Shown here piece by piece: positions 1 to 64,000 of a stretch of 64,000 nt of DNA; positions within the stretch are counted from its first letter, which is position 1; every line of letters begins with the position of its first letter. Source of the DNA: Staphylococcus sp. MI 10-1553 (GTDB taxonomy: Bacteria; Bacillota; Bacilli; Staphylococcales; Staphylococcaceae); contig NZ_CP048279.1 in the NCBI RefSeq assembly GCF_010365305.1, forward strand, positions 496,001-560,000, written 5' to 3'. The notes under the pieces are model-generated. The model was not told where the DNA came from. It ran no database searches and saw only the letters and a list, made by a program, of their open reading frames with translations. A program made the translations under genes and the position numbers.

Positions 1-1508
1 GCATCGTGATAACTTGAACTATGACTTTTCCATACGTCTTCATAGATATTCGGATTACCATCAATGCCTTCTTTAATTAAATCTGCATAATCTTGTAATG
101 ACGCTTTGTGATCTGGATATTTTCTGAAAGCAGCATCGATTTCATACAATTGCTCGCCATCTGATTCCAAAGTTTTGAAATGTGCAGCCGCTCCGTGATA
201 GCTTCCTTTAATACCAAACAAGTTGAAATAAGGTTCACGTGATAATTCACTTTTACCAGAGTCAGATTCTAAAATCGCTTGAGCAATCATTACAGAGGCG
301 TAGATGTCTTCTTGTTGACCGATATCATGTGCATCTTTCGCAATGTCATTGATAAAATCACGTGTTGATGATTGCGGAACGACACGCATTGTTCCTGAGT
401 CATTTGTAGACGTATCAGAATCAGGCATTGTTTCAAACAGTGTCGTTTGACGCGTTTGCTTTCTGTCTGCTTCGTTTTGATATGATTGTGTCGGCGCTTG
501 TTCTCGCGATGACTTGAAAGTGTCAGGGTCAGAAATTTGCGCTTCATGTTTTTGCGCTTTTGATGTTGAAGATTGCTCAGTAGCCTCTTTTTGTTGTTGA
601 TGTGCACGTTGCGTTTGTTCGGCTTTTTCACTATATTCGTCTAACAGTGCATCAATCATCGCATCGTTTTGATTTTTTTCAGTTTGTTTTGAAGAAGCGG
701 CATCACGAGAAGGTGTTGATTGTTCTTCTGTCTGCTTGTTTTTAGTAGCTGGATTTTCTTCAGTCGTTGATGGCACTTCAGTTGTGGCATCATCGTTTTG
801 ATGTGGTGCAGGTTGTGCTTCAGATGTTGCTTTGTCTTCTGTTTTTGATGTTTTTTCTGTTGAATCACTATTTTGAGAAGGTGCTACATTGTCTTTAGAA
901 CTGTCTTGTTGTTCTGCTGCTGGTTTTTCAGTAGAAGCTTCTTCTGTAGACGTTGTTTCATCAGTTGACGGTGCAGTATTGTCTTCTTGTTTATCTTCAT
1001 CGTTGCTACTGAGTATTGCTTGAAGTTGCTCGAAAAAGTCTCGATTTTCAGGCGTCGATGATTGCGCTTGTGTTGACGTTGATGTAGCATCATTTGTTGG
1101 TGTTGGGTATGTATGCTGAGGCGTATCTGTTGTTTCATTTAATGTAGAATGAAAGAGTTGGTCAAACCAATCTGTATGAGACGACAAAGACGATTTCAAC
1201 TGTGAATTCAAAGGGGATGTTGTGTCGAAAAGATTAGCCACTTTTGAATCATCTTGGTGCGAAGTCGTTTTCTCGCTTGTTTTCGATGATGTTCGTTTCG
1301 TTGTTTCTTTTTTATCTGATGATTGAGATTGCGTTTTACGGTCGTCACGTGTTTCATCTGAAGCGACATCTTTATCATGATCAGCCACTTTTTGATCTTT
1401 AGGTACATCTTCAGTTTGAGGTGTTGCTGCAACAGCCCATTGAGGTGTGACAGAAGGGATGAGCAATGCAGTACTTAATAACCCTGTATAAATGAATTTC
1501 TTATTCAA
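1..1508 (-). CDS. Secreted cell-wall hydrolase with glucosaminidase-type domain (3' part outside window)
   Basis: The reverse strand is open from a TTG at 1508, preceded by GGAGT, to the window edge, giving about 502 residues. Residues 1-28 form a signal peptide (MNKKF start, hydrophobic core, cleavage near AVA-AT). Residues 30-370 are a low-complexity Ser/Thr/Gln/Glu/Lys linker. A mannosyl-glycoprotein endo-beta-N-acetylglucosaminidase (FlgJ/LytG-like) domain then begins, seen in ASVMIAQAILESDSGKSELS with the expected Glu and in NLFGIKGSYHG. Family knowledge: such proteins cleave glycan strands of peptidoglycan outside the cell and often end in CHAP, LysM or SH3b domains, which would lie beyond the window. 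Neighbouring reverse-strand frames at 290-1432 are shadows of the repetitive linker. The domain call is firm; the exact autolysin identity is not. Confidence 0.85.
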   Translation of the reverse strand, partial: MNKKFIYTGLLSTALLIPSVTPQWAVAATPQTEDVPKDQKVADHDKDVASDETRDDRKTQSQSSDKKETTKRTSSKTSEKTTSHQDDSKVANLFDTTSPLNSQLKSSLSSHTDWFDQLFHSTLNETTDTPQHTYPTPTNDATSTSTQAQSSTPENRDFFEQLQAILSSNDEDKQEDNTAPSTDETTSTEEASTEKPAAEQQDSSKDNVAPSQNSDSTEKTSKTEDKATSEAQPAPHQNDDATTEVPSTTEENPATKNKQTEEQSTPSRDAASSKQTEKNQNDAMIDALLDEYSEKAEQTQRAHQQQKEATEQSSTSKAQKHEAQISDPDTFKSSREQAPTQSYQNEADRKQTRQTTLFETMPDSDTSTNDSGTMRVVPQSSTRDFINDIAKDAHDIGQQEDIYASVMIAQAILESDSGKSELSREPYFNLFGIKGSYHGAAAHFKTLESDGEQLYEIDAAFRKYPDHKASLQDYADLIKEGIDGNPNIYEDVWKSHSSSYHD

Positions 1509-1829
1509 GTTAAGACTCCTTTCTTAAAAAAACGCAGTGATTGATGTGTAAAATAAGGTTGAAATGCACAGTGATAATGACACGACTCGGGTCACAAGGG
1601 GAAGTGACGTAATGTGAAATCAGTGTGTCCGACTAATAATTATCAAAGGCATTCCGTTCCTACAAAGGTATACAAAATGCTAGAAAACTTGTTATACTAA
1701 AAGATGTCTTGCATTTCGTTGATGCGTGTTAACTTAAAAATGACGAAATTTTGAAATTGTTATACATATTTTATATTACATGAATGAAAGCAAATAATAA
1801 AGTGTTTCACAAAATATTGAGGTGAAAAA
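1509..1829. other. Intergenic region between divergent genes
   Basis: This 321-base spacer lies between the divergently transcribed hydrolase and the YhgE-like gene, so it must hold both promoters. It is AT-rich with no open frame. I see no clear pair of consensus boxes and no convincing operator; GAGGTG at 1820-1825 is the ribosome site for the next gene. Confidence 0.5.
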
Positions 1830-4664
1830 ATGAAGAATGCTACCAAACTTTTTCTGACGGATATTAAAAAAATTGCTAAAACACCTGGAGCGATGGTACT
1901 GATTTTAGGATTAGCGATACTGCCTTCTTTTTATGCGTGGTTCAACCTCGAAGCAACTTGGGATCCGTACTCGAACACAGACGGCATTAAAATTGCAGTA
2001 GTCAACGAGGATAAAGGCGATACAGTGCGCAATAAAAAAATTAACGTCGGGAATCAAATAGAAGAGACTTTGCGTAAAGACGACCATTTTGATTGGCAAA
2101 TGGTGAGTCGAGAAAAGGCGGATCGCGAATTAAAAATGGGAAAATATTACGCAGCGATTTATATTCCAGAAAAATTCACACATCAAGTGACTGGAATTGT
2201 GCGTAAAGACCCTCAACAAGCTGAAGTCGAATATAAAGTAAATCAAAAACTGAACGCGATTGCACCTAAAATGACAGATGCAGGTTCAAGTGAAATTGTG
2301 AGAAATGCGAACAAAAAATTTAACGAGACGGTGACAAAAGCTTTATTAGATGAAGCAAATCGTATTGGTATTAAACTAGACGACCAATTGCCAAACTATC
2401 ATAAAGTCAGAGATGGTATTTATGCGGCAAATAACGCATTACCAAAAATTGAAAAGTTCCGTAAAACGTTGATTTATTTAGATGAAAACCAAGACCAAAT
2501 CGATCAATATGCGGATCAATTTAGAGCGCTAGATCAATATAAAGATGATGCCGTGACAGCAACCGAACGTTTAAATCAACTGAACGCGAGCATCCCAGCC
2601 ATTAACGAGCGTGCCAAGCTCATTGTGTCATTAAATCAAGCGATGCCAGATATTGAGCGTGTGCTACAAGTGGCGAGTGGTGTGCCCAATCATTTCCCAG
2701 AGATTAACGATGGGGTGGACCGTGCTATTGCAGGTACAGATGAAGCTCTTGTTAAACTGAACGAAATACAACAGTTATTGCCTGCTGTAGAACAACGCGT
2801 GAATGAGCTTCAAAATGGGATCGACCGTGCAAGTGCGGCGAATCAAGTAGTAGGAGAAAATGCTCGAAATGCGACTGCAACAACACCGCAAGGCACACAA
2901 GGTATGGCATATCGTACCGCGCCAGTGAGTACGACGACACAAGGAGATGGCGACAACGTTCCAGCGGGGCATATCATTTCACCAGAAGATGCGCAAACGA
3001 TGACGAATGCTTATGGTGATACATTGCAACAAGTAAATCAAGCAGTAGCGCAACAACTTAAAGCGACGTCCGCAGATTTAGATACGGCAGAAAACTTAAG
3101 TTATGGTATATTGAGCGCCAAAGATCCGAAGCAATTTGAATCGCCATTAAATCATCTCATTGCACGTATGAATAACGCGACGAAAACGATTCGTGATTAT
3201 AGGGATTATTTAGCAAACATTGAAAAAAGTGAAGGCGTTGATTTATCAGATGCCCAATCACGACTTAAAACAGTGCAAGAAGATATTGAACAACGAACAA
3301 CACGTTTGAATGCATTAAAGGATGCCATCTCAGCAGGTAACTCTGGTCAAGCTGAAGCAGCAGACGTATTGGATAGTATATCAAAAGCAAAAGATCAATT
3401 AACGGCTGTTGGAAAATACCTTCGTGGAGATTTTGCGCAGACATTACAAGATATTTCTAATCGATTGGGCACAGCATTGAATCAAGGGGCAACGACTTTG
3501 GACAATGTACGACAGCGCCTGAATCAGTTGAATAGCGCGATTCAACAAGGACAGCAATTTTTAACTGAAGGGCAACAACGCTTACATCAATTGAGTGACA
3601 CGTTACCACGCGTGGAAGCGGTATATATTAACGCTATGAAAGCAGCCCAAGCGTATTTTCCACAATTTCGTCAAAAGGTCGATGAAGCATCCAACTTTGT
3701 CGAAAATGACTTACCAAGAGTGGAAGGACGTGTTTCTGATGCGACTGCCACAGTGAATGAAAAATTACCAGAAGCATTCGCACAATATGACCGTTTGCGT
3801 AATATTTTAGATACAAATCAACCGAAAGCGAAAGAAACATTACATCGTTTAGCGGAATTTGCGAGAAATGATTTACCAAAAGTTGAAAAAAATTTACAAA
3901 AGGCAGACGGTATTTTTAAACAACTCGACAAAGAAAATACGATAGAAGATTTAATTGACTTATTGCGCAATGATCTGAAAAAGCAGGCCGGTGTCATTGC
4001 AAGCCCAGTCAATTTACAAAAAGAAGATGTTTTCCCGGTTAAAGATTATGGTTCAGCGAGTACACCATTCTATACGGCATTAGCAATTTGGGTCGGTGCA
4101 TTGTTACTCGTCAGCCTACTGTCAGTGCACAATAAACATCCAGAGTTAAAACCGTACTTGACGATTCGCGAAACATATTTAGGTAAAATGGGACTTTTCT
4201 TATTAATGAATATAACGCAAGCGACAATCGTATCTATTGGGGATATTGTGATTTTGAAAGCATCCATTGAATCAGTGCCACTCTTTATTGCGATGAGTAT
4301 GTATTCCGCATTGATATTTACAACGATTGTGTATACATTAGTGTCAGTATTAGGAAATCCAGGTAAAGCATTGGCTATCGTCTTACTTGTATTACAAATT
4401 GCTGGTGGTGGCGGAACATTCCCAATTGAAGTGACACCTCAATTTTTCCAAAGTATTCATCCATTCTTGCCATTCTCATACAGTATTGATGCATTGAGAG
4501 AAGCAGTGGGTGGACCTGTGCCACAGATTTTAACGTATAAGTTGACGATGCTCACTTTATTCGGTGTTGGCTTCTTCTTAGTGGGCTTGATTGGGAAACC
4601 ATATTTAGACCCATTAGCACAAGGATTGGCGGAGAAGGCCGAGAAGAGCGACGTGTTGGAATAA
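1830..4664 (+). CDS. YhgE/Pip family ABC-2-like membrane protein
   Basis: A 944-residue protein with the YhgE/Pip plan: a cytoplasmic start (MKNATKLFLTDIKKI), a first membrane helix at about residues 20-38, an extracellular region of some 700 residues that is largely helical and Gln/Ala-rich (probable coiled coils), then five or six C-terminal membrane helices from about residue 750. The hallmark GGGGTFPIEVTPQFF and PFSYSIDALREAVGG segments sit in the C-terminal ABC-2 permease-like domain. Homologues include the phage-infection protein Pip and YhgE; the substrate, if any, is unknown, and some relatives work in type VII secretion (EsaA-like). Start ATG has GAGGTG eight bases upstream. No partner ATPase is adjacent. 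Family call is firm, function open. Confidence 0.85.
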   Translation: MKNATKLFLTDIKKIAKTPGAMVLILGLAILPSFYAWFNLEATWDPYSNTDGIKIAVVNEDKGDTVRNKKINVGNQIEETLRKDDHFDWQMVSREKADRELKMGKYYAAIYIPEKFTHQVTGIVRKDPQQAEVEYKVNQKLNAIAPKMTDAGSSEIVRNANKKFNETVTKALLDEANRIGIKLDDQLPNYHKVRDGIYAANNALPKIEKFRKTLIYLDENQDQIDQYADQFRALDQYKDDAVTATERLNQLNASIPAINERAKLIVSLNQAMPDIERVLQVASGVPNHFPEINDGVDRAIAGTDEALVKLNEIQQLLPAVEQRVNELQNGIDRASAANQVVGENARNATATTPQGTQGMAYRTAPVSTTTQGDGDNVPAGHIISPEDAQTMTNAYGDTLQQVNQAVAQQLKATSADLDTAENLSYGILSAKDPKQFESPLNHLIARMNNATKTIRDYRDYLANIEKSEGVDLSDAQSRLKTVQEDIEQRTTRLNALKDAISAGNSGQAEAADVLDSISKAKDQLTAVGKYLRGDFAQTLQDISNRLGTALNQGATTLDNVRQRLNQLNSAIQQGQQFLTEGQQRLHQLSDTLPRVEAVYINAMKAAQAYFPQFRQKVDEASNFVENDLPRVEGRVSDATATVNEKLPEAFAQYDRLRNILDTNQPKAKETLHRLAEFARNDLPKVEKNLQKADGIFKQLDKENTIEDLIDLLRNDLKKQAGVIASPVNLQKEDVFPVKDYGSASTPFYTALAIWVGALLLVSLLSVHNKHPELKPYLTIRETYLGKMGLFLLMNITQATIVSIGDIVILKASIESVPLFIAMSMYSALIFTTIVYTLVSVLGNPGKALAIVLLVLQIAGGGGTFPIEVTPQFFQSIHPFLPFSYSIDALREAVGGPVPQILTYKLTMLTLFGVGFFLVGLIGKPYLDPLAQGLAEKAEKSDVLE

Positions 4665-4711
4665 TGTTTTTGTAATCAGGAATGTTGTTTTAAATAAAAG
4701 AAGCTTGTAGA

Positions 4712-4864
4712 CCCTCAAGATTGCTGAACTTTTCTCCCTTTCCCAGGGGACTTGCCTCGACTAAATTTGGCTTTGTTGGAATGTACACGTGGTGGAAGCC
4801 AAATTGGATTTTCGGCTACGTCTGATTCCACGGGAGTGTCGAAAAGTTCTTGCAATCTTGGGGG
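4712..4864. repeat. Long imperfect palindromic intergenic repeat, copy 1
   Basis: A roughly 150-base imperfect palindrome lies just after the YhgE-like gene. Outer arms are CAAGATTGCTGAACTTTTC and GAAAAGTTCTTGCAATCTTG. Inside lie AAATTTGGCTT and AAGCCAAATT, which also pair. A second, shorter copy sits at 33523-33643, sharing AGATTGCTGAA, CAGGGGACTTGCCTC and AGCCAAATTGGATTTTCGG. The duplication shows it is a dispersed element; the hairpin may also end transcription of the upstream gene. Confidence 0.7.
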
Positions 4865-4989
4865 CATTTGCATTTAAAAGACACATTTCAAAAACATGAT
4901 TCTTTTTGGGGGAGCATGATAAGAGTGCAAAGACCCTACGACGCTTTGATTAGGCTGTTACATTTCTAGCGGAAGCGTTGGTGGATTTT

Positions 4990-5041
4990 GGGAGTAGTAC
5001 AGAAATCTCATGTGCAACAAAGATTTCGTCGTACTGCCCCC
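4990..5041. repeat. Staphylococcal-type palindromic intergenic repeat
   Basis: GGGAGTAGTACAGAAATCT pairs with AGATTTCGTCGTACTGCCCC around a loop of about a dozen bases. The GGGA...ACAGAAAT...ATTTCGTCGT...CCCC plan is that of a short palindrome scattered between genes in many staphylococci. Only one copy is visible in this window, so the assignment rests on recognising the motif. Confidence 0.6.
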
Positions 5042-5338
5042 GCAAGGCTGACTAGACTTCTCAAAAGGAGCATTGAGAAGTCAGACAGCTACTGCGTTAA
5101 ACGGTAGCCACTATCAAAATAAAAAGCGATTATTACAGTCAACTTCTCCCCCCTAAGGAGACTCGTTCATTTTAGCAATTTGAATTCACATGCTTTGTAT
5201 CAATGAGGCAAGCTTATAAGATGACAAAATCAAAAATTATGTTCCCCATTAACCTTAATTGATTTTACATTTCCATATTTTGATTTTCGCTCATCATAGG
5301 AGGGGGTTGAAAAACGCAATTGTGTCCCAGCATCAGTC
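5042..5338. other. Structured non-coding spacer before the bacteriocin-like gene
   Basis: No gene is seen. The stretch holds a hairpin at about 5055-5087 (CTTCTCAA pairing with TTGAGAAG), and a long AT-rich inverted repeat at about 5224-5290 (AAAATCAAAAATTATG against CATATTTTGATTTT). AGGAGGGGGTTG at 5299-5309 is a strong ribosome-binding sequence, but it lies 30 bases before the only in-frame ATG of the next gene. Confidence 0.45.
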
Positions 5339-5539
5339 ATGAAAAAAATAGAGAGGGCTCAATTTCGAGTTGCTTCAAATGTTCTTTTTTTATGCGGTAC
5401 TGGCGGAGCAGGAGGATGTTGGGCAGTAGCTGTTGCATTTGGTATCACTACTGGTTGGGCAGGATTTTCATTAGCCGCAATTTGTGGTCTAATAACATCT
5501 CTTGGTTGTACAGGTGCAACTAACTCCATTTGTAAATAG
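5339..5539 (+). CDS. Small Gly/Ala/Cys-rich bacteriocin-like peptide
   Basis: A 66-residue peptide: a basic start (MKKIERAQFRV), then a Gly/Ala-rich hydrophobic core with five cysteines (positions about 19, 27, 49, 57 and 65) and the ending GCTGATNSICK. The composition resembles pore-forming bacteriocins with a cysteine-rich hydrophobic mature part, of the halocin C8-like kind; this is resemblance, not a demonstrated match. The best ribosome site (5299-5309) is 30 bases upstream. A TTG at 5307, well placed for that site, opens a different frame (MKNAIVSQHQS) that ends in TGA exactly overlapping this ATG, so either there is translational coupling or a leader has been frameshifted. A small membrane peptide follows after 14 bases and could be its immunity partner. 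Confidence 0.5.
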   Translation: MKKIERAQFRVASNVLFLCGTGGAGGCWAVAVAFGITTGWAGFSLAAICGLITSLGCTGATNSICK

Positions 5540-5553
5540 GAAAAGGTGATTAC

Positions 5554-5607
5554 ATGACAATGTTCATAATGATATTTTTTTTGTGTATTCTATTGTCATT
5601 ACATTGA
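5554..5607 (+). pseudogene. Tiny hydrophobic ORF with T8 tract, possible frameshifted immunity peptide
   Basis: ATG at 5554 has an excellent ribosome site (AGGAAAAGGTGATTAC) yet gives only 17 residues (MTMFIMIFFLCILLSLH). The frame contains a run of eight T at 5575-5582. Removing two T would extend the frame to a 37-residue membrane peptide ending GTSEMNSTYT at the TGA near 5665. The strong start, the slippery tract and the position 14 bases after the bacteriocin-like gene suggest a damaged or slippage-expressed immunity peptide. This is inference only. Confidence 0.35.
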
Positions 5608-5784
5608 TGTATTTTAATAAAACAAGTCATAATTTTGGAACCAGTGAAATGAACTCGACATACACTTGATATTAAAAGGAAGTATAGCTCAATTTAAGCG
5701 TAAAAGACGTCAATTCAGACATTTAACGCTTCAACAACCATCAAAAATGTAATTCTTTTTTGAGTAGTCAATGATTCATTATAT

Positions 5785-5836
5785 AAAGTGCAGTGCAAAG
5801 GTTGTGACGACCATTTGTACTGTGCTTTTTATTTTT
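5785..5836 (+). terminator. Rho-independent terminator
   Basis: AAAGTGCAGTGCAAAGGTTG pairs imperfectly with CGACCATTTGTACTGTGCTTT, followed by TTTATTTTT. It separates the bacteriocin-like unit from the methyltransferase gene. The rest of the 5608-5939 spacer shows no gene. Confidence 0.7.
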
Positions 5837-5939
5837 AGAATTTGTAATTAATTGTGTTTTCTTCTTTTTGAGGTTGGCAATATTTGCCGATTAGTATATA
5901 ATACATATCGAAATGCTAGGAATTGAAAGAGGGATAATC

Positions 5940-6569
5940 ATGGAGTTTATGGACGTGTTTGAAAAATGGGCAGAGCGTTATGATGAAACGGTATTTAATA
6001 CTGGCAATGATAATGAGTATGAAGATGTGTTTGACGGCTACACAACTATGTTAGAGAGTGTGGTTGCATTGTCGTCGGGGCGTGTACTTGAGATTGGTGC
6101 CGGGACAGGTAATTTAACACAGCGCCTTATCCACCAAGGCCTGAATGTCACAGCCATTGATCCTTCTGAAGATATGCGGACGATTGCCAATCAAAAAGAA
6201 GGTTTACACGTGTTGAATGGTCACTTTTTAGATGTTCCTACTGACGCATACTTTGATACAATAGTGTCTACATTTGCCTTTCATCACTTAAATCATGACA
6301 GTAAACGAGAGGCACTGACTTATTTGAAATCATTTTTAACTGAAGTCGGTCAAGTGATTCTCGTTGATACGCTGTTTGAGTCTGAGGCGGATAAAGCACG
6401 TATGATTGAGAAGTATCGTGATAAGGGGTATGTGAATTTAGTTGAGGATTTAGAGACGGAATACTATCCTTTTAAAGATGAACTCGATTTAATTGTTGAG
6501 TCAGTGGGTGGCAAAGCTGAATTTGAGCGATTGAATACATTTGCATGGCGTGTTCGCGTCACGTTTTAG
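5940..6569 (+). CDS. yrrT: Class I SAM-dependent methyltransferase, YrrT-like
   Basis: A 209-residue protein with the class I methyltransferase fold. Motif I is VLEIGAGTGNLTQRL (residues about 46-60), followed by the acidic AIDPSEDM loop and the STFAFHHLNHDSK segment. The N-terminal FDVFEKWAERYDETV and YEDVFDGY pattern is that of YrrT, a methyltransferase that in Bacillus accompanies methionine/cysteine salvage genes; here those neighbours are absent, so the substrate is unknown. I chose ATG 5940 (MEFMDVFEKW) because GAAAGAGGGATAATC lies immediately before it; an upstream in-frame TTG at 5913 lacks a ribosome site. Confidence 0.75.
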   Translation: MEFMDVFEKWAERYDETVFNTGNDNEYEDVFDGYTTMLESVVALSSGRVLEIGAGTGNLTQRLIHQGLNVTAIDPSEDMRTIANQKEGLHVLNGHFLDVPTDAYFDTIVSTFAFHHLNHDSKREALTYLKSFLTEVGQVILVDTLFESEADKARMIEKYRDKGYVNLVEDLETEYYPFKDELDLIVESVGGKAEFERLNTFAWRVRVTF

Positions 6570-6629
6570 CAAGTTTAGTGGTATGAATATTTGAATGGGT
6601 TTATGTGGAATGTCTCGATTTATCATTAT

Positions 6630-6668
6630 AGCAGTGATCCGATGTCGTGTTGGATGGCTGCTTTTTTA
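6630..6668 (+). terminator. Rho-independent terminator
   Basis: AGCAGTGATCC pairs with GGATGGCTGCT and is followed by TTTTTTAT, closing the methyltransferase transcript. Confidence 0.7.
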
Positions 6669-6776
6669 TGGAAGAAAATCATCTGAAATGAAGAAAAGTT
6701 CGCCATACATTGTAAGAAATTTTGTGATATATTTGTTTTATTGAAAAGAGATAAGATTTCGAAGTGGGGGAGTCCT

Positions 6777-7505
6777 ATGATTCAAGCGGAACAAATTTTA
6801 GAAAAAATGAAAAATCAAAAGATCAATTATGACAAAGTTTTACGTAAGATGATTGTCAATTGGGAACGTGAAAGTGAGCGTCCTTCAATTCTGTTACATA
6901 GTTGTTGTGCACCATGTAGCACGTATACGTTAGAGTTTTTAACGGAATATGCGGATGTGTCCATTTATTTTGCGAATCCGAATATTCATCCGAAAAATGA
7001 ATATTTGCGACGTGCGCGTGTTCAAGAACAATTTGTGCGTGATTTTAATGAAAGAACAGGCAACAATGTCCGCTATATTGAAGCGCCATATGAGCCTCAT
7101 GAATTTATGAAAATGGCGAAATCTCGTGGTTTGACAGAAGAACCTGAAGGCGGTGCGAGATGTTCGGCATGTTTTGGTATGCGTTTAGAAATGGTGGCAG
7201 AAGCGGCTGTAGAACTTGGCTATGATTATTTTGGCAGTGCGATTACATTATCACCGAAGAAAAATGCACAGTTGATTAATGAAATTGGTTTAGACGTGCA
7301 ACAATTGTATGATGTGAAATATTTACCGAGCGACTTTAAGAAAAATAAAGGCTATGAACGTTCGATTACGATGTGTCAAGACTATGATATTTTCCGTCAA
7401 TGTTACTGTGGCTGTGTCTTTGCTGCTCAACAACAAGGTATTGATTTCAAAACGATTAACCAACAAGCAAAGTTATTTTTAGAACAATTAGAAAATAAAA
7501 ATTAA
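6777..7505 (+). CDS. queH: Epoxyqueuosine reductase QueH
   Basis: A 242-residue QueH (former DUF208) protein, the last enzyme of queuosine biosynthesis, which reduces epoxyqueuosine in tRNA to queuosine. Diagnostic residues are visible: the LLHSCCAPCS cysteines near residue 45, ARCSACFGMRLE near 125, and QCYCGC near 210, which together bind the Fe-S and metal centre of the family. It replaces the unrelated cobalamin-dependent QueG. ATG 6777 (MIQAEQILEKM) was chosen because GTGGGGGAGTCCT precedes it; the longer frame from 6741 has no ribosome site. It stands alone between the methyltransferase and the nickel importer. Confidence 0.92.
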   Translation: MIQAEQILEKMKNQKINYDKVLRKMIVNWERESERPSILLHSCCAPCSTYTLEFLTEYADVSIYFANPNIHPKNEYLRRARVQEQFVRDFNERTGNNVRYIEAPYEPHEFMKMAKSRGLTEEPEGGARCSACFGMRLEMVAEAAVELGYDYFGSAITLSPKKNAQLINEIGLDVQQLYDVKYLPSDFKKNKGYERSITMCQDYDIFRQCYCGCVFAAQQQGIDFKTINQQAKLFLEQLENKN

Positions 7506-7608
7506 GGGTAACCAAAATAAATAGTTTTATATAGTGGATATTTTTCTGATATAATATTAGCGTTGATAGTGAGTTAGGCTAATTATAGAGAAAGAAGGCG
7601 CTTATCGT

Positions 7609-9105
7609 ATGAGATTGAAATATTCACTCGCTGTTTTAACAACGACATCACTATTGTTGGCAAGTTGTGGTACAGGATCGGGGGATCGCAATGCTGACGA
7701 AAAGGTGTTAGATATTGAGATACCTTTGAAAACGACATCGATTGCTCCGTATGAGACAGATGTCTCTGTTAGAGCGGGCGCACTAGAGTCTTTATTCAAA
7801 GTATCCAAAGAGGGAGAAGTACAGCCTTGGTTGGCTAAAGATTTTAAACAGGTCTCTCCTGAAAAATTGGAATTAACGGTTAAAGATCATGTGACGTTCC
7901 AAAATGGTGAAAAATTAACAGGACAAAAAGTGAAAGAAAGTTTAGAACAAGCATTGAAAAAGAGCGATTTTGTAAAATCAACGTTACCGATTAAATCTAT
8001 TGAAGCGGATGGTCAAAAAGTAACGATTACAACGAAAGAGGCTTACCCAGAGCTCGCTTCTGAATTGGCCAATCCGTATGTTGCTATTTTCGATGCGGAT
8101 GCAAAAACAGATATTGATGCGAAGCCAGTCGGTACAGGTCCATATCAAATTAAAAATTACCAACGTTCTCAAAAGATTACGCTCAATCGCAATGATCAAT
8201 ACTGGCACGGTAAACCTAAACTTGACGGTGTGACTGTGACTTATCAAGAAGACGGTAATGCGCGTGTAAGTCATTTACAATCTGGTGAAGCGGATTTAAT
8301 TACGGACGTGCCTGTCAATCGAGTGAAACAACTTGAGGATAAAGGTGATACAAAAGTGTCACATGTTTCCGGTTACCGTACGCAAATGATGATTTACAAC
8401 ATGGATAGTGACAAAATGACGCATGATGTTCGTGAAGCAATGGATAAAATTATTGATCGTCAAGCGCTGGCGAAAGATGTGTCAAATGGTTATGCGAAAC
8501 CTGCAACGGGCCCATTTAATGATGATTTAGACTTTATTGATAATCATAAAGTGAAAAATCAAGATATTGAAGGTGCGAAAAAGTTAATGGAAGATGCGGG
8601 TTATAATGATGCGCATCCACTCAAAATTCAACTCGCGACATACGAAGGCCGTCCAGAACTTCCTAAAATGGCACAAGTGATTCAATCTGATGCGAAAAAA
8701 GCACATATTGATATTGAAATCCGCAATGTTGATGATATTGAAGGCTACTTAGAAGATCGCTCACAATGGGATGCGACGATGTATAGTTTTGGTACGATTC
8801 CACGTGGGGATACAGGTTACTTCTTCAACCAAGCGTTCCATGAAGATGGTTCAAGCAACAAAGGGGCATACAAAAATAAAGAAGTGACGGAAATGATTGA
8901 CACATTGAATCATACTGTAGATAAAGCGCAACGTGAATCGCTCTCAAATGACATTATCGATAAAGCTGCACAAGATATTCCAGCAAGCTACATTACGTAT
9001 AACGATACAGTAGATGGCATGAATAAAGATATAACGCACTTTAAAGCAACACCAGAAGGCATTTATTTAGTCGATGATAAGGTTGATATTCAAGATGCAA
9101 ATTAA
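7609..9105 (+). CDS. nikA: Nickel-binding lipoprotein NikA of the ABC importer
   Basis: A 498-residue family 5 solute-binding protein. The lipobox SLLLASCG places the lipidated Cys at about residue 20. The segments VLDIEIPLKTTSIAPYETDV, DAKPVGTGPYQIKNY and TMYSFGTIPRGDTGYFFNQAF agree closely with what I recall of Staphylococcus aureus NikA, which captures nickel for urease. It heads the nikABCDE operon and a TATAAT at 7550-7555 is a plausible -10. GAAAGAAGGCGC lies upstream of the ATG. Other oligopeptide-type binding proteins are the alternative, but the staphylococcal NikA resemblance and the urease genes 30 kb away favour nickel. Confidence 0.85.
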   Translation: MRLKYSLAVLTTTSLLLASCGTGSGDRNADEKVLDIEIPLKTTSIAPYETDVSVRAGALESLFKVSKEGEVQPWLAKDFKQVSPEKLELTVKDHVTFQNGEKLTGQKVKESLEQALKKSDFVKSTLPIKSIEADGQKVTITTKEAYPELASELANPYVAIFDADAKTDIDAKPVGTGPYQIKNYQRSQKITLNRNDQYWHGKPKLDGVTVTYQEDGNARVSHLQSGEADLITDVPVNRVKQLEDKGDTKVSHVSGYRTQMMIYNMDSDKMTHDVREAMDKIIDRQALAKDVSNGYAKPATGPFNDDLDFIDNHKVKNQDIEGAKKLMEDAGYNDAHPLKIQLATYEGRPELPKMAQVIQSDAKKAHIDIEIRNVDDIEGYLEDRSQWDATMYSFGTIPRGDTGYFFNQAFHEDGSSNKGAYKNKEVTEMIDTLNHTVDKAQRESLSNDIIDKAAQDIPASYITYNDTVDGMNKDITHFKATPEGIYLVDDKVDIQDAN

Positions 9106-10081
9106 GCGTTTCGTGGGCTCAATCGTAAAAATGATCATCGTCCTATGGGTGCTGTCGACCCTTACATTCATTTTAATGAAAAGTACACCGGGTGACCCAG
9201 TCAATCAAATTTTGCATGTCGGGGAATCCAATATTTCACAATCGACTATAGAGGCAACACGTGCACAATATGGTTTAGATGATGCGTGGTTTGTTCAATA
9301 TTTTCGTTGGATAAGACAAATTGTACAGTTCGATTTTGGGACAAGTTATCAAACAGGGCGTCCTGTCCTTCAAGAAATTGTCTTTTATGCACCGCCAACT
9401 ATCACGATTGCGATTTTCACAATAATCGTGGTGATGGTGACTGCGCTCCCTTTAGGGGTTGTCGCAGCACGTCATCCGAACGGTAAACTTGATCGGACAA
9501 TACGCGCCGTAACATCGGTGACAGTGAGTATTCCGTCGTTCTTTTTAGGGATGATTTTACTACACATTTTTGCGTTACATTTTAAAATTTTACCCGTGTC
9601 AGGTTACGGTTCGCCTGCACAATGGGTGTTACCGGTCATTGCGATGAGCATCGGAATGAGTGCGTATTACGTGCGTTTAATGCGTGCAAATGTGATGGAT
9701 CTATATCGTAGTCGTGAAGTGGCAGCATCACGTTTAAGAGGTTTATCGGAGCGCTATATTTTTGTGACTGACATTTTAAAACCTGCACTCGTCCCTGTTG
9801 TAACCATTTTAGGACTTTCTATTGGGAGCTTAATCGGTGGTACAGTCGTCATTGAAAATGTATTTGGTATTCCTGGGATTGGGCAGTTTTTAGTCGACAG
9901 TATTCGTGCGAGAGATTATCCAGTCATTCAAGGGATTGTGCTCATGTTAGGCATTATCGTTGTGCTGTCTAATTTGGTGAGTGATGCGATTGTTCTCTTT
10001 TTAGATCCGAAACAGCGCTACTTGAAGTCCGGCGATGGTGATGTACACACGCAAACGTCAACATACGAGGTGTCGCAATGA
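9095..10081 (+). CDS. nikB: Nickel ABC transporter permease NikB
   Basis: A 328-residue DppB/NikB-type inner-membrane permease with six predicted helices. The first helix (MIIVLWVLSTLTFILMKSTP) is followed by PGDPV, as in this family, and the EAA-type cytoplasmic loop that contacts the ATPases is visible in VAASRLRGLSERYIF. I place the start at ATG 9095 (MQIKRFVGS), which overlaps the end of nikA by 11 bases; this implies coupled translation. The longer frame from 9074 runs inside nikA. Confidence 0.85.
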   Translation: MQIKRFVGSIVKMIIVLWVLSTLTFILMKSTPGDPVNQILHVGESNISQSTIEATRAQYGLDDAWFVQYFRWIRQIVQFDFGTSYQTGRPVLQEIVFYAPPTITIAIFTIIVVMVTALPLGVVAARHPNGKLDRTIRAVTSVTVSIPSFFLGMILLHIFALHFKILPVSGYGSPAQWVLPVIAMSIGMSAYYVRLMRANVMDLYRSREVAASRLRGLSERYIFVTDILKPALVPVVTILGLSIGSLIGGTVVIENVFGIPGIGQFLVDSIRARDYPVIQGIVLMLGIIVVLSNLVSDAIVLFLDPKQRYLKSGDGDVHTQTSTYEVSQ

Positions 10082-10902
10082 TGAAGCAGTTACGACAATT
10101 ACCAAAAATGGTATGGGTATGCGCGCTGTACGTCGTGTTACTCCTCATTGCACAATTTTTTGTTTCAACACAATCTGCATTAGAAGTGAAGTTGAGTGAT
10201 CAGTTTTTACCAATGAGTTCGATGCATTGGTTAGGAACAGATGACTATGGGCGTGACTTGTTCGCACGCCTTATTATCGGTGCACGCTATACGCTGCTCG
10301 TGAGTTTAGTGACAATTGTAATGACGGTCGTTATCGGTGTGCCTATCGGTATGATTGCGGGATTTTTCAAAGGGAAAGTCGAAAAAATCATCATGCGCAT
10401 CGTCGATATCGGTCTCAGTATTCCAGAATTTGTGCTTATTATTGCAATGGCGAGTTTGTTGAAGCCGAGTATTTGGAATATCGTTTGGGCGATGGTGTGG
10501 TTACGTTGGATGACGTATACAAGATTAACCCGTACGATTGTGGCGAGTATTCGTGATATGGACTATATCCGTATGGCAAAATTGTACCGAGTTCCGACGT
10601 TTCGCATTATGTTACGTCATTTTGTTCCACATGTTTTACCTTCTATTTTAGTCGTAGCGACAGTAGATTTCGGGAAAAACATTCTCTACATTTCATCGTT
10701 ATCATTTTTAGGATTAGGGGCACAACCCCCATCACCGGAATGGGGCGCGATGTTAAATGCAGGTCGGGATTTCATGACATCCAATCCGATACTGCTGTTT
10801 GCGCCAGCTGTGATGATTGCTGTGACGATTTTAATCTTCCAATTGACTGGCGATGCGTTACGCGATCATTTTACACAAGAGGAGCATCGTGGACATGAAT
10901 AA
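10078..10902 (+). CDS. nikC: Nickel ABC transporter permease NikC
   Basis: A 274-residue DppC/NikC-type permease, partner of NikB. It carries the family markers HWLGTDDYGRDLFARL near residue 45, the EAA-type loop YIRMAKLYRVPTF, and LSFLGLGAQPPSPEWGAML near the C-terminus. Its ATG overlaps the nikB stop (ATGA), with GAGGTG six bases upstream, so the two permeases are translationally coupled. Confidence 0.87.
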   Translation: MMKQLRQLPKMVWVCALYVVLLLIAQFFVSTQSALEVKLSDQFLPMSSMHWLGTDDYGRDLFARLIIGARYTLLVSLVTIVMTVVIGVPIGMIAGFFKGKVEKIIMRIVDIGLSIPEFVLIIAMASLLKPSIWNIVWAMVWLRWMTYTRLTRTIVASIRDMDYIRMAKLYRVPTFRIMLRHFVPHVLPSILVVATVDFGKNILYISSLSFLGLGAQPPSPEWGAMLNAGRDFMTSNPILLFAPAVMIAVTILIFQLTGDALRDHFTQEEHRGHE

Positions 10903-11662
10903 GTTATTAGACATAAACAACTTAACTGTACGACAAGGTGAACGGCATGTCATTGAAAGTCTCGATATGACCCTTTATGCTTCAAAAGTGAACGTCCTCA
11001 TCGGTGAAAGTGGTGCGGGGAAAAGTATGTTGATTAAAGCGTTGCTCGGTGCTTTACCAGAACCTTTTGAAATGACGTACGATGAATGGCATTATCACGG
11101 AAAAAGTGTCACATCATTGAAACCATATCTAGGCAAACAAGTCGGGTACATTTCACAAGATTATACGCACAGTTTTAATGACCATACACCGATTGGAAAG
11201 CAGCTCATTCGGATTTATCGTCAGCATTACAAAGTATCACGTCAAGAAGCGTCGCACCAAGTTCAAAAAGCACTTCAATGGGTGGGATTAGAGCATCTCG
11301 ATATGCGTAAACGTTATCGCTTCATGCTGTCAGGAGGGCAACTGGAACGCGTCCTCATTGCGAGTGTTATGATGTTAGAACCGACACTCATTATCGCAGA
11401 CGAACCTACTGCTGCATTAGATGCTGTTACAGGTCACCAAATCATGACATTGTTGCACCACCTTGCTGAAGCACACGACGTCACGTTATTCGTCGTGACG
11501 CATAACTTAACCCATGTGAAACGATTTAGTGATTATCTTTATGTGTTGCAACACGGGCGTATCGTGGATCATGGTGATGATGTCTATTTCAAATCTGCAG
11601 ACATCCATCCGTACAGTGCGCATTTATTCGAACATCGAAGTCAGTTAAAGCAAGGTGAGTGA
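10895..11662 (+). CDS. nikD: Nickel ABC transporter ATPase NikD
   Basis: A 255-residue ABC ATPase. Walker A is GESGAGKS, the signature LSGGQLERV, Walker B LIIADEPTAALD, and the switch His is in VVTHNLTHV. It powers nickel uptake with NikE through the NikBC pore. Start ATG 10895 (MNKLLDINN) follows GAGGAGCATCGTGG and overlaps the end of nikC by 8 bases. The frame extended to 10853 lies inside nikC. Confidence 0.85.
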   Translation: MNKLLDINNLTVRQGERHVIESLDMTLYASKVNVLIGESGAGKSMLIKALLGALPEPFEMTYDEWHYHGKSVTSLKPYLGKQVGYISQDYTHSFNDHTPIGKQLIRIYRQHYKVSRQEASHQVQKALQWVGLEHLDMRKRYRFMLSGGQLERVLIASVMMLEPTLIIADEPTAALDAVTGHQIMTLLHHLAEAHDVTLFVVTHNLTHVKRFSDYLYVLQHGRIVDHGDDVYFKSADIHPYSAHLFEHRSQLKQGE

Positions 11663-11663
11663 G

Positions 11664-12353
11664 ATGATTAAATTAGAACATATAACCGTGCAATATAAAA
11701 AGGTCACCGCTTTAGATGATGTGTCATTAGAAGTCGGACCGCATGAAATAGTTGGAATCGTCGGTGAAAGTGGGTCTGGAAAATCAACATTAGCGCATGT
11801 GATGTTAGGTGAATTGCGAGCCCAACAAGGTCAGGTCGCATCAACATTTCAGCGTGTACTGCCGATTTTACAACATGCCATTTACGCATTTAATCCTAAG
11901 ATGACAATAGCGCGTGCATTAAATGAAGCATTGGCTTTTGATGCATCACAGCGTAAAGCACATCAACACTATCGTGATGAATTGATTGCGTCGATGGGAT
12001 TGTCTCATGAGTTGATGAAGCGGTATCCGAATGCATTGAGTGGGGGACAATTGCAACGTTTCAATGTCATTCGTACATTAATGTTGCAACCAGATTTGTT
12101 GATTTGTGATGAGATTACAGCAAATTTAGATGTCATTGCAGAAGATCGAATGGCCCAGCAATTAAAACGACATGTCGAACGGACACATTGTGCTATGGTC
12201 GTCATTTCTCATGACTTGGCGTTTTTACAAAAATGGGTCTCACGGATTGTAGTAATGCATCAAGGGCGTGTCGTCGATGCTTTTCCAATAGATGAATTAT
12301 TTAATGAAGCACGCGATGATTATACGAAAGCGTTGTTGTCGATTTATGAGTGA
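11664..12353 (+). CDS. nikE: Nickel ABC transporter ATPase NikE
   Basis: A 229-residue ABC ATPase, the second of the pair. Walker A GESGSGKST, signature LSGGQLQRF, Walker B LLICDEITANLD and VISHDLAFL are present. It is short for an OppF-type ATPase because the C-terminal oligopeptide-binding extension is absent, as expected for NikE. ATG 11664 follows AAGGTGAGTGAG directly after nikD. A terminator at 12457 ends the operon. Confidence 0.85.
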   Translation: MIKLEHITVQYKKVTALDDVSLEVGPHEIVGIVGESGSGKSTLAHVMLGELRAQQGQVASTFQRVLPILQHAIYAFNPKMTIARALNEALAFDASQRKAHQHYRDELIASMGLSHELMKRYPNALSGGQLQRFNVIRTLMLQPDLLICDEITANLDVIAEDRMAQQLKRHVERTHCAMVVISHDLAFLQKWVSRIVVMHQGRVVDAFPIDELFNEARDDYTKALLSIYE

Positions 12354-12456
12354 TCGGCATGAGTTAGGACCATTGATCTGATTGTGGCAACACTGTAATC
12401 GCAGTTTGATGTTGGAAAGAGAGATAGCGATACATGAATGCCATTATATATGAAAG

Positions 12457-12491
12457 AAGCTGAGACACAATTACGTATTCTCAGCTTTTTT
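12457..12491 (+). terminator. Terminator of the nik operon
   Basis: AAGCTGAGA pairs with TCTCAGCTT and is followed by TTTTCT. It sits between the convergent nik operon and the surface-polymer gene and could act in both directions. Confidence 0.8.
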
Positions 12492-12494
12492 CTA

Positions 12495-14669
12495 TTAATC
12501 TAAACTTTTCTGAATTTCATTATATATCATGTCGCCAATATACTGTGATGCACGTCCATTTTCGTTTGAACAAAAACGTTGGTGAAATGCTTCAATCTTG
12601 TCTTGGTACGTTTCACGAATTTGATCAATATTTTTTAAACCTTCAATTAATGCGTCTGGATTTGTGTAAATAGGGCCTGGCAAATCAGTATGGTAATTGA
12701 TGTAAAAGCCACGTAATTCTGACGCATATTTTTCAATATCATAAGGAAAGAACAGTTGTGGACGCTTCAAAATACCATAATCAAACATCACTGAGGAGTA
12801 ATCCGTGATTAAACAGTCACTAATTAAGTACAACTTCGAAATGTCATTATAATTCGACACATCAATCGCAAAATCTTCATAGCCTTTAAGTGACAATTGA
12901 TTCGAAATAAAGTAATGCATTCTTAATAAGATAACGTGCGTATCTCCAAACTGCTCATAAAATTGTTGTAGGTCAAAAGGCAAATCGAATGTGTAATGAC
13001 CTGCTTCTTTATATTCATCATCACGCCAAGTCGGTGCATACAACACGACTTTTTTATCTTTAGGAATATGCAATTCATCCTTGACTTGTTGTTGCAAAAT
13101 AACATCGTGTTCATGATTCACTAAAATATCATTACGTGGATAACCAACTTCTAAAATTTTGTCTTTATCCATCCAGAATGCAGATTGAAAAATTTCAGTA
13201 GAATATGAGTTTGGTGAAATCAAGTAATCCCAACGTCGAGTAGCAGCATAGAAATTCCTCTTATACAGTTCTGTTGTAGTTCCAGGAAGACGTACCTGTT
13301 TCATATCATTTGCAAGTCGCTTCAAAGGCGTACCATGCCACGTTTGAATATATGTTTGATTTGACTTTTTTTCTAAATATAACGGAAGTCTTGAGTTAGA
13401 AACCCATACCCGCGCTTTTTTGAAAATTTTATAATAATCTGAGCTTCCTTTTTGAATTTTTTGGATATCACTCGGGAGCGTTGTGTCGTTAATATCCTTG
13501 AAAATCCAGTAATAGTTGAGCTGAGGATACGTTTTCTTCATGTACTCATAAACATATTTCGGACTATCACTATAATGTTTGCCACCAAAAGACTCAAATA
13601 CAATCGTGTTATTTAGGACGCTTTTAGGTGAGTTGAATAATCGATATTGTGCAAGATGATATTGTGGACGTCGTAATAGAATAATCTTCATAAGACGAAT
13701 GAAATATCGGAAACGATTCATTTTCCATGCCAACTTGTACCATTTTCGATTGAGTAAGCGCATTTCAATTTTGAAAAGCACGGCTTTCTCTTTTTTTAAT
13801 ACTGGACGAAGTGTACGAGACAAATCGCTTAACGTATGCTGAATTTGACGATAACGTTGTTGAATATCTTTATGATTAGGGTCCATATCTTTGCGAATGG
13901 TTGTAAGCATATGATTGAGCAAAAACTGTTGAATGTTGCCATTAAAACTTTTTTTTAACGCAACTTTAAACGCACGAACATATTCTGGAAAATAGTCTGC
14001 GAATGAATGATTGGAAAAGGGCTGTTTTAAAAAAGGGTCGAACACTTCACCACGATGGTAAAAAGGTAGGCCCTGCATGAAAGTGTAAGTTGAAATATGT
14101 TTTAAGTAATCAATTAAAAATGACCAATCGGCATAATGGCTTAAAGTTGTGTTAAATGTTATATTAAACTTTTTTACAGTGTCTGTGCGAAATACGAAAT
14201 TAGAAGCTGAATGTTGCTTTAAAATAAAGGCTTCATTACCTTGTACATCACCTTGTGCGATTACAAGATTGGAATCAACGTTTTGAACTGGAAGGTCTAA
14301 CGTAAAATTATCAATTTTTGAAAACAACACATCAGACTGGCTCACGTAATTCATGTAGGTTTCTATCGTATAAGGCATTAAAGTGTCATCAGCATCTAAG
14401 AACATGAAATAAGGTGTGTATACTTTAGATATACCGACATTTCTAGCATAAGCATGCCCTTGATTTTGATTGAGTTTGATATATTCTAACTCTTTGTTAT
14501 ACTTTCCTAATGCGCTTTGTAATTTCGCGTCGGTTTGATCTGTTGAACCGTCATTAATGATGATGAGATTAAAGTCTTGGTATGTTTGTTTCTCAAGTGA
14601 TTTGATTGTCTTTTCAATGTATGATTCAGCATTAAATATCGGGACAATAACAGTTAGTAAATTATTCAT
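12495..14669 (-). CDS. Bifunctional GT2 glycosyltransferase / CDP-glycerol glycerophosphotransferase
   Basis: A 724-residue two-domain protein. Residues 1-220 are a GT-A family 2 glycosyltransferase (TVIVPIFNAESYIEKTI, NDGSTDQTDA, FLDADDTL with the DXD-type motif). Residues 360-720 are a TagF/TarL-like CDP-alcohol phosphotransferase (TWHGTPLKRL, YPRNDIL, YAPTWRDDE, TDYSSVMFDY). Enzymes of this layout assemble teichoic acid or related glycerol/ribitol-phosphate polymers at the cytoplasmic face. ATG 14669 (MNNLLTV) follows GAGGGAGTTT. It is divergent from the epimerase gene, forming a surface-polymer locus with it and the gene at 16055. The acceptor and polyol cannot be told from sequence. Confidence 0.85.
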   Translation of the reverse strand: MNNLLTVIVPIFNAESYIEKTIKSLEKQTYQDFNLIIINDGSTDQTDAKLQSALGKYNKELEYIKLNQNQGHAYARNVGISKVYTPYFMFLDADDTLMPYTIETYMNYVSQSDVLFSKIDNFTLDLPVQNVDSNLVIAQGDVQGNEAFILKQHSASNFVFRTDTVKKFNITFNTTLSHYADWSFLIDYLKHISTYTFMQGLPFYHRGEVFDPFLKQPFSNHSFADYFPEYVRAFKVALKKSFNGNIQQFLLNHMLTTIRKDMDPNHKDIQQRYRQIQHTLSDLSRTLRPVLKKEKAVLFKIEMRLLNRKWYKLAWKMNRFRYFIRLMKIILLRRPQYHLAQYRLFNSPKSVLNNTIVFESFGGKHYSDSPKYVYEYMKKTYPQLNYYWIFKDINDTTLPSDIQKIQKGSSDYYKIFKKARVWVSNSRLPLYLEKKSNQTYIQTWHGTPLKRLANDMKQVRLPGTTTELYKRNFYAATRRWDYLISPNSYSTEIFQSAFWMDKDKILEVGYPRNDILVNHEHDVILQQQVKDELHIPKDKKVVLYAPTWRDDEYKEAGHYTFDLPFDLQQFYEQFGDTHVILLRMHYFISNQLSLKGYEDFAIDVSNYNDISKLYLISDCLITDYSSVMFDYGILKRPQLFFPYDIEKYASELRGFYINYHTDLPGPIYTNPDALIEGLKNIDQIRETYQDKIEAFHQRFCSNENGRASQYIGDMIYNEIQKSLD

Positions 14670-14863
14670 AAACTCCCTCATTCTTTCATATATGTCGTAT
14701 ATTGCTAAAGCTTGCAGTTACAGCTTCTAACAAAGATATAATGATTTACAATTATCAACAACTATTTTACAATAGATTAATAAAAAATAAAATGGTATAG
14801 TCAAGGGTGCATTATAATAAAAGTATCAAACGATTTTACATATTATTAAGGAGGAAATGAAAA

Positions 14864-15799
14864 ATGAAAGTATTGATTACGGGTGGTGCTGGATTTATCG
14901 GTTCACATGTTGCAGAACACTTTATCAAACAGCAACACGATGTATACGTAGTTGACAATTTGAGTAGTGGTTATAGAGCAAACATTCCGTTTATTGATGA
15001 TGACCATTTCTTCCACACCGATATTAGAAATTACGATGAAATTGAAAGCATTATTCAAACACATCAATTTGATATCATTATACATTTAGCAGCGGTAGTT
15101 AGCGTCGTGGATACTGTAGAAAATCCTGAAGAATCAAATGATGTCAACATTTCAGCGCTTGTCCACTTACTTGAATTATGTCGAAAACACCTCAGCCACC
15201 TTAAAAAATTTATATTTGCTTCATCAGCAGCAGTTTATGGTAACGAGACGACTTTGCCTAAAAGTATTAATAGTCACATTCAACCCGAGTCACCTTATGC
15301 AATTCAAAAGTATAGTAGTGAACAGTATGTGAAACTGTATCATACGTTATATCACTTGCCAACAACATCCCTGCGTTTTTTTAATGTGTATGGACCGAAA
15401 CAAGATCCACAATCACAGTATTCAGGTGTGTTGTCTATCATGAAAAACTGTTTTGATCATGACAAAACGTTTACTTTCTTTGGAGATGGAGAACAAACAA
15501 GGGATTTTGTATATGTTAAAGATATAGTGCAAGCCGTTCAAGTCGTTTTAAAACAGCAAGCTTCTGATGGACAAGTATACAACGTCGGAACATCTCAGCC
15601 AACATCATTATTAGCCATATATAAAACTTTTGTTAGTTTATATCAAAAGGAGATACCGGTTGCATTTGCTGACCCTAGAGATGGAGATGTTAAACATTCG
15701 TATGCTGATATTGAACCATTGAAGCAATTAGGGTTCTTAAACCGTTACACCCTACAAGAAGGTCTTGATGAATACTTAAAGTTTGAAATGAATCATTAG
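14864..15799 (+). CDS. NAD-dependent nucleotide-sugar epimerase (extended SDR)
   Basis: A 311-residue extended short-chain dehydrogenase. The NAD-binding GGAGFIGSHVAEHF is at residues 7-20, ASSAAVYG contains the catalytic Ser region, and YAIQKYSSEQY supplies the YxxxK pair. RFFNVYGPKQDP and GDGEQTRDFVYVKDIV are typical of UDP-glucose/UDP-GlcNAc 4-epimerases (GalE, WbpP/Gne types). GGAGG precedes the ATG. Its place between two polymer transferase genes suggests it supplies a modified UDP-sugar for wall decoration; the exact sugar is not resolved. Confidence 0.8.
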   Translation: MKVLITGGAGFIGSHVAEHFIKQQHDVYVVDNLSSGYRANIPFIDDDHFFHTDIRNYDEIESIIQTHQFDIIIHLAAVVSVVDTVENPEESNDVNISALVHLLELCRKHLSHLKKFIFASSAAVYGNETTLPKSINSHIQPESPYAIQKYSSEQYVKLYHTLYHLPTTSLRFFNVYGPKQDPQSQYSGVLSIMKNCFDHDKTFTFFGDGEQTRDFVYVKDIVQAVQVVLKQQASDGQVYNVGTSQPTSLLAIYKTFVSLYQKEIPVAFADPRDGDVKHSYADIEPLKQLGFLNRYTLQEGLDEYLKFEMNH

Positions 15800-15865
15800 T
15801 CATAACTATTAAAACTTTATTAAGTATTTGTAAATCAGGTAATGTAAGGCTATAAAGTCGTGCTT

Positions 15866-15902
15866 AATCAGTCCTAACTACAAGGTTGTGACTGATTTTT
15901 TC
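15866..15902 (+). terminator. Rho-independent terminator
   Basis: AATCAGTC pairs with GACTGATT, with a second short inner pairing (TAAC/GGTT), followed by TTTTTCT. It ends the epimerase transcript. Confidence 0.75.
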
Positions 15903-16054
15903 TGATATGGAGAGTATAAGTGGCAAAAAATTTTCATCACAATCGGAAGTCGAGAAAATGGCTGATACGTGAGACAAGCTGATTTGATAGGATGATGTTA
16001 AAGAAATAATCATTCAGAAATATTAACATTTTTAATAAAAGGAGAACATAGACG

Positions 16055-18574
16055 ATGAATAAGCGTTTCAAGAAAGTGCTATCTAATCAATTATCTAGGA
16101 AATATAAATTTGCAACTTCACCCATTTTAAATCTGATCAAGTCAAAGTATCAAAGAAAAGTGAGTAAATATGCGCAATTGTATCAAAAAAACTCTGTCAA
16201 ACCTCATCAAATTATCTATCAAGTTAGAGATGGTAAAAGCATCACAGACAGCCCTTACGCCATTTTTCTAAAATTAAATTCAGATAAGCAATTTATTAAA
16301 TATCAACATATATGGGTCGTCGACCACCCTAATAAATTGCGTTATTATAAGAAGCAGTTCAAAAAATTTAATAATGTTTCATTTGTGATTAAGGAGTCTG
16401 ATGAATATCTTCAAGCATTAACAGAAAGTAAGTTTATTATTAATAATGCGACTTTTCCTGCTTATTTCACAAAAAAGCCTGAACAAGTGTATATTAATAC
16501 ATGGCATGGGACGCCTTTAAAACATATGGGATTAGATGTAGCAGACAATTTAAGAGGTACGCAAAATACGATAAAAAACTTTTTAGCTTCAGACTACATT
16601 ATTAGTCCAAATGCGCACACGACACGAATTTTTGAACGAGCATTTAAATTAAATGGTTTATATAACGGTGAAATTTTAGAAATGGGTTATCCACGTATAG
16701 ATTTGACGCTTAATACGTCTACAAAAGAAGCGAGAAAATATTTAGCTGAAAATCTCAATGTAAAGGGAAAACCTATTTTACTATACTGTCCCACATGGCG
16801 AGGGAAAAACGTTAATGATCCAGAAGACAGTTTGTTAAATGTTTTTGAAGAAATTCAATTACTAAACCAAAAGCTACCTTATCAAGTTTTAGTTAAAGTG
16901 CATCCTTTTGTGTACAGTAAGGCTAAAGAGATGCCAGAACTTAAACCGTATTTGGTGCCTGACTTTTTAGATACGAATCAATTGATGCCAGCAGTTGATT
17001 TAATGATTACCGACTACTCAAGTATATTTTTTGATTTTCTTGTTACGGATAAACCAATCGTGTTTTACGTTCCAGATTTAAAAATGTATCAAAGTGAACG
17101 TGGCGTTTATATAGAGCCGTCAGACTTACCTGGTCCAGTCACAGATACAATTCAAGAAGTCATTGAAATGATTCAGGACGAAACATACCGTCATGCTAGT
17201 GTTCGAGATAAATATTTGAAATTTAAGCATCAATTTGTAGGCTACGAAGACGGACGAGTCACAGAGCGTTTTATTGAGAAGGTGTTTTTAAACCCACAAA
17301 ACCAGTCGCTAAAAACGATGCAGAACAATAAAAAGAAGAAATTATTACTTTATCCTGGTGGAATGAAGAATAATGGTATTACAACGTCTGTAATGAACTT
17401 GTTATCGAACATTGATTATCAAAAATATGATGTAACCATTTTTCTTAATAATACAAACAACAAGGAACAGTTAAACAATCTACAAAGTATTGATGATCGC
17501 GTACGTATTATTTTAAGAAAAGGCCCAATGATTTCTACTTTAAAGGAAAAATATCAAAATGAATTTGTTCGACAAAGAGGGATTTACAAGCCTTTTGAAA
17601 AGCGTTTATACCCGAAAGCACTTTTTGAACGCGAATTCAGAAAGATATTTGGAAACTCTGAATTTGATTATGCAATTGATTACAGTGGCTATGCGATGTT
17701 CTGGTCAAATCTTATATTAGCGAGTGGAGCTAAAAAGAAATACATCTTGTTGCATAGTGATATTAAGTCTGATATGGAGAGAACAGTAAAAGGGAAGCGT
17801 CCACACTATCAAAACTTGAAAGGTGTTATTTCTCTTTATCCCTATTTTGATAAATTAGTGAGTGTTTCAGAAGCAACGAAAAAACTTAATCAGTCCAACT
17901 TTGGTGGTCTCAAGTTGAAAAATCGCCATATTGCTTCAAGAAATACAATAAATATTGAAAAGATCAATCAGCTTGTGGATGATGATAGTGATTTATTTGA
18001 AAAAAATGGGAAACCTGTATTAGCAACATTAACAGAGGGAGGCATGGAAGCGATTGAATTTTCTCAAGATGACTTCAAAATTGTATCGGTAGGTCGTTTA
18101 TCGCCAGAAAAAGGTTTTGATATACTCATTAAAGCTGTTGCTGAGTTGAGTCCGAAGTATCCACAGTTGAAGTTATACATTTTAGGAGATGGACCATTGA
18201 AGGGGACGTTGAAAAATCTTGTCGAGCAACTCGGTTTACAAAATCATGTTTACTTCTTGGGTCAACGTCGTAATCCATTTTATATTGTGAAACGCGCAGA
18301 TGTATTTGCACTCACTTCTCATTACGAAGGGCAATCTATGGTAATTTTAGAAGCGTTGACTGTAGGGACCAATGTACTCGCTTCAGACATTATCGCTAAC
18401 CGTTATGTGCTTGAAGGTGAGAAGTACGGTATGTTAGTAGAAAAGAATGAAGCTGATATTGCTAAAGGTTTAGAGCAATTTATTAATGGTACGAACAAAA
18501 ATTATGCGAAGTTTGATGCCGTTGCATACAATGAAGAAACAATCCAAGAGTTTTATTTGTTATTAGAGCAATAA
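16055..18574 (+). CDS. CDP-glycerol glycerophosphotransferase fused to GT4 glycosyltransferase
   Basis: An 839-residue fusion. Residues about 60-420 form a TagF/TarL-like polyol-phosphate polymerase (NTWHGTPLKHMGLD, MGYPRIDL, CPTWRGKN, VHPF, TDYSSIFFDF, SDLPGPV). Residues about 430-839 form a GT-B family 4 glycosyltransferase (YPGGMKNNGITTS; VGRLSPEKGFDILI; FALTSHYEGQSMVILEAL with the EX7E pair). The order suggests that one polypeptide both extends and glycosylates a teichoic-acid-type chain. GGAGAAC precedes the ATG. Compared with the gene at 12495, the sugar transferase is at the opposite end and of a different fold. Substrates are inferred only from the family. Confidence 0.83.
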   Translation: MNKRFKKVLSNQLSRKYKFATSPILNLIKSKYQRKVSKYAQLYQKNSVKPHQIIYQVRDGKSITDSPYAIFLKLNSDKQFIKYQHIWVVDHPNKLRYYKKQFKKFNNVSFVIKESDEYLQALTESKFIINNATFPAYFTKKPEQVYINTWHGTPLKHMGLDVADNLRGTQNTIKNFLASDYIISPNAHTTRIFERAFKLNGLYNGEILEMGYPRIDLTLNTSTKEARKYLAENLNVKGKPILLYCPTWRGKNVNDPEDSLLNVFEEIQLLNQKLPYQVLVKVHPFVYSKAKEMPELKPYLVPDFLDTNQLMPAVDLMITDYSSIFFDFLVTDKPIVFYVPDLKMYQSERGVYIEPSDLPGPVTDTIQEVIEMIQDETYRHASVRDKYLKFKHQFVGYEDGRVTERFIEKVFLNPQNQSLKTMQNNKKKKLLLYPGGMKNNGITTSVMNLLSNIDYQKYDVTIFLNNTNNKEQLNNLQSIDDRVRIILRKGPMISTLKEKYQNEFVRQRGIYKPFEKRLYPKALFEREFRKIFGNSEFDYAIDYSGYAMFWSNLILASGAKKKYILLHSDIKSDMERTVKGKRPHYQNLKGVISLYPYFDKLVSVSEATKKLNQSNFGGLKLKNRHIASRNTINIEKINQLVDDDSDLFEKNGKPVLATLTEGGMEAIEFSQDDFKIVSVGRLSPEKGFDILIKAVAELSPKYPQLKLYILGDGPLKGTLKNLVEQLGLQNHVYFLGQRRNPFYIVKRADVFALTSHYEGQSMVILEALTVGTNVLASDIIANRYVLEGEKYGMLVEKNEADIAKGLEQFINGTNKNYAKFDAVAYNEETIQEFYLLLEQ

Positions 18575-18581
18575 ATGCATT

Positions 18582-18621
18582 AAAAAAGAGGGTGAGCTCA
18601 TACTGAGTGCCCTCTTTTTTT
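18582..18621. terminator. Bidirectional terminator
   Basis: AAAAAAGAGGG pairs with CCCTCTTTTTTT around a 17-base loop between two convergent genes; T tracts on both strands make it usable in both directions. Confidence 0.85.
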
Positions 18622-18631
18622 CATCTTAACA

Positions 18632-20131
18632 TTAATTTGAAGATGTTTTTTTCTTCAACAGTTTCATGATGAATGGATAGAATAATGCTAATACAGTCAT
18701 CATTGTTAAAACAATCGCAATCGGTGAACCGAAGAAAATGTCACCGAGATGATTATGACTCGTAATTAAGCTTTTACGGAAGTTTTGTTCCATATCTGAG
18801 CCGATAATTGATGCTAAAATGAGCGGTGCAATTGGGAAATCTAGTAATTTTAATAATAGGCCAATGATGCCGAAAATTAATAAAATGTAGAAATCAATGA
18901 CACTATAACTCAATGTGTACGTGCCGAGAAAGGCGAGTACTAAAATGATTGGATAAAGTGTTTTCGGTGGTGTTTTTAATATTTTTAATAACAGACCAAT
19001 CATCGCGATATTAATAATGACTAAGAAAATATTACCGATAAACATACTATTGACGAGTGTCCATACCATTTCGGGTTGTTTCTCGAATAGGAGTGGTCCA
19101 GGTTGTAAACCGAGCATCACGACTGCACCGAGAATCACGGCTGTCGTTCCTGACCCAGGGACCCCCATCGTTAATAATGGAATGAGTGAACCGACTGAAG
19201 CGGCATTATTCGAAGCTTCAGGTGCAGCTACCCCTTCAATAGCACCTTTACCAAACTTTTTACCATTTTTAGAAAATTGTTTTTCAGTCGCATAACTGAG
19301 TAAGGAAGCTACTGATCCACCCGCACCAGGTAAGACCCCGATAAGGAAGCCAATGGGACTTTGTCTTAACATCGTCCAGCGCGTCCGTTTCCAATCTTCT
19401 TTCGTTAATTTCATCGAGCCTAAATCACTTTTTGGAGGCGCTAATGTATCTAAATGCATGTAGTTGTAGAGTACTTCAGCGACTGCGTAGACTCCGATAA
19501 TTATAACTAGAAAGTCGACGCCTTCGCTTAAATGCGTCACATCAAAAGTGAAACGGTACACACTGGTTTGTAAATCAACGCCAATCGTACTCATCATTAA
19601 ACCGATAGACATGGCGATAAACCCTTTGACCATTTTACCGAGCGATAATGTGACGACCATGGACAATGTGAATAAGAACAAGACGAAATATTCACGTGGT
19701 CCAAAGTGCAGGGCAAATTCGGATAACGGCTTAGCAAGAAGAATAAAGCCAATGACTGAAAAAAGTCCGCCAAACAGTGACGCCACAGCTGAAATGGTTA
19801 AAGCTTTACCGGCCTGATGATTGAGTGTCATCGGATAACCATCAAATGTCGCAGCAATAGCAGACCCGTCCCCTGGTGTATTGAGCAAGATCGAACTTCT
19901 GGAGCCCCCATACATCGCCCCGTAGTAAATCGAAATCATCAAAATCAAGGCACTGACCGGATTCATCCCAAATGTGACAGGAATCAGTACAGCCACCGCT
20001 GTCGCAGGCCCTAAACCGGGTAACATCCCTACGACTGTGCCGAGAAAGCCGCCAATGAGAATCCACATTAAATTCATCGGTTGGAAGGCAGTTGAGAGCC
20101 CTTCCCAGAAACTATTGATATCGATACCCAT
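18632..20131 (-). CDS. tctA: Tripartite tricarboxylate transporter large permease TctA
   Basis: A 499-residue, about 12-helix membrane protein of the TctA family. The repeated signature is clear: GGFLGTVVGMLPGLGPATAVAVL near residue 25 and GVLPGAGGSVASLLSYATEKQ near 265, together with SRSSILLNTPGDGSAIA. TctA forms the channel of a secondary importer that works with TctB and the periplasmic or lipid-anchored TctC. AAGGAGGCGG precedes the start. It is the last gene of tctC-tctB-tctA. The family imports citrate, tartrate and other carboxylates; the substrate here is unknown. Confidence 0.9.
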   Translation of the reverse strand: MGIDINSFWEGLSTAFQPMNLMWILIGGFLGTVVGMLPGLGPATAVAVLIPVTFGMNPVSALILMISIYYGAMYGGSRSSILLNTPGDGSAIAATFDGYPMTLNHQAGKALTISAVASLFGGLFSVIGFILLAKPLSEFALHFGPREYFVLFLFTLSMVVTLSLGKMVKGFIAMSIGLMMSTIGVDLQTSVYRFTFDVTHLSEGVDFLVIIIGVYAVAEVLYNYMHLDTLAPPKSDLGSMKLTKEDWKRTRWTMLRQSPIGFLIGVLPGAGGSVASLLSYATEKQFSKNGKKFGKGAIEGVAAPEASNNAASVGSLIPLLTMGVPGSGTTAVILGAVVMLGLQPGPLLFEKQPEMVWTLVNSMFIGNIFLVIINIAMIGLLLKILKTPPKTLYPIILVLAFLGTYTLSYSVIDFYILLIFGIIGLLLKLLDFPIAPLILASIIGSDMEQNFRKSLITSHNHLGDIFFGSPIAIVLTMMTVLALFYPFIMKLLKKKTSSN

Positions 20132-20143
20132 ATGACCGCCTCC

Positions 20144-20587
20144 TTATGGCAAACTCACGTCTAACAGCTGTGCAAAGGTATACCATGCGACACCTGAAAA
20201 GACGATAGCGACGATTAAATTTTTTAGCCAATGTTGAAAGCCATTGACTAGAAACATCACTGCTGCAAGAAATAATGCTGTTGAAATTAAAAAGCCGATG
20301 CGTTCAAAAATGACTGTATAAATCAGGATAAATAAACAAGTCAGACCAATGCGTTTCAGGACGAGTGGTGTTAAAAATGCTTTAAATTCATTGAACGACA
20401 CATTTTTATCACGAAGCATTTGAAAAAAGTAAATGATACTCATCACAATCAATAAACACGCGATAAGAATTGGAAAATATTTTGGACTTTGAGGATCACC
20501 AATTCTAGAAATCGGTAAATTGAGAGAGAGGAGTAAGTAGATAACGCCAATAATGAAGCAAACGATAGGCGCAATAAGTCGTACCAT
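20144..20587 (-). CDS. tctB: Tripartite tricarboxylate transporter small permease TctB
   Basis: A 147-residue protein with four predicted helices and the TctB opening (ISRIGDPQSPKYFPILIACLL, where the G-x2-FP segment is typical). It is 12 bases upstream of tctA and 18 bases downstream of tctC, so the three genes form one operon. GGGGGAATC lies before its ATG. Confidence 0.85.
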   Translation of the reverse strand: MVRLIAPIVCFIIGVIYLLLSLNLPISRIGDPQSPKYFPILIACLLIVMSIIYFFQMLRDKNVSFNEFKAFLTPLVLKRIGLTCLFILIYTVIFERIGFLISTALFLAAVMFLVNGFQHWLKNLIVAIVFSGVAWYTFAQLLDVSLP

Positions 20588-20605
20588 TTTTGATTCCCCC
20601 TTTGT

Positions 20606-21595
20606 TTAAAAACCAGCGTCTTGAATCAGTTGTTCATATTTTTTCTGTTGCTCGTTTAAAAATTTTTCTGATTCATAGCTGTCTTTGTAAAATGCATCCC
20701 AGTTTTTGTTTTTGCGAATTGTCTCCCACTGTTTTGATTGAACGACTTTTTTCATGGTGTCATTCCAATAAGCACGTTCTTCTTTCGTCATATTTTTAGG
20801 TCCCATAACGCCGCGCCAATGTGGGAAGACCATGTTTAAACCTTGTTCTTTCCAAGTCGGGACATCTTCTAAGCCTTTCACACGTTGATCAGAAGTTGTG
20901 GCCAACACTTTAAGCTTGCCTGCCTGATGTTGCGTTTTCACTTCAGAGACTGCTGTTGAAGCGATATCCACGTGGCCACCGAGGAGTGCGGTTTCTAAAT
21001 CACCACCACTTTTATAAACGAGAAAGTCTAAATTTTTCACGTCGACCCCGTACGCTTTTGCGGCTTGTACAAAAGCAAGATGATCGTTATTCCCTAGACC
21101 AGGTGCCACACCAATCGTTAATGACTTCGGATCGGCTTTCAATTTTTCCATCACTTCTTTACCAGAAGATAGGTGAGACTGATTAGAAGCGGATAAACTG
21201 ATCCATTCCGTCGCTAAAATTGCAATCGGTGTAAAATCTTGGTGACGCAAATCACTTAAGCCAAGTTCGTGGTTGGAAAGTAACAAACTTGAATTAATTG
21301 CGATAGATGTAGGTTGGCGTTCACTGAGATATTGCCAGCCCACCTCGCCACCGCCACCTGGTTTGTTGACGACTGTAATATTTTGATCAGTCAGTTTTTT
21401 ATCTTGCATAATTTTTTGGATTGCGCGTGCAGTCGCATCCCAGCCCCCACCAGGTGAAGCAGGTGCAATAATTTCTACTGTGCGATTAGGAAATTTTTGG
21501 CTACTTGATGTCTGAGGTTTGTCTTCTTTATCGTTATTCGTACAAGCCGCCAAAATGAGCACAAGGCCCATGAAACATGTCACGAGTTTTCGCAT
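20606..21595 (-). CDS. tctC: Tripartite tricarboxylate transporter binding lipoprotein TctC
   Basis: A 329-residue solute-binding lipoprotein. The signal peptide ends in the lipobox LILAAC (Cys about residue 18). The TctC/Bug fold is shown by FPNRTVEIIAPASPGGGWDATAR and by VNKPGGGGEVGWQYL, whose loops bind the carboxylate ligand. In Gram-positive cells it would be lipid-anchored outside the membrane and hand substrate to TctAB. GGGGGTATGGAGTT precedes the start. Tct systems are more frequent in proteobacteria than in staphylococci, so acquisition is possible. Confidence 0.88.
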   Translation of the reverse strand: MRKLVTCFMGLVLILAACTNNDKEDKPQTSSSQKFPNRTVEIIAPASPGGGWDATARAIQKIMQDKKLTDQNITVVNKPGGGGEVGWQYLSERQPTSIAINSSLLLSNHELGLSDLRHQDFTPIAILATEWISLSASNQSHLSSGKEVMEKLKADPKSLTIGVAPGLGNNDHLAFVQAAKAYGVDVKNLDFLVYKSGGDLETALLGGHVDIASTAVSEVKTQHQAGKLKVLATTSDQRVKGLEDVPTWKEQGLNMVFPHWRGVMGPKNMTKEERAYWNDTMKKVVQSKQWETIRKNKNWDAFYKDSYESEKFLNEQQKKYEQLIQDAGF

Positions 21596-21852
21596 AACTC
21601 CATACCCCCTTTATATGTGACAATTAGTTATATTTTATCATAATATTCAGAATTATAGAGGTTGGATTCAAATGATATACTATTGTCAACATTATTTTGG
21701 TTTTGGTTATCAATCAAAGTTTTAAAGGATATTGGGAAGGAGCTAAGTGGAGTAACAAACAGCTTTGATTGTTTTGCAGCTAAATGACAATTGTTCATTA
21801 ATGGCAGAGATGTATATAATGAAATTGAAGTTCTTTTGAAAAGGTGATGGCT

Positions 21853-22692
21853 ATGGGGAGAAATCGTGTTGTATCGAATGAGAGAACGAACTTATTTAAT
21901 GATATTCATTTTTTGTTTGCTGGAGAAGAATATTGTGATTCAGGCTATCAATTTGGACCGGCAGTGAGACCTAATTTTATTATTCATTTTATTGTTTCAG
22001 GGAAGGGGTATTACCAATTTGATGGACAAACGTATCAGCTTTCACAAAATCAAGGCTTTGTTATTTTTCCAGACAAATTGACGACGTATTGGGCTGACGA
22101 AGAAGATCCGTGGCATTATGTATGGATTGGATTTACTGGTACGAAAAGTCACCAATATATGACAGAGGTCGGTGTTTCTTTAGAATATCCAATTATAAAA
22201 TTAACACATATGAATCAATTTCAAAGACTGATCAATACAATTTTAAATCGGCAAGATGAAGTAATGACACATTTTTATTTCCAAAGCGTATTGAATCAAG
22301 TTTTTCATGATATGCGTGTGCATCGAGATGATCCTTTACATCAAATTGAAAATAAAAAGTACAGTCAATATACGCACCAAGTCTTGCATTATATTGAAAA
22401 TCATTATACACATCCATTTACTGTCACAGATATGGCAAAAGACTTATTTGTTAATCGCTGTTATTTGAGTCGTGTATTTAAAGAAGAAACCGGGATGACC
22501 CTCAAAGATTATATGAATCACTTTCGTATCACAAGAGCGAGAGACTTATTGATTATAACCAATTATAGTTATACAGATATCGCTCAGCAGCTTGGATACG
22601 AAAGTTATAACAGTTTTTATAAAATGTTTCGTAAAATTACAGGTGAGACACCTTCTGTTTATCGTCATGGTCAGCATTTAGAATCTCTTTAA
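21853..22692 (+). CDS. AraC-family transcriptional regulator of alpha-galactoside genes
   Basis: A 279-residue AraC/XylS regulator: an N-terminal cupin sensor (RPNFIIHFIVSGKGYYQFDG; NQGFVIFPDKLTTYW) and a C-terminal pair of helix-turn-helices (FTVTDMAKDLFVNRCYLSRVF and YTDIAQQLGYESYNSFYKMF). The layout matches MsmR/RafR-type activators of melibiose/raffinose use, and the next genes encode alpha-galactosidase and a sugar carrier on the other strand. ATG 21853 (MGRNRVV) has AAGGTGA five bases upstream; GTG 21844 and ATG 21847 are alternatives. Its last 56 bases overlap the end of the alpha-galactosidase gene tail to tail. Confidence 0.85.
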   Translation: MGRNRVVSNERTNLFNDIHFLFAGEEYCDSGYQFGPAVRPNFIIHFIVSGKGYYQFDGQTYQLSQNQGFVIFPDKLTTYWADEEDPWHYVWIGFTGTKSHQYMTEVGVSLEYPIIKLTHMNQFQRLINTILNRQDEVMTHFYFQSVLNQVFHDMRVHRDDPLHQIENKKYSQYTHQVLHYIENHYTHPFTVTDMAKDLFVNRCYLSRVFKEETGMTLKDYMNHFRITRARDLLIITNYSYTDIAQQLGYESYNSFYKMFRKITGETPSVYRHGQHLESL

Positions 22693-24895
22693 TCTCGAAT
22701 AACCAAGAGTCAAAATCATATGTTTTATGTTCACCGTTACGTAATTCGCCGTAACTTGTATCAGGTATATCAAAACCAATGTTCATTAATGCCGCACCAG
22801 ATAGTGTTTGATTAATATTTGAAACATGATAATAACGTTGTGGATCAAGTCCTGAAAGTTTAATGCGCTTTTTGCCGATATTAATGATATTGAGATGTTT
22901 ATAAACCGCTAACAATGCAGATGTTTGTTTATCATCCACGACCATCCAAGCGGTATAATTGTGCTTGCTTGGATTGAGTAATCTATAAAAGCGACCATAT
23001 TGTAATAACTTACGGTATTGTTTAACGAACTGTACTTGCGTATTCATGATTTCAAGTTCATTTGGATGCATTTGAGATAAATCAAGTTCATAGCCAAATA
23101 CACCAAAATAGGAAACGTGACCGCGCGTTTGTAATGATATGTGTCGATGTTCTTGTTCGTTAGGTGACTGAGAGACATGGGCACCCATTGTATTGGGTGG
23201 ATAAACATATGACGTGCCATATTGAATAAATTGACGTTGATAGGCATCTGTATTGTCACTCGTCCAAATTTGAGGTGTGTAGTACAGCATACCTAAATCA
23301 AAGCGACCACCACCACTTGCACAAGATTCAATCAACACATGTGGAAACTTCTGAGTCAAACGGTCTAATAATTGATATAAACCTAATATATAGCGATGGT
23401 AAACTTCTCCTTGTTGATTTGTATCTAAATAAGAAGAGAACACATCAGTCATTGAACGATTCATGTCCCACTTGATATACCGAATCGGGGACGAACTTAA
23501 TATTTCTGATAAAGCATCATCAATATACACAATGACATCTGGGTTGGTATAGTCGAGTACATATTGAAAACGACCATGGGCTGCTGAACGATGAGGAACT
23601 TTGATGACCCATTCCGGATGCGCCTGATAGAGCTCGCTTTTTTTGCTCACCATTTCCGGTTCAACCCATAACCCAAAGTCCAGTCCGAGTGCATTGATTT
23701 GGTTAACTAAGTGAGGAAGTCCATGAGGCAACTTTTTCTTGTTTATTGTAAAGTCTCCAAGGCCTTCATGATCACTTTGTCGATTGCCAAACCAACCATC
23801 ATCTAAAACAAACATTTCAATGCCGATAGCCTTTGCTTGTTTTGCAATCGTTAATAATTTATCTTCCGTAAAGTCATAATAAGTCGCTTCCCAGTTGTTC
23901 ACTAAGATAGGGCGTTCATATTGTTGCCAACGTGCTGCAGTTAGTCCCATACGAATGAGTTGATGAAAATGGTGACTCATCCCATTGAAGCCACTATCAC
24001 TCATAACTATAAAAGCTTGTGGTGTTGTAAATGTCGAGCCAGGTGCGAGTTCCCACATAAAGTGATCTGGATGTATACCGATTTGTGCGCGGAGTTGATT
24101 AAAATTGTCGACTTCAACTTGTCCGATAAAATTACCACTATAGGCAAGTGCGAATCCATAAACAAAACCTTGATGTTCAGTTGTATGGGATTCAGACAAT
24201 GCGAAAAATGGATTGTGAAGATGACTTGAATGTCCACGCAAAGATTGGATTTTAAATGTGCCAACACCTAAAGACTGTTCCGTTACATGTCTTTCACGAC
24301 CCCATGCGCCACTGAGATGCGTTAATTTATAGTCTGCGCAAGGAAAATCAACGCTTAAACTTAATGCCTTTGAAAGTTGTAAGTGCATCTCTCCAGAATT
24401 TTTAAATACTACATGCCTTGCTATTACATTCATATTTGAAAGGATAACGTAATACAGTTGTACTTCAAGACCACTTTCTGCATCGATTAAATCAATCATT
24501 AATGTTTGCCCTGAAACTTGATTATCACGGATATGAGGAAGCCCATCCAATTGTGGGAGGGCATTCAAAACTTGATAACCGTGATATTCTAGTGTAGTGA
24601 GTGGACTGTTATTCGGGAGTATGACTTCGAAAGCAGGATCTCGAAAATCACCTGTTCCAAAATTTGGATATTCCATGAATGCATGTTCGTATGAAAAGGT
24701 TGTATCATTTTCTCTCGGATAACAAGCAACAGGACGTGATTGTTGGTGAACTAAAAACGTATAATCATCATCTTGGACAGCAGGCCCCGTATACAATTGA
24801 ACTGGCAATTCTGTAGGGCCAATATAAAAAATATAACTCATCTCGCCATTGGTTAAATGGAATTGACGTGTTGCTTTAGAGATGTGTATCGTCAT
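22637..24895 (-). CDS. Alpha-galactosidase, GH36
   Basis: A 752-residue glycoside hydrolase family 36 enzyme that removes terminal alpha-galactose from melibiose, raffinose and related sugars. The catalytic nucleophile motif is RYIKWDMNRSMTD (Asp near residue 478) and the acid/base region is in QIWTSDNTDA; FVLDDGWFGNR and LWVEPEMV line the pocket. Length is normal for bacterial GH36 of the AgaR/RafA type. It has no signal peptide, so it acts in the cytoplasm on sugar imported by the adjacent carrier. AAGGAGGAGAACT precedes the ATG, which overlaps the carrier gene by 20 bases. Confidence 0.93.
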   Translation of the reverse strand: MTIHISKATRQFHLTNGEMSYIFYIGPTELPVQLYTGPAVQDDDYTFLVHQQSRPVACYPRENDTTFSYEHAFMEYPNFGTGDFRDPAFEVILPNNSPLTTLEYHGYQVLNALPQLDGLPHIRDNQVSGQTLMIDLIDAESGLEVQLYYVILSNMNVIARHVVFKNSGEMHLQLSKALSLSVDFPCADYKLTHLSGAWGRERHVTEQSLGVGTFKIQSLRGHSSHLHNPFFALSESHTTEHQGFVYGFALAYSGNFIGQVEVDNFNQLRAQIGIHPDHFMWELAPGSTFTTPQAFIVMSDSGFNGMSHHFHQLIRMGLTAARWQQYERPILVNNWEATYYDFTEDKLLTIAKQAKAIGIEMFVLDDGWFGNRQSDHEGLGDFTINKKKLPHGLPHLVNQINALGLDFGLWVEPEMVSKKSELYQAHPEWVIKVPHRSAAHGRFQYVLDYTNPDVIVYIDDALSEILSSSPIRYIKWDMNRSMTDVFSSYLDTNQQGEVYHRYILGLYQLLDRLTQKFPHVLIESCASGGGRFDLGMLYYTPQIWTSDNTDAYQRQFIQYGTSYVYPPNTMGAHVSQSPNEQEHRHISLQTRGHVSYFGVFGYELDLSQMHPNELEIMNTQVQFVKQYRKLLQYGRFYRLLNPSKHNYTAWMVVDDKQTSALLAVYKHLNIINIGKKRIKLSGLDPQRYYHVSNINQTLSGAALMNIGFDIPDTSYGELRNGEHKTYDFDSWLFEIKEILNADHDDKQKVSHL

Positions 24896-26285
24896 AGTTC
24901 TCCTCCTTTAAAGCTTGTTTTTTTCTATAGTTGAGTGTTTTCACGATGTCATTTAAGAAGTCTCCTTTTAAGTGATATGCATATTTATAAATTAAGTAAC
25001 TGATGATAATAAAGATAATGGGCATACCCACCATTAAAAAGCGAATCCCATTTTGTGTAAATGTTGTTTGTTCTACATTTGGAACATAGTGGAATAGAGC
25101 TAATCCCCAACCAATAATAAATCCTGAAAAAGCCATTGCTGTTTTAACTAAAAATGTTTGTGTAGATGTAATAATACTTTCATTACGTTGACCGAATTTC
25201 ATTTCGCTATAGTCTATAACGTCTGCGATTGAAACTGTAATAATACCCCAAATTAAACCGAAAGATAATTTAATTAAAGCTGTGCCGATAATTACTGGAT
25301 AAATCGATTGCGGTATGATAAAACCAGCGAATAGTAAAACGAGTAAACCTAAAATAATCATCACAGTGGCGAATGGATATACTTTTTCACGTGTAATCGT
25401 TTTAGAAACTTTCGGGAAAATTAAAAGACCGAACATTTCAACGAAGCCTAATGCGTTAAAAAGTGCAAATAAATGTTTAGATTTCACAACATAATTAAAA
25501 TAATACAGTAGCGTCGTTGATAAAAATTGAGTTGCTAAGAAGAAGCACAGAATTGTCCCGATATAGGCGAGTAATTCTTTGTTTTTAAAGAGAATACGCC
25601 AAATATCTTTGAAGCGGACTTTAATGCCTTCACCTACATTGGTTGGTGCTTCGTTAACATTTTTTACAGTTAAAGAAATCGTCACAATGAAAATAACTGT
25701 AAGGATAAAAACATAAACAAAGAAACCAGGAATTTGATCGCCTTCTTTTTGACCAAACCATGTACCTAAAAAATAAATAAATGTTAGGCCGAGTGTACCA
25801 TTAATCAAATTTGCTGAACTTGCAAATATACGAGGAATAATGGATATTTCTTCACGTTCAACAGGATTGTTAGTCAGGTTTGGCAACCATGACCAGTAAG
25901 GAACATCCATCATTGTATAAGTCATTCCCCACAAAATATAAATAATGGAGACATAGACGTATAACGATGTACCTTCGAAATGAAAAGGTGTAAATAGCAA
26001 AATAAAGAAGATGCTATTAACTAACGTACCAATTAAAATCCATGGACGGAATTTTCCCCAACGCGTGCGTGTGTTATCAATCACCATCCCCATAATCGGA
26101 TCGTTAATTGCATCCCAAATACGTGCAACAAAGAATAAAGTTCCCACAAAAGCAGCACTTATTCCTAAAATATCGGTAAGGTAGAACATAATGTAAATAT
26201 TTACAAACCCTACAACGATATCTTTACCGAAAGCACCGAAACCAAACGAATATTTTTCTAATGTGCTCACTTGTCTTTTCATCAT
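24876..26285 (-). CDS. GPH-family sugar:cation symporter (MelB-like)
   Basis: A 469-residue, 12-helix carrier of the glycoside-pentoside-hexuronide family. KYSFGFGAFGKDI and RIWDAINDPIMGMVIDNTRTRWGKFRPWI carry the conserved Asp residues of the cation and sugar sites; the second-half motif is SFGLIWGIITVSIADVIDYSE. It probably imports melibiose or raffinose-type sugars for the alpha-galactosidase encoded downstream. ATG 26285 follows AGGTGATT. A cre site 90 bases upstream predicts glucose repression by CcpA. Confidence 0.88.
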   Translation of the reverse strand: MMKRQVSTLEKYSFGFGAFGKDIVVGFVNIYIMFYLTDILGISAAFVGTLFFVARIWDAINDPIMGMVIDNTRTRWGKFRPWILIGTLVNSIFFILLFTPFHFEGTSLYVYVSIIYILWGMTYTMMDVPYWSWLPNLTNNPVEREEISIIPRIFASSANLINGTLGLTFIYFLGTWFGQKEGDQIPGFFVYVFILTVIFIVTISLTVKNVNEAPTNVGEGIKVRFKDIWRILFKNKELLAYIGTILCFFLATQFLSTTLLYYFNYVVKSKHLFALFNALGFVEMFGLLIFPKVSKTITREKVYPFATVMIILGLLVLLFAGFIIPQSIYPVIIGTALIKLSFGLIWGIITVSIADVIDYSEMKFGQRNESIITSTQTFLVKTAMAFSGFIIGWGLALFHYVPNVEQTTFTQNGIRFLMVGMPIIFIIISYLIYKYAYHLKGDFLNDIVKTLNYRKKQALKEENYDDTHL

Positions 26286-26527
26286 AATCACCTCATTTTT
26301 TTAAAGCCATTATAAAAAATATGAGAAGTGCCAGATAGGTGTGTTTGTGAGGGAGATATTGCCATTTGTTACTTTTAGAAAGCGTTTTCATAAAAGGGAG
26401 ATTATATGTTGGTGAATTGTTCGCTCATCAAACAGAGAATATTTTATAAAGTGTAATTTGATGGAATCGTGATATGTATAAGACTTTTAGGTTGATTTGT
26501 GTTGTACGATTATCAATGATTTATAGA
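26286..26527. other. Promoter region of the galactoside operon
   Basis: AT-rich spacer between the reverse-strand sugar carrier and the forward-strand small toxin gene. Besides the cre site and the ribosome site of the carrier, no further structure or gene is visible. Confidence 0.5.
26374..26391 (-). promoter_or_regulatory. cre site (CcpA operator) for the galactoside operon
   Basis: On the reverse strand the site reads TATGAAAACGCTTTCTAA, matching the cre consensus WWTGNAARCGNWWWCAWW at all but one position. It lies 89 bases upstream of the sugar carrier start, a normal place for carbon catabolite repression. Confidence 0.75.
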
Positions 26528-26533
26528 TATAAT
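26528..26533 (+). promoter_or_regulatory. Probable -10 box of the small toxin transcript
   Basis: A perfect TATAAT stands 112 bases before the small hydrophobic ORF. TTGTAC at about 26502-26507 could be the -35 with slightly long spacing. A long leader follows, as usual for type I toxin mRNAs. Confidence 0.45.
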
Positions 26534-26644
26534 ATTTGGAGATGTCTTATCATAAAATAATAGTATTGCATATTGGTAGGGGATATAATAACGAGGTCGT
26601 CTATCTCTCAGACGTCAAATGGGCGTAGAGAGGAGGTGTTTATT

Positions 26645-26764
26645 ATGGGGGGAATCCTTCTGAATGGCCTAACCACAATTGTTAGTGGTTGCTTTATCGC
26701 GTATTATGCGCATTGCTACGTAAACGCGATAAAAATAGGCGACAATGACAATAGCCACACCTAA
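26645..26764 (+). CDS. Small hydrophobic peptide, probable type I (Fst-like) toxin
   Basis: A 39-residue peptide (starts MGGILLNGLTT, ends GDNDNSHT) with a single hydrophobic helix at residues 4-26 and a charged tail, the plan of Fst/holin-like type I toxins. GAGAGGAGGTG gives a very strong ribosome site. A CTATCTCTC element about 35 bases earlier in the leader can pair with GAGAGGAGG and mask it, as in Fst-type mRNAs. A strong hairpin (26767-26798) follows three bases after the stop, where an antisense RNA would overlap. No known toxin sequence is recognised with certainty; a stand-alone small membrane protein is the alternative. Confidence 0.5.
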   Translation: MGGILLNGLTTIVSGCFIAYYAHCYVNAIKIGDNDNSHT

Positions 26765-26766
26765 AG

Positions 26767-26798
26767 AATCCCCTCACTATTCGGGTAGTGAGGGGATT
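26767..26798. terminator. Strong hairpin after the small toxin gene
   Basis: AATCCCCTCACTA pairs perfectly with TAGTGAGGGGATT around TTCGGG. The T tract is weak. In type I systems such a stem is shared by the toxin mRNA and its convergent antisense RNA. Confidence 0.65.
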
Positions 26799-26904
26799 GG
26801 TGTTTATTATGTTGGATTCCTTATAAGCAAATATTAATCTATAAATTCATATTTGTCAACGACTGTAAATATTGATATAAGTCATTCATCGTATGTTATG
26901 ACGA

Positions 26905-27567
26905 TTAGACCCAATCAATGACGTCTTCCTTGCTACGGCGTGTTTTGGCACGTTTTGGTTCTTCCTCGCGATAACCAAATGCCACCATAACTGATGGTGC
27001 ATATTCTGCATCATCGAAATAGCCTTTTTCAGATAAAATACGTGATACTTCATCGTATTGAAAACCTTCAATTGGACATGAATCGATGCCTAAAAATGCT
27101 GCAGATGTCATCATATTCCCAAGTGCAATATAGGTTTGTTTACTCGCCCAGTCCCATAATGCACGATCGCTTTCGTAAAGGTGTAAGTTGTCGTTTTGGA
27201 ATGCGGATGTTTTCTCACTCATTTGTTCAATCATATCCGTATCCATTTGTTTCACATCGCGTAATATTTTTTGGACGTATTCATTTTCTGGACGTACATT
27301 TTTACGTGCTAAAATTAATACGAAATGACTCGCTGTTTCTAATTGCCCTTGAGCACCCCAGCTCATCGGTTTGAGTGCTTCACGCATTTCAGGGTCTTGA
27401 ATGACTAAAAACTTCCAAGGTTCAAGACCAAGTGAACTTGGTGACAGACGTCCTGTTTCTAAAATTGTATCGAAATCAGCGTCTTCAATTTTACGACTTG
27501 CATCAAAACGTTTTGTAGCAAAGCGATAATTAAATGTATCTAGTAACATTTGGCGTTTATCTTCCAT
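26905..27567 (-). CDS. NAD(P)H-dependent nitroreductase-family oxidoreductase
   Basis: A 220-residue FMN-dependent nitroreductase. FNYRFATKRFD holds the FMN-contact Arg residues, LSPSSLGLEPWKFLVI is the family signature, and MMTSAAFLGIDSCPIEGF lies at the C-terminal half. Such cytoplasmic enzymes reduce quinones, nitro compounds or aldehyde adducts with NAD(P)H. AAAGGAG lies nine bases before ATG 27567 (MEDKRQML). It is alone, between the toxin and a divergent kinase-like gene. The physiological substrate is unknown. Confidence 0.85.
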   Translation of the reverse strand: MEDKRQMLLDTFNYRFATKRFDASRKIEDADFDTILETGRLSPSSLGLEPWKFLVIQDPEMREALKPMSWGAQGQLETASHFVLILARKNVRPENEYVQKILRDVKQMDTDMIEQMSEKTSAFQNDNLHLYESDRALWDWASKQTYIALGNMMTSAAFLGIDSCPIEGFQYDEVSRILSEKGYFDDAEYAPSVMVAFGYREEEPKRAKTRRSKEDVIDWV

Positions 27568-27679
27568 TTGTTGCAACTCCTTTAAGTAGTATCATACAAT
27601 GATAGTATAGATGACTTTAAATCGACGTTAAAATAGTTTGTTTGAATTCAATTTCAAAAGAGAAAAGGGGTTGAATGTC

Positions 27680-28543
27680 ATGAATGAAAAATGGTATCAC
27701 ACGTTACCACTCGACCATATCCAATCGATTGAACCAGTCAGCGGTGGTGATGTCAATCAAGCTTTTCGTGTAAATACGAATGAAGGTCCTTACTTTTTGC
27801 TGATTCAACCAGGTCGAAATGCGTCATTTTACGATGCAGAAATAGCGGGTCTCGAAGCGTTTGAAGCAGCGGGTGTGACGGCGCCGAGAGTCATTGATCA
27901 AGGACAGGTTGATCATGATGCCTATTTATTACTGAGCTATTTAGACGAAGGACAAAGTGGCAGTCAAGAAGCGCTCGGAAAATTAGTTGCTCAACTGCAT
28001 CAAACACATGAACGAGAAGGTCGATTTGGATTTCATTTGCCTTATGAAGGTGGGGATATTCAATTCGATAATACGTGGGCAGACGATTGGCAAACGTTAT
28101 TTTTAAAACAACGGATGGATCCACTTGCTGAATTGATTCGTCAGCGTCAATTGTGGTCTGATTCGGATGATGCCTTATTTGAAAAAGTTTATGGTTTAAT
28201 GGCAGACACGCTAGCCCAACATGAGAGTGCCCCGTCTTTGTTACATGGTGATTTGTGGGCAGGAAATTATATGTTTTTAACAGATGGTCGTCCCGCGCTG
28301 TTTGATCCTGCGCCTTTATACGGCGACCGCGAATTTGACTTAGGAGCAACGAAAGTTTTTGGTGGGTTCAGCCCAGCATTTTATGAAGCATATGATACAG
28401 CCTATCCACTCGCTGAAGGGGCGACGTTACGCATTCGATTTTACGAGTTGTATTTGTTGCTTGTCCATTTAGTGAAGTTTGGCACGATGTATTTAGGGAG
28501 TGTCAGAACAACGATGGAGGAAATTGTAGATGAAGCAAATTAA
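27680..28543 (+). CDS. Fructosamine kinase family protein
   Basis: A 287-residue aminoglycoside-phosphotransferase-fold kinase. Opening VSGGDVNQAFRV is the ATP-binding loop, LLHGDLWAGNYMF contains the catalytic Asp and Asn, and LFDPAPLYGDREFDLG the metal-binding Asp, all typical of fructosamine/ribulosamine kinases that repair glycated amines. ATG 27680 (MNEKWYHTL) follows AAAAGGGGTTGAATGTC. It overlaps the following membrane gene by 14 bases. Confidence 0.85.
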   Translation: MNEKWYHTLPLDHIQSIEPVSGGDVNQAFRVNTNEGPYFLLIQPGRNASFYDAEIAGLEAFEAAGVTAPRVIDQGQVDHDAYLLLSYLDEGQSGSQEALGKLVAQLHQTHEREGRFGFHLPYEGGDIQFDNTWADDWQTLFLKQRMDPLAELIRQRQLWSDSDDALFEKVYGLMADTLAQHESAPSLLHGDLWAGNYMFLTDGRPALFDPAPLYGDREFDLGATKVFGGFSPAFYEAYDTAYPLAEGATLRIRFYELYLLLVHLVKFGTMYLGSVRTTMEEIVDEAN

Positions 28544-28976
28544 TCGATGGATTCCAGTTTTGTGGTTGGTTTCTATCGCGATATTAGCGGTATTTTATAC
28601 GCAACTCCCTGCACAAGTAGGTACACATTTGAACATTAATGGTGATGTAGACGGATGGGGTGCGAAAAGTCAATTATGGATTTTACCGATGATATTTCTG
28701 GTTATCTGGTTTTTTCTATCTTTGTTGCTACACTATGCGCCAGTATGGGAACGTGCTATTCAAGGAAAAACAGTTGAAAAAAGTCGGTCACAACGTCAAG
28801 ATGTTTTGCTCATTTTAGTTATCGTACAATTGACGGTATGGGTGCTTTACACGGTGTATCTGATTTATCTGATGAATGGTAAAGAAGGGGTACCGTTTTG
28901 GCTCATGTGGCTCGCGTATCTCGTCATCGGATTGACAGTGGTGGTTCGTATCGTCCGTGTATTTAAGCGAAATTAA
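28530..28976 (+). CDS. DUF1648 membrane protein
   Basis: A 148-residue membrane protein with four helices. The N-terminal PAQVGTHLNINGDVDGWGAKSQ motif after helix 1 is diagnostic of DUF1648, also found in the SdpI immunity/signalling protein. No SdpI-specific partner is nearby, so the function is unknown. It overlaps the end of the fructosamine kinase gene and is read with it; GGAGGAAATTGTAG supplies the ribosome site. Confidence 0.75.
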   Translation: MKQINRWIPVLWLVSIAILAVFYTQLPAQVGTHLNINGDVDGWGAKSQLWILPMIFLVIWFFLSLLLHYAPVWERAIQGKTVEKSRSQRQDVLLILVIVQLTVWVLYTVYLIYLMNGKEGVPFWLMWLAYLVIGLTVVVRIVRVFKRN

Positions 28977-28991
28977 GCATAATAACGATAA

Positions 28992-29035
28992 GAAAGAGGC
29001 TGAGACATTAAGTTTTCCCAGTCTCTTCCTATTTT
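28992..29035. terminator. Terminator between convergent genes
   Basis: AAGAGGCTGAGAC pairs imperfectly with GTCTCTT, followed by CCTATTTT. Confidence 0.6.
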
Positions 29036-29044
29036 ATGTATGCT

Positions 29045-29647
29045 TTATGCAGCGATTGCGGTAAATATGACACATAGGATGAACATCGCAGCGCCTAATA
29101 TCCAAGACCACTTAGCAGACAGGTGCCCATTAGAATGAAGCATAACCCCGAATAGCCACCCTCCTAAGACATTCGTTAAACTCAATGCACTTAAAAATGT
29201 GTTTCCGGGTGCGAAAATATTAAGCGAATCAATTTTGACTGTTGTCATATCCAAATGGAATAACACTTGGATGGCACTGATAATAATAGTGGCACATAAT
29301 ATCGCGTTATAGTAACGTAATACGCCGCCGAACATCCCTTTTTTAGAGAGTGCTTTCTTGAAAATCTTATAAATGATTAGTGTGATGCCGAAAGTGATAC
29401 CAATAAAAATAATGCTCCCGATGATGACCCCAATGATGCCGACCACCATGATGATAGGTGCGGATTGTTGTGCTTGTGCTTCCGTTAATCCTTGTTCAAT
29501 GAGCTGTTGGGTGTAATCGACAGTGAAAGCAGACAGTGCAGCTTGGATGATGATTAAAACTAGGAATAATAAAACTTTCTTCCATATATGAGGTTGTGTT
29601 CTATCTCTGTTAAAAGCTTCTATATATAACGGTTTTGAAAATGCCAT
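29045..29647 (-). CDS. YIP1-family membrane protein
   Basis: A 200-residue protein with about five membrane helices. The pattern KALSKKGMFGGVLRYYNAILCATI followed by DSLNIFAPGNTFL is typical of bacterial YIP1-domain proteins. GGGAGGCAGGTCT precedes the ATG. A decayed paralogue lies divergently at 29823-30447, sharing the ITSLNIFLPGN type segment. The function of staphylococcal YIP1 proteins is not known to me. Confidence 0.7.
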   Translation of the reverse strand: MAFSKPLYIEAFNRDRTQPHIWKKVLLFLVLIIIQAALSAFTVDYTQQLIEQGLTEAQAQQSAPIIMVVGIIGVIIGSIIFIGITFGITLIIYKIFKKALSKKGMFGGVLRYYNAILCATIIISAIQVLFHLDMTTVKIDSLNIFAPGNTFLSALSLTNVLGGWLFGVMLHSNGHLSAKWSWILGAAMFILCVIFTAIAA

Positions 29648-29822
29648 AGACCTGCCTCCCGTAAAAGTGTTAAAAATAGTATAGCACTTAATAATATAAT
29701 TTTATACTTTAATCATGATATTGTGTAAGTTTTGTCATATTTTAGAATTTTTACTTGAAATACAAAAAAGCCTCTAACAATGTGATAGTATTAAGATAAT
29801 CTTTTTGAGGAGGCAAACAAAG

Positions 29823-30447
29823 TTGGTCAAGACAAATCTACCTCTATTCCAACATTTTGAAGACCTACGCAACCATCCCACATGGAAAGTGAAAGCAATT
29901 TTAATGATGCTTGTTACACGCATTCATGCGTTTTTGTTAAAAATTGACACGGATAATACAACGCTGTTAGAAGGTTTTGGTTATTCAAAAGAAGATATTG
30001 AAGAGTTCCATCAAATTCATGGGTTCGCTGATACGATGAGTAGTTTGATGGGGGATGGATTTGTTTTTTGTTTACATTTGTCGTATTTATGATGTTTTCT
30101 AAACTGTTGCACTCCGATGTTTCGACCCAAACGATATTATCTGCCTCATTCAGTCATTCGCTTATTGTGACGTCGGTTGCTTTAGTATTTGTATGTATTC
30201 AACTTATCTTTCATTTACCATTTCCTACATATAACATCACAAGCCTGAATATTTTTCTACCAGGGAATATATACTTAGCCGCTTTTGATATACAAACGAT
30301 ATTCAAAGGCTATGTGACATTTATCGTTTATTATGCGACAAGTCGTTTGTCTTTGCGTGCTTGTTAACCATCGCATTGACGATATTACTTGCGTTAGGTT
30401 CAGCGGCTATAGAAGACACGATACTCAGTTTAGCCGGAGAATTGTAG
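29823..30447 (+). pseudogene. Decayed YIP1-family paralogue with two frameshifts
   Basis: Starting at TTG 29823 after GAGGAGGCAAACAAAG, one frame runs to about 30062 (ends MGDGFVF), a second covers about 30068-30340 (FTFVVFMMFSKLL to GYVTFIVYYA) and a third finishes at 30447 (KSFVFACLLTIALTIL to LAGEL). The first break falls in a run of six T. Joined, the parts give about 208 residues, the length of the divergent intact YIP1 protein, and share the ITSLNIFLPGN motif. Two independent frameshifts make this a pseudogene. Confidence 0.75.
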
Positions 30448-30553
30448 ACGGTCTGTTCTATATAAATTTTATTGTGTTTTTAAAAGAAAATTTATCCTGC
30501 TTAATGGTATAATACAACCAAAGTATCTTATGCCATTAAGGAGGATTTTTATT

Positions 30554-31606
30554 TTGAAGAAAAAAACTTTGATTGTGTCATCAGTGATAGGCATTATCCT
30601 ACTTGCAGGAATTGCGTTTTTAGTGAAAACATTTGGTGATGTCGGAGGCCCCAAAAATGAAGATGCTTACGATACATATACTGTAAAGACTGAAAAACCG
30701 CTACGTGTGACGGGGAAGGTATCTCCGGAAACGATTAAAACATATTTAAATAATGCGCAACTGGGGACTTTTTTAAATGTTCAAGTGAAAGATGGGCAAA
30801 CAGTGGCTCAGGGAACGCCATTATTGAATTATGATATTGACCCAACACAACGCCAAAAGTTAGTCAAACAGTTGACTGACGCTCAACAAAGTGGAGATCA
30901 ACAAGTGATTAACCAGGCTTGGAAACAACTGAATCGTTATGATGGTCAAGTGTATAACAGTGTGAATGCGACATTTAATGGAACAGTGTCTTTCGTCGAT
31001 AACGGTCAAGTCGCTGAAGGTGAACCGATTTTGAAATTAATTGCGAATGAGTTAGAAATTCAGTCAACGATTTCGGAATTTGATTTAGAGAAGATTAAAG
31101 TCGGTGATACGGTTAATATTAAAGTGACAAGTACCGGTAAAGCAGGTAAAGGGAAAATTACGCATATTTCACAACTTCCGACGAGCTATCAACAAGATGG
31201 TAAAGGAGAGGCTCCTAGTAGTGTGCCCGTTGCAGGTGAAGGTAGTAAAGGCGCTGATTCATTAACAACGAATAATCCTGTTCAATCGCATCCAACAGGT
31301 GAAAGCGACAAAGAAACGTCGAAATATAAAATTACAATTGGTGAACTTGAGCTTGATGCGCGTAACGGCTATTCCGTAGAGGCGACGATTCCGTTAGAGA
31401 CACTCAAAATTCCAAAATCTGTGCTAACGAAAGATCATCATGTTTATGTTGTAGATCAATCTGGTGTGGCTCATCGTACGAAAATCACGTATGACGAAAA
31501 GAATGATGAATTAATCGTGAAAAAGGGTGTTAAAAAAGGCGATCGTATCATCAACCACCCTGACACTAAAATTAAAGATGGTGAGAAAGTTGAGGTGGCC
31601 AAATGA
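30554..31606 (+). CDS. MacA/YknX-like efflux adaptor protein
   Basis: A 350-residue membrane-fusion adaptor. One N-terminal helix (LIVSSVIGIILLAGIAFLV) anchors it; biotinyl-lipoyl-like halves follow (LGTFLNVQVKDGQTVAQGTPLLNYD and NATFNGTVSFVDNGQVAEGEPILKL) with a short coiled region between, and the C-terminal barrel (VVDQSGVAHRTKI, GVKKGDRIINHPDTKI). TTG 30554 follows AAGGAGGATTTTTATT. It heads a three-gene ABC exporter operon, and works with the ATPase and permease that follow. In Bacillus the YknXYZ counterpart protects against the SdpC toxin; the substrate here is unknown. Confidence 0.83.
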   Translation: MKKKTLIVSSVIGIILLAGIAFLVKTFGDVGGPKNEDAYDTYTVKTEKPLRVTGKVSPETIKTYLNNAQLGTFLNVQVKDGQTVAQGTPLLNYDIDPTQRQKLVKQLTDAQQSGDQQVINQAWKQLNRYDGQVYNSVNATFNGTVSFVDNGQVAEGEPILKLIANELEIQSTISEFDLEKIKVGDTVNIKVTSTGKAGKGKITHISQLPTSYQQDGKGEAPSSVPVAGEGSKGADSLTTNNPVQSHPTGESDKETSKYKITIGELELDARNGYSVEATIPLETLKIPKSVLTKDHHVYVVDQSGVAHRTKITYDEKNDELIVKKGVKKGDRIINHPDTKIKDGEKVEVAK

Positions 31607-32298
31607 TTGAACTGAAGGGGATCAATCGTCATTTTAAAAATGGGAACGAAAGCAATCACATTTTAAAAGATATCGAGTTGCGGATTGAACAAGGTGAATT
31701 TGTCGCAATTATGGGCCCTTCAGGATCGGGTAAAAGTACACTTATCAATATTTTAGGTTTTATCGATCGCGGTTATGAAGGAGACTATTTGTTTAACGGT
31801 GAGAATTATCAAAAAACGTCAGATAATGAATTGGCAGCGATTCGTAACCGTACAGTAGGGTTTGTATTTCAGAACTTTAAACTCATACAAAATAACACCA
31901 TTTTAGAAAATGTCAGTGTGCCATTATTGTATGCAGGGATGCGACCAGCTGAGCGCAATCGACGTGTGTTGGATATTTTACACCGTGTCGGATTGTATGA
32001 TAAAGAAAATTTAGTGCCCAACAAATTGTCAGGCGGACAACAACAGCGTGTGGCGATTGCTAGAGCGATTGTGAACCGTCCTCGATTTATTATTGCGGAT
32101 GAGCCAACAGGGGCACTCGATTCGAAAACGTCTGAAGATATTATGGCGTTGTTTATGGAGTTGAATCAGGAGCAAGGCACAACGATGATTGTCGTGACGC
32201 ACGATCCAAAAGTAGCTGCACAAGCGGATCGTGTCATTCACATTTTGGATGGCCGAGTTCAAAGAGAAGAGGTGCTGTCGCATGGCGTACATCGCTAA
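31603..32298 (+). CDS. MacB-type ABC exporter ATPase
   Basis: A 231-residue ATPase of the LolD/MacB/YknY class. Walker A GPSGSGKST, signature LSGGQQQRVAIARA and Walker B FIIADEPTGALDS are all intact. It overlaps the adaptor gene by 4 bases and the permease gene by 17 bases, so the three are co-translated. Confidence 0.88.
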   Translation: MIELKGINRHFKNGNESNHILKDIELRIEQGEFVAIMGPSGSGKSTLINILGFIDRGYEGDYLFNGENYQKTSDNELAAIRNRTVGFVFQNFKLIQNNTILENVSVPLLYAGMRPAERNRRVLDILHRVGLYDKENLVPNKLSGGQQQRVAIARAIVNRPRFIIADEPTGALDSKTSEDIMALFMELNQEQGTTMIVVTHDPKVAAQADRVIHILDGRVQREEVLSHGVHR

Positions 32299-33457
32299 TA
32301 TTATCCACGTTTCATTACGTTCGATTATGAAAAATAAACGCCGAAATATTTTTACAATGATAGGGATTATTATTGGGATTGCGGCCGTTATTACGATTAT
32401 GTCATTAGGAAATGGTTTCAAAAAGACAGCCGACGAACAGTTCAGTGATGCTGGAGCGTCGAAAGATAGTGCTTTGGTCAGTTTTTTACCGAATAACTTT
32501 GAGACGGTGAAAGAACCGCCCTTTACGACTGAGGATATTGAGATTGCGCGCCAAGTCGAAGGGGTTCAAGATGCGAGTATTAAAGAAGATGATACACTCG
32601 GTTTAACGGCTGAAGTACGTACAGTGAAAAAGAAAGCAGATGTTGCCGTCGTTAAAAGTGAAACAGTGACAGAACCGGACGAAGGGGAAGGTTTTAGTAA
32701 AGAAGACAATGCATTGAAACAACGTGTTGCAACAGTGTCTTCGGAAGTGGCAGAGACGTTGTTTAAAGGCGATGCTGTAGGTCAAACACTTTATATTGAC
32801 GATATTGGTTTTGAAATCGTCGGCGTAAAGGAAAAGGCTCAGATTCCGAATGCTGTGCAAATTCCGACAAAAACGGTTGAAGCGGACTTGCCTAACTTGA
32901 AATCTGACTTTCCACAATTGATGTTAAAAGTCGGTGAAGATGCGAACAAAAAAGAAATTGCTACAAAAGTTGCGGATCAATTGAATCAGCGAGGTTCGGC
33001 TGTTTCGCAAGGAAGTTACGAATATGCAGATACTGAGGCATTGATGAAGAGTATCGGTAAAATCTTTGACTCCATCACGTACTTTGTCGCAGCCGTGGCA
33101 GGGATTTCACTCTTTATTGCAGGTATTGGCGTGATGAATGTGATGTATATTTCTGTGGCAGAACGTACTGAAGAAATTGCTATTCGACGTGCATTCGGTG
33201 CGAAAGCGAGAGACATTGAATTTCAGTTTTTAACCGAAAGTGTCGTGCTTTGTTTAATCGGCGGTATTATCGGTTTAATTATCGGTATTTTAATTGCAAA
33301 ACTCGTTGATGTGGTGACACCTGATTATATTCAAAGTGCAGTGAGTTTAGGTTCGATTATTTTAGCAGTTGGTGTGTCGACCTTGATTGGGATTGTGTTT
33401 GGGTGGATTCCTGCACGCGCCGCAGCTAAGAAAGAGTTGATTGATATTATTAAATAA
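32282..33457 (+). CDS. MacB-type ABC exporter permease
   Basis: A 391-residue permease of the MacB/FtsX class: helix 1 near residues 17-40 (IGIIIGIAAVITIMSLGNG), a large extracytoplasmic MacB-type domain, then three C-terminal helices (ISLFIAGIGVMNVMYISVAER; LIGGIIGLIIGILI; ending FGWIPARAAAKKELIDII). With the adaptor and ATPase it forms a mechanotransmission-type exporter for peptides or amphiphiles. ATG 32282 (MAYIANII) follows GAGGTGCTGTCGC; the upstream frame lies in the ATPase gene. Confidence 0.87.
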   Translation: MAYIANIIHVSLRSIMKNKRRNIFTMIGIIIGIAAVITIMSLGNGFKKTADEQFSDAGASKDSALVSFLPNNFETVKEPPFTTEDIEIARQVEGVQDASIKEDDTLGLTAEVRTVKKKADVAVVKSETVTEPDEGEGFSKEDNALKQRVATVSSEVAETLFKGDAVGQTLYIDDIGFEIVGVKEKAQIPNAVQIPTKTVEADLPNLKSDFPQLMLKVGEDANKKEIATKVADQLNQRGSAVSQGSYEYADTEALMKSIGKIFDSITYFVAAVAGISLFIAGIGVMNVMYISVAERTEEIAIRRAFGAKARDIEFQFLTESVVLCLIGGIIGLIIGILIAKLVDVVTPDYIQSAVSLGSIILAVGVSTLIGIVFGWIPARAAAKKELIDIIK

Positions 33458-33522
33458 TCCTGCATTTTGATGATGCTGAAATATTCATTACTTGAGACAT
33501 TCCATTTTAAAAATAAAAGTAT

Positions 33523-33643
33523 AGATTGCTGAAAGCCCCTTGCATTTCCAGGTCAGGGGACTTGCCTCAACTCAATTTGTCTTGATTAAAGTGTGCACTG
33601 AATGGGAGCCAAATTGGATTTTCGGCTGCGTCTGATCCCTCAC
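33523..33643. repeat. Palindromic intergenic repeat, copy 2, cut by the IS element
   Basis: This stretch repeats the unit at 4712-4864: AGATTGCTGAA, CAGGGGACTTGCCTC and AGCCAAATTGGATTTTCGGC in the same order. It stops at the left end of the IS200/IS605 element; the distal arm expected after TCTGAT is not found beyond the element, so part of the unit was lost. Confidence 0.65.
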
Positions 33644-33713
33644 GCAAGGCTCATCGCCTTTTTATTTTGTTCTATGTTATAATCAGTCTATATAAGAAGT
33701 GAGTTGATATAAC

Positions 33714-34118
33714 ATGAAATTAGATACTAATAATCATTCGGTGTTTCTTCTCTATTATCATCTTGTGTTGGTTACTAAATACCGTAGACAAGTGATTGAT
33801 GATAAAATTTCTAAATTTGCTAAAACAACTTTTGTACGAATTGCAGCGTCTTATCATATTACTCTAGTTGAGTGGAATCATGATAAAGACCATGTTCATA
33901 TTATGTTCAAAGCACAACCAAAAACAGAATTGACAAAATTCATCAATGCCTATAAAAGTGCCAGTTCGCGTTTGATAAAACGCGACTTTCCAAAAGTAAG
34001 ACAGTTTCTTTGGAAAGAAATGTTTTGGTCTAGAAGTTTTTGCCTTTTGACAACTGGTGGCGCACCAATTGACGTTATAAAAAAATATATTCAGAATCAA
34101 GGTTATAATCATAAATAG
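33714..34118 (+). CDS. tnpA: IS200/IS605 Y1 transposase TnpA
   Basis: A 134-residue HUH-type Y1 single-strand transposase. The HUH motif is DHVHIMF (residues about 62-68) and the catalytic Tyr lies in the C-terminal helix IDVIKKYIQNQGY. Length is full. It differs from the second copy at only three residues (Q/H, K/E and H/Q), so both appear intact. Ribosome site is GTGAGTTGATATAAC before the ATG. Confidence 0.93.
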   Translation: MKLDTNNHSVFLLYYHLVLVTKYRRQVIDDKISKFAKTTFVRIAASYHITLVEWNHDKDHVHIMFKAQPKTELTKFINAYKSASSRLIKRDFPKVRQFLWKEMFWSRSFCLLTTGGAPIDVIKKYIQNQGYNHK

Positions 34119-34133
34119 AGAGGTGCATAGCTT

Positions 34134-35276
34134 ATGGAACGACTCAAAGCATATAAATTTAGAATCTATCCAACTGAAGAACAAAAAATTTTCTTCGCTA
34201 AGTCTTTCGGTTGTGTCCGTAAGGTCTACAATCTAATGCTTGATGATCGAATGAAAGCTTATGAAGAAACTAAGAATGTTTCTTCTAAAAAAATGAAGTT
34301 CCCGACACCAGCTAAATATAAGAATGAATTTCCATTTTTGAAGGAAGTAGATAGCCTTGCCTTGGCTAATGCACAACTCAATTTAGACAAGGCATATAAG
34401 AATTTCTTTAGAGATAAATCTGTTGGATTTCCTCGGTTCAAAAGTAAGAAGAATCCCGTTCAAAGCTATACCACTAATAATCAAAATGGCACAATATCCT
34501 TGATTGATAATAAATTCATCAAAGTTCCTAAGTTGAAGTCATCAGTTAAAATAAAGCTTCATAGACAACCTAAAGGTATTATCAAATCAGCTACAATATC
34601 ACGCCGTTCAAGCGGTAAATACTATGTTTCTTTATTGTGCAAAGAAGAAGTTGTCGAGTTTCCTAAAACTAATTCTGCAATTGGAATTGACCTTGGAATC
34701 ACTCATTTTGCCATTTTTTCTGACGGTCAAAAGATTGATAATAATAAGTTCACTTCGAAAATGGCACAGAAACTAAAACGTGAACAACGTAAGTTGTCGA
34801 GACGTGCCCTGTTAGCCAAAAAGAAGGGTATCAATCTCTTTGAAGCCAAAAACTACCAGAAACAAAAACAGAAAGTTGCACGACTACATGAAAAGGTAAT
34901 GAATCAACGCACTGACTTTCTAAACAAGTTGAGTACAGAGATTATCAAAAATCACGATATTATCTGTATTGAAGACTTAAACACAAAAGGTATGTTGCGA
35001 AATCATAAACTGGCTAAAAGCATTTCTGATGTGTCATGGTCTAGCTTTGTGATTAAGCTACAATACAAAGCTGACTGGTATGGACGTGAAATAGTCAAGA
35101 TTGATAAATGGTTTCCATCAAGTCAAGTCTGTTCAGACTGCGGACATAATGATGGCAAGAAAAATCTCAAAATTCGAGAATGGTCTTGTCCTATTTGCCA
35201 TGCTCACCATGATCGAGATATAAACGCGAGCATCAATATTTTGACCGAAGGGCTACGAATGCAAACATTAGCTTAG
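34134..35276 (+). CDS. tnpB: RNA-guided endonuclease TnpB
   Basis: A 380-residue TnpB. The N-terminal [13 protein letters not shown] is followed by the RuvC-like nuclease: Asp in [14 protein letters not shown], Glu in [13 protein letters not shown], and final Asp in [11 protein letters not shown]; the zinc finger is CSDCGHND...CPICH. All catalytic residues are present, and the protein is identical in sequence to the second copy, so it is probably active. Known relatives use an RNA made from the element right end to cut matching DNA next to the target motif, favouring retention of the element. It starts 16 bases after tnpA. Confidence 0.93.
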
Positions 35277-35434
35277 AAAAGACCGATAACCGTAGGGTCT
35301 ACGGGGATAGCTTGGTCAATAAGAGAAACCTCTGTTAGTAAAGAAATACACTTACAAGTATGCTCTATTCCCAAGAAGCTCCCACTTCAAGCGTTAAGAA
35401 CCTTTATGTTTTAGCTAAGTGGTGAGTAGTTCAC
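35277..35434 (+). ncRNA. Right-end (omega/re) RNA scaffold, copy 1
   Basis: The 158 bases between the tnpB stop and the right end are conserved in both copies and can fold: GACC...GGTC enclosing CCGTA-GGGTC-TACGG, then AGAG/CTCT, then the end hairpin. In this family the RNA begins within the 3' part of tnpB and its guide is the flank just outside the right end, here CTTATAGACAATATCAAG. The 5' limit is not determinable here. Confidence 0.6.
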
Positions 35435-35507
35435 CTTATAGACAATATCAAGTAGACGAAAGTTTAGCGAATGACGATTTCATAACATATAGCAAGTAGA
35501 ACTCATG

Positions 35508-35537
35508 AGGTGAATGCGGCAGTGGTCGTATTCACCT
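35508..35537. promoter_or_regulatory. Inverted repeat upstream of the CDF exporter gene
   Basis: AGGTGAATGCG pairs with CGTATTCACCT around eight bases, 46 bases before the exporter start. It could be an operator for a metal regulator or a leader hairpin; no T tract follows, so it is not an ordinary terminator. The rest of 35435-35583 shows no gene. Confidence 0.4.
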
Positions 35538-35583
35538 CGCGTCGTTTAACAGAACTGAGAAATATTATCAAAGGAGTATTTTT

Positions 35584-36528
35584 ATGGCTAGAAGAACATA
35601 TTTTCATCATGTTGAGCATCGTAAAACACAAGCACACTCGAAAACCACATTATGGCTTTCACTTATCATTACACTCTTTTTTACAGTTGTAGAGTTTGTA
35701 GGAGGACTCATTTCTAACTCACTCGCACTGTTATCAGATTCATTTCACATGCTGAGTGACGTTATTGCGTTAGGTTTATCGATGGTCGCGGTCTATTTTG
35801 CGAGCCGCCGACCGACTGCACGTTATACATTTGGGTTTTTAAGGTTTGAAATTCTCGCAGCGTTTTTAAATGGGCTTGCACTCGCAGTGATTTCTGCATG
35901 GATTTTTTATGAAGCGATAAAGCGCATTATTTTTCCACAACCCGTCGAAAGTGGTTTAATGCTTGTCATTGCGACGATTGGTTTAATTGTGAATGTTATT
36001 TTAACCGTCATTTTAATGCGTTCATTGAAGAGTGAAAACAATATTAATATTCAAAGTGCGTTATGGCATTTTATTGGGGACTTATTGAATTCTGTTGGCG
36101 TCATCGTAGCAGTCGGTTTGATTTATTTAACGGGGATTCAGTTGATTGACCCGATTTTAAGTATGATCATTGCCTTAGTCATTTTGCGCGGTGGTTATAA
36201 AATTATGCGTAATGCTTGGTTGATTTTGATGGAGTCCGTACCAGAACATTTGGAGACCGATGAGATTATGGAGACGATGAAATCCGTAGATCAAGTGTTG
36301 GACGTCCATGAGTTTCATTTATGGTCGATTACGACGGATCATTATTCACTCAGTGCCCATGTCGTGCTGGATAGCAGAAACAGTGAAGACGCGTACCGTA
36401 CGATTAATCGATTGGAGCGGTTGTTGAAAGAAAAGTATGGGTTGGCACATACAACATTACAGATTGAGCATTTGGATATTAATCATTTAGATGAGGCGTA
36501 TTTTGAAGAAGTGAAGCATGATGGATGA
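35584..36528 (+). CDS. Cation diffusion facilitator, zinc-type exporter
   Basis: A 314-residue CDF protein with six helices and a C-terminal cytoplasmic domain. The metal-site residues appear in SLALLSDSFHMLSDV (helix 2, HxxxD) and ALWHFIGDLLNSVGV (helix 5, HxxxD), the pattern of zinc/cobalt exporters such as CzrB and ZitB. In Staphylococcus aureus czrB follows the regulator czrA; here an IS element and an inverted repeat stand upstream and no regulator is present. AAAGGAG precedes the ATG. It would protect the cytoplasm from excess zinc. Confidence 0.87.
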   Translation: MARRTYFHHVEHRKTQAHSKTTLWLSLIITLFFTVVEFVGGLISNSLALLSDSFHMLSDVIALGLSMVAVYFASRRPTARYTFGFLRFEILAAFLNGLALAVISAWIFYEAIKRIIFPQPVESGLMLVIATIGLIVNVILTVILMRSLKSENNINIQSALWHFIGDLLNSVGVIVAVGLIYLTGIQLIDPILSMIIALVILRGGYKIMRNAWLILMESVPEHLETDEIMETMKSVDQVLDVHEFHLWSITTDHYSLSAHVVLDSRNSEDAYRTINRLERLLKEKYGLAHTTLQIEHLDINHLDEAYFEEVKHDG

Positions 36529-36654
36529 TGTTGGGTAGCACACATTTGACTCGCTCACTTGTGTGGCATTTTCAAGAGGGAATGGTTTCACATGCTAACG
36601 CTTGATTTGTCATTGTGTGGAAAGTCAGACAGTTTTTGTAAGAGAATGGTAGAT

Positions 36655-36697
36655 AAAGTGCACGCATCGTTCATATAAACGGTGGGTGCACTTTTTT
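36655..36697. terminator. Terminator after the CDF gene
   Basis: AAAGTGCAC pairs with GTGCACTTT with extra pairing inside (CATCGTT/AACGGTG), followed by TTTT; it lies between convergent genes. Confidence 0.8.
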
Positions 36698-36708
36698 GAT
36701 ATTTTTAT

Positions 36709-37626
36709 TTATTTGCCAGTGTCTGGATGGGTTGTTGATTGTCCGGCTAAAAGTAATGTCCAAGTTGTGATGATAAATGGAAATGTCAGCGATGGGATGC
36801 CAATCGGTTCTAAAAATGTTGCGGTTGCTGCATACATCATAGGTGTCATGACTATTGTTAAAATAAAGGCAATCGCTGCTTTGAGATGATTGGCAGAACG
36901 GAATGTCACACCAATTGCGATGATAGACAGCATTAAGTTAAAGCCAAAGAGACCTTCATTCAATGTGCCGATATCTGCGCCAAAGAAGAATTCCAATAAT
37001 AAACCTAAGAAGTTGGCAATTAAAAGATAAATGCCCGCGCGTCTTGAAGCGATAAAACAGGCGATAACAATGAGAATACCGCTGATTGTATGTTCGACTA
37101 AAAAGATTTGGCTCACGTCACTAAAAAAGGCATGTATCGGGTGAAAAGTTGTATTTAAATTGACATGCACATCTGCAGTTAACGGTAAGACCTCGACGTT
37201 CGTTTTAACAAATTTAAACTGTTGTGACATCAAGAGAACGACCCATGTGATGATGACAAAAGGTGTAGTGAGTTCGGGTAGACGGAAAGGTTTTAAAAAG
37301 TTTTTGATGGATTGTGCAATTGGCATAGCTAAAACAATACTGATTAAAATGACGAGTATACTTTGCCAAGACCAGAGTAGAAATAAAGTTAAGTCAATCG
37401 CAATCAGTACAGGGTTGAAGCCAGCGAGTCCGGAATGAATCTCTTCGTCGGTATAATTGAAATAACGTGCGGTTAAGAGACTAATGCCACTCCCAATCAT
37501 TGCGGCGAGTCCGATTTTCCAGTTGCCAATCCATAGCGCGATTAAAATGAGTAAACCTGTCCACGTATTTTCGAGTAGGACGACTTGAGAGAAGTTTTTG
37601 AAAAAAGTATGTATCCATTTTGACAT
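36709..37626 (-). CDS. Urea channel/transporter (UT family)
   Basis: A 305-residue urea transporter of the UT/Yut family: a duplicated five-helix unit, with the paired signatures LLENTWTGLLILIALW and LVEHTISGILIVIACF and the selectivity segments LAGFNPVLIAI and LFGFNLMLSII. It would pass urea across the membrane. It is divergent from ureABC, which links it to urea breakdown. GAAGTGAACTTTA precedes the ATG. Confidence 0.88.
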   Translation of the reverse strand: MSKWIHTFFKNFSQVVLLENTWTGLLILIALWIGNWKIGLAAMIGSGISLLTARYFNYTDEEIHSGLAGFNPVLIAIDLTLFLLWSWQSILVILISIVLAMPIAQSIKNFLKPFRLPELTTPFVIITWVVLLMSQQFKFVKTNVEVLPLTADVHVNLNTTFHPIHAFFSDVSQIFLVEHTISGILIVIACFIASRRAGIYLLIANFLGLLLEFFFGADIGTLNEGLFGFNLMLSIIAIGVTFRSANHLKAAIAFILTIVMTPMMYAATATFLEPIGIPSLTFPFIITTWTLLLAGQSTTHPDTGK

Positions 37627-37878
37627 TAAAGTTCACTTCTTTCTCTATTACTAAAACAGAATGGAATGCATGTTCATATTTTAACATTTGCATATTTCAA
37701 TTAACAACTATATTATCATAATATTAATAAGGGTATGGCACTATTGGAGTATAATTATACATTGCTTTGGGAAGTGCTTTTATTATTACCGTATAATATT
37801 ATGATTTGAAAGAATGGGTAGGGAGGACTATAATAAAGGTCTAAGCCAATTTAATTATGAGAATAAGGAGTGAATGGG

Positions 37879-38181
37879 ATGCACTTTACACAACGAGAAC
37901 AAGACAAACTGATGATTGTTGTAGCTGCGGATTTAGCCCGACGCCGTAAAGCACGTGGCTTGAAATTAAATCACCCTGAAGCAGTCGCATTAATTAGTTA
38001 TGAAATATTAGAAGGTGCGCGAGACGGTAAAACAGTTGCCGAATTAATGAGTTACGGGCGTGAAATTTTATCAAAAGATGATGTCATGGAAGGTGTCGAA
38101 GCGATGGTGACAGATATCGAAATCGAAGCCACTTTCCCAGATGGTACAAAATTAATTACGATTCATCATCCAATTGTTTAG
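37879..38181 (+). CDS. ureA: Urease gamma subunit UreA
   Basis: A complete 100-residue gamma subunit ([12 protein letters not shown] to IHHPIV) with the conserved [19 protein letters not shown] and [13 protein letters not shown] segments. ATG 37879 follows AAGGAGTGAATGGG; an earlier TTG at 37870 overlaps that site. First gene of ureABC. Confidence 0.95.
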
Positions 38182-38192
38182 GAGGGGTAATG

Positions 38193-38549
38193 ATGCAACC
38201 TGGAGAAATTATTGTGAATTCAACCGAAATTATGATTAACGAAGGACGCGAAAATACAAAATTACGTGTTAAAAATACAGGGGATCGACCTGTTCAAGTC
38301 GGTTCGCATTACCATTTTTTTGAAGCTAACCCGGCATTATCATTTGACCGCGAACAAGCGTATGGTAAACATTTAGATATTCCAGCGGGTGCAGCTGTAC
38401 GATTCGAACCTGGTGATGAAAAGGAAATTCGTCTCGTACGTTATGCAGGGAAACAACATGTATATGGTTTTCACGGCTTAGTCGATGGGCCGCTTGATCA
38501 ATCACGTATCACAGCGCCTAATATGGTAGAGGGAAGTGAAGTGAAATGA
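38193..38549 (+). CDS. ureB: Urease beta subunit UreB
   Basis: A 118-residue beta subunit with the conserved [19 protein letters not shown] and [17 protein letters not shown]. It ends soon after GPLDQSR, so it lacks the roughly 17-residue C-terminal tail I recall in Staphylococcus aureus UreB. ATG 38193 is better spaced from AGGAGGGG than ATG 38190. Its stop overlaps ureC by 4 bases. Confidence 0.94.
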
Positions 38550-40261
38550 GTTTTAAAATGACAGAATCACAGTATACAAGTTTGTACGGCCCAACAGTAG
38601 GAGATTCCATTCGTTTAGCTGATACGGATTTATTTGCGAAAGTCGAAAAAGATTATGCAAAATATGGCGATGAGGTCACTTTCGGTGGTGGTAAATCAAT
38701 CCGTGATGGCATGGGTCAAAATCCAAATGCGACACGTGATAACAAAGCAGTAGCAGACTTAGTCATTTCAAATGCGGTTGTCATTGATTATGATAAAGTG
38801 ATTAAATGTGATATCGGTGTGAAAAACGGCTACATTATGAAATTAGGAAAAGCCGGCAACCCCGATATTATGGACGATGTTGATATTATTATCGGTTCAT
38901 CAACAGATGTTATCGCTGCAGAGGGCATGATTGTGACTGCAGGCGGTATTGATACACACGTACACTTTATCAATCCTGAACAAGCAGAAGTTGCATTAGA
39001 AAGTGGGATTACGACACATATTGGTGGTGGAACTGGGACGTCAGAAGGATCAAAAGCGACTACTGTAACACCAGGTTCTTGGTATATTCACCGCATGCTT
39101 CAAGCAGCAGAAAACTTACCGCTTAACATTGGTTTTACGGGTAAAGGTCAAGCGGTTAACCCAACTGCATTAGTAGAGCAAATCCATGCAGGGGTTATCG
39201 GTTTGAAAGTACACGAAGACTGGGGTGCAACACCTTCAGCATTACGTCATGCGCTTGAAGTGGCTGATGACTACGATATCCAAATCGCACTTCACGCGGA
39301 TACATTGAACGAAGCGGGCTTTATGGAAGATACGATGGCAGCCATTGGTGATAAAGTCATTCATATGTATCATACAGAAGGTGCTGGTGGGGGTCATGCG
39401 CCAGACTTAATCAAATCTGCGGGTTATCCGAACGTGTTACCATCATCGACGAACCCAACATTACCGTATACACACAATACGATTGATGAACATTTAGACA
39501 TGGTGATGATTACACACCATTTAAATGCCTCAATTCCAGAAGACGTCGCTTTCGCGGATTCTCGTATTCGTAAAGAAACAATCGCTGCAGAAGACGTTTT
39601 ACAAGATATGGGTGTATTCAGCATGATTAGCTCTGACTCTCAAGCAATGGGCCGTGTCGGTGAAGTCATTACGCGTGCATGGCAAGTGGCGCACCGTATG
39701 AAACAACAACGTGGACCGCTTGAAGGTGATAGTGAATATGATGATAACAATCGTATCCGTCGCTACATTGCGAAATATACGATTAATCCAGCAATTACAC
39801 ACGGTATTTCAGAATATGTCGGTTCTGTTGATCCTGGTAAATTAGCTGACCTTGTCATTTGGGATCCACGTTTCTTCGGTGTTAAACCGGACATGGTTGT
39901 TAAAGGCGGTATGGTCAACGTTGCGGCTAATGGTGATGCAAACGGCTCTATTCCAACTTCTGAACCAATTAAATATCGTCACATGTACGGTCAGTACGGT
40001 GGCAACTTACAAAGTACGGCAATCACTTTCGTGTCACAAGCGGCTTATATGAACGGCATTCGTCGTACATTAGACTTAAAACGTGATGTGAGACCTGTAC
40101 GTCATATTCGTCAATTAACTAAAAAAGATATGAAAAATAATAGTGCTTTACCAAAACTTGACGTTGATCCAGAAACATATGAAGTCTTTGTGGATGGGAA
40201 AAAAGTAACGAGTGAAGCGGCGACAGAATTACCGATGACCCAACGTTACTTCTTATTCTAA
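38546..40261 (+). CDS. ureC: Urease alpha (catalytic) subunit UreC
   Basis: A full-length 571-residue catalytic subunit that hydrolyses urea to ammonia and carbamate. Metal ligands are visible: GGIDTHVHF (His138, His140), [11 protein letters not shown] (Lys221, carbamylated in the family), ALHADTLNE (His250), [13 protein letters not shown] (His276) and SSDSQAMGR (Asp). The flap reads MITHHLN, with Thr323 where most ureases have Cys; the same change is reported for Staphylococcus xylosus urease. A terminator follows after 75 bases and none of the accessory genes ureE, ureF, ureG or ureD is adjacent, unlike the usual staphylococcal operon. Confidence 0.96.
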
Positions 40262-40335
40262 AATGAGTAGATGGCATTGCGCATAGATGAAAATGATAGG
40301 GAATGTCAATATTAAGAGCGCAAAATAGATAGAGC

Positions 40336-40383
40336 AAGCTTGTTCGAATGTACAATTTTCATACAGCGAGCAAGCTTTTTTAT
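40336..40383 (+). terminator. Terminator of ureABC
   Basis: AAGCTTGTTCG pairs with CGAGCAAGCTT around a 20-base loop and is followed by TTTTTAT. The remaining spacer 40384-40583 shows no gene; the dcd promoter must lie in it. Confidence 0.8.
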
Positions 40384-40583
40384 ATTGCTAAATATTGCGT
40401 TTATGAATGATGGACAACGGGTATGAACATCTCAGCGAGTTGACTTGTCCAGTCATTTTCGCGATTATATAACTTCGCATATTTATTGAATTTTGATAAC
40501 ATTACTCAAAAATAAAATGAAAAATATTCAAAAAAATCTTGTATGAATCTTCTGGGCATGATAAATTATGAAAGCATCACGCT

Positions 40584-40598
40584 TCGTAAAAATTACGA
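40584..40598. promoter_or_regulatory. Zur box upstream of dcd and the COG0523 gene
   Basis: TCGTAA-AAA-TTACGA is a perfect inverted repeat and matches the known Firmicute Zur core TCGTAATNATTACGA at all but one position. It lies 29 bases before the dcd start, where bound Zur would block transcription when zinc is plentiful. The adjacent COG0523 GTPase, a classic Zur target, supports the call. Confidence 0.75.
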
Positions 40599-40627
40599 TT
40601 GATATTTAAGGAACTGAGGTGCATCGT

Positions 40628-41173
40628 ATGATTTTGTCAGATAGTGATATTAAGGCGTATCTCAAACGTCAATTATTGAATATTGAACCATTAGTAGAAG
40701 CACATATTGAACCAGCATCTGTTGATTTAACATTAGGATCTCACTTTTTAAAACCTATCCCACCCGAAACAGGTGTTCAACGCATGAGCGACCCGATTGA
40801 TTACGAGACGATTGAACAATCTCGAGTGGTGATACCCGCGCACGCATTTATTTTAGCTACGACAGAAGAATATATCACGTTACCCCAACAATTGACAGGG
40901 TTTATCGAAGGGCGAAGTTCAGTCGGTCGAGCAGGACTTTTCATACAAAATGCAGGCTGGGTTGATCCTGGATTTGAAGGTAAAATCACATTGGAACTGT
41001 ACAATGCCAACGACTTTCCGTTAGAGATTGAACAAGGCCAACGTATTTGCCAAATCGTATTAGCTGAAACAAAAACGGTACCAGAAACAAAATATCAAGG
41101 GAAATACCAAGGCCAACATACAACAACGGGAAGCCGGTTATTTCGTGATTGGATGAAAGATGGAGGAGATTAG
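40628..41173 (+). CDS. dcd: dCTP deaminase
   Basis: A 181-residue dCTP deaminase: EPASVDLTLGSHF near residue 33, GRSSVGRAGLFIQNAGWVDPGF with the catalytic Ser/Arg, and KITLELYNANDFP with the catalytic Glu. It makes dUTP from dCTP in a trimeric enzyme using magnesium, not zinc. Whether it is monofunctional or also cleaves dUTP (DCD-DUT) is not decided by the motifs I can see. ATG 40628 follows GAGGTG. Its stop abuts the COG0523 start, and a Zur box precedes it, so it appears to be a zinc-starvation gene. Confidence 0.88.
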   Translation: MILSDSDIKAYLKRQLLNIEPLVEAHIEPASVDLTLGSHFLKPIPPETGVQRMSDPIDYETIEQSRVVIPAHAFILATTEEYITLPQQLTGFIEGRSSVGRAGLFIQNAGWVDPGFEGKITLELYNANDFPLEIEQGQRICQIVLAETKTVPETKYQGKYQGQHTTTGSRLFRDWMKDGGD

Positions 41174-42076
41174 ATGGATATCGTCATATTAGCGGGCTTC
41201 TTAGGTGGCGGTAAAACGTCTACACTGAACTTTTTAATACAAGATGCGATTGATGAAGAGTTAAAACCAGCAGTCATGATGAATGATTTTGGGGCTAAAA
41301 ATGTAGATGCACATCTCGTGACTGAAGATGTGAAAATGGAAGTGTTAACCAATGGCTGTATTTGTTGTGACTTGAAAGCCAATGTCTCTCAACAGTTGCA
41401 CGAATTGTATTTAACACATCAACCTGACATTGTCTTTATTGAATGTAGTGGTGCCGCACATCCAGTTGAAGTGTTTGATGCATGCATGACACCTGTGCTT
41501 GCGCCATTCATTCAAGACTTGAGTATGTTAGGCATTGTCGATGCGGCAGCGTATGACAATCAATGCACCTTACCAGAACCGATTCAAAATTTAATGGATG
41601 AACAAATTCGTTACTGTAGTCATTTGATTATTAATAAAATTGATTTGTTAGAAAGTGACAAGTTGTTATCGGTCGTTCAATCTTTACAACAAAGCTATCC
41701 TGAAACACCGTATATTTTAACACGTTACGGCGAACTGACATTACAAGAAGTACAACCTGAATCTGAATATCGTATCAGTGAACGTTCGTCTGTTCATCAT
41801 CATGGGCATTTATCACACTTATTGTATGAATTTCAATCCCCAATCCAACAAAGTGCGTTAATTGAAGGTTTAAAAGGGTTAAAAGATGTCTTTAGAGTTA
41901 AGGGCTTTGTCTATTTTAAAGGTTGTGAAACGCCTTATGTCGTACAATATACGCCAGGCCATTTAGAGTTGAAACCTTGTCCAATCGAAATGTCACCTTA
42001 TTTAGTCGTGGTAGGGCATGATTTAAATGATGTCGACATTACAGAAACGTTGGATATTATTGAATTCTCATCATAA
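41174..42076 (+). CDS. COG0523 (G3E) GTPase, zinc metallochaperone of the YciC/ZagA type
   Basis: A 300-residue P-loop GTPase. Walker A is GFLGGGKTST, the metal-binding CxCC motif is NGCICCDL (Cys62, 64, 65), Walker B/E is IFIECSGAAHP-like (VFIECSG), and INKIDLL gives base specificity. A His cluster (HHHGH) and a C-terminal CobW-C domain follow. COG0523 proteins deliver zinc or another metal to client enzymes in zinc-poor cells. GGAGGAGATTAG lies directly before the ATG, which abuts dcd. It is in the same G3E family as UreG, which is missing from the neighbouring urease unit. Confidence 0.88.
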   Translation: MDIVILAGFLGGGKTSTLNFLIQDAIDEELKPAVMMNDFGAKNVDAHLVTEDVKMEVLTNGCICCDLKANVSQQLHELYLTHQPDIVFIECSGAAHPVEVFDACMTPVLAPFIQDLSMLGIVDAAAYDNQCTLPEPIQNLMDEQIRYCSHLIINKIDLLESDKLLSVVQSLQQSYPETPYILTRYGELTLQEVQPESEYRISERSSVHHHGHLSHLLYEFQSPIQQSALIEGLKGLKDVFRVKGFVYFKGCETPYVVQYTPGHLELKPCPIEMSPYLVVVGHDLNDVDITETLDIIEFSS

Positions 42077-42082
42077 ATATTT

Positions 42083-42120
42083 AAGGCACTTCACCTTTTT
42101 TAGAAGTGCCTTTTTGTTTT
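42083..42120 (+). terminator. Terminator of the dcd operon
   Basis: AAGGCACTTC pairs perfectly with GAAGTGCCTT and is followed by TTTGTTTT. Confidence 0.85.
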
Positions 42121-42356
42121 GAGAAATAGAATGAACCTACGTTGAATTTTAGCAATGCGCCCAAGATAGCAATTAAATGTTGTATTATTGTCGTCCGTGT
42201 GAAAAATAGTGCCCTACATAGGAGATATTTCAAAAGTGAGTCACCTTGAGAAAGCGTTATCATAATGCTAAAATAAAGATGATAAGAAAGCCGTCTCCGT
42301 TATTTTCAGTTTGGAATTAAAACAACGGAGACACCAAAAATGAGGAGGGATTAGAT

Positions 42357-42779
42357 ATGTTTAGCAATATTCTTGTTCCATATGATTTTGGCAACAGCTT
42401 TAAAAACGTCCCTGAACAATTAAAAAAATTGACTGGTAACGATGAGCCGTATGAAATTGTCGTTTTCAATGTCATTTCAGAGACAGAATTAGCGAATTAT
42501 GTACGCTATCAAGGGAAACATTTTGAAGAAGTGGTAGAAGAAAAGAAAAATGAAATGAAGCCGTTCTTGAAAACGATTGAAGATGTTGGCTTATCTTACA
42601 AAGTGAAATTTGCGACAGGCTCTCCAACAAAAGAAATTGTTAATGAAGTTGAGAGTCAAGATTATGATGTAGTTGTGATGAGTAATAAACGTTCAGAAAT
42701 GGATATTAAACATGTACTCGGTCATGTGACTCACAAAATTGCAAAACGTGTGAATATCCCTGTGTTAATCGTCAAATAA
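42357..42779 (+). CDS. Universal stress protein (UspA family)
   Basis: A 140-residue single-domain Usp protein. It begins with the family strand NILVPYDFGNSFKN, has the VVMSNKRSEMDIKHVLGHVTHKIAKRVNIPVLIVK end, where the usual G-x2-G-x9-G-S/T ATP loop is partly altered (SNKRSEMDIKHVLGHVTHK). GGAGGGATTAGAT precedes the ATG. A weak cre-like sequence (GAGAAAGCGTTATCATAA, near 42248) lies upstream. The role is general stress physiology; ATP binding is uncertain. Confidence 0.8.
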   Translation: MFSNILVPYDFGNSFKNVPEQLKKLTGNDEPYEIVVFNVISETELANYVRYQGKHFEEVVEEKKNEMKPFLKTIEDVGLSYKVKFATGSPTKEIVNEVESQDYDVVVMSNKRSEMDIKHVLGHVTHKIAKRVNIPVLIVK

Positions 42780-42828
42780 ACCTTGGATAAGATGTACGAT
42801 GAATCAAAATTGAAATAGACGAAAAGGT

Positions 42829-42862
42829 CCTTTAAATGCAAAATGTTTAAAGGGCTTTTTTA
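42829..42862 (+). terminator. Terminator after the Usp gene
   Basis: CCTTTAAA pairs with TTTAAAGG around TGCAAAATG, followed by GCTTTTTTAT. Confidence 0.75.
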
Positions 42863-43011
42863 TGCTAAAGTTTTCTAAAAGTGAAAAATGATATTTAAAT
42901 TGAGGTTTATGCATAAATTTATTATAATAAAAAAGTGGAATATTAATTATAAATGTATCAAAAAATACTGTAAAAATGAATTTTGTACGAAAACAGTAAG
43001 GGGGAAAGTTG

Positions 43012-43272
43012 ATGAACTATTATGCGTATGTAGAAAGAGAGAATTGTATTGCTTGTTCAGCTTGTGGTGCTGCGGCGCCCCGATTGTTTCGTTATGATGC
43101 GGAAGGGATAGCGTACATGTGTTTAGATTGTAATAGTGGCACGGCGCAAATACCTGAATGTGACTTAGGAAATTTAGATGATGCAGTTGAAAATTGTCCC
43201 ACGTCAGCGATTATAGTGGGACAGCGGCCTTTTTCGTTATCGATCATATTAGACAGAGAGAAGGAATTGTAA
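43012..43272 (+). CDS. Ferredoxin [4Fe-4S], operon-associated paralogue
   Basis: An 86-residue ferredoxin of the short Bacillus/Staphylococcus type. Cluster ligands are in CIACSACGAAAP (C-x2-C-x2-C) and NCPTSAI. Compared with the housekeeping staphylococcal ferredoxin it has extra Cys residues (MCLDC, PEC) in the middle and a hydrophobic tail (PFSLSIILDREKEL). ATG 43012 follows AAGGGGGAAAGTTG. Its TAA overlaps the start of the next gene by one base, so the partner is probably the unrecognised 561-residue protein, to which it may pass electrons. Confidence 0.85.
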   Translation: MNYYAYVERENCIACSACGAAAPRLFRYDAEGIAYMCLDCNSGTAQIPECDLGNLDDAVENCPTSAIIVGQRPFSLSIILDREKEL

Positions 43273-44957
43273 TGAAGCAAAAAGGTTTTGAACAGTTGTT
43301 GGATGAAATGCATGGAAAAGTGACACAACTCGAACAACCGCTAGAAGTGATTGAAACGATGCTGACATTGGATGGTAAAATTCCGCTTGAGATTGCACGA
43401 CAAAGTTTGAATTTTGAACAATGGGCGATCTATCAACATTTGGAGAATGCGACGTGTGTTTTTACAAATGAACAACCGTCAGACGTTAATGATGTGATAA
43501 GTTTTGGTATGTCAGCATATGGGCGTCTTCACTTAGGATCGAGTTTTAACGATGACTATACGAAAGTTTGGGGTTATTTTTCATTGACGCCAGAAGCAAT
43601 GACTGAAATTGAACAATTGACAACACGTTTGCATACAGAAGAAATGCTGCGTTATCAGTCGGAAGTCGTCCCATTTTTTCGTCATCTTGAACCGCAAGAC
43701 GTGTTACAAGTCATTGATGCAATTAAAGAAAAAGTGGATTTTATGGCACCGGTATTACTGTATTATAACGGGCATACGTATACGACGTTTTATCATTACA
43801 ATAATTTATTGAAAAGTTTAGAAGGGGACACAACGCACTTTTTATTGGATGAGTTGGCTGAGAAAAATAAGGACACGTGGACAAGAGATGAATGTATATT
43901 TATTTTCAACCTGTATACATTGTTACAATCTGGTCCGCCTGCTCGAGGAGAAGAGGTGAATGGTGTTCATTTTTCACTATATTATTTGTCGCATTATTTA
44001 GAAGAAAAGTTAGCGGTTTATCAAGAAATGACCGATACGCCTTCCAAACCTGTACCCAAATCTCTTTTAGCGAAAGCACGATTGATATGCCAATTGCGTG
44101 AAAAAGTTGCGGAAAACTATGTCATTTATCGAAAAATTAATGGACTCAACTTACACAAGCAAGAACAGTTTTTAAATCAACAAGAAGTGGGACTGTATCG
44201 TGATGAAGCGATGGAGAACGAATTAGCGCAAATTTTAGGGATGATGCCAGAACAGACGTATTATGACGCATTTCTAAACGATATAGCGCAACATCCGGAT
44301 ATTACGGCGATTCAAACTTTGCTCGAAAAAATGGTAGGTTATGCGATACAGGCGACGAATTCAGATGTCGGTATGACGCGAGGGTTTAGACAGCCATGGA
44401 TGTATCATGATGCATTAAAACATCATCAGCTAGAAACAATTTTTGCATGGAAACAACAAATGTATTTTTGTTGCGCGATACCGAGTGAAGCGATGAAACA
44501 AGCTTTTCGCGATCAAAGTCAGATGTTGGCAGGTATTTTGACGGCAATGAGTAAACGCATGGAATACAACAGTTGGCACTATACACCGGGGAATTTTTTG
44601 AATGAGCGACATCGGATTCAGCGACATTACTATTTCCCGCCAGTGATGAGTGATATTACAGAGTGGAGTAATCAACATCATCAAGGGCATGTATTTGCAA
44701 ATGTGAAACATGCGATACGTTGTCCTGGGGCGATTCAATGTCCGCCGTATACGTTAAACGCCTTTTACGATTTACGGTTGATGAAAACGTCTGGCGTGGT
44801 GTATTCTGAAATAGACTTAATGAAAGCGCTTTATTACAAAGAGATTGTTGGTGCACTATATCAAGCATGGTTCGATTATTGTCGTGAACATCAAAGTCAA
44901 CTTGATATGACGGCATATGATCGTCAATGGTATCAACAGCAATTTATAGAGGTTTAA
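43272..44957 (+). CDS. Unrecognised 561-residue protein, possible redox enzyme of the ATP-grasp operon
   Basis: I do not recognise this family. The protein is soluble, without signal peptide or membrane segments, rich in His, Tyr, Glu and aromatic residues, and appears largely helical. Notable segments are EEMLRYQSEVVPFFRHLE near residue 120, YYNGHTYTTFYHYNN near 170, QQMYFCCAIPSEAM near 397, and CPGAIQCPPYTLNAFYDL near 485. The many Glu/His pairs in helices would suit a non-haem iron oxygenase, but no signature proves this. ATG 43272 overlaps the ferredoxin stop, and an ATP-grasp ligase gene starts 18 bases after its end, so it acts in one pathway with them. Confidence 0.6.
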   Translation: MKQKGFEQLLDEMHGKVTQLEQPLEVIETMLTLDGKIPLEIARQSLNFEQWAIYQHLENATCVFTNEQPSDVNDVISFGMSAYGRLHLGSSFNDDYTKVWGYFSLTPEAMTEIEQLTTRLHTEEMLRYQSEVVPFFRHLEPQDVLQVIDAIKEKVDFMAPVLLYYNGHTYTTFYHYNNLLKSLEGDTTHFLLDELAEKNKDTWTRDECIFIFNLYTLLQSGPPARGEEVNGVHFSLYYLSHYLEEKLAVYQEMTDTPSKPVPKSLLAKARLICQLREKVAENYVIYRKINGLNLHKQEQFLNQQEVGLYRDEAMENELAQILGMMPEQTYYDAFLNDIAQHPDITAIQTLLEKMVGYAIQATNSDVGMTRGFRQPWMYHDALKHHQLETIFAWKQQMYFCCAIPSEAMKQAFRDQSQMLAGILTAMSKRMEYNSWHYTPGNFLNERHRIQRHYYFPPVMSDITEWSNQHHQGHVFANVKHAIRCPGAIQCPPYTLNAFYDLRLMKTSGVVYSEIDLMKALYYKEIVGALYQAWFDYCREHQSQLDMTAYDRQWYQQQFIEV

Positions 44958-44975
44958 CATAGGAGCGTGAAGTGC

Positions 44976-46223
44976 GTGAAAACATTACTATTTATTAATT
45001 TAAGAAGTCATAAAGTAGAGCGAGTTGCGCCGGTGATTGAGGCGAAAAGACAAGGGTATCGTGTCGTATTGATGACAGACCATGATCCACAACTGATTGA
45101 CAGTGGACTAGATGAAGTGATTGAAATCGATACGTATGACGAAACAGCAGTCGTTGAAGCGGTGCTCGCGTATCATCAACAGCACCCTTTAAGTGGCATA
45201 TTAACGTGGTCGGATAAAGATGTAGAGTTGGTTGCGCAATTAAATGACCGTCTGCAATTACCCGGTATTCCGATGTCGCACGTTAAAAATGCCCGCAACA
45301 AATATTTAATGCGTGTGGCGTTTGACCAAGTGTCTGACATTTCACCTTCTTTTGAAAATGTGCGCAGTGAAGATGATTTACGTCATGCTGTTGCACGCAT
45401 TGGGACGCCAGGGATATTGAAACCAGTTGGTGCTTCGGGAAGTAAAGGGATTTTTAAAATTGAAAGTGAAGCATGTATTGATTATGTGTACGAAACATTA
45501 CGTCATGCGACATCACCAGAACGTGACAAAGTGTATCGTTATTATCCGAATGACTATATTTATGAAGGGTATCTTGTCGGTGAAGAAGTGTCGGTTGAAG
45601 GTGTCGTGCAAAATGGAGAAGTATGCATTGCAGGGATTACGGACAAAGCGGTCACACCTGAATATTCACTGGAGTACATTGCGATTTTTCCGTCTGATAA
45701 ACATGCGGCCTTACAACAAGAAATTAAAGCGAAAGCGACACAAGCCATTCAAAGTTTAGGCATTGACCATTGTGCATTTCATCTGGAAGGTAGAGTGACG
45801 AAAGACGGTTTTAAAGTGATCGAAACAGCGGCAAGACCAGGGGGTGGCTTCATTACATCACATTTAGTTCCAGGTGCATCTGGCCATTCATTGATTGAAA
45901 AAATATTAGATGTTGCAGTTGGTAACGATGTGACTGAAAATTGGCCTACTTTTGATCAAACGTCCAAGAAAATGTGTTTTTATAGCGTCATGGCCGAGCA
46001 AGCTGGAACATTTAAAGGGATTCAAGGGCTTGACCGCTTAGTTGAAATACCAGGTGTGCACGATGTCATTCCTTTAAAAAATTACGGAGATTCGGTGGTT
46101 TTGCCTCCTGAACACTTTTCGAGTTGTTTTGTGCTCAATATCGTTTTTGAAGCTGAGTCGACTGAAGCGGTTCAACAAAAAATTGATTGGATTCATGAAG
46201 TGGTTGAGGTGGTTGTGGAATGA
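44976..46223 (+). CDS. ATP-grasp ligase 1
   Basis: A 415-residue ATP-grasp enzyme. The N-terminal Rossmann-like region (KTLLFINLRSHKVERVAPVIEAK) is followed by the ATP-grasp fold: GILKPVGASGSKGIF (ATP loop), YIYEGYLVGEEVSVEGVV, and the metal-binding FKVIETAARPGGGFI. This architecture is that of carboxylate-amine ligases making dipeptides or amino-acid conjugates (for example BacD-type enzymes). I prefer GTG 44976, ten bases after AGGAG; GTG 44967 is too close. It overlaps ligase 2 by 4 bases. Substrates are unknown. Confidence 0.82.
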   Translation: MKTLLFINLRSHKVERVAPVIEAKRQGYRVVLMTDHDPQLIDSGLDEVIEIDTYDETAVVEAVLAYHQQHPLSGILTWSDKDVELVAQLNDRLQLPGIPMSHVKNARNKYLMRVAFDQVSDISPSFENVRSEDDLRHAVARIGTPGILKPVGASGSKGIFKIESEACIDYVYETLRHATSPERDKVYRYYPNDYIYEGYLVGEEVSVEGVVQNGEVCIAGITDKAVTPEYSLEYIAIFPSDKHAALQQEIKAKATQAIQSLGIDHCAFHLEGRVTKDGFKVIETAARPGGGFITSHLVPGASGHSLIEKILDVAVGNDVTENWPTFDQTSKKMCFYSVMAEQAGTFKGIQGLDRLVEIPGVHDVIPLKNYGDSVVLPPEHFSSCFVLNIVFEAESTEAVQQKIDWIHEVVEVVVE

Positions 46224-47419
46224 CAATACTGATGTTATCAAGTACGGACCATGCAAAAACACCGTATGATGAATGGTTTCCGGATACAGTAGAGCAAATG
46301 ATTTTATTTTGTCCGGCTGAGAAAAAAGACAGTTATGCGGACGAAGATTATTTACGTATTGAAGCATTTGAACATTATATGGTAAATCCTGACATTGAAA
46401 TGCGTGCGCTCGAATTAAGTCGACAATATGACATTACCCATGTGCTATCGATTTCGGAATTTGACGTGATAAGAGCGGCCAAAATTAGAGCATTGTTGAA
46501 TTTAGAGGGTCAGTCGCTGATGAGTGCAGAAGCATATCGAGATAAAGTGCTCATGAAACAGTTGTTGCAAAGCACATCAGTGAAAACACCACACTTTGAT
46601 AAAGCGATAGACAGCGCGAATATACAACGATTTGTAGGAAAATACGGCTACCCTGTCGTACTCAAGCCTATTGATGGATCAGGTTCGTCGGATGTCGTGA
46701 TTGCACGCACACACCAGGATATTGACACGTTTTTACAGACGCATCCCGACTTAGGAAGATATGAAATTGAACAGTTTATTGATGGGGAGATGTATCATGT
46801 CGATGGCCTTGTTCACAATGGAGACGTGAAGTGTGCCTATGTGTCGCACTATTACAATGGATGTCTAGCCTTTAAGGATCATCAGCCGTTAGCGAGCTAT
46901 ATGCTGAAGGCAGACAATCCACTCAGTCAAGCGCTACAACAACAAGTGAAGCAAGTCGTTGGGGCATTACCGACATTGCCGAACGGATCATTTCATGCCG
47001 AATTTTTCGTGACGCCGACGAACGACATCTATTTTTGTGAAATTGCGAGTCGTACAGGGGGCGGTGAAATCGGTCGTACGCTAGAACATGCTATTGGGAT
47101 GCAGCTCAATCAAATGAGTCTTTACTTGCAAACAGGACGTGCAGACGAGGTAGATGCGTACACACAAATTCAACGGTATGGCGGATTCATCTTGTTACCT
47201 CCTCAAAATGCGACATTTCAAGGGATACAGCAACCGTTAGAAGAAGAGTGGGTCCTTTTTCAATCCCTTAAGGCAACACCAGGCCAACCATTTGGCGCAG
47301 CGCAATTGAGTGTGGATCATATCATGTCAGTTGTGATCGAAGGAGAAGATGAGGCGACATTGATTGCGCGAATTGATCAAGTCATCGCATGGTATCAGCA
47401 AGAAGTAAAGTGGAAATGA
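46220..47419 (+). CDS. ATP-grasp ligase 2
   Basis: A 399-residue second ATP-grasp enzyme, only distantly similar to the first. GYPVVLKPIDGSGSSDVVIA is the ATP loop, IEQFIDGEMYHVDGLV the adenine-side strand, and DIYFCEIASRTGGGEIG the metal site. Its ATG overlaps the ligase 1 stop (ATGA). Two consecutive ligases suggest two successive amide-forming steps on a small molecule, with the ferredoxin and the 561-residue protein providing or tailoring a building block. Confidence 0.82.
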   Translation: MTILMLSSTDHAKTPYDEWFPDTVEQMILFCPAEKKDSYADEDYLRIEAFEHYMVNPDIEMRALELSRQYDITHVLSISEFDVIRAAKIRALLNLEGQSLMSAEAYRDKVLMKQLLQSTSVKTPHFDKAIDSANIQRFVGKYGYPVVLKPIDGSGSSDVVIARTHQDIDTFLQTHPDLGRYEIEQFIDGEMYHVDGLVHNGDVKCAYVSHYYNGCLAFKDHQPLASYMLKADNPLSQALQQQVKQVVGALPTLPNGSFHAEFFVTPTNDIYFCEIASRTGGGEIGRTLEHAIGMQLNQMSLYLQTGRADEVDAYTQIQRYGGFILLPPQNATFQGIQQPLEEEWVLFQSLKATPGQPFGAAQLSVDHIMSVVIEGEDEATLIARIDQVIAWYQQEVKWK

Positions 47420-47486
47420 TTGCAAGTAACAACACGCAATGATAACGTACGAGATGCAGACATGTCAGTAGATAAAGGGAGATTAA

Positions 47487-47684
47487 ATGAACGAACGTAA
47501 GCACACGATGCCAAAATCACAGCAAGTCTTGCTCGCAGTGATTCTATTGATTTTGATACTAGAAATTGTATTAACAGCCTTTTTCGTTTCATTTAGTTCA
47601 TTAATTTTCAAAGGGCTCACTATCCTGAATGGTGTACTTATCACGGTATTTTTGAGTCGGCAAATCAAACGAAAAGGGATTTAA
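47487..47684 (+). CDS. Small membrane protein of the ATP-grasp operon
   Basis: A 65-residue protein with two membrane helices (about residues 12-33 and 38-54) and basic ends (MNERKHTMPKSQQ; RQIKRKGI). AAAGGGAGATTAA precedes the ATG. It lies 67 bases after ligase 2 and is probably co-transcribed. It could aid export or resistance; no family is recognised. Confidence 0.6.
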   Translation: MNERKHTMPKSQQVLLAVILLILILEIVLTAFFVSFSSLIFKGLTILNGVLITVFLSRQIKRKGI

Positions 47685-47870
47685 TTAAAATGATAACAAC
47701 CATTCTTCGGTACTATAAATGGAAATACGTATGGATTGAATTTGTGACTGTGCAGTCGAGGTGTTGAAACGCCAGTACGATTATTTTACAATCACATCGA
47801 GGTCACCATTGAGTTACAGTGAAGCGTGATTTTTATATTTGTGATAGGCATCGTTTAAAAAAGCGATAGG

Positions 47871-47904
47871 AAGGCTGGGAAAACTTAAATGCCCCCAGCC
47901 TTTT
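47871..47904. terminator. Bidirectional terminator
   Basis: AAGGCTGGG pairs with CCCAGCCTT and is followed by TT on the forward strand; it lies between the convergent ATP-grasp operon and MFS gene. Confidence 0.75.
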
Positions 47905-47916
47905 AAATATGTTTTT

Positions 47917-49146
47917 TCAAACCCCCTCATAACGTTTGACGGTTGACAGTAATAAGAGAAAGCCTGTTACGACTGTTGCGAAAACTAAACCTGACATCAT
48001 AAGCGGTGTGAGTACCGTACCAATGATTAAAAATAGCCGCGATATGAGCTCTGCACCAATCGGCACCCAACTGTCTAATGCAGAATGGGCACCACGTGTG
48101 TCGGCAGGGATAAACCGTATTTTTTCTGCTTCCACAGTCGGCGTGAACAAAATTTCACCAATCGTGGCCATCAACATAAAGATAACAAGGACGAGTGCGT
48201 GGTTATTACTCATGACAACCGTATAGCCTCCTGCGAAAAAGAGAAAGCCAATATTTAAAATGGTCGCAACTTTGAAACGTTTAAAGTAATGTAAAATCGC
48301 AAAGCTTAAACTAATAATCGTCAACGTATTGATTAATAACAATATCGAAAACATACGGACGCCATCAATTGGAAAGTCAAACAACTGAAACGTTTTGAAT
48401 TGATGTTCTAAACGCACTGCGACATAGGATGAGAGCGACATTTCCGCACTTAATATGAGCATACTACTGATAAGCAATAAGACGAAAGGTCGATTCCGAT
48501 ATGCCACTTGATAACGTTGAAACATCGCCACAAAGCGACGTGCTGATGGATGGCTGATTGTGCGTCGTGCTTCTTGTACACCAAAATAGAGAATCAACAC
48601 ATTCACAGTTAAACAAATAAAAATCAACACAAATAAACTCACTTTGAACGAACTGTAAAATAATCCCCCCATGAGCATCCCGAGCGCAGTAGAGGTGTTC
48701 GAAATCCAATATTTGAAGCGGGCATAGCGTTGTCGGTGTGTCTCGTCAATACTATCTAAAGCTAAAGCGTTGTACATCGGCTTGGCTAAGGCAGTAAACA
48801 GTTCATTGAGAAGATAACAGGCCAAGAAAACAACAAATAATAATTGAAATGACTGTGACCCTTCTAACTGAGCTAATACAGCCCCCATACCTAGGAAGAG
48901 CAGTGCACTCATTGTCGTTAAACAAGCGATGACCTTCTTCTTAAGCGGTAAATGGTCGCTCAAATAACCACCGATAATCGAACCGCTAAATTTTAATAAA
49001 ATCCCAACAATGAGCATAAGTCCGGCTTTTTTACCGCCTAAATAGTGCGTGAGTAATAATGCCATAAACGGAAACACGGCATTCACAGAGGCATTTTGAA
49101 TAAACAACATGAGTAAACGTAACTTCACATTTTTAGGTAATGTCAT
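47917..49146 (-). CDS. MFS exporter convergent with the ATP-grasp operon
   Basis: A 409-residue, 12-helix major facilitator of the drug-efflux type. The loop 2-3 motif appears as SGSIIGGYLSDHLPLKKKV (G-x-L-S-D-x2), and helix 5 region as YWISNTSTALGMLMGGLFY. ATG 49146 (MTLPKNVK) follows TGGAGATATGCTT. Its position next to the ATP-grasp genes suggests it exports their product, as BacE does for bacilysin, but it is on the opposite strand and may be independent. Confidence 0.75.
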   Translation of the reverse strand: MTLPKNVKLRLLMLFIQNASVNAVFPFMALLLTHYLGGKKAGLMLIVGILLKFSGSIIGGYLSDHLPLKKKVIACLTTMSALLFLGMGAVLAQLEGSQSFQLLFVVFLACYLLNELFTALAKPMYNALALDSIDETHRQRYARFKYWISNTSTALGMLMGGLFYSSFKVSLFVLIFICLTVNVLILYFGVQEARRTISHPSARRFVAMFQRYQVAYRNRPFVLLLISSMLILSAEMSLSSYVAVRLEHQFKTFQLFDFPIDGVRMFSILLLINTLTIISLSFAILHYFKRFKVATILNIGFLFFAGGYTVVMSNNHALVLVIFMLMATIGEILFTPTVEAEKIRFIPADTRGAHSALDSWVPIGAELISRLFLIIGTVLTPLMMSGLVFATVVTGFLLLLSTVKRYEGV

Positions 49147-49302
49147 AAGCATATCTCCATTGTATAAGATAAAAAATATGTAAAATTAGTATTATATTAC
49201 CCTCAAAATGAAAGCGTGTCAAAATTTGTATGAGACCGCCGTGCACGATACAATTTGTAAGAAACATTGCGCTATAATGAAGAGGAAGAATGGAGGGTGA
49301 AA

Positions 49303-50232
49303 TTGGATATTAAACAGATGAAGTATTTTATAGAGATTGTACGTCAAGGTGGGATGACGCGTGCAGCCGAGACATTATACATCGCGCAACCGACGATCAG
49401 TAAGGCGATTAAAGAGTTGGAGTCTGAGATTGGTCAGCCGCTGTTTGATCGCACACGTCGCCAATTGTTGCTGACGGACGTGGGAGAAGTGTTTTACCAT
49501 AAAGCCGTTGAAATATTAAAACTATACGAAAGTTTGCCGAATGAGATCAGTAGTCTGCTTGGTCTTGAGAAAGGTTATATTTCTATCGGTATTTCTGCGT
49601 TGATGGATATGGAACGTTTAGTTCAAGTACTCGGACAGTTTCATCAACAGTATCCGAATGTCGTTTTTAATTTGGACGAAAATGGGGGTAAAACGACTGA
49701 AAATCAAGTGCGCAACAATGAAATTCACCTCGGATTAACTTCTTTACCTGTGGATAGTAAAATGTTCGATTCATTTCCATTGTATTCAGAGGAGTTCAAA
49801 GTCGTCATGCATCATACCCATCCACTGGCCCAACAACAAACAGTGGCATTTAAAGCATTAAAAGATGAAGACTTTATTATGTTTAATGAAGACTTTTATA
49901 TTAATGACAAAATTATTGCGTTAACGCGACAAGCAGGCTTCGTACCGCATATCGTATCTAAAATTTCGCAATGGCAATTTATCGAACATTTGATTACCGC
50001 AAAAATGGGTATCAGTATTTTGCCGAATAGCAATGTACGTCTCATTAGTCGGAACCCAGAAATTCGTGTGTTGTCGATTGAAGACAGTACAGTGGATTGG
50101 ACGATGGGGGTCATTTGGCGTAAGGACGTCTATTTAAATCATGCCACACAAACATTTTTAGATTATCTGAATATCCATTTACCGTTAACGACAGTACCTG
50201 AAAGCCGTTCCATAGATAAAAGTAATAATTAA
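49303..50232 (+). CDS. cidR: LysR-type regulator CidR
   Basis: A 309-residue LysR regulator: N-terminal winged helix (DIKQMKYFIEIVRQGGMTRAAETLYIAQPTISKAI within residues 1-40) and a C-terminal effector domain. The opening closely resembles Staphylococcus CidR, the acetate-responsive activator of the cid genes, and cidA and cidB follow on the same strand. TTG 49303 follows GGAGGGTGAAA; frames extended to ATG 49267 lack a ribosome site. Confidence 0.85.
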   Translation: MDIKQMKYFIEIVRQGGMTRAAETLYIAQPTISKAIKELESEIGQPLFDRTRRQLLLTDVGEVFYHKAVEILKLYESLPNEISSLLGLEKGYISIGISALMDMERLVQVLGQFHQQYPNVVFNLDENGGKTTENQVRNNEIHLGLTSLPVDSKMFDSFPLYSEEFKVVMHHTHPLAQQQTVAFKALKDEDFIMFNEDFYINDKIIALTRQAGFVPHIVSKISQWQFIEHLITAKMGISILPNSNVRLISRNPEIRVLSIEDSTVDWTMGVIWRKDVYLNHATQTFLDYLNIHLPLTTVPESRSIDKSNN

Positions 50233-50309
50233 CATGAAAAAGCAATATTTTTATAATGGTTGATGACCCGTTACAATAGAATCATTCGAACGAAGAAAGG
50301 ATGATTGAA

Positions 50310-50702
50310 ATGGCAAAGATGAAACGGCTATTGAAAACTGTAACGCAATTATTCATCATATATGGGATTACGATGTTAGGTAATCAAATCTAGCAATTTT
50401 TCAACATCCCCCTAGCTGGTAGTATTATTGGGTTATTCTTGTTTTTCATTTTGCTTCAATTCAAAATGATTAAAGTTGAATGGATTAAAGAAGGTGCCAA
50501 TTTTCTACTCGCGACGATGGTGTTTTTCTTCGTTCCGTCCGTGATAGGATTGATGGATGTCGTCTCAGAAATTAACATTAACTTTATTATATTTTTTACA
50601 TTAGTTGCTGTAGGTACGGTACTCGTCGCATATACTTCTGGATTACTGGCTGAAAAAATGGTGACAGGTCGTATCTTTCAGAAAGGACAAAAGCAATCAT
50701 GA
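50310..50702 (+). pseudogene. cidA: cidA with in-frame amber codon
   Basis: From ATG 50310 (after AAAGGATGATTGAA) the frame encodes MAKMKRLLKTVTQLF and on to GNQI, then TAG at 50391-50393, and continues without break as QFFNIPLAGSIIGLFLFF to 50702. CidA is a small holin-like membrane protein; the residue lost corresponds to the Lys/Gln before the PLAGS helix. Only this one base change breaks the gene. Re-initiation at ATG 50468 would give only the C-terminal helices. Its stop overlaps cidB by 4 bases. Confidence 0.85.
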
Positions 50703-51382
50703 TTATCTTACAAGGTATTGCGATGATTGTTTTGACAGTCGTGATGTTTATGTTGTCCAAAAAAATATATGTTAAGTTTAAATCACCTATTCTCAACCCC
50801 GCTTTGATGACATCTATCGGCGTTATTGCGATATTATTGCTTTTTAATATCGACTATCACGGTTATATGGTGGGAGGGCAATGGATTAATCAGCTATTGA
50901 GTTCCACAGTAGTGTGTTTAGCTTTTCCACTGTACTTAAACCGGCACAAGATTGTAAAGTATTTCAAAACAATCTTCGTTAGTGTACTTACAGCTGTAAT
51001 TTTAAATTTCTCCATAATTTATTTTTCTTTAAAATTACTTGGCTATGGACGCGAAGATATTGTGACATTGTTACCCCGTTCAATTACAGCGGCGGTCGGC
51101 ATTCAAGTGTCACATCAGCTTGGTGGCGAGGATACCATTACCATCCTGTTCATTATCGCTACGGGCTTATTAGGAAGTATGATGGGTGCCACCCTCGTCC
51201 GTATGACGAACTTTCAATCTTCCATTGCACGAGGCATGACATTTGGTAATTCTTCTCATGCATTTGGAACCGCACGTGCTTTGGAAATGGATTTAGAGTC
51301 AGGCGCATTTAGTTCAATCGGTATGATATTATCAGCCGTTATGAGTTCTGTCATGCTTCCAATCTTATTGATGTTGTTCTAG
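50699..51382 (+). CDS. cidB: CidB/LrgB family membrane protein
   Basis: A 227-residue LrgB/CidB protein with about six or seven helices. [20 protein letters not shown] and [23 protein letters not shown] are the family signature segments. It works with CidA in programmed lysis and in handling of carbohydrate-overflow by-products. The stop codon TAG is completed by the first base of the IS200/IS605 element (51382), so the insertion lies exactly at the end of the gene and leaves the protein essentially whole. The cidC gene expected next is displaced or absent. Confidence 0.88.
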
Positions 51383-51539
51383 TGAACTACTCACCACTTA
51401 GCTAAAACATAAAGGTTCTTAACGCTTGAAGTGGGAGCTTCTTGGGAATAGAGCGTACTTGTAAGTGTATTTCTTTACTAACAGAGGTTTCTCTTATTGA
51501 CCAAGCTATCCCCGTAGACCCTACGGTTATCGGTCTTTT
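51382..51539 (-). ncRNA. Right-end (omega/re) RNA scaffold, copy 2
   Basis: Equivalent to 35277-35434, with the same predicted stems and a C/T-type difference (GCGTAC against GCATAC). Its guide, taken from the flank beyond the right end, would be TAGAACAACATCAATAAG, i.e. the antisense of the cidB 3' end. Confidence 0.6.
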
Positions 51540-52682
51540 CTAAGCTAATGTTTGCATTCGTAGCCCTTCGGTCAAAATATTGATGCTCGCGTTTATATCT
51601 CGGTCATGGTGAGCATGGCAAATAGGACAAGACCATTCTCGAATTTTGAGATTTTTCTTGCCATCATTATGTCCGCAGTCTGAACAGACTTGACTTGATG
51701 GAAACCATTTATCAATCTTGACTATTTCACGTCCATACCAGTCAGCTTTGTATTGTAGCTTAATCACAAAGCTAGACCATGACACATCAGAAATGCTTTT
51801 AGCCAGTTTATGATTTCGCAACATACCTTTTGTGTTTAAGTCTTCAATACAGATAATATCGTGATTTTTGATAATCTCTGTACTCAACTTGTTTAGAAAG
51901 TCAGTGCGTTGATTCATTACCTTTTCATGTAGTCGTGCAACTTTCTGTTTTTGTTTCTGGTAGTTTTTGGCTTCAAAGAGATTGATACCCTTCTTTTTGG
52001 CTAACAGGGCACGTCTCGACAACTTACGTTGTTCACGTTTTAGTTTCTGTGCCATTTTCGAAGTGAACTTATTATTATCAATCTTTTGACCGTCAGAAAA
52101 AATGGCAAAATGAGTGATTCCAAGGTCAATTCCAATTGCAGAATTAGTTTTAGGAAACTCGACAACTTCTTCTTTGCACAATAAAGAAACATAGTATTTA
52201 CCGCTTGAACGGCGTGATATTGTAGCTGATTTGATAATACCTTTAGGTTGTCTATGAAGCTTTATTTTAACTGATGACTTCAACTTAGGAACTTTGATGA
52301 ATTTATTATCAATCAAGGATATTGTGCCATTTTGATTATTAGTGGTATAGCTTTGAACGGGATTCTTCTTACTTTTGAACCGAGGAAATCCAACAGATTT
52401 ATCTCTAAAGAAATTCTTATATGCCTTGTCTAAATTGAGTTGTGCATTAGCCAAGGCAAGGCTATCTACTTCCTTCAAAAATGGAAATTCATTCTTATAT
52501 TTAGCTGGTGTCGGGAACTTCATTTTTTTAGAAGAAACATTCTTAGTTTCTTCATAAGCTTTCATTCGATCATCAAGCATTAGATTGTAGACCTTACGGA
52601 CACAACCGAAAGACTTAGCGAAGAAAATTTTTTGTTCTTCAGTTGGATAGATTCTAAATTTATATGCTTTGAGTCGTTCCAT
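51540..52682 (-). CDS. tnpB: RNA-guided endonuclease TnpB, copy 2
   Basis: 380 residues, identical to the protein at 34134-35276, with the RuvC Asp/Glu/Asp residues and the CSDC...CPIC zinc finger intact. With its own right-end RNA it would recognise the empty cidB site. Start follows GAGAGGTGCGTAGCTT. Confidence 0.93.
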
Positions 52683-52697
52683 AAGCTACGCACCTCT

Positions 52698-53102
52698 CTA
52701 TTTATGATTATAACCTTGATTCTGAATATATTTTTTTATAACGTCAATTGGTGCGCCACCAGTTGTCAAAAGGCAAAAACTTCTAGACCAAAACATTTCT
52801 TTCCAAAGAAACTGTCTTACTTTTGGAAAGTCGCGTTTTATCAAACGCGAACTGGCACTTTTATAGGCATTGATGAATTTTGTCAATTCTGTTTTTGGTT
52901 GTGCTTTGAACATAATATGAACATGGTCTTTATCCTGATTCCACTCAACTAGAGTAATATGATAAGACGCTGCAATTCGTACAAAAGTTGTTTTAGCAAA
53001 TTCAGAAATTTTATCATCAATCACATGTCTACGGTATTTAGTAACCAACACAAGATGATAATAGAGAAGAAACACCGAATGATTATTAGTATCTAATTTC
53101 AT
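52698..53102 (-). CDS. tnpA: IS200/IS605 Y1 transposase TnpA, copy 2
   Basis: 134 residues with the HVH motif (DHVHIMF) and C-terminal Tyr helix. It differs from copy 1 at three residues (H for Q near 22, E for K near 30, Q for H near 58), none in the catalytic motifs. The same GTGAGTTGATATAAC leader precedes the start. Confidence 0.93.
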   Translation of the reverse strand: MKLDTNNHSVFLLYYHLVLVTKYRRHVIDDKISEFAKTTFVRIAASYHITLVEWNQDKDHVHIMFKAQPKTELTKFINAYKSASSRLIKRDFPKVRQFLWKEMFWSRSFCLLTTGGAPIDVIKKYIQNQGYNHK

Positions 53103-53175
53103 GTTATATCAACTCACTTCTTATATAGACTGATTATAACATAGAACAAAATAAAAAGGCGATGAGCCTTGCGTG

Positions 53176-53270
53176 TCGGTTTTCGAGTTACCAACGGTAA
53201 CCCTCATACCGAACGGCATTCATCACCCACCTATAGAGGATGGGAGACTTCTGCCTGAATTAAGTTAAAA
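53176..53270 (+). repeat. Orphan right-end RNA remnant of another IS200/IS605-type element
   Basis: GGTTTTCGAGTTACC pairs with GGTAACCCTCATACC around AAC, and 15 bases later CCCACCTATAGAGGATGGG forms a second hairpin followed by AGACTTCTGCCTGAATTAAG. Hairpins of this order, ending in a GGGAGACTTCTG-like box, are typical of tnpB right ends. No tnpB is attached, and it is unlike the right end of the two full copies. The spacer 53271-53494 shows no gene. Confidence 0.5.
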
Positions 53271-53494
53271 AGTCATTAATAGATGAATATGACCGTGATA
53301 AATTTAGTATTTTTCCGTTTTCAACCATCTTCTATCTAATGGTTTACGTATTCACTGCACGCGTGTGAGAAAGGTTTATAAAAATCAAAGGAGTGGCTAT
53401 TCAAGTAAAATGATTAAGCTATAATGAAGATACAAGTGTAAATACTACTAACTACATTGAATTTGAGAAGAAATACGCAACAAAATAACCTAGC

Positions 53495-54481
53495 TTAGAA
53501 TGTATTTTTGATTTTTAAAAGTACATGATAGGCTAGCAAGCAAAGCACGGTAGAATTCTCTTTTTTCTGTGTCCGGATTCTTGACATAGATCCAACTCCC
53601 TTTTTTCTTGATCTATAAAACACATCCTCTACTTGCTCACTTAAAACTGTTTTTAACTCATGTAATTCATAGTCCCTCATTAGAGTTTGACTTTTACCAA
53701 GCCCTTTGTTTTTTATTTTGTGTGGTTTTCTAATTAAACTTTCATCAATTCCATTAGCATGTAAGTGTAACTCGATACCAATTAACCCAAAGTCTCTTTT
53801 TAAATATTCGTAAGGGTATTGCGCTAACTGTCCTACTATAAATATTCCTCTTTTATTTAACTTTTGAGCTGTTCTCTTATTTATGCCCCACATATCGGTT
53901 AAATTATCAATCTTCCATAATTTGCAAGGTACATCTTCATAACGCCATTCAGCAATGGCATTATTTGTTTTCTTCGTTTCAATATCCATAGCTACTTTTG
54001 ACAAAAACATATTCGATCCAATGCCAATTGTATTTTTAATTCCTATTGAATCGAATATTTTTTCTTGTAATAATTCAGCAAATTCTTTCGGTGTATTAGC
54101 AAATAAATGGAATGACTCTGTAATATCCATAAAAAATTCATCAATACTATATTGACGAAAATCCTCATGTGGCAAATAATTCAAAGCTATCTTAGAAATT
54201 TCATTTGATAATTTCATATATGTTCGCATTTTCGGGTTAGTAATATATATGTCAGTTCTTTGTGGAATTTCGAACAAACGAGACCCTGTTTTAATTCCCA
54301 TTTTCTTCAGTTCTGGTATAAATGCTAACACAACAGACCCTTGTCTTTTAGTATCTGCCACTACTGCCAATTTAACTTTTAAAGGATCTAAATCATTTAA
54401 AATGCACGATACACTAGCAAAGAAACTTTTTAAATCAACACATAATATATCTCTTTGTTGACATTGGAAATAGTCATACAT
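53495..54481 (-). pseudogene. Y-family DNA polymerase (UmuC-like), 3'-truncated
   Basis: The 328-residue frame has the UmuC/UvrX-type polymerase core: ILCVDLKSFFASVSC with the metal Asp, FRQYSIDEFFMDITES with the catalytic Asp-Glu pair, and the thumb GIGSNMFLSKVAMD. These enzymes copy past DNA lesions and are common on plasmids and phages. After residue about 290 (YRSRKKG) the sequence departs from the family and stops, so the little-finger domain (about 90-100 residues) is missing. The start (MYDYFQCQQ) is the family start. It is probably non-functional. Confidence 0.7.
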
Positions 54482-54571
54482 TTATTTCACCCCACTAAGA
54501 TTAAGTATCTACATTATAGAACATATGTTTGATTAGGTGAATAAAAATTAGACCCCAATTACGGGATCTAT

Positions 54572-55368
54572 TCATATAAACCTTAAAAGTTTTCCAAGAT
54601 TATTATTTAACAATTCAAACAACTTTTTATTTGAAGGTTTGTCAACAAGCTTTATTGCTTGTGCTAGCTCATCATAAGCCTCTTGAAATTTATCAATCTT
54701 ATAATATGCAAGAGCTTTAGCGTTCTTAGCATTTGCTAACATTAAATTATCGCCTTTATCTTTAGCTTCACCTTCAAGAGTAAAACTTATCTGTAATGCA
54801 TCATTAGGACGATTAGCATAGGACAACAACACACAAGATCTATTTAATAATCTAATTTTCAAAACATCAGTTTTAACATTAGAGTAAATATGGCTTATTA
54901 TTTCATTTAAACTATATCCATTAACAGATAGTACATCAATGTAACTCTTCACCAATTCAGGAGGTTTTTTATTTATTTGTTTGTATACACCAATAAAATT
55001 ATCAGTATCATAACACAAATAATAATGCATAGCTAATTGTATGTAATAATCTTCGTTGTTAAGTTCTTCACTTAAAAGTTTAATATTTTCAGATAAGCGA
55101 AGCACATCTTTTTTCAATGCATCAGAGAACTTCTCTATTTTTTTAATAGGCTCATTTAAATAGATGTAGTTTAAAACATTAAATTGATTTTTAATATAAT
55201 GATCATACAAATTGTGATAACCGTTAAGAATTAAGTCTGGGTACTTTTTAAATATGCTTCTTATAAGTTCTTCACTTAAGTTTTTATAATTATTATTTTC
55301 AAGAATCTTTATAATCCCACTCACTTCAAGCTTATATAATTCTACATTATTTAATTGATAGTTCGGCA
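54572..55368 (-). CDS. TPR-like helical protein of the RiPP locus
   Basis: A 265-residue protein built of tetratricopeptide-like helical hairpins (LLSYANRPNDALQISFTLEGEAKDK; NAKALAYYKIDKFQEAYDELAQAI), resembling the peptide-binding C-terminal half of Rgg/PlcR-type regulators but without any DNA-binding helix-turn-helix. I chose ATG 55368 (MPNYQLNN) because AAGGGTGAG precedes it; the longer frame runs through the maturase gene. It overlaps the maturase end by 22 bases, so it is translated with it. It may bind the precursor or a peptide signal, or be an immunity factor; none is proven. Confidence 0.6.
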
Positions 55369-56630
55369 TCAATCTCACCCTTAGAATCAATAATATTAAT
55401 AATTTCTTTTGTATTATACTTTGCTGTTGGACAAGGTTGTTTTTTCTTTTTAATTCGATGTAATGGACAACTATCACCGTGACAAACTGGAGAAAAGTGA
55501 CAAGAATGGCATACCGAATCATTCTTACCCCCATTTACCCAAAGATTCATTTTAGCAGAATCTAATTTTAATGACCCATCCTTTTCCAATTTACCCACTT
55601 TATTAATATCATCATACAATGCTATAGTACATTTATATAATAAACCATCAACGCCAATTACAAATGAGTTCTGACTAGCTGCAAAACAAGAGCTATTTCT
55701 AGCAAAAAGTGATTTAGAATTACATATATTAGCACCATTCTTAACTGCATTTTGAAATTCGCTATAAACAACTTCTTCAGGCAAGTCGTTCATGGAATGC
55801 TCTCCACCCCAATATCTAATGTCCTGGAAGTAAATCTCGTAGCGTTTATCATTATCAAAGTTTTCCTTTATGGTCGCAATAAAGTTTGGAACCGCTTTAT
55901 GATTATCAATTCCTAAATTCATTCTTATGGTTATTTTAAAGTTATCTCTAGAGTCCTTTGATTCTACTAAATTTTTTAAGATTTTATTGTAAGTTGGTTG
56001 TCCACCAATTAACATTCTATGTTTGTCATGCGTTTCACTATCCCCATCTAAAGTAATTTGATAATACAAAACATTATATTTCAATAGATTGTTGAAAGTT
56101 TCATAGTTCAACAAATAACCATTTGAAGTAATCTGTGAAACATATTTTACTTTATTTTCTTTACAGATTCTCATAAATTCTTCACTTAAGTTATAAATTA
56201 CATCTTTTGCAAGCAGTGGTTCTCCTCCAAACCAATTAACTAAAAGCATTTTAATTTTAGAGTCGTCTTGTAATTTTCGTTCAACATATTTTACTAGAGA
56301 TTTTTGCACATCTTCACTCATTTTGTTTTTCTCAAATTTTTCATAACAATAAGCACATCTAAAATTACAATTTTGATGAGGCATAATAATCAATTGTAAT
56401 TTTTCCTCTTTTATCTCCACAAAATATTCATTCCAATGATCGTCATCGGAATCTGAAGCTTCAAATTGATATCTTTCTAAATATTCATTAATGCCATTAA
56501 CCTTTTTTAAATCCTCGTATGATTTAATAGCTTCTAATGGAGCCTTAATAGTTTTATTTGATAAAAAACTATGAAAGAATATATGAGATTCATTTTTTTC
56601 AGAAATAGTATGAAAACAACGCTCTAACAG
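55347..56630 (-). pseudogene. Radical SAM/SPASM peptide maturase, main part (5' end separated by IS21)
   Basis: The protein carries the radical-SAM cluster motif CNFRCAYC (C-x3-C-x2-C, residues about 99-106), VNWFGGEPLL, and a SPASM region with many Cys (SSCFAASQNS; LYKCTIA; CHSCHFSPVCHGDSCP; CPTAKY) for two more Fe-S clusters. Such enzymes cross-link or otherwise modify ribosomal peptides. An IS21 element interrupts it after codon 13: the native start lies at 59161-59201. As it stands, an ATG inside the IS end (56636) is in frame and could give a protein lacking only the first residues, but without a ribosome site. The TPR gene is coupled to its end. Confidence 0.85.
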
Positions 56631-56811
56631 TACCATAAAAACGCAGTAAATGAGACCACCCAAATCGCATTTTCCAGTCGCATTAAAAACGCTAATTTGA
56701 TACCACCTGAATAAACTCCTTACTGGAGTTTATTTTTTTACGCTTATTACTACTTTTTAATGATATAAAAATACTTGTACACTTTGTACAAATTTTTTTT
56801 GGAGGGATTTT

Positions 56812-58347
56812 ATGCCTAATTATTTAGAAATTATTAGACTACATGAGTTGTCATTTAGTCAAAGGAAGATTTGTGAAAGCGTGGGTTCAGGTAGGACTTT
56901 GGTAAAACGAACAATTGATATTGCTAAGGAAAATCAATTATCGTATCAGATATTAAGAAATTGGGACATAGGAAGAATATCAGATATGTTTGATGTTAGA
57001 AAAAATCAATCAAAAATGAAATTTAAAGATAATGATTTTACGATGCCTGACTATAAAGAGCTTTCAAAATCATTATCCCAACCTGGTGTTACTATGAAAT
57101 TACTTTGGGAGGAGTATGTGCATGCTTGTCGTTTAAATAATAGGGCTTACTATCAATTAACTCAGTTCAGAAAGTACTTTAATGAATACTTATCAAAACA
57201 ATCTTTTTCAGAAATAATTCGTCATAAAGCTGGAGAAAGAGTTGAAGTTGATTGGGCTGGTTCTAAAATCCGTTGGATTGATCCTACAACAGGTGAAGTT
57301 ATTTATGGGTATTTGTTCGTTGCTGTCTTACCTTTCAGTGGATATGCATTCGCCTATGGTTGTACCGATATGAAACAAGAAAATTGGATAAATGCACATG
57401 TGGAAATGTTTAATTATTTTAGAGGTGTTCCTACTTTACTTGTATCAGATAACTTAAAAACAGGAGTGATTAAAAACTCAAAAACAGGTATCATACTTAA
57501 CCGTAGTTATGAGGATTTAGCCACTCACTTTAGAACAATCATAATGCCAACACGCGTTCGTAAACCAAAAGATAAAGCTACAGTAGAAAATACTGTTAAG
57601 CAATTAACAACTTATATCATTGCCAAGATGAGAAACTATCAATGTTTCAGTATAGAACAATATAACAATCTCCTGCTAGCAGAATTAGAGAAATTCAATA
57701 AGAAACCTTTTCAAAAGAAAAAAGGATCTAGATTTTCCTTGTTCGAAGAACATGAACGCAGTGCACTTCAGAGTTTACCAGCCTGTAAATATGAATTCTG
57801 TGAGTATAAAACAGCTAAAGTTTTTGCTAACTCACATATAACATATAAGAAGCATAACTATTCTGTTCCTCATCAATATATTGGCGATACTGTTCAACTT
57901 AAAATTTCAAAAAATACTATTAAGATATATAAAAATGAAACATTATTATGCGAACATTCAACTCTATATAAACATCCTGGTGGCTATACTTCTATTAACG
58001 ACCACTTTCCTACTAATAGTAGCACACATGGTGAGTGGAACAGTAAGAGATATTTAAAATGGGCATCTAGAATCGGACCTAATACAAGAATTGTTGTGGA
58101 GAAAATGTTCGAGGAAGGTCCTGAGCAGCGTCACTATAAAAGAGTTCATTCCTTATTAAAATTGGCAGACAAATATACAGATCGCACTCTGGATAATGCC
58201 TGCCTAATCTCCTTAGAGAAATCAATGAATCCTGGATTTAACTTAATAAAAAATATATTATCAAGTGGAGCTTTCCAATTAAATTCTAACAGCGGTAATG
58301 CTCCTGAACAATCATTTTTAAGAGGAGCTAATTACTATGATAAATAA
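56812..58347 (+). CDS. istA: IS21-family transposase IstA
   Basis: A 511-residue IstA: N-terminal helix-turn-helix (LSFSQRKICESVGSGRTLVKR), DDE catalytic core with Asp in VEVDWAGSKI, Asp in LLVSDNLKTGV and Glu in KDKATVENTVK, and the C-terminal Mu-type barrel. All catalytic residues are present. GGAGGGATTTT precedes the ATG. It overlaps istB by 11 bases. Confidence 0.95.
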   Translation: MPNYLEIIRLHELSFSQRKICESVGSGRTLVKRTIDIAKENQLSYQILRNWDIGRISDMFDVRKNQSKMKFKDNDFTMPDYKELSKSLSQPGVTMKLLWEEYVHACRLNNRAYYQLTQFRKYFNEYLSKQSFSEIIRHKAGERVEVDWAGSKIRWIDPTTGEVIYGYLFVAVLPFSGYAFAYGCTDMKQENWINAHVEMFNYFRGVPTLLVSDNLKTGVIKNSKTGIILNRSYEDLATHFRTIIMPTRVRKPKDKATVENTVKQLTTYIIAKMRNYQCFSIEQYNNLLLAELEKFNKKPFQKKKGSRFSLFEEHERSALQSLPACKYEFCEYKTAKVFANSHITYKKHNYSVPHQYIGDTVQLKISKNTIKIYKNETLLCEHSTLYKHPGGYTSINDHFPTNSSTHGEWNSKRYLKWASRIGPNTRIVVEKMFEEGPEQRHYKRVHSLLKLADKYTDRTLDNACLISLEKSMNPGFNLIKNILSSGAFQLNSNSGNAPEQSFLRGANYYDK

Positions 58348-59080
58348 TAAAGAAAGATTAAGTAACCTAACAAGATTATTAAGAGAAATGAAAATGTCTG
58401 TTATGGCAGATCATTTAAGTGATATCTATACTAATCAAAGTAATCAAAACCTATCCACTTTAGATATATTAGAAAAAATAATAATAGAAGAATCAGATAC
58501 TAGATTAAGGAATAAAAAAGAGAGATATAGAAAAGCTGCGAATTTATCTGTGATTAATGCAAGATTAGAGAATTTAATCTATTCATCCAAAAGAAAATTG
58601 AAACCTGAAACGATTGAACAGCTATCTACTAATGACTATATTCTTTACAATAATAATGTCATTATTCAGGGCGCCACCGGCACTGGCAAAAGCTATCTAG
58701 CCTGCGCATTAATCAACCACGCAATTGACAATGGACATACAGGGTTATTTTTTAGAATGACTGATTTACTAAGTAAATTACAACAAGCTGAATATAATAA
58801 TACGTTGGATAGATTATTAAAGAAACTTGGAAGAGCTGATATTTTAGTAATTGATGATTTCTTATTAACTAATACAACTGAACAAGAACAAAAGTATTTA
58901 ATGGAAGTGTTTGAAATAAGAAGCCGCGAAAAGTCATTAATACTTTGTTCGCAAATGACTTCTGTAGAATGGCATAAGAAATTAGGCGGTGGAGCCATCG
59001 CAGATGCGATTTTAGATAGAGCTGTATCAAAGTCATATAAAATATTTTTAGAGGGTGAATCATTGAGAAAAATTAAATAG
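58337..59080 (+). CDS. istB: IS21-family helper ATPase IstB
   Basis: A 247-residue AAA+ ATPase related to DnaC. Walker A GATGTGKSYLACAL is near residue 112, Walker B DILVIDDFLLT near 170, and sensor region ILCSQMTSVEWH follows. It selects target DNA for IstA. Ribosome site AAGAGGAGC lies in the end of istA. Confidence 0.95.
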   Translation: MINNKERLSNLTRLLREMKMSVMADHLSDIYTNQSNQNLSTLDILEKIIIEESDTRLRNKKERYRKAANLSVINARLENLIYSSKRKLKPETIEQLSTNDYILYNNNVIIQGATGTGKSYLACALINHAIDNGHTGLFFRMTDLLSKLQQAEYNNTLDRLLKKLGRADILVIDDFLLTNTTEQEQKYLMEVFEIRSREKSLILCSQMTSVEWHKKLGGGAIADAILDRAVSKSYKIFLEGESLRKIK

Positions 59081-59160
59081 TAGTACTGGTACCAAATGGC
59101 CGATTTATGTGGTACTGAAAAACGCGATTTACATGGTCCCGTAAATCGCGTTTTTATGGT

Positions 59161-59201
59161 TCTATTAGCGCGTCGTATGCAATAGTATATTTAGACTTCA
59201 T
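59161..59201 (-). pseudogene. 5' fragment of the radical SAM maturase
   Basis: ATG 59201 has a good ribosome site (GGGGTGATACA) and encodes MKSKYTIAYDALI before the IS21 end cuts in. Joined across the element with one 8-base repeat removed it continues as ERCFHTISEKNES in the main fragment. This gives a reconstructed protein of 438 residues with a normal radical-SAM maturase start. Confidence 0.8.
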
Positions 59202-59220
59202 TGTATCACCCCAATTGTTT

Positions 59221-59248
59221 AATAAAAAGAGGAGTGTAAATACACTCC
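59221..59248 (-). terminator. Attenuator between precursor and maturase genes
   Basis: On the reverse strand GGAGTGT-ATTT-ACACTCC is followed by TCTTTTTATT. A terminator right after a precursor gene, letting less transcript through to the enzymes, is usual in peptide natural-product loci. Confidence 0.75.
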
Positions 59249-59258
59249 CCATGATTAT

Positions 59259-59348
59259 TTAACTAATGTCAATACAACCTCCAATATTAACGCCTGTACT
59301 TTCTGCTACTAATTCTTCATTCTCTTTAATTTCAAAAACTAATGTCAT
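59259..59348 (-). CDS. Candidate RiPP precursor peptide, 29 residues
   Basis: ATG 59348 preceded by AAAGGGGAAATTATT opens a 29-residue peptide: an acidic leader-like part MTLVFEIKENEELVAEST and a core-like tail GVNIGGCIDIS with a single Cys. Strong ribosome site, own promoter, a terminator ten bases after the stop and a radical-SAM/SPASM maturase gene next on the same strand make it the likely substrate. A Cys next to a Gly pair would suit thioether (sactipeptide- or ranthipeptide-type) cross-linking to a neighbouring residue, but the modification is not determinable from sequence. The gene itself is intact. Confidence 0.7.
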   Translation of the reverse strand: MTLVFEIKENEELVAESTGVNIGGCIDIS

Positions 59349-59374
59349 AATAATTTCCCCTTTCGAATTTTTAT

Positions 59375-59431
59375 AATTCAGCTGAATTTATTGTGAGTCA
59401 TTATCATATTTATCATTAATATTCCTCACAA
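59375..59431. promoter_or_regulatory. Inverted repeats in the precursor leader
   Basis: Two symmetrical elements lie between the precursor promoter and its start: a perfect 14-base palindrome AATTCAGCTGAATT (59375-59388) and TTGTGAG (59391-59397) paired with CTCACAA (59425-59431). They could be operator sites or leader hairpins controlling the divergent precursor and exporter genes. Confidence 0.5.
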
Positions 59432-59436
59432 CATAT

Positions 59437-59464
59437 ATATTAGCGGAATTTTCAGAAATGTAAA
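59437..59464 (-). promoter_or_regulatory. Promoter of the precursor gene
   Basis: On the reverse strand TTTACA (59464-59459) and TAATAT (59442-59437) are 16 bases apart, close to the sigma-A consensus, about 90 bases upstream of the precursor start. Confidence 0.6.
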
Positions 59465-59515
59465 GGCTTTCAAAAAGATTTTTTTTAGATTAAACTGTTA
59501 TAAAGGGGAGATAAT

Positions 59516-60706
59516 ATGAATAAATCAATAATATTAATAATTTTTGAAACAATATCAATATTTTTTTCTTCAATTTTTACCTTCGCGTGTGGTTTTTATG
59601 TACTTAAAATAACTCATTCAGGCTCTACTTTTGGTACTTATTTGGCTATTCTTGCTGTAATAACAACAGTTTCATCACCTTTTTTAGGTAATTTAATTGA
59701 CAGAAATTCAAATAAATTAATTTTAATAACAGGACAACTTTTAAGTATCATTATTTTGTTTATTTTCTTTTTAATTTACAATGATGAAGTTTACACAATA
59801 TTTCTTGTAATGGTCGTCTTAGTCTTCGTGGACTCGATAGTAAAAACAACTATTTCTTCTAATTTAAAATTTATAACCGGAGATTATTTAGAAAAAGTGG
59901 TGTCAATTAGACAAACAATACAATCCTCGTCAGTTCTAATTACACCTCTATTAGGAGGTTTAATAGTCACTCTAATTGACTTGAAATATTTGGCATTAAT
60001 CAATATGTTTACAGAGTTTGTTGCCTTTCTTTTATTATTACTTTTAAAATTTAAATCAGGAAATATAACAAGTAGAAGCCAGAAATTCACACATAGTTTC
60101 TTGGATGGGATAAAGCATTTGATTTCTATAAATAACCTGAAGGTTATTTTTATCATTAACTTATTTATTAATTTCTTATGTAATTCTCTTATTGTAGGAT
60201 TACCGATTATAATAATTAATCATTTAAATATGAATGCTAAATACTTGGGATTAGCAGAAGGTACTTTAGGGGGTGCAATAGTAGCTTCATCAATATTAAT
60301 TTCAATATTAAATATCCAAAATCGATTGAAATTTTTATATTTATTTTCAATGCTACTACAAGCCGTATCTTTATTTATCGTATCCCTGACTTATTTTGAT
60401 ACTATAACTAAATTTTACCTATTTATTATTATATTAATATCAAATCTATTTTTAGGTTTCTCAGTTGCATTAAACAATATACCTTTTCAAGTTATGTTAC
60501 AAAAGATTGTTGATGAAAATTATAAATCTAGAGTTTTCTCAATAATTCAAAGTATGAGTTCATCAATAACTCCAGTATCTTATGTATTATTTGGTTTCTT
60601 AATTCCATTGAATTATTTCTTAATTTACTTCTTTTGTTCGATAGGTATGCTTATTTTATTAGTTATATTCAAGATAAAATTTAAAGACGTATATGAACAA
60701 ATTTAA
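59516..60706 (+). CDS. MFS exporter of the RiPP locus
   Basis: A 396-residue, 12-helix major facilitator related to MefA-type efflux proteins. VSSPFLGNLIDRNSNKLI is the loop 2-3 motif (G-N-x-x-D-R), and helix 5 has SSSVLITPLLGGLIV. It is very AT-rich and Ile/Leu/Phe-rich, unlike the core genes. AAAGGGGAGATAAT precedes the ATG. It is divergent from the precursor gene across a 167-base control region and is the likely exporter or self-protection pump for the modified peptide. Confidence 0.78.
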   Translation: MNKSIILIIFETISIFFSSIFTFACGFYVLKITHSGSTFGTYLAILAVITTVSSPFLGNLIDRNSNKLILITGQLLSIIILFIFFLIYNDEVYTIFLVMVVLVFVDSIVKTTISSNLKFITGDYLEKVVSIRQTIQSSSVLITPLLGGLIVTLIDLKYLALINMFTEFVAFLLLLLLKFKSGNITSRSQKFTHSFLDGIKHLISINNLKVIFIINLFINFLCNSLIVGLPIIIINHLNMNAKYLGLAEGTLGGAIVASSILISILNIQNRLKFLYLFSMLLQAVSLFIVSLTYFDTITKFYLFIIILISNLFLGFSVALNNIPFQVMLQKIVDENYKSRVFSIIQSMSSSITPVSYVLFGFLIPLNYFLIYFFCSIGMLILLVIFKIKFKDVYEQI

Positions 60707-60721
60707 TTTTTCTCATTATTA

Positions 60722-60768
60722 AAATCAAACCCATTCACTATACTACTTATGAGCGATGGGTTTGATTT
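60722..60768. terminator. Bidirectional terminator after the MFS gene
   Basis: AAATCAAACCCAT pairs perfectly with ATGGGTTTGATTT around a 21-base loop. T tracts are modest. The following 60769-60937 holds no visible gene. Confidence 0.65.
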
Positions 60769-60937
60769 CAAAAGGGCACTAAATTTATCTATATTATAAA
60801 AATTAATTATATAAATTCCCATATACAAATACAGAATTTACTCTTTGATTTTAAAATTCTTGATGACAACAATCTAAGACAAAATATTCTAATTATTTAA
60901 TTTCTTTCGTGATACTCTTTGTATTTATTGATCTTAA

Positions 60938-61282
60938 TCACCTTACAATTTCAGTTATTAATATATCATGCAATACTTTCATATCATTTGTAGACATTTC
61001 CATATGTCTTTGAAACGGGTGTGCACGGTCATTTCCTACCCATGCTATAAGCTTCCCTAACCATTTAGAATCTCTAATATTTAGAAGTTCTATACGCCCA
61101 GAAAATGTTAAAACTCTTAAATCCTCTTCTGTTTTATCTCCATATACCAGTAAATAGTCCCAAAGCAATTGCTCTACCGCTTTTCTGTATCCAAGTTTAA
61201 TTGTTCTTTTAGGAAAAATATACGTAAAGATAGTAGTGGGAATTATAATTTTGAATTTTCTGCACTGTAAGACCTTGCAACT
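60938..61282 (-). pseudogene. Fragment of an unrecognised gene, possibly DUF4145-like
   Basis: An open reverse-strand frame of about 115 codons without a good start, containing GYRKAVEQLLWDYLLVYGDK and LLNIRDSKWLGKLIAWVGNDRAHPF. The R-K-A-V-E-Q-L-L helix followed by a GN-x-x-AHP segment recalls the DUF4145 domain found in restriction and other defence-related proteins. The 5' part is missing or frameshifted. Its end overlaps the Abi fragment on the other strand, consistent with a decayed junction. Confidence 0.4.
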
Positions 61283-61435
61283 TTAGATATGAGATTACAT
61301 TATCTTTTACTACATATGTGTTTAGATATTGAACACTCACTAAAGACAGAGATTCTTAAAAAAATCACGAATAATGATACAGAAGATGGTTATCAAATCG
61401 TGCAAGACTTTATCAAAAGCCGAGAATACTCGTGA
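61271..61435 (+). pseudogene. Fragment of an Abi_2 (AbiD/AbiF) family gene
   Basis: The frame [19 protein letters not shown] continuing [16 protein letters not shown] and [12 protein letters not shown] matches the central part of Abi_2 abortive-infection proteins, which end phage infection by stopping growth. Full-length relatives have about 300 residues; here only 54 remain, bounded by a stop before and an IS-like hairpin after. It is a relic of a defence gene. Confidence 0.6.
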
Positions 61436-61448
61436 CTTTAGTCATGAG
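61429..61448 (+). repeat. Right-end hairpin of an IS200/IS605-type element (remnant)
   Basis: CTCGTGAC-TTTA-GTCATGAG followed by AGGTTCAAG is the kind of hairpin that closes many IS200/IS605 right ends. It cuts off the Abi fragment. No transposase gene adjoins it, and 61449-61695 holds no gene I can support. Confidence 0.4.
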
Positions 61449-61695
61449 AGGTTCAAGCCATGTTTTTTCACATCCACCTCTTTGCGGCACGACAAACAGT
61501 GTATGTATTGTATAGACCAATTGACCATTTTCCTGCTTTCTAATGAGGTAGATAAGAATGAGATAGCACCGTTATGCATGAGTGCCAAAACTTTTAGGAT
61601 TCGATATTTTTGTGACATCCGCACTTTATATTTTTCTGTTATTATTTTTATGATAATATGAAGTTATTCATGATTGAACGCGGGAGGTGCTAGCG

Positions 61696-61872
61696 GTGTA
61701 TATCATATTAATTATTTTGACAGTGCTGACCGTCATTGCTTGGATTACGGCCATTCGTGCTTTTCGTCAGACGGGGCAAAAGGGCAAAATTAATCCAAAT
61801 ACATGGGTCATCATTGGTGCAGTGTTGACAACATTGACGATCATGATGATGTTTATTTTCAGTCAAAATTAG
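61696..61872 (+). CDS. Small two-helix membrane protein
   Basis: A 58-residue protein (MYIILIILTVLTVIAWITAIRAF opening from GTG 61696; second helix NTWVIIGAVLTTLTIMMMFIF). GGGAGGTGCTAGC precedes the GTG; GTG 61687 is too close to the ribosome site. No family is recognised. Base composition is again that of the core chromosome. Confidence 0.65.
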   Translation: MYIILIILTVLTVIAWITAIRAFRQTGQKGKINPNTWVIIGAVLTTLTIMMMFIFSQN

Positions 61873-62091
61873 ACGTGTCATCATATGCATGTCGATGATA
61901 GAAATGAAAGACAAATGTGGGGAATTGCAAGGGCAGTTTTAAACTTTTGTCTTTTCTTGTGTTTTCTGATGAAGCAGCTGACATTCATCATTTGTTAATT
62001 TTTGTTGAGAATCTACCAGAATTCAGTGTATGAAAGTGGAGAAGTGGTATAATACTAAAAAATGAAAACAGATGAGAGAGTGAAAGACATA

Positions 62092-62970
62092 GTGAATATT
62101 TTAGTGATTACTGATGGTCATCCTTATACGCATAATTTTGTAGCCATGTTGGTTGCTGAAGGACATGACGTCTTTGTACAAACACCACCGACGATGAGAC
62201 AAACGACTGTCGCACAAACACGTGAGATAGATTTGTTTGATCTTTCAAGTACGGTAGAAGCATTAAAAGATATTGCGCTCGTTGTCGTGATTGGGACACC
62301 GCTATTTTCTAATACGAGGCTGACACAAAGCCATTCAATGCAATTGCAACGATTGATATATGATAATTTAGGTGTTGCGATGAAACAAGCAAATATTAAA
62401 CAATGTATCGTTTGGCAATCACATTTGCAGCCGATACTCGAACAAACGATGGCTGCTTTTCAAATAGAAGTGGTTCATCACCCACTTAAAACGACGAAAT
62501 GGTTTCCACAACGTCGCGTCCTTTATCAATGGAGCGAGGAGCGTCAAACTGTACGCGCGATTCAAGCATTGGATATTCCGCAAAATGTCTCGATGGAAGC
62601 GGTCACTGCAATGTATGGCAGATTTTTAAAAACATTGAATGGACGTCTCGTGAATGGGATTTATGATGGGCAACAGTTTACAATCGTGCTCATGCCTTTT
62701 AAAATTCCGCTTATTCAGATGCGTCATCATCCGAACAGCGACTTATCACAACGTGTGATTTTGAATATTACAGGAGGATGGCTTGCACAACAAAGTGGAC
62801 GTGCAGCCCGCATGGAGTTTAGACGATTAGAAGGTGATACGACAACATGTTTAATCGCATTGCATGACTTTGTACCGCGATTGCCATGGAGCGTATATCG
62901 TGTGACACAAGCACCGATGCATCGATGCGTCTCTTATCTATTTCGTCAATATTGGCATCAATTTAAATAA
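62092..62970 (+). CDS. Hypothetical protein with Rossmann-like N-terminus
   Basis: A 292-residue cytoplasmic protein. NILVITDGHPYTHNFVAMLVAEGHDVFVQ looks like a nucleotide-binding beta-alpha-beta unit, followed by VVVIGTPLFSNTRLTQ; the C-terminal half (LNITGGWLAQQSGRAARMEFRRLEG and LPWSVYRVTQAPMHRCV) recalls nothing I can name. I prefer GTG 62092, nine bases after GAGAGTG, because TATAAT at 62048-62053, a likely -10 box, would leave no leader for ATG 62062. Function unknown. Confidence 0.6.
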   Translation: MNILVITDGHPYTHNFVAMLVAEGHDVFVQTPPTMRQTTVAQTREIDLFDLSSTVEALKDIALVVVIGTPLFSNTRLTQSHSMQLQRLIYDNLGVAMKQANIKQCIVWQSHLQPILEQTMAAFQIEVVHHPLKTTKWFPQRRVLYQWSEERQTVRAIQALDIPQNVSMEAVTAMYGRFLKTLNGRLVNGIYDGQQFTIVLMPFKIPLIQMRHHPNSDLSQRVILNITGGWLAQQSGRAARMEFRRLEGDTTTCLIALHDFVPRLPWSVYRVTQAPMHRCVSYLFRQYWHQFK

Positions 62971-63197
62971 TAAAAGTGTTTGAAAATAAGGTGTGAGTAG
63001 CGACAACGACATCGGAGGAGTAGAAATGTGTGAGAAGTGAAGTCATTCTACTCCATGAGTCCGACTATCATAGAGATTTGCGCTATTATAAACAATATCG
63101 CTCAAAGAAATAACTGTAATGATATTGGGGGGACAGCGATATTTAGATCTATAAAGCATTGTCCCCTCGTCAACATCATAGTGATGCAGTTGTCAAA

Positions 63198-63647
63198 TTA
63201 GACTGTTACAGGGTGAGAAGGAAAGTTGTTTTCAAGAAATCGTTGCAAGATTCCGACTAATTCTGTCATGTTGGTCCCTTCCATTGAAAGTGAGGCATGT
63301 ACTTCTTCGTTCAAGTGACTGAGTTGTTGTTTCAATTCGCGCCCTTTATCTGTCAATGAGATATTCAAATTGCGTTCATCTTCAGGCTTTCTTACTTTTT
63401 TAATCAAGCCTTGTGTCACTAATTTTTTCGTTAGCGGTGTCAAAGTACCAGAATTAAGATAAATGCGATCGCCGAGACGTTTAATGTTGACGACTTCATC
63501 ATCGCCAATTGAAATCAGTGTAATATAGCCTGTATATGTGAGTTCGTATTCTTTTAAACAAGCACTATACTTTTTTATGACTTCTTTAGATGCAACATAA
63601 AATAAGAAACATAATTCGTCATGAAGCGCTTTTGGATGATTTGTCAT
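63198..63647 (-). CDS. MarR-family regulator (OhrR/MgrA-like)
   Basis: A 149-residue winged-helix regulator. The N-terminal LCFLFYVASKEVIKKYSACLKEYELTYTGYI places a Cys where OhrR/MgrA/SarZ proteins carry their redox-sensing Cys; the recognition region is IYLNSGTLTPLTKKLVTQGLIKKV and the wing RKPEDERNLNISLT. ATG 63647 follows GGGGGTCTTCAAC. It is divergent from a nitroreductase gene, a usual arrangement in which a thiol- or quinone-sensing MarR protein controls the reductase. Confidence 0.85.
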   Translation of the reverse strand: MTNHPKALHDELCFLFYVASKEVIKKYSACLKEYELTYTGYITLISIGDDEVVNIKRLGDRIYLNSGTLTPLTKKLVTQGLIKKVRKPEDERNLNISLTDKGRELKQQLSHLNEEVHASLSMEGTNMTELVGILQRFLENNFPSHPVTV

Positions 63648-63788
63648 GTTGAAGACCCCCAATACTTTTTAACAATAGTTACTACTATTATACATGCTTT
63701 TTTCTTGATTCAAAACTATGTATAAAATATAATTGAATCGCGCTTTATTTAATGCGATGTTTACATTATAAGAGGAAAGGTGACTTTT

Positions 63789-64000
63789 ATGGCACACAAT
63801 CAAAATTTTGAAACCATACTTACAGGCCGTCGTTCTGTAAAGTTATTTGATACAGAAGTAAAAATTCCACGTGAAGAAATGAATGAAATGATTAGAAAGG
63901 CAACATTAGCGCCTTCATCTATTAATATGCAACCATGGCGCTTTGTCGTTGTTGATACTGAAGAAGGTAAAGATACATTACGTCCACTTGTACAATTCAA
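63789..64000 (+). CDS. Nitroreductase family protein (3' part outside window)
   Basis: The first 70 residues ([21 protein letters not shown], then [22 protein letters not shown]) show the FMN-binding Arg pair and the SxxNxQPW signature of nitroreductases. GAGGAAAGGTGACTTTT precedes the ATG. The divergent MarR gene 141 bases away is its probable regulator. The gene runs off the window. Confidence 0.88.

Follow-up and report, generated by a model that had tools for sequence, protein, structure and literature searches.

According to passages of reviews that include PMC8326336, the NxxC ranthipeptides (NxxcA and NxxcB) have been described from streptococci and contain a thioether bond between asparagine and cysteine. 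The locus considered here occupies positions 54572 to 60706 of the window, a stretch of 64,000 nucleotides from Staphylococcus sp. MI 10-1553. It shares with these systems a short precursor, a single predicted thioether ring between the Cys and an upstream Asn, and a SPASM radical-SAM enzyme; this likeness is drawn from published descriptions and from the precursor pattern. On balance, this is probably a RiPP locus whose enzyme links the side chain of Asn21 with Cys25 (N-x3-C) in a 29-residue precursor, yielding a thioether-ringed ranthipeptide that is likely exported by a divergent MFS pump. The chemistry would not be new; what is predicted from sequence to be new is the staphylococcal variant with its N-x3-C spacing and TPR partner, and the peptide is likely a new branch of a known stapled-peptide type. 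Among the matches listed in searches of openly licensed texts (CC0, CC BY and CC BY-SA), none deals with this staphylococcal locus in its title or abstract, which does not imply its absence from print.

Organization of the locus and its interruption

The genes are arranged on the minus strand in the order 29-codon ORF, terminator-like hairpin, radical-SAM/SPASM maturase and overlapping 265-codon gene, with the gene of the MFS exporter running divergently on the plus strand. The maturase gene is split after codon 7 by an IS21-type element (56612-59180, plus strand) that carries istA (56812-58347) and istB (58337-59080), has partly matching inverted ends and is bordered on both flanks by the 8-bp target duplication ATACTATT (56604-56611 and 59181-59188). 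The istA/istB pair, the inverted ends and the short duplication are all features of the IS21 family, and istA is present in four copies in the genome with 100% protein identity. An interruption by a transposon had been proposed in the initial annotation and is thereby borne out. The start fragment of the maturase (59181-59201, minus strand) comprises the first seven codons, MKSKYTI, and the remainder (55347-56611, minus strand) keeps its frame intact. The parts and coordinates first assigned to the locus hold with two corrections, since the maturase's own start is the ATG at 59201, on the other side of the element, and the TPR-like ORF most likely starts at 55369 rather than 55534. As the native start of the maturase is lost in this strain, peptide production is probably off or impaired. 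Neither an HTH regulator gene nor a protease gene was found between 54572 and 60706.

The maturase

A natural intact copy of the enzyme, P0001 (named S. pseudintermedius, in a cluster of 191), begins with MKSKYTISEK. S. pseudintermedius is a commensal of dogs and an opportunist. The Pfam match to Radical_SAM (E 4.5e-15) and an alignment of nine sequences support the early description of a maturase with CNFRCAYC and many SPASM cysteines, and with it the reading as a radical-SAM/SPASM RiPP locus. In P0001 numbering, C86, C90 and C93 of this CX3CX2C motif are invariant in the alignment, as are the seven SPASM cysteines C313, C332, C372, C375, C381, C386 and C398. The precursor ORF adjoins the gene, as expected of a RiPP maturase. 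The best 25 of 57 NCBIfam models all score below their cut-offs. In the AF2 model, residues 6-71, where a leader-binding (RRE-like) domain may lie, form three strands followed by helices, and in a whole-chain fit structure 5why_A aligns to the model from residue 3. Matches in plasmids all fall below 60% identity (101 records), and viral contigs contain only distant relatives (39 loci). A megablast of positions 53300-61900 gave only a 64-bp match in two records and no plasmid copy, and tblastn of the 29-residue precursor against plasmids gave no match.

The precursor and its upstream region

The precursor ORF (59259-59348, minus strand; MTLVFEIKENEELVAESTGVNIGGCIDIS) is preceded by an AAAGGGG ribosome site and encodes 29 residues with a single Cys, of which about 1-18 form the predicted leader and the remainder a core containing Asn21 and Cys25. 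The core reads GVNIGGC, in which NIGGC sets the N-x3-C spacing. Between the precursor and the maturase lies a hairpin with a T run (59229-59250, minus strand; -15.1 kcal/mol, z -3.2), which is the sole terminator-like site within 59150-60900, where 0.4 would be expected; the attenuator first annotated for the precursor corresponds to this terminator- or attenuator-like hairpin. Hairpins occupy the equivalent position in the two closest relatives (z -5.5 in L005 and -5.1 in L006).

The promoter that had been attributed to the precursor does exist as a match, TTTACA-16-TAATAT (59437-59464, minus strand), but 13 such matches occur in this AT-rich stretch against 14.4 expected, a count not above chance. 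The divergent promoter region also holds a spaced inverted repeat, TTGTGAG-N27-CTCACAA (59391-59431, minus strand), with both arms kept in genome G022 and, at a different spacing, in the Staphylococcus genome G058, and with one arm degenerate in genome G052. Between the promoter hexamers, a CodY-like box, AATTTTCWGAAAATT (59447-59461), with two mismatches to the consensus, was set aside as 1.4 such sites are expected in the window, and a Fur-like reading of the hexamer region was dropped on inspection by eye.

Relatives of the precursor and the N-x2/3-C pattern

The closest maturase relatives among the DNA compared, L005 and L006 (Bacillus suaedaesalsae and Longirhabdus pacifica), share 38-40% identity with the enzyme and the same order of precursor, hairpin, maturase and TPR gene. 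Their precursor ORFs are longer (42-49 residues; two in L006), and all end in N-x2/3-C, with cores NIAC, NIIAC and NVVAC compared with NIGGC in the window; that of L005 is Asn-x-x-Cys. Within the genus, a precursor search of 84 genomes gave matches at E ≤1 in four: its own genome, G058 and two others with weak matches (E 0.34 and 0.88). The G058 match is a decayed in-frame copy that has lost the core Cys and stands beside an exporter 67% identical to that of the window; no maturase was found in that genome. The relic differs by 18 changes in 23 codons, 5, 4 and 9 by codon position, with nine codons non-synonymous and five synonymous, which is a small statistic. The 29-codon gene is therefore genuine, as the analogues in both relatives and this homologue indicate, and conservation is seen at the protein level in another staphylococcal genome, with thin codon statistics.

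The survey of maturase relatives covered 58 loci, each 8 kb or longer and scoring 200 or more in phmmer, and took in all ribosome-site-led Cys ORFs, near or far; six loci of the genome studied here were left out, and loci L210-L219 of the genus g41 are not in the set. A small ORF ending in N-x2/3-C lies near the maturase in 29 of the 58 loci compared with 10 of 212 control windows, and the other 29 loci are without one under this filter, so that relatives of the enzyme do not consistently lack a small Cys ORF of this kind. The counts are to be read with the filter in mind: it misses a candidate in L013 (NTNCGGC, through the overlap rule) and a distant one in L156, counts the likely precursor of L157 as a control, and a few near hits, such as that of L047, may be due to chance. 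Besides Asn, enrichment ahead of Cys extends to Thr, Asp and Cys. In a set of 26 peptides, N-x2/3-C occurs within the last 16 residues in 24 (shuffled mean 11.8; none of 5000 shuffles as high), but since this set was chosen by eye, the conclusions rest on the unselected ORF counts. In g41, six of nine precursors contain the pattern and three do not (NFCVNLC twice and NICNYC).

The initial statement that the core matches no family is thus superseded: GVNIGGC conforms to the N-x2/3-C pattern of the small ORFs next to maturase relatives, a pattern that resembles NxxC ranthipeptides. For the same reason the thioether peptide predicted at the outset is retained, but is better called a new variant than a new family.

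The TPR-like gene and the exporter

The 265-codon gene (54572-55369, minus strand) starts within the last codons of the maturase, with a 23-nt overlap, and encodes a protein with a predicted TPR fold and no HTH, in agreement with the coupled gene lacking a DNA-binding domain that was first described. When scanned as a longer 320-residue frame, its best Pfam match (E 0.11) is of another kind, without RNPP_C or Rgg_C, and the NCBIfam scan gave no match. Outside residues 150-265 the model is of low quality; fold searches return generic TPR matches of equal rank, NprR, Rgg3, PlcR and ComR among them, and Foldseek found no match at E 0.001. A large protein database holds two homologues, one named S. 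pseudintermedius; among the 84 genus genomes a homologue occurs only in the genome studied here, and a three-sequence profile search adds only the protein of L005. Such a third component had been regarded as unusual, but in L005 and L006 alike the maturase is immediately followed by a gene of comparable length, at weak sequence similarity (22-24%; E 0.17 in BLAST; in hhalign, E 0.0035 and a probability of 9% over 52 columns).

The divergent exporter of the initial annotation is confirmed as an MFS protein (59516-60706, plus strand; MFS_1, E 7.4e-30). Close exporters without a maturase persist in three Staphylococcus genomes, like an immunity gene, and a role of the product in competition or signalling is therefore more likely than one as a cofactor; as exporters in general are common in the genus, such persistence is weak evidence of immunity.

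Proposed pathway and alternative readings

In the pathway proposed, the hairpin would allow the precursor to be produced in excess over the enzyme, whose N-terminal domain may grip the leader (MTLVFEIKE...), as suggested by the match of the model with a thioether maturase, which begins at residue 3. The enzyme would then take a hydrogen from Asn21 and the sulfur of Cys25 would close a five-residue ring, by analogy with NxxcB and its N-x2-C. The leader would be cut off by a protease encoded outside the locus. The TPR protein, whose synthesis would be coupled to that of the enzyme, may bind the leader or the finished peptide as adaptor or sensor, and the divergent MFS pump likely exports the thioether peptide. 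A bolder extension, which we consider doubtful, is that the TPR protein is an RRNPP-like receptor without a DNA-binding domain, translated together with the ranthipeptide synthase and binding the N-x3-C peptide, so that the product would be both a self-sensed signal and a weapon, and staphylococci would drop the synthesis and keep the pump as immunity.

The same genes could instead make a sactipeptide, with Cys25 linked at an alpha carbon, whether that of Asn21, of Ile22 or of a glycine. This is unlikely, although SPASM sactisynthases are known, the acceptors in sactipeptides include Asn according to a passage of PMC8326336, and a passage of PMC12094015 places a subtilosin-type sbo-alb operon in S. 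pseudintermedius, a species with sactipeptide genes. One subgroup of maturase relatives pairs with Cys-free peptides (VPGNLK type), so the enzyme family is not bound to one chemistry, and in genome G054 relatives have YcaO and nitroreductase genes alongside. Both observations would suit another radical change, such as epimerisation, a C-C or C-O cross-link or an N-heterocycle, with the Cys as a metal or redox ligand; this is quite improbable, as the Cys is kept in the precursors of the window, L005 and L006, whereas G058, in which no maturase was found, has lost it from the core. That the 29-codon ORF encodes a leader peptide regulating the maturase by attenuation, and not a substrate, is suggested by its place directly ahead of the terminator-like hairpin, but becomes very hard to sustain given the longer ORFs of L005 and L006, two of them in the latter, which keep their N-x2/3-C end, and the g41 loci, seven of nine of which place the small ORF after the maturase. 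The ranthipeptide with an Asn21-Cys25 thioether is thus the reading preferred here.

If this is true, Asn-Cys stapled peptides reach from streptococci to Staphylococcus, and such staples are tied to a broad enzyme family with N-x2/3-C cores in half of the sampled loci. The association offers a testable rule for bond prediction from sequence, the natural loss series of a split copy, relics and exporter-only genomes raises the question of the pump as immunity, and the TPR partner adds a candidate component to test.

Comparison with known systems

The best structural fit of the maturase, over residues 3-414 and tied with ChlB, is the SCIFF maturase of Clostridium thermocellum (5why/5wgg), which we take to be CteB and which shares the SPASM domain and thioether formation. 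The SCIFF model TIGR03974 has a cut-off of 425 bits, of which the window enzyme reaches only 60, and the SCIFF substrate has six Cys in 45 residues, according to a passage of PMC8326336, compared with one in 29 here. TIGR04463 (rSAM_vs_C_rich) is the top NCBIfam model for this enzyme and for the relatives scanned, but its 193.3 bits fall short of the cut-off of 525 and the window precursor is not Cys-rich.

With RRNPP receptors (Rgg, PlcR, NprR and Rap) the TPR protein shares a predicted fold and the structural matches named above, which unrelated TPR chains equal in score. RRNPP-type regulators adjoin loci of relatives (a separate RNPP_C regulator in L005 and Rgg_C in g41), whereas the absence of a DNA-binding domain and of an RNPP_C or Rgg_C match sets the window protein apart from them. 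Likeness to NxxC ranthipeptides extends to the g41 relatives, with Rgg in all three scanned and N-x2/3-C in their precursors as counted above. The window differs in its Asn-x-x-x-Cys core, which departs from Asn-x-x-Cys, and in having no Rgg/SHP regulator gene at 54572-60706, whereas Rgg is seen in the relatives L210, L215 and L148. It differs further in the HTH-less TPR gene behind the maturase, in the MFS exporter and in a precursor that precedes the maturase and is separated from it by a hairpin, the reverse of the order that prevails in g41.

Gene organization and interruption of the maturase

The window is part of a single 2.9-Mb contig, and its GC content is 0.23–0.32 across 54000–61000 versus 0.32–0.43 for the remainder of 49000–64000. 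On the minus strand, the 29-codon precursor ORF (59259–59348) is transcribed first, followed by a hairpin with a T run (59250–59229), by the maturase, third in order with its native ATG at 59201, and by a TPR-like gene (54572–55369) whose start codon lies within the last codons of the maturase. An MFS gene (59516–60706) diverges from them. The initial annotation had described gene order, precursor, maturase, TPR gene and exporter correctly in nearly all details. It had also proposed an interruption by a transposon, and the maturase is indeed cut behind its seventh codon by an istA/istB element (56612–59180; Pfam rve/Mu-transpos_C_2 and IstB_IS21). The element has inverted ends that match in part and is flanked on both sides by an 8-bp duplication, ATACTATT. 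The genome carries four istA copies of 100% protein identity, which suggests recent movement of the element. Since the reading frame is intact past the insertion, and the IS end contributes an in-frame ATG (56634–56636, minus strand) ahead of the maturase remainder, an enzyme with an altered N-terminus might still be translated in this strain. A natural uninterrupted form is P0001, the best database match to the window maturase (97% identity), which represents 191 sequences and is named Staphylococcus pseudintermedius; the host is accordingly taken as this species or a near neighbour of it.

Other repeats and mobile elements were observed in the window. A spaced inverted repeat, TTGTGAG-N27-CTCACAA, lies inside 59391–59461; both arms are kept beside the exporter in two other Staphylococcus genomes (G022 and G058), and one arm is degenerate in a third (G052). 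A CodY-like box with two mismatches, not above chance, occurs in the same interval, between the promoter hexamers. Two TnpB-like genes of identical translation, recognized by eye, are found on opposite strands (34134–35276, plus; 51540–52682, minus), the second adjoining an IS200-type TnpA-like ORF (52698–53102).

Precursor ORFs beside relatives of the maturase

Relatives were taken as the best 80 of 211 from the genome_contigs scan, among which the top scorers with P0001 are the loci of Bacillus suaedaesalsae (L005, 40% identity) and Longirhabdus pacifica (L006, 38%). Immediately upstream of the maturase, both have RBS-led small ORFs, ending in GAHINIACFA in L005 and in AKELNVVAC and AKDINIIAC in L006. 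These share with the window core VNIGGC a single Cys and an Asn three or four residues upstream. A strong hairpin separates ORF from maturase in L005 (z −5.5, without a clear T run) and L006 (z −5.1); the window value is −3.2.

Without selection by eye, all RBS-led ORFs of 18–60 aa that carry a Cys towards their end were counted, both close to the maturase and in control windows at least 3 kb away. An N-x2/3-C end was found in 34 of 76 near ORFs versus 10 of 102 far ones, and such an ORF was present in 29 of 58 loci versus 10 of 212 control windows. Nine of the 29 positive loci are closely similar Paenibacillus; with eight of these removed, the counts become 26/60 versus 9/88 for ORFs and 21/50 loci versus 9/184 windows. 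When the 20 residues were put through the identical test, Asn showed the strongest enrichment (p 4e-6), followed by Thr (16/60 versus 4/88, p 1e-4), with Asp and Cys also enriched (p ~0.008 for either). Among the control hits, at least the one in L157 is probably a real precursor. The association of the maturase family with N-x2/3-C ORFs is strong, but not universal, as half of the loci have no such ORF.

Other peptide types occur beside related maturases. In L156, a precursor-like ORF (12371–12661, minus strand) with six identical TVPTQNTNNNVC repeats is a multi-core version; its neighbours are the maturase, a pair of TldD/PmbA genes and a gene that looks flavoprotein-like by eye. Conserved peptides ending in VPGNLK, VPGSLS or VPGSLKR directly follow related maturases (L158 7729–7815, L161 7101–7184, L162 7899–7982, L141 1354–1443, L136 1391–1477); because they are Cys-free, this maturase branch probably performs another chemistry.

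The TPR partner

The TPR-like protein has no NCBIfam match and a best Pfam match of only E 0.11. Its model is fair in residues 150–265 only, a region that matches diverse TPR chains, including NprR, Rgg3, PlcR and ComR. In L005 the partner gene begins 2 nt after the maturase and matches TPR models slightly below the curated cut-off (best E 7e-6); in L006 it overlaps the maturase by 8 nt and gives a weak TPR_2 match (E 0.0018). The proteins are of 265 (window), 275 and 276 residues. Position and weak alignment suggest, without proving, that the three are homologous. L005 also encodes a separate HTH-RNPP_C regulator (4285–5160, minus strand) and a 44-aa ORF (5331–5465, plus strand) that looks secreted, with a signal-peptide appearance. 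Quorum control of the L005 RiPP is thus possible. The TPR partner of this locus is distinct from that regulator, which argues for a role beside synthesis or sensing.

Relics in Staphylococcus

Among 84 genomes of the genus, the TPR gene was found only in the strain's own, and the maturase (E 1e-20 or better) in its own and in G054, at a different locus. At the latter (L086 2522–8025), a distant radical-SAM maturase is accompanied by a small ORF of NVNVC type, by genes for a YcaO enzyme and a nitroreductase, and by a gene that looks MFS-like by eye; transposase-like ORFs of identical translation (901–1722 and 8888–9709) lie on either side.

Exporter relatives (E 1e-30 or better) occur in 27 of the 84 genomes, own included, with identities of 96% in G052 and G022, 67% in G058, 56% in G019 and at most 46% in the others. 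Three loci with a close exporter and no maturase (L183–L185, from G052, G022 and G058) display precursor loss at differing stages. G058 has an in-frame relic, TLIFEINGCKEIVAESIDLNIGGKSVISI, adjoining the exporter, with neither ATG nor core Cys (54% over 26 aa with the window precursor, E 0.003 in the 84-genome search); G052 retains the promoter, the ribosome site and the first five precursor codons, then differs in sequence; G022 retains the promoter region alone. The simplest reading of these sequences is that the precursor ORF predates this strain, and that the pump was retained when biosynthesis was lost. Movement is also possible, given that the exporters have differing surroundings among these genomes.

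The strain's own genome contains a second-locus relic (L087 6401–7096; 1590400–1591095), made of an exporter fragment and a maturase C-terminus in which 28 of the final 32 residues match the database maturase P0002. It is flanked by a gnd-like gene and an AraC-type gene, then zwf (by eye). A further exporter copy, with stops, lies at 778640–779773.

Probable relationship to Asn-Cys ranthipeptides

In another genus (g41), the A1 profile matches maturases in 10 of 147 genomes (E 1e-60). A Cys peptide of 23–29 aa follows the maturase in seven of the ten stretches and precedes it in two; the tenth maturase (L219) is a fragment without Cys peptide. Six of the nine peptides contain N-x2/3-C (NYNC twice, NASC with NGNC in one, NLGC, NFVC and NCNIC), and three do not (NFCVNLC twice, NICNYC). 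Three g41 regulators were scanned, and all proved to be Rgg: that of L148 matches TIGR01716, and those of L210 and L215 match Rgg_C. None of this kind is listed next to L211, L212, L213 or L216. These Rgg genes point to Streptococcus as the host. An ABC exporter is confirmed in L215, and ORFs of like size adjoin several other g41 loci.

In a tree of 34 hand-chosen maturases, P0001, representing the window enzyme, pairs with P0002 (support 100/100). In the midpoint-rooted drawing it falls into a group of 18 rows, together with proteins of B. cereus type, those of L005 and L006, and the enzymes from g41; this group, whose internal branching order is not settled, is separated from the remaining 16 rows (100/96).

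The RiPP reading of the initial annotation is well supported. The annotation had also proposed a family without known relatives, a view that the resemblance of the core to Asn-Cys ranthipeptides does not support. Reviews describe the streptococcal enzyme NxxcB as bonding the beta carbon of Asn20 in its substrate NxxcA to Cys23 (PMC13361665, PMC8326336). The simplest reading is that the Asn-Cys chemistry is a shared one, with Asn21 and Cys25 as the predicted sites in the window precursor. The locus most likely represents a new staphylococcal variant of the Asn-Cys ranthipeptides, with a predicted bond and distinct in its spacing, partner and gene order.
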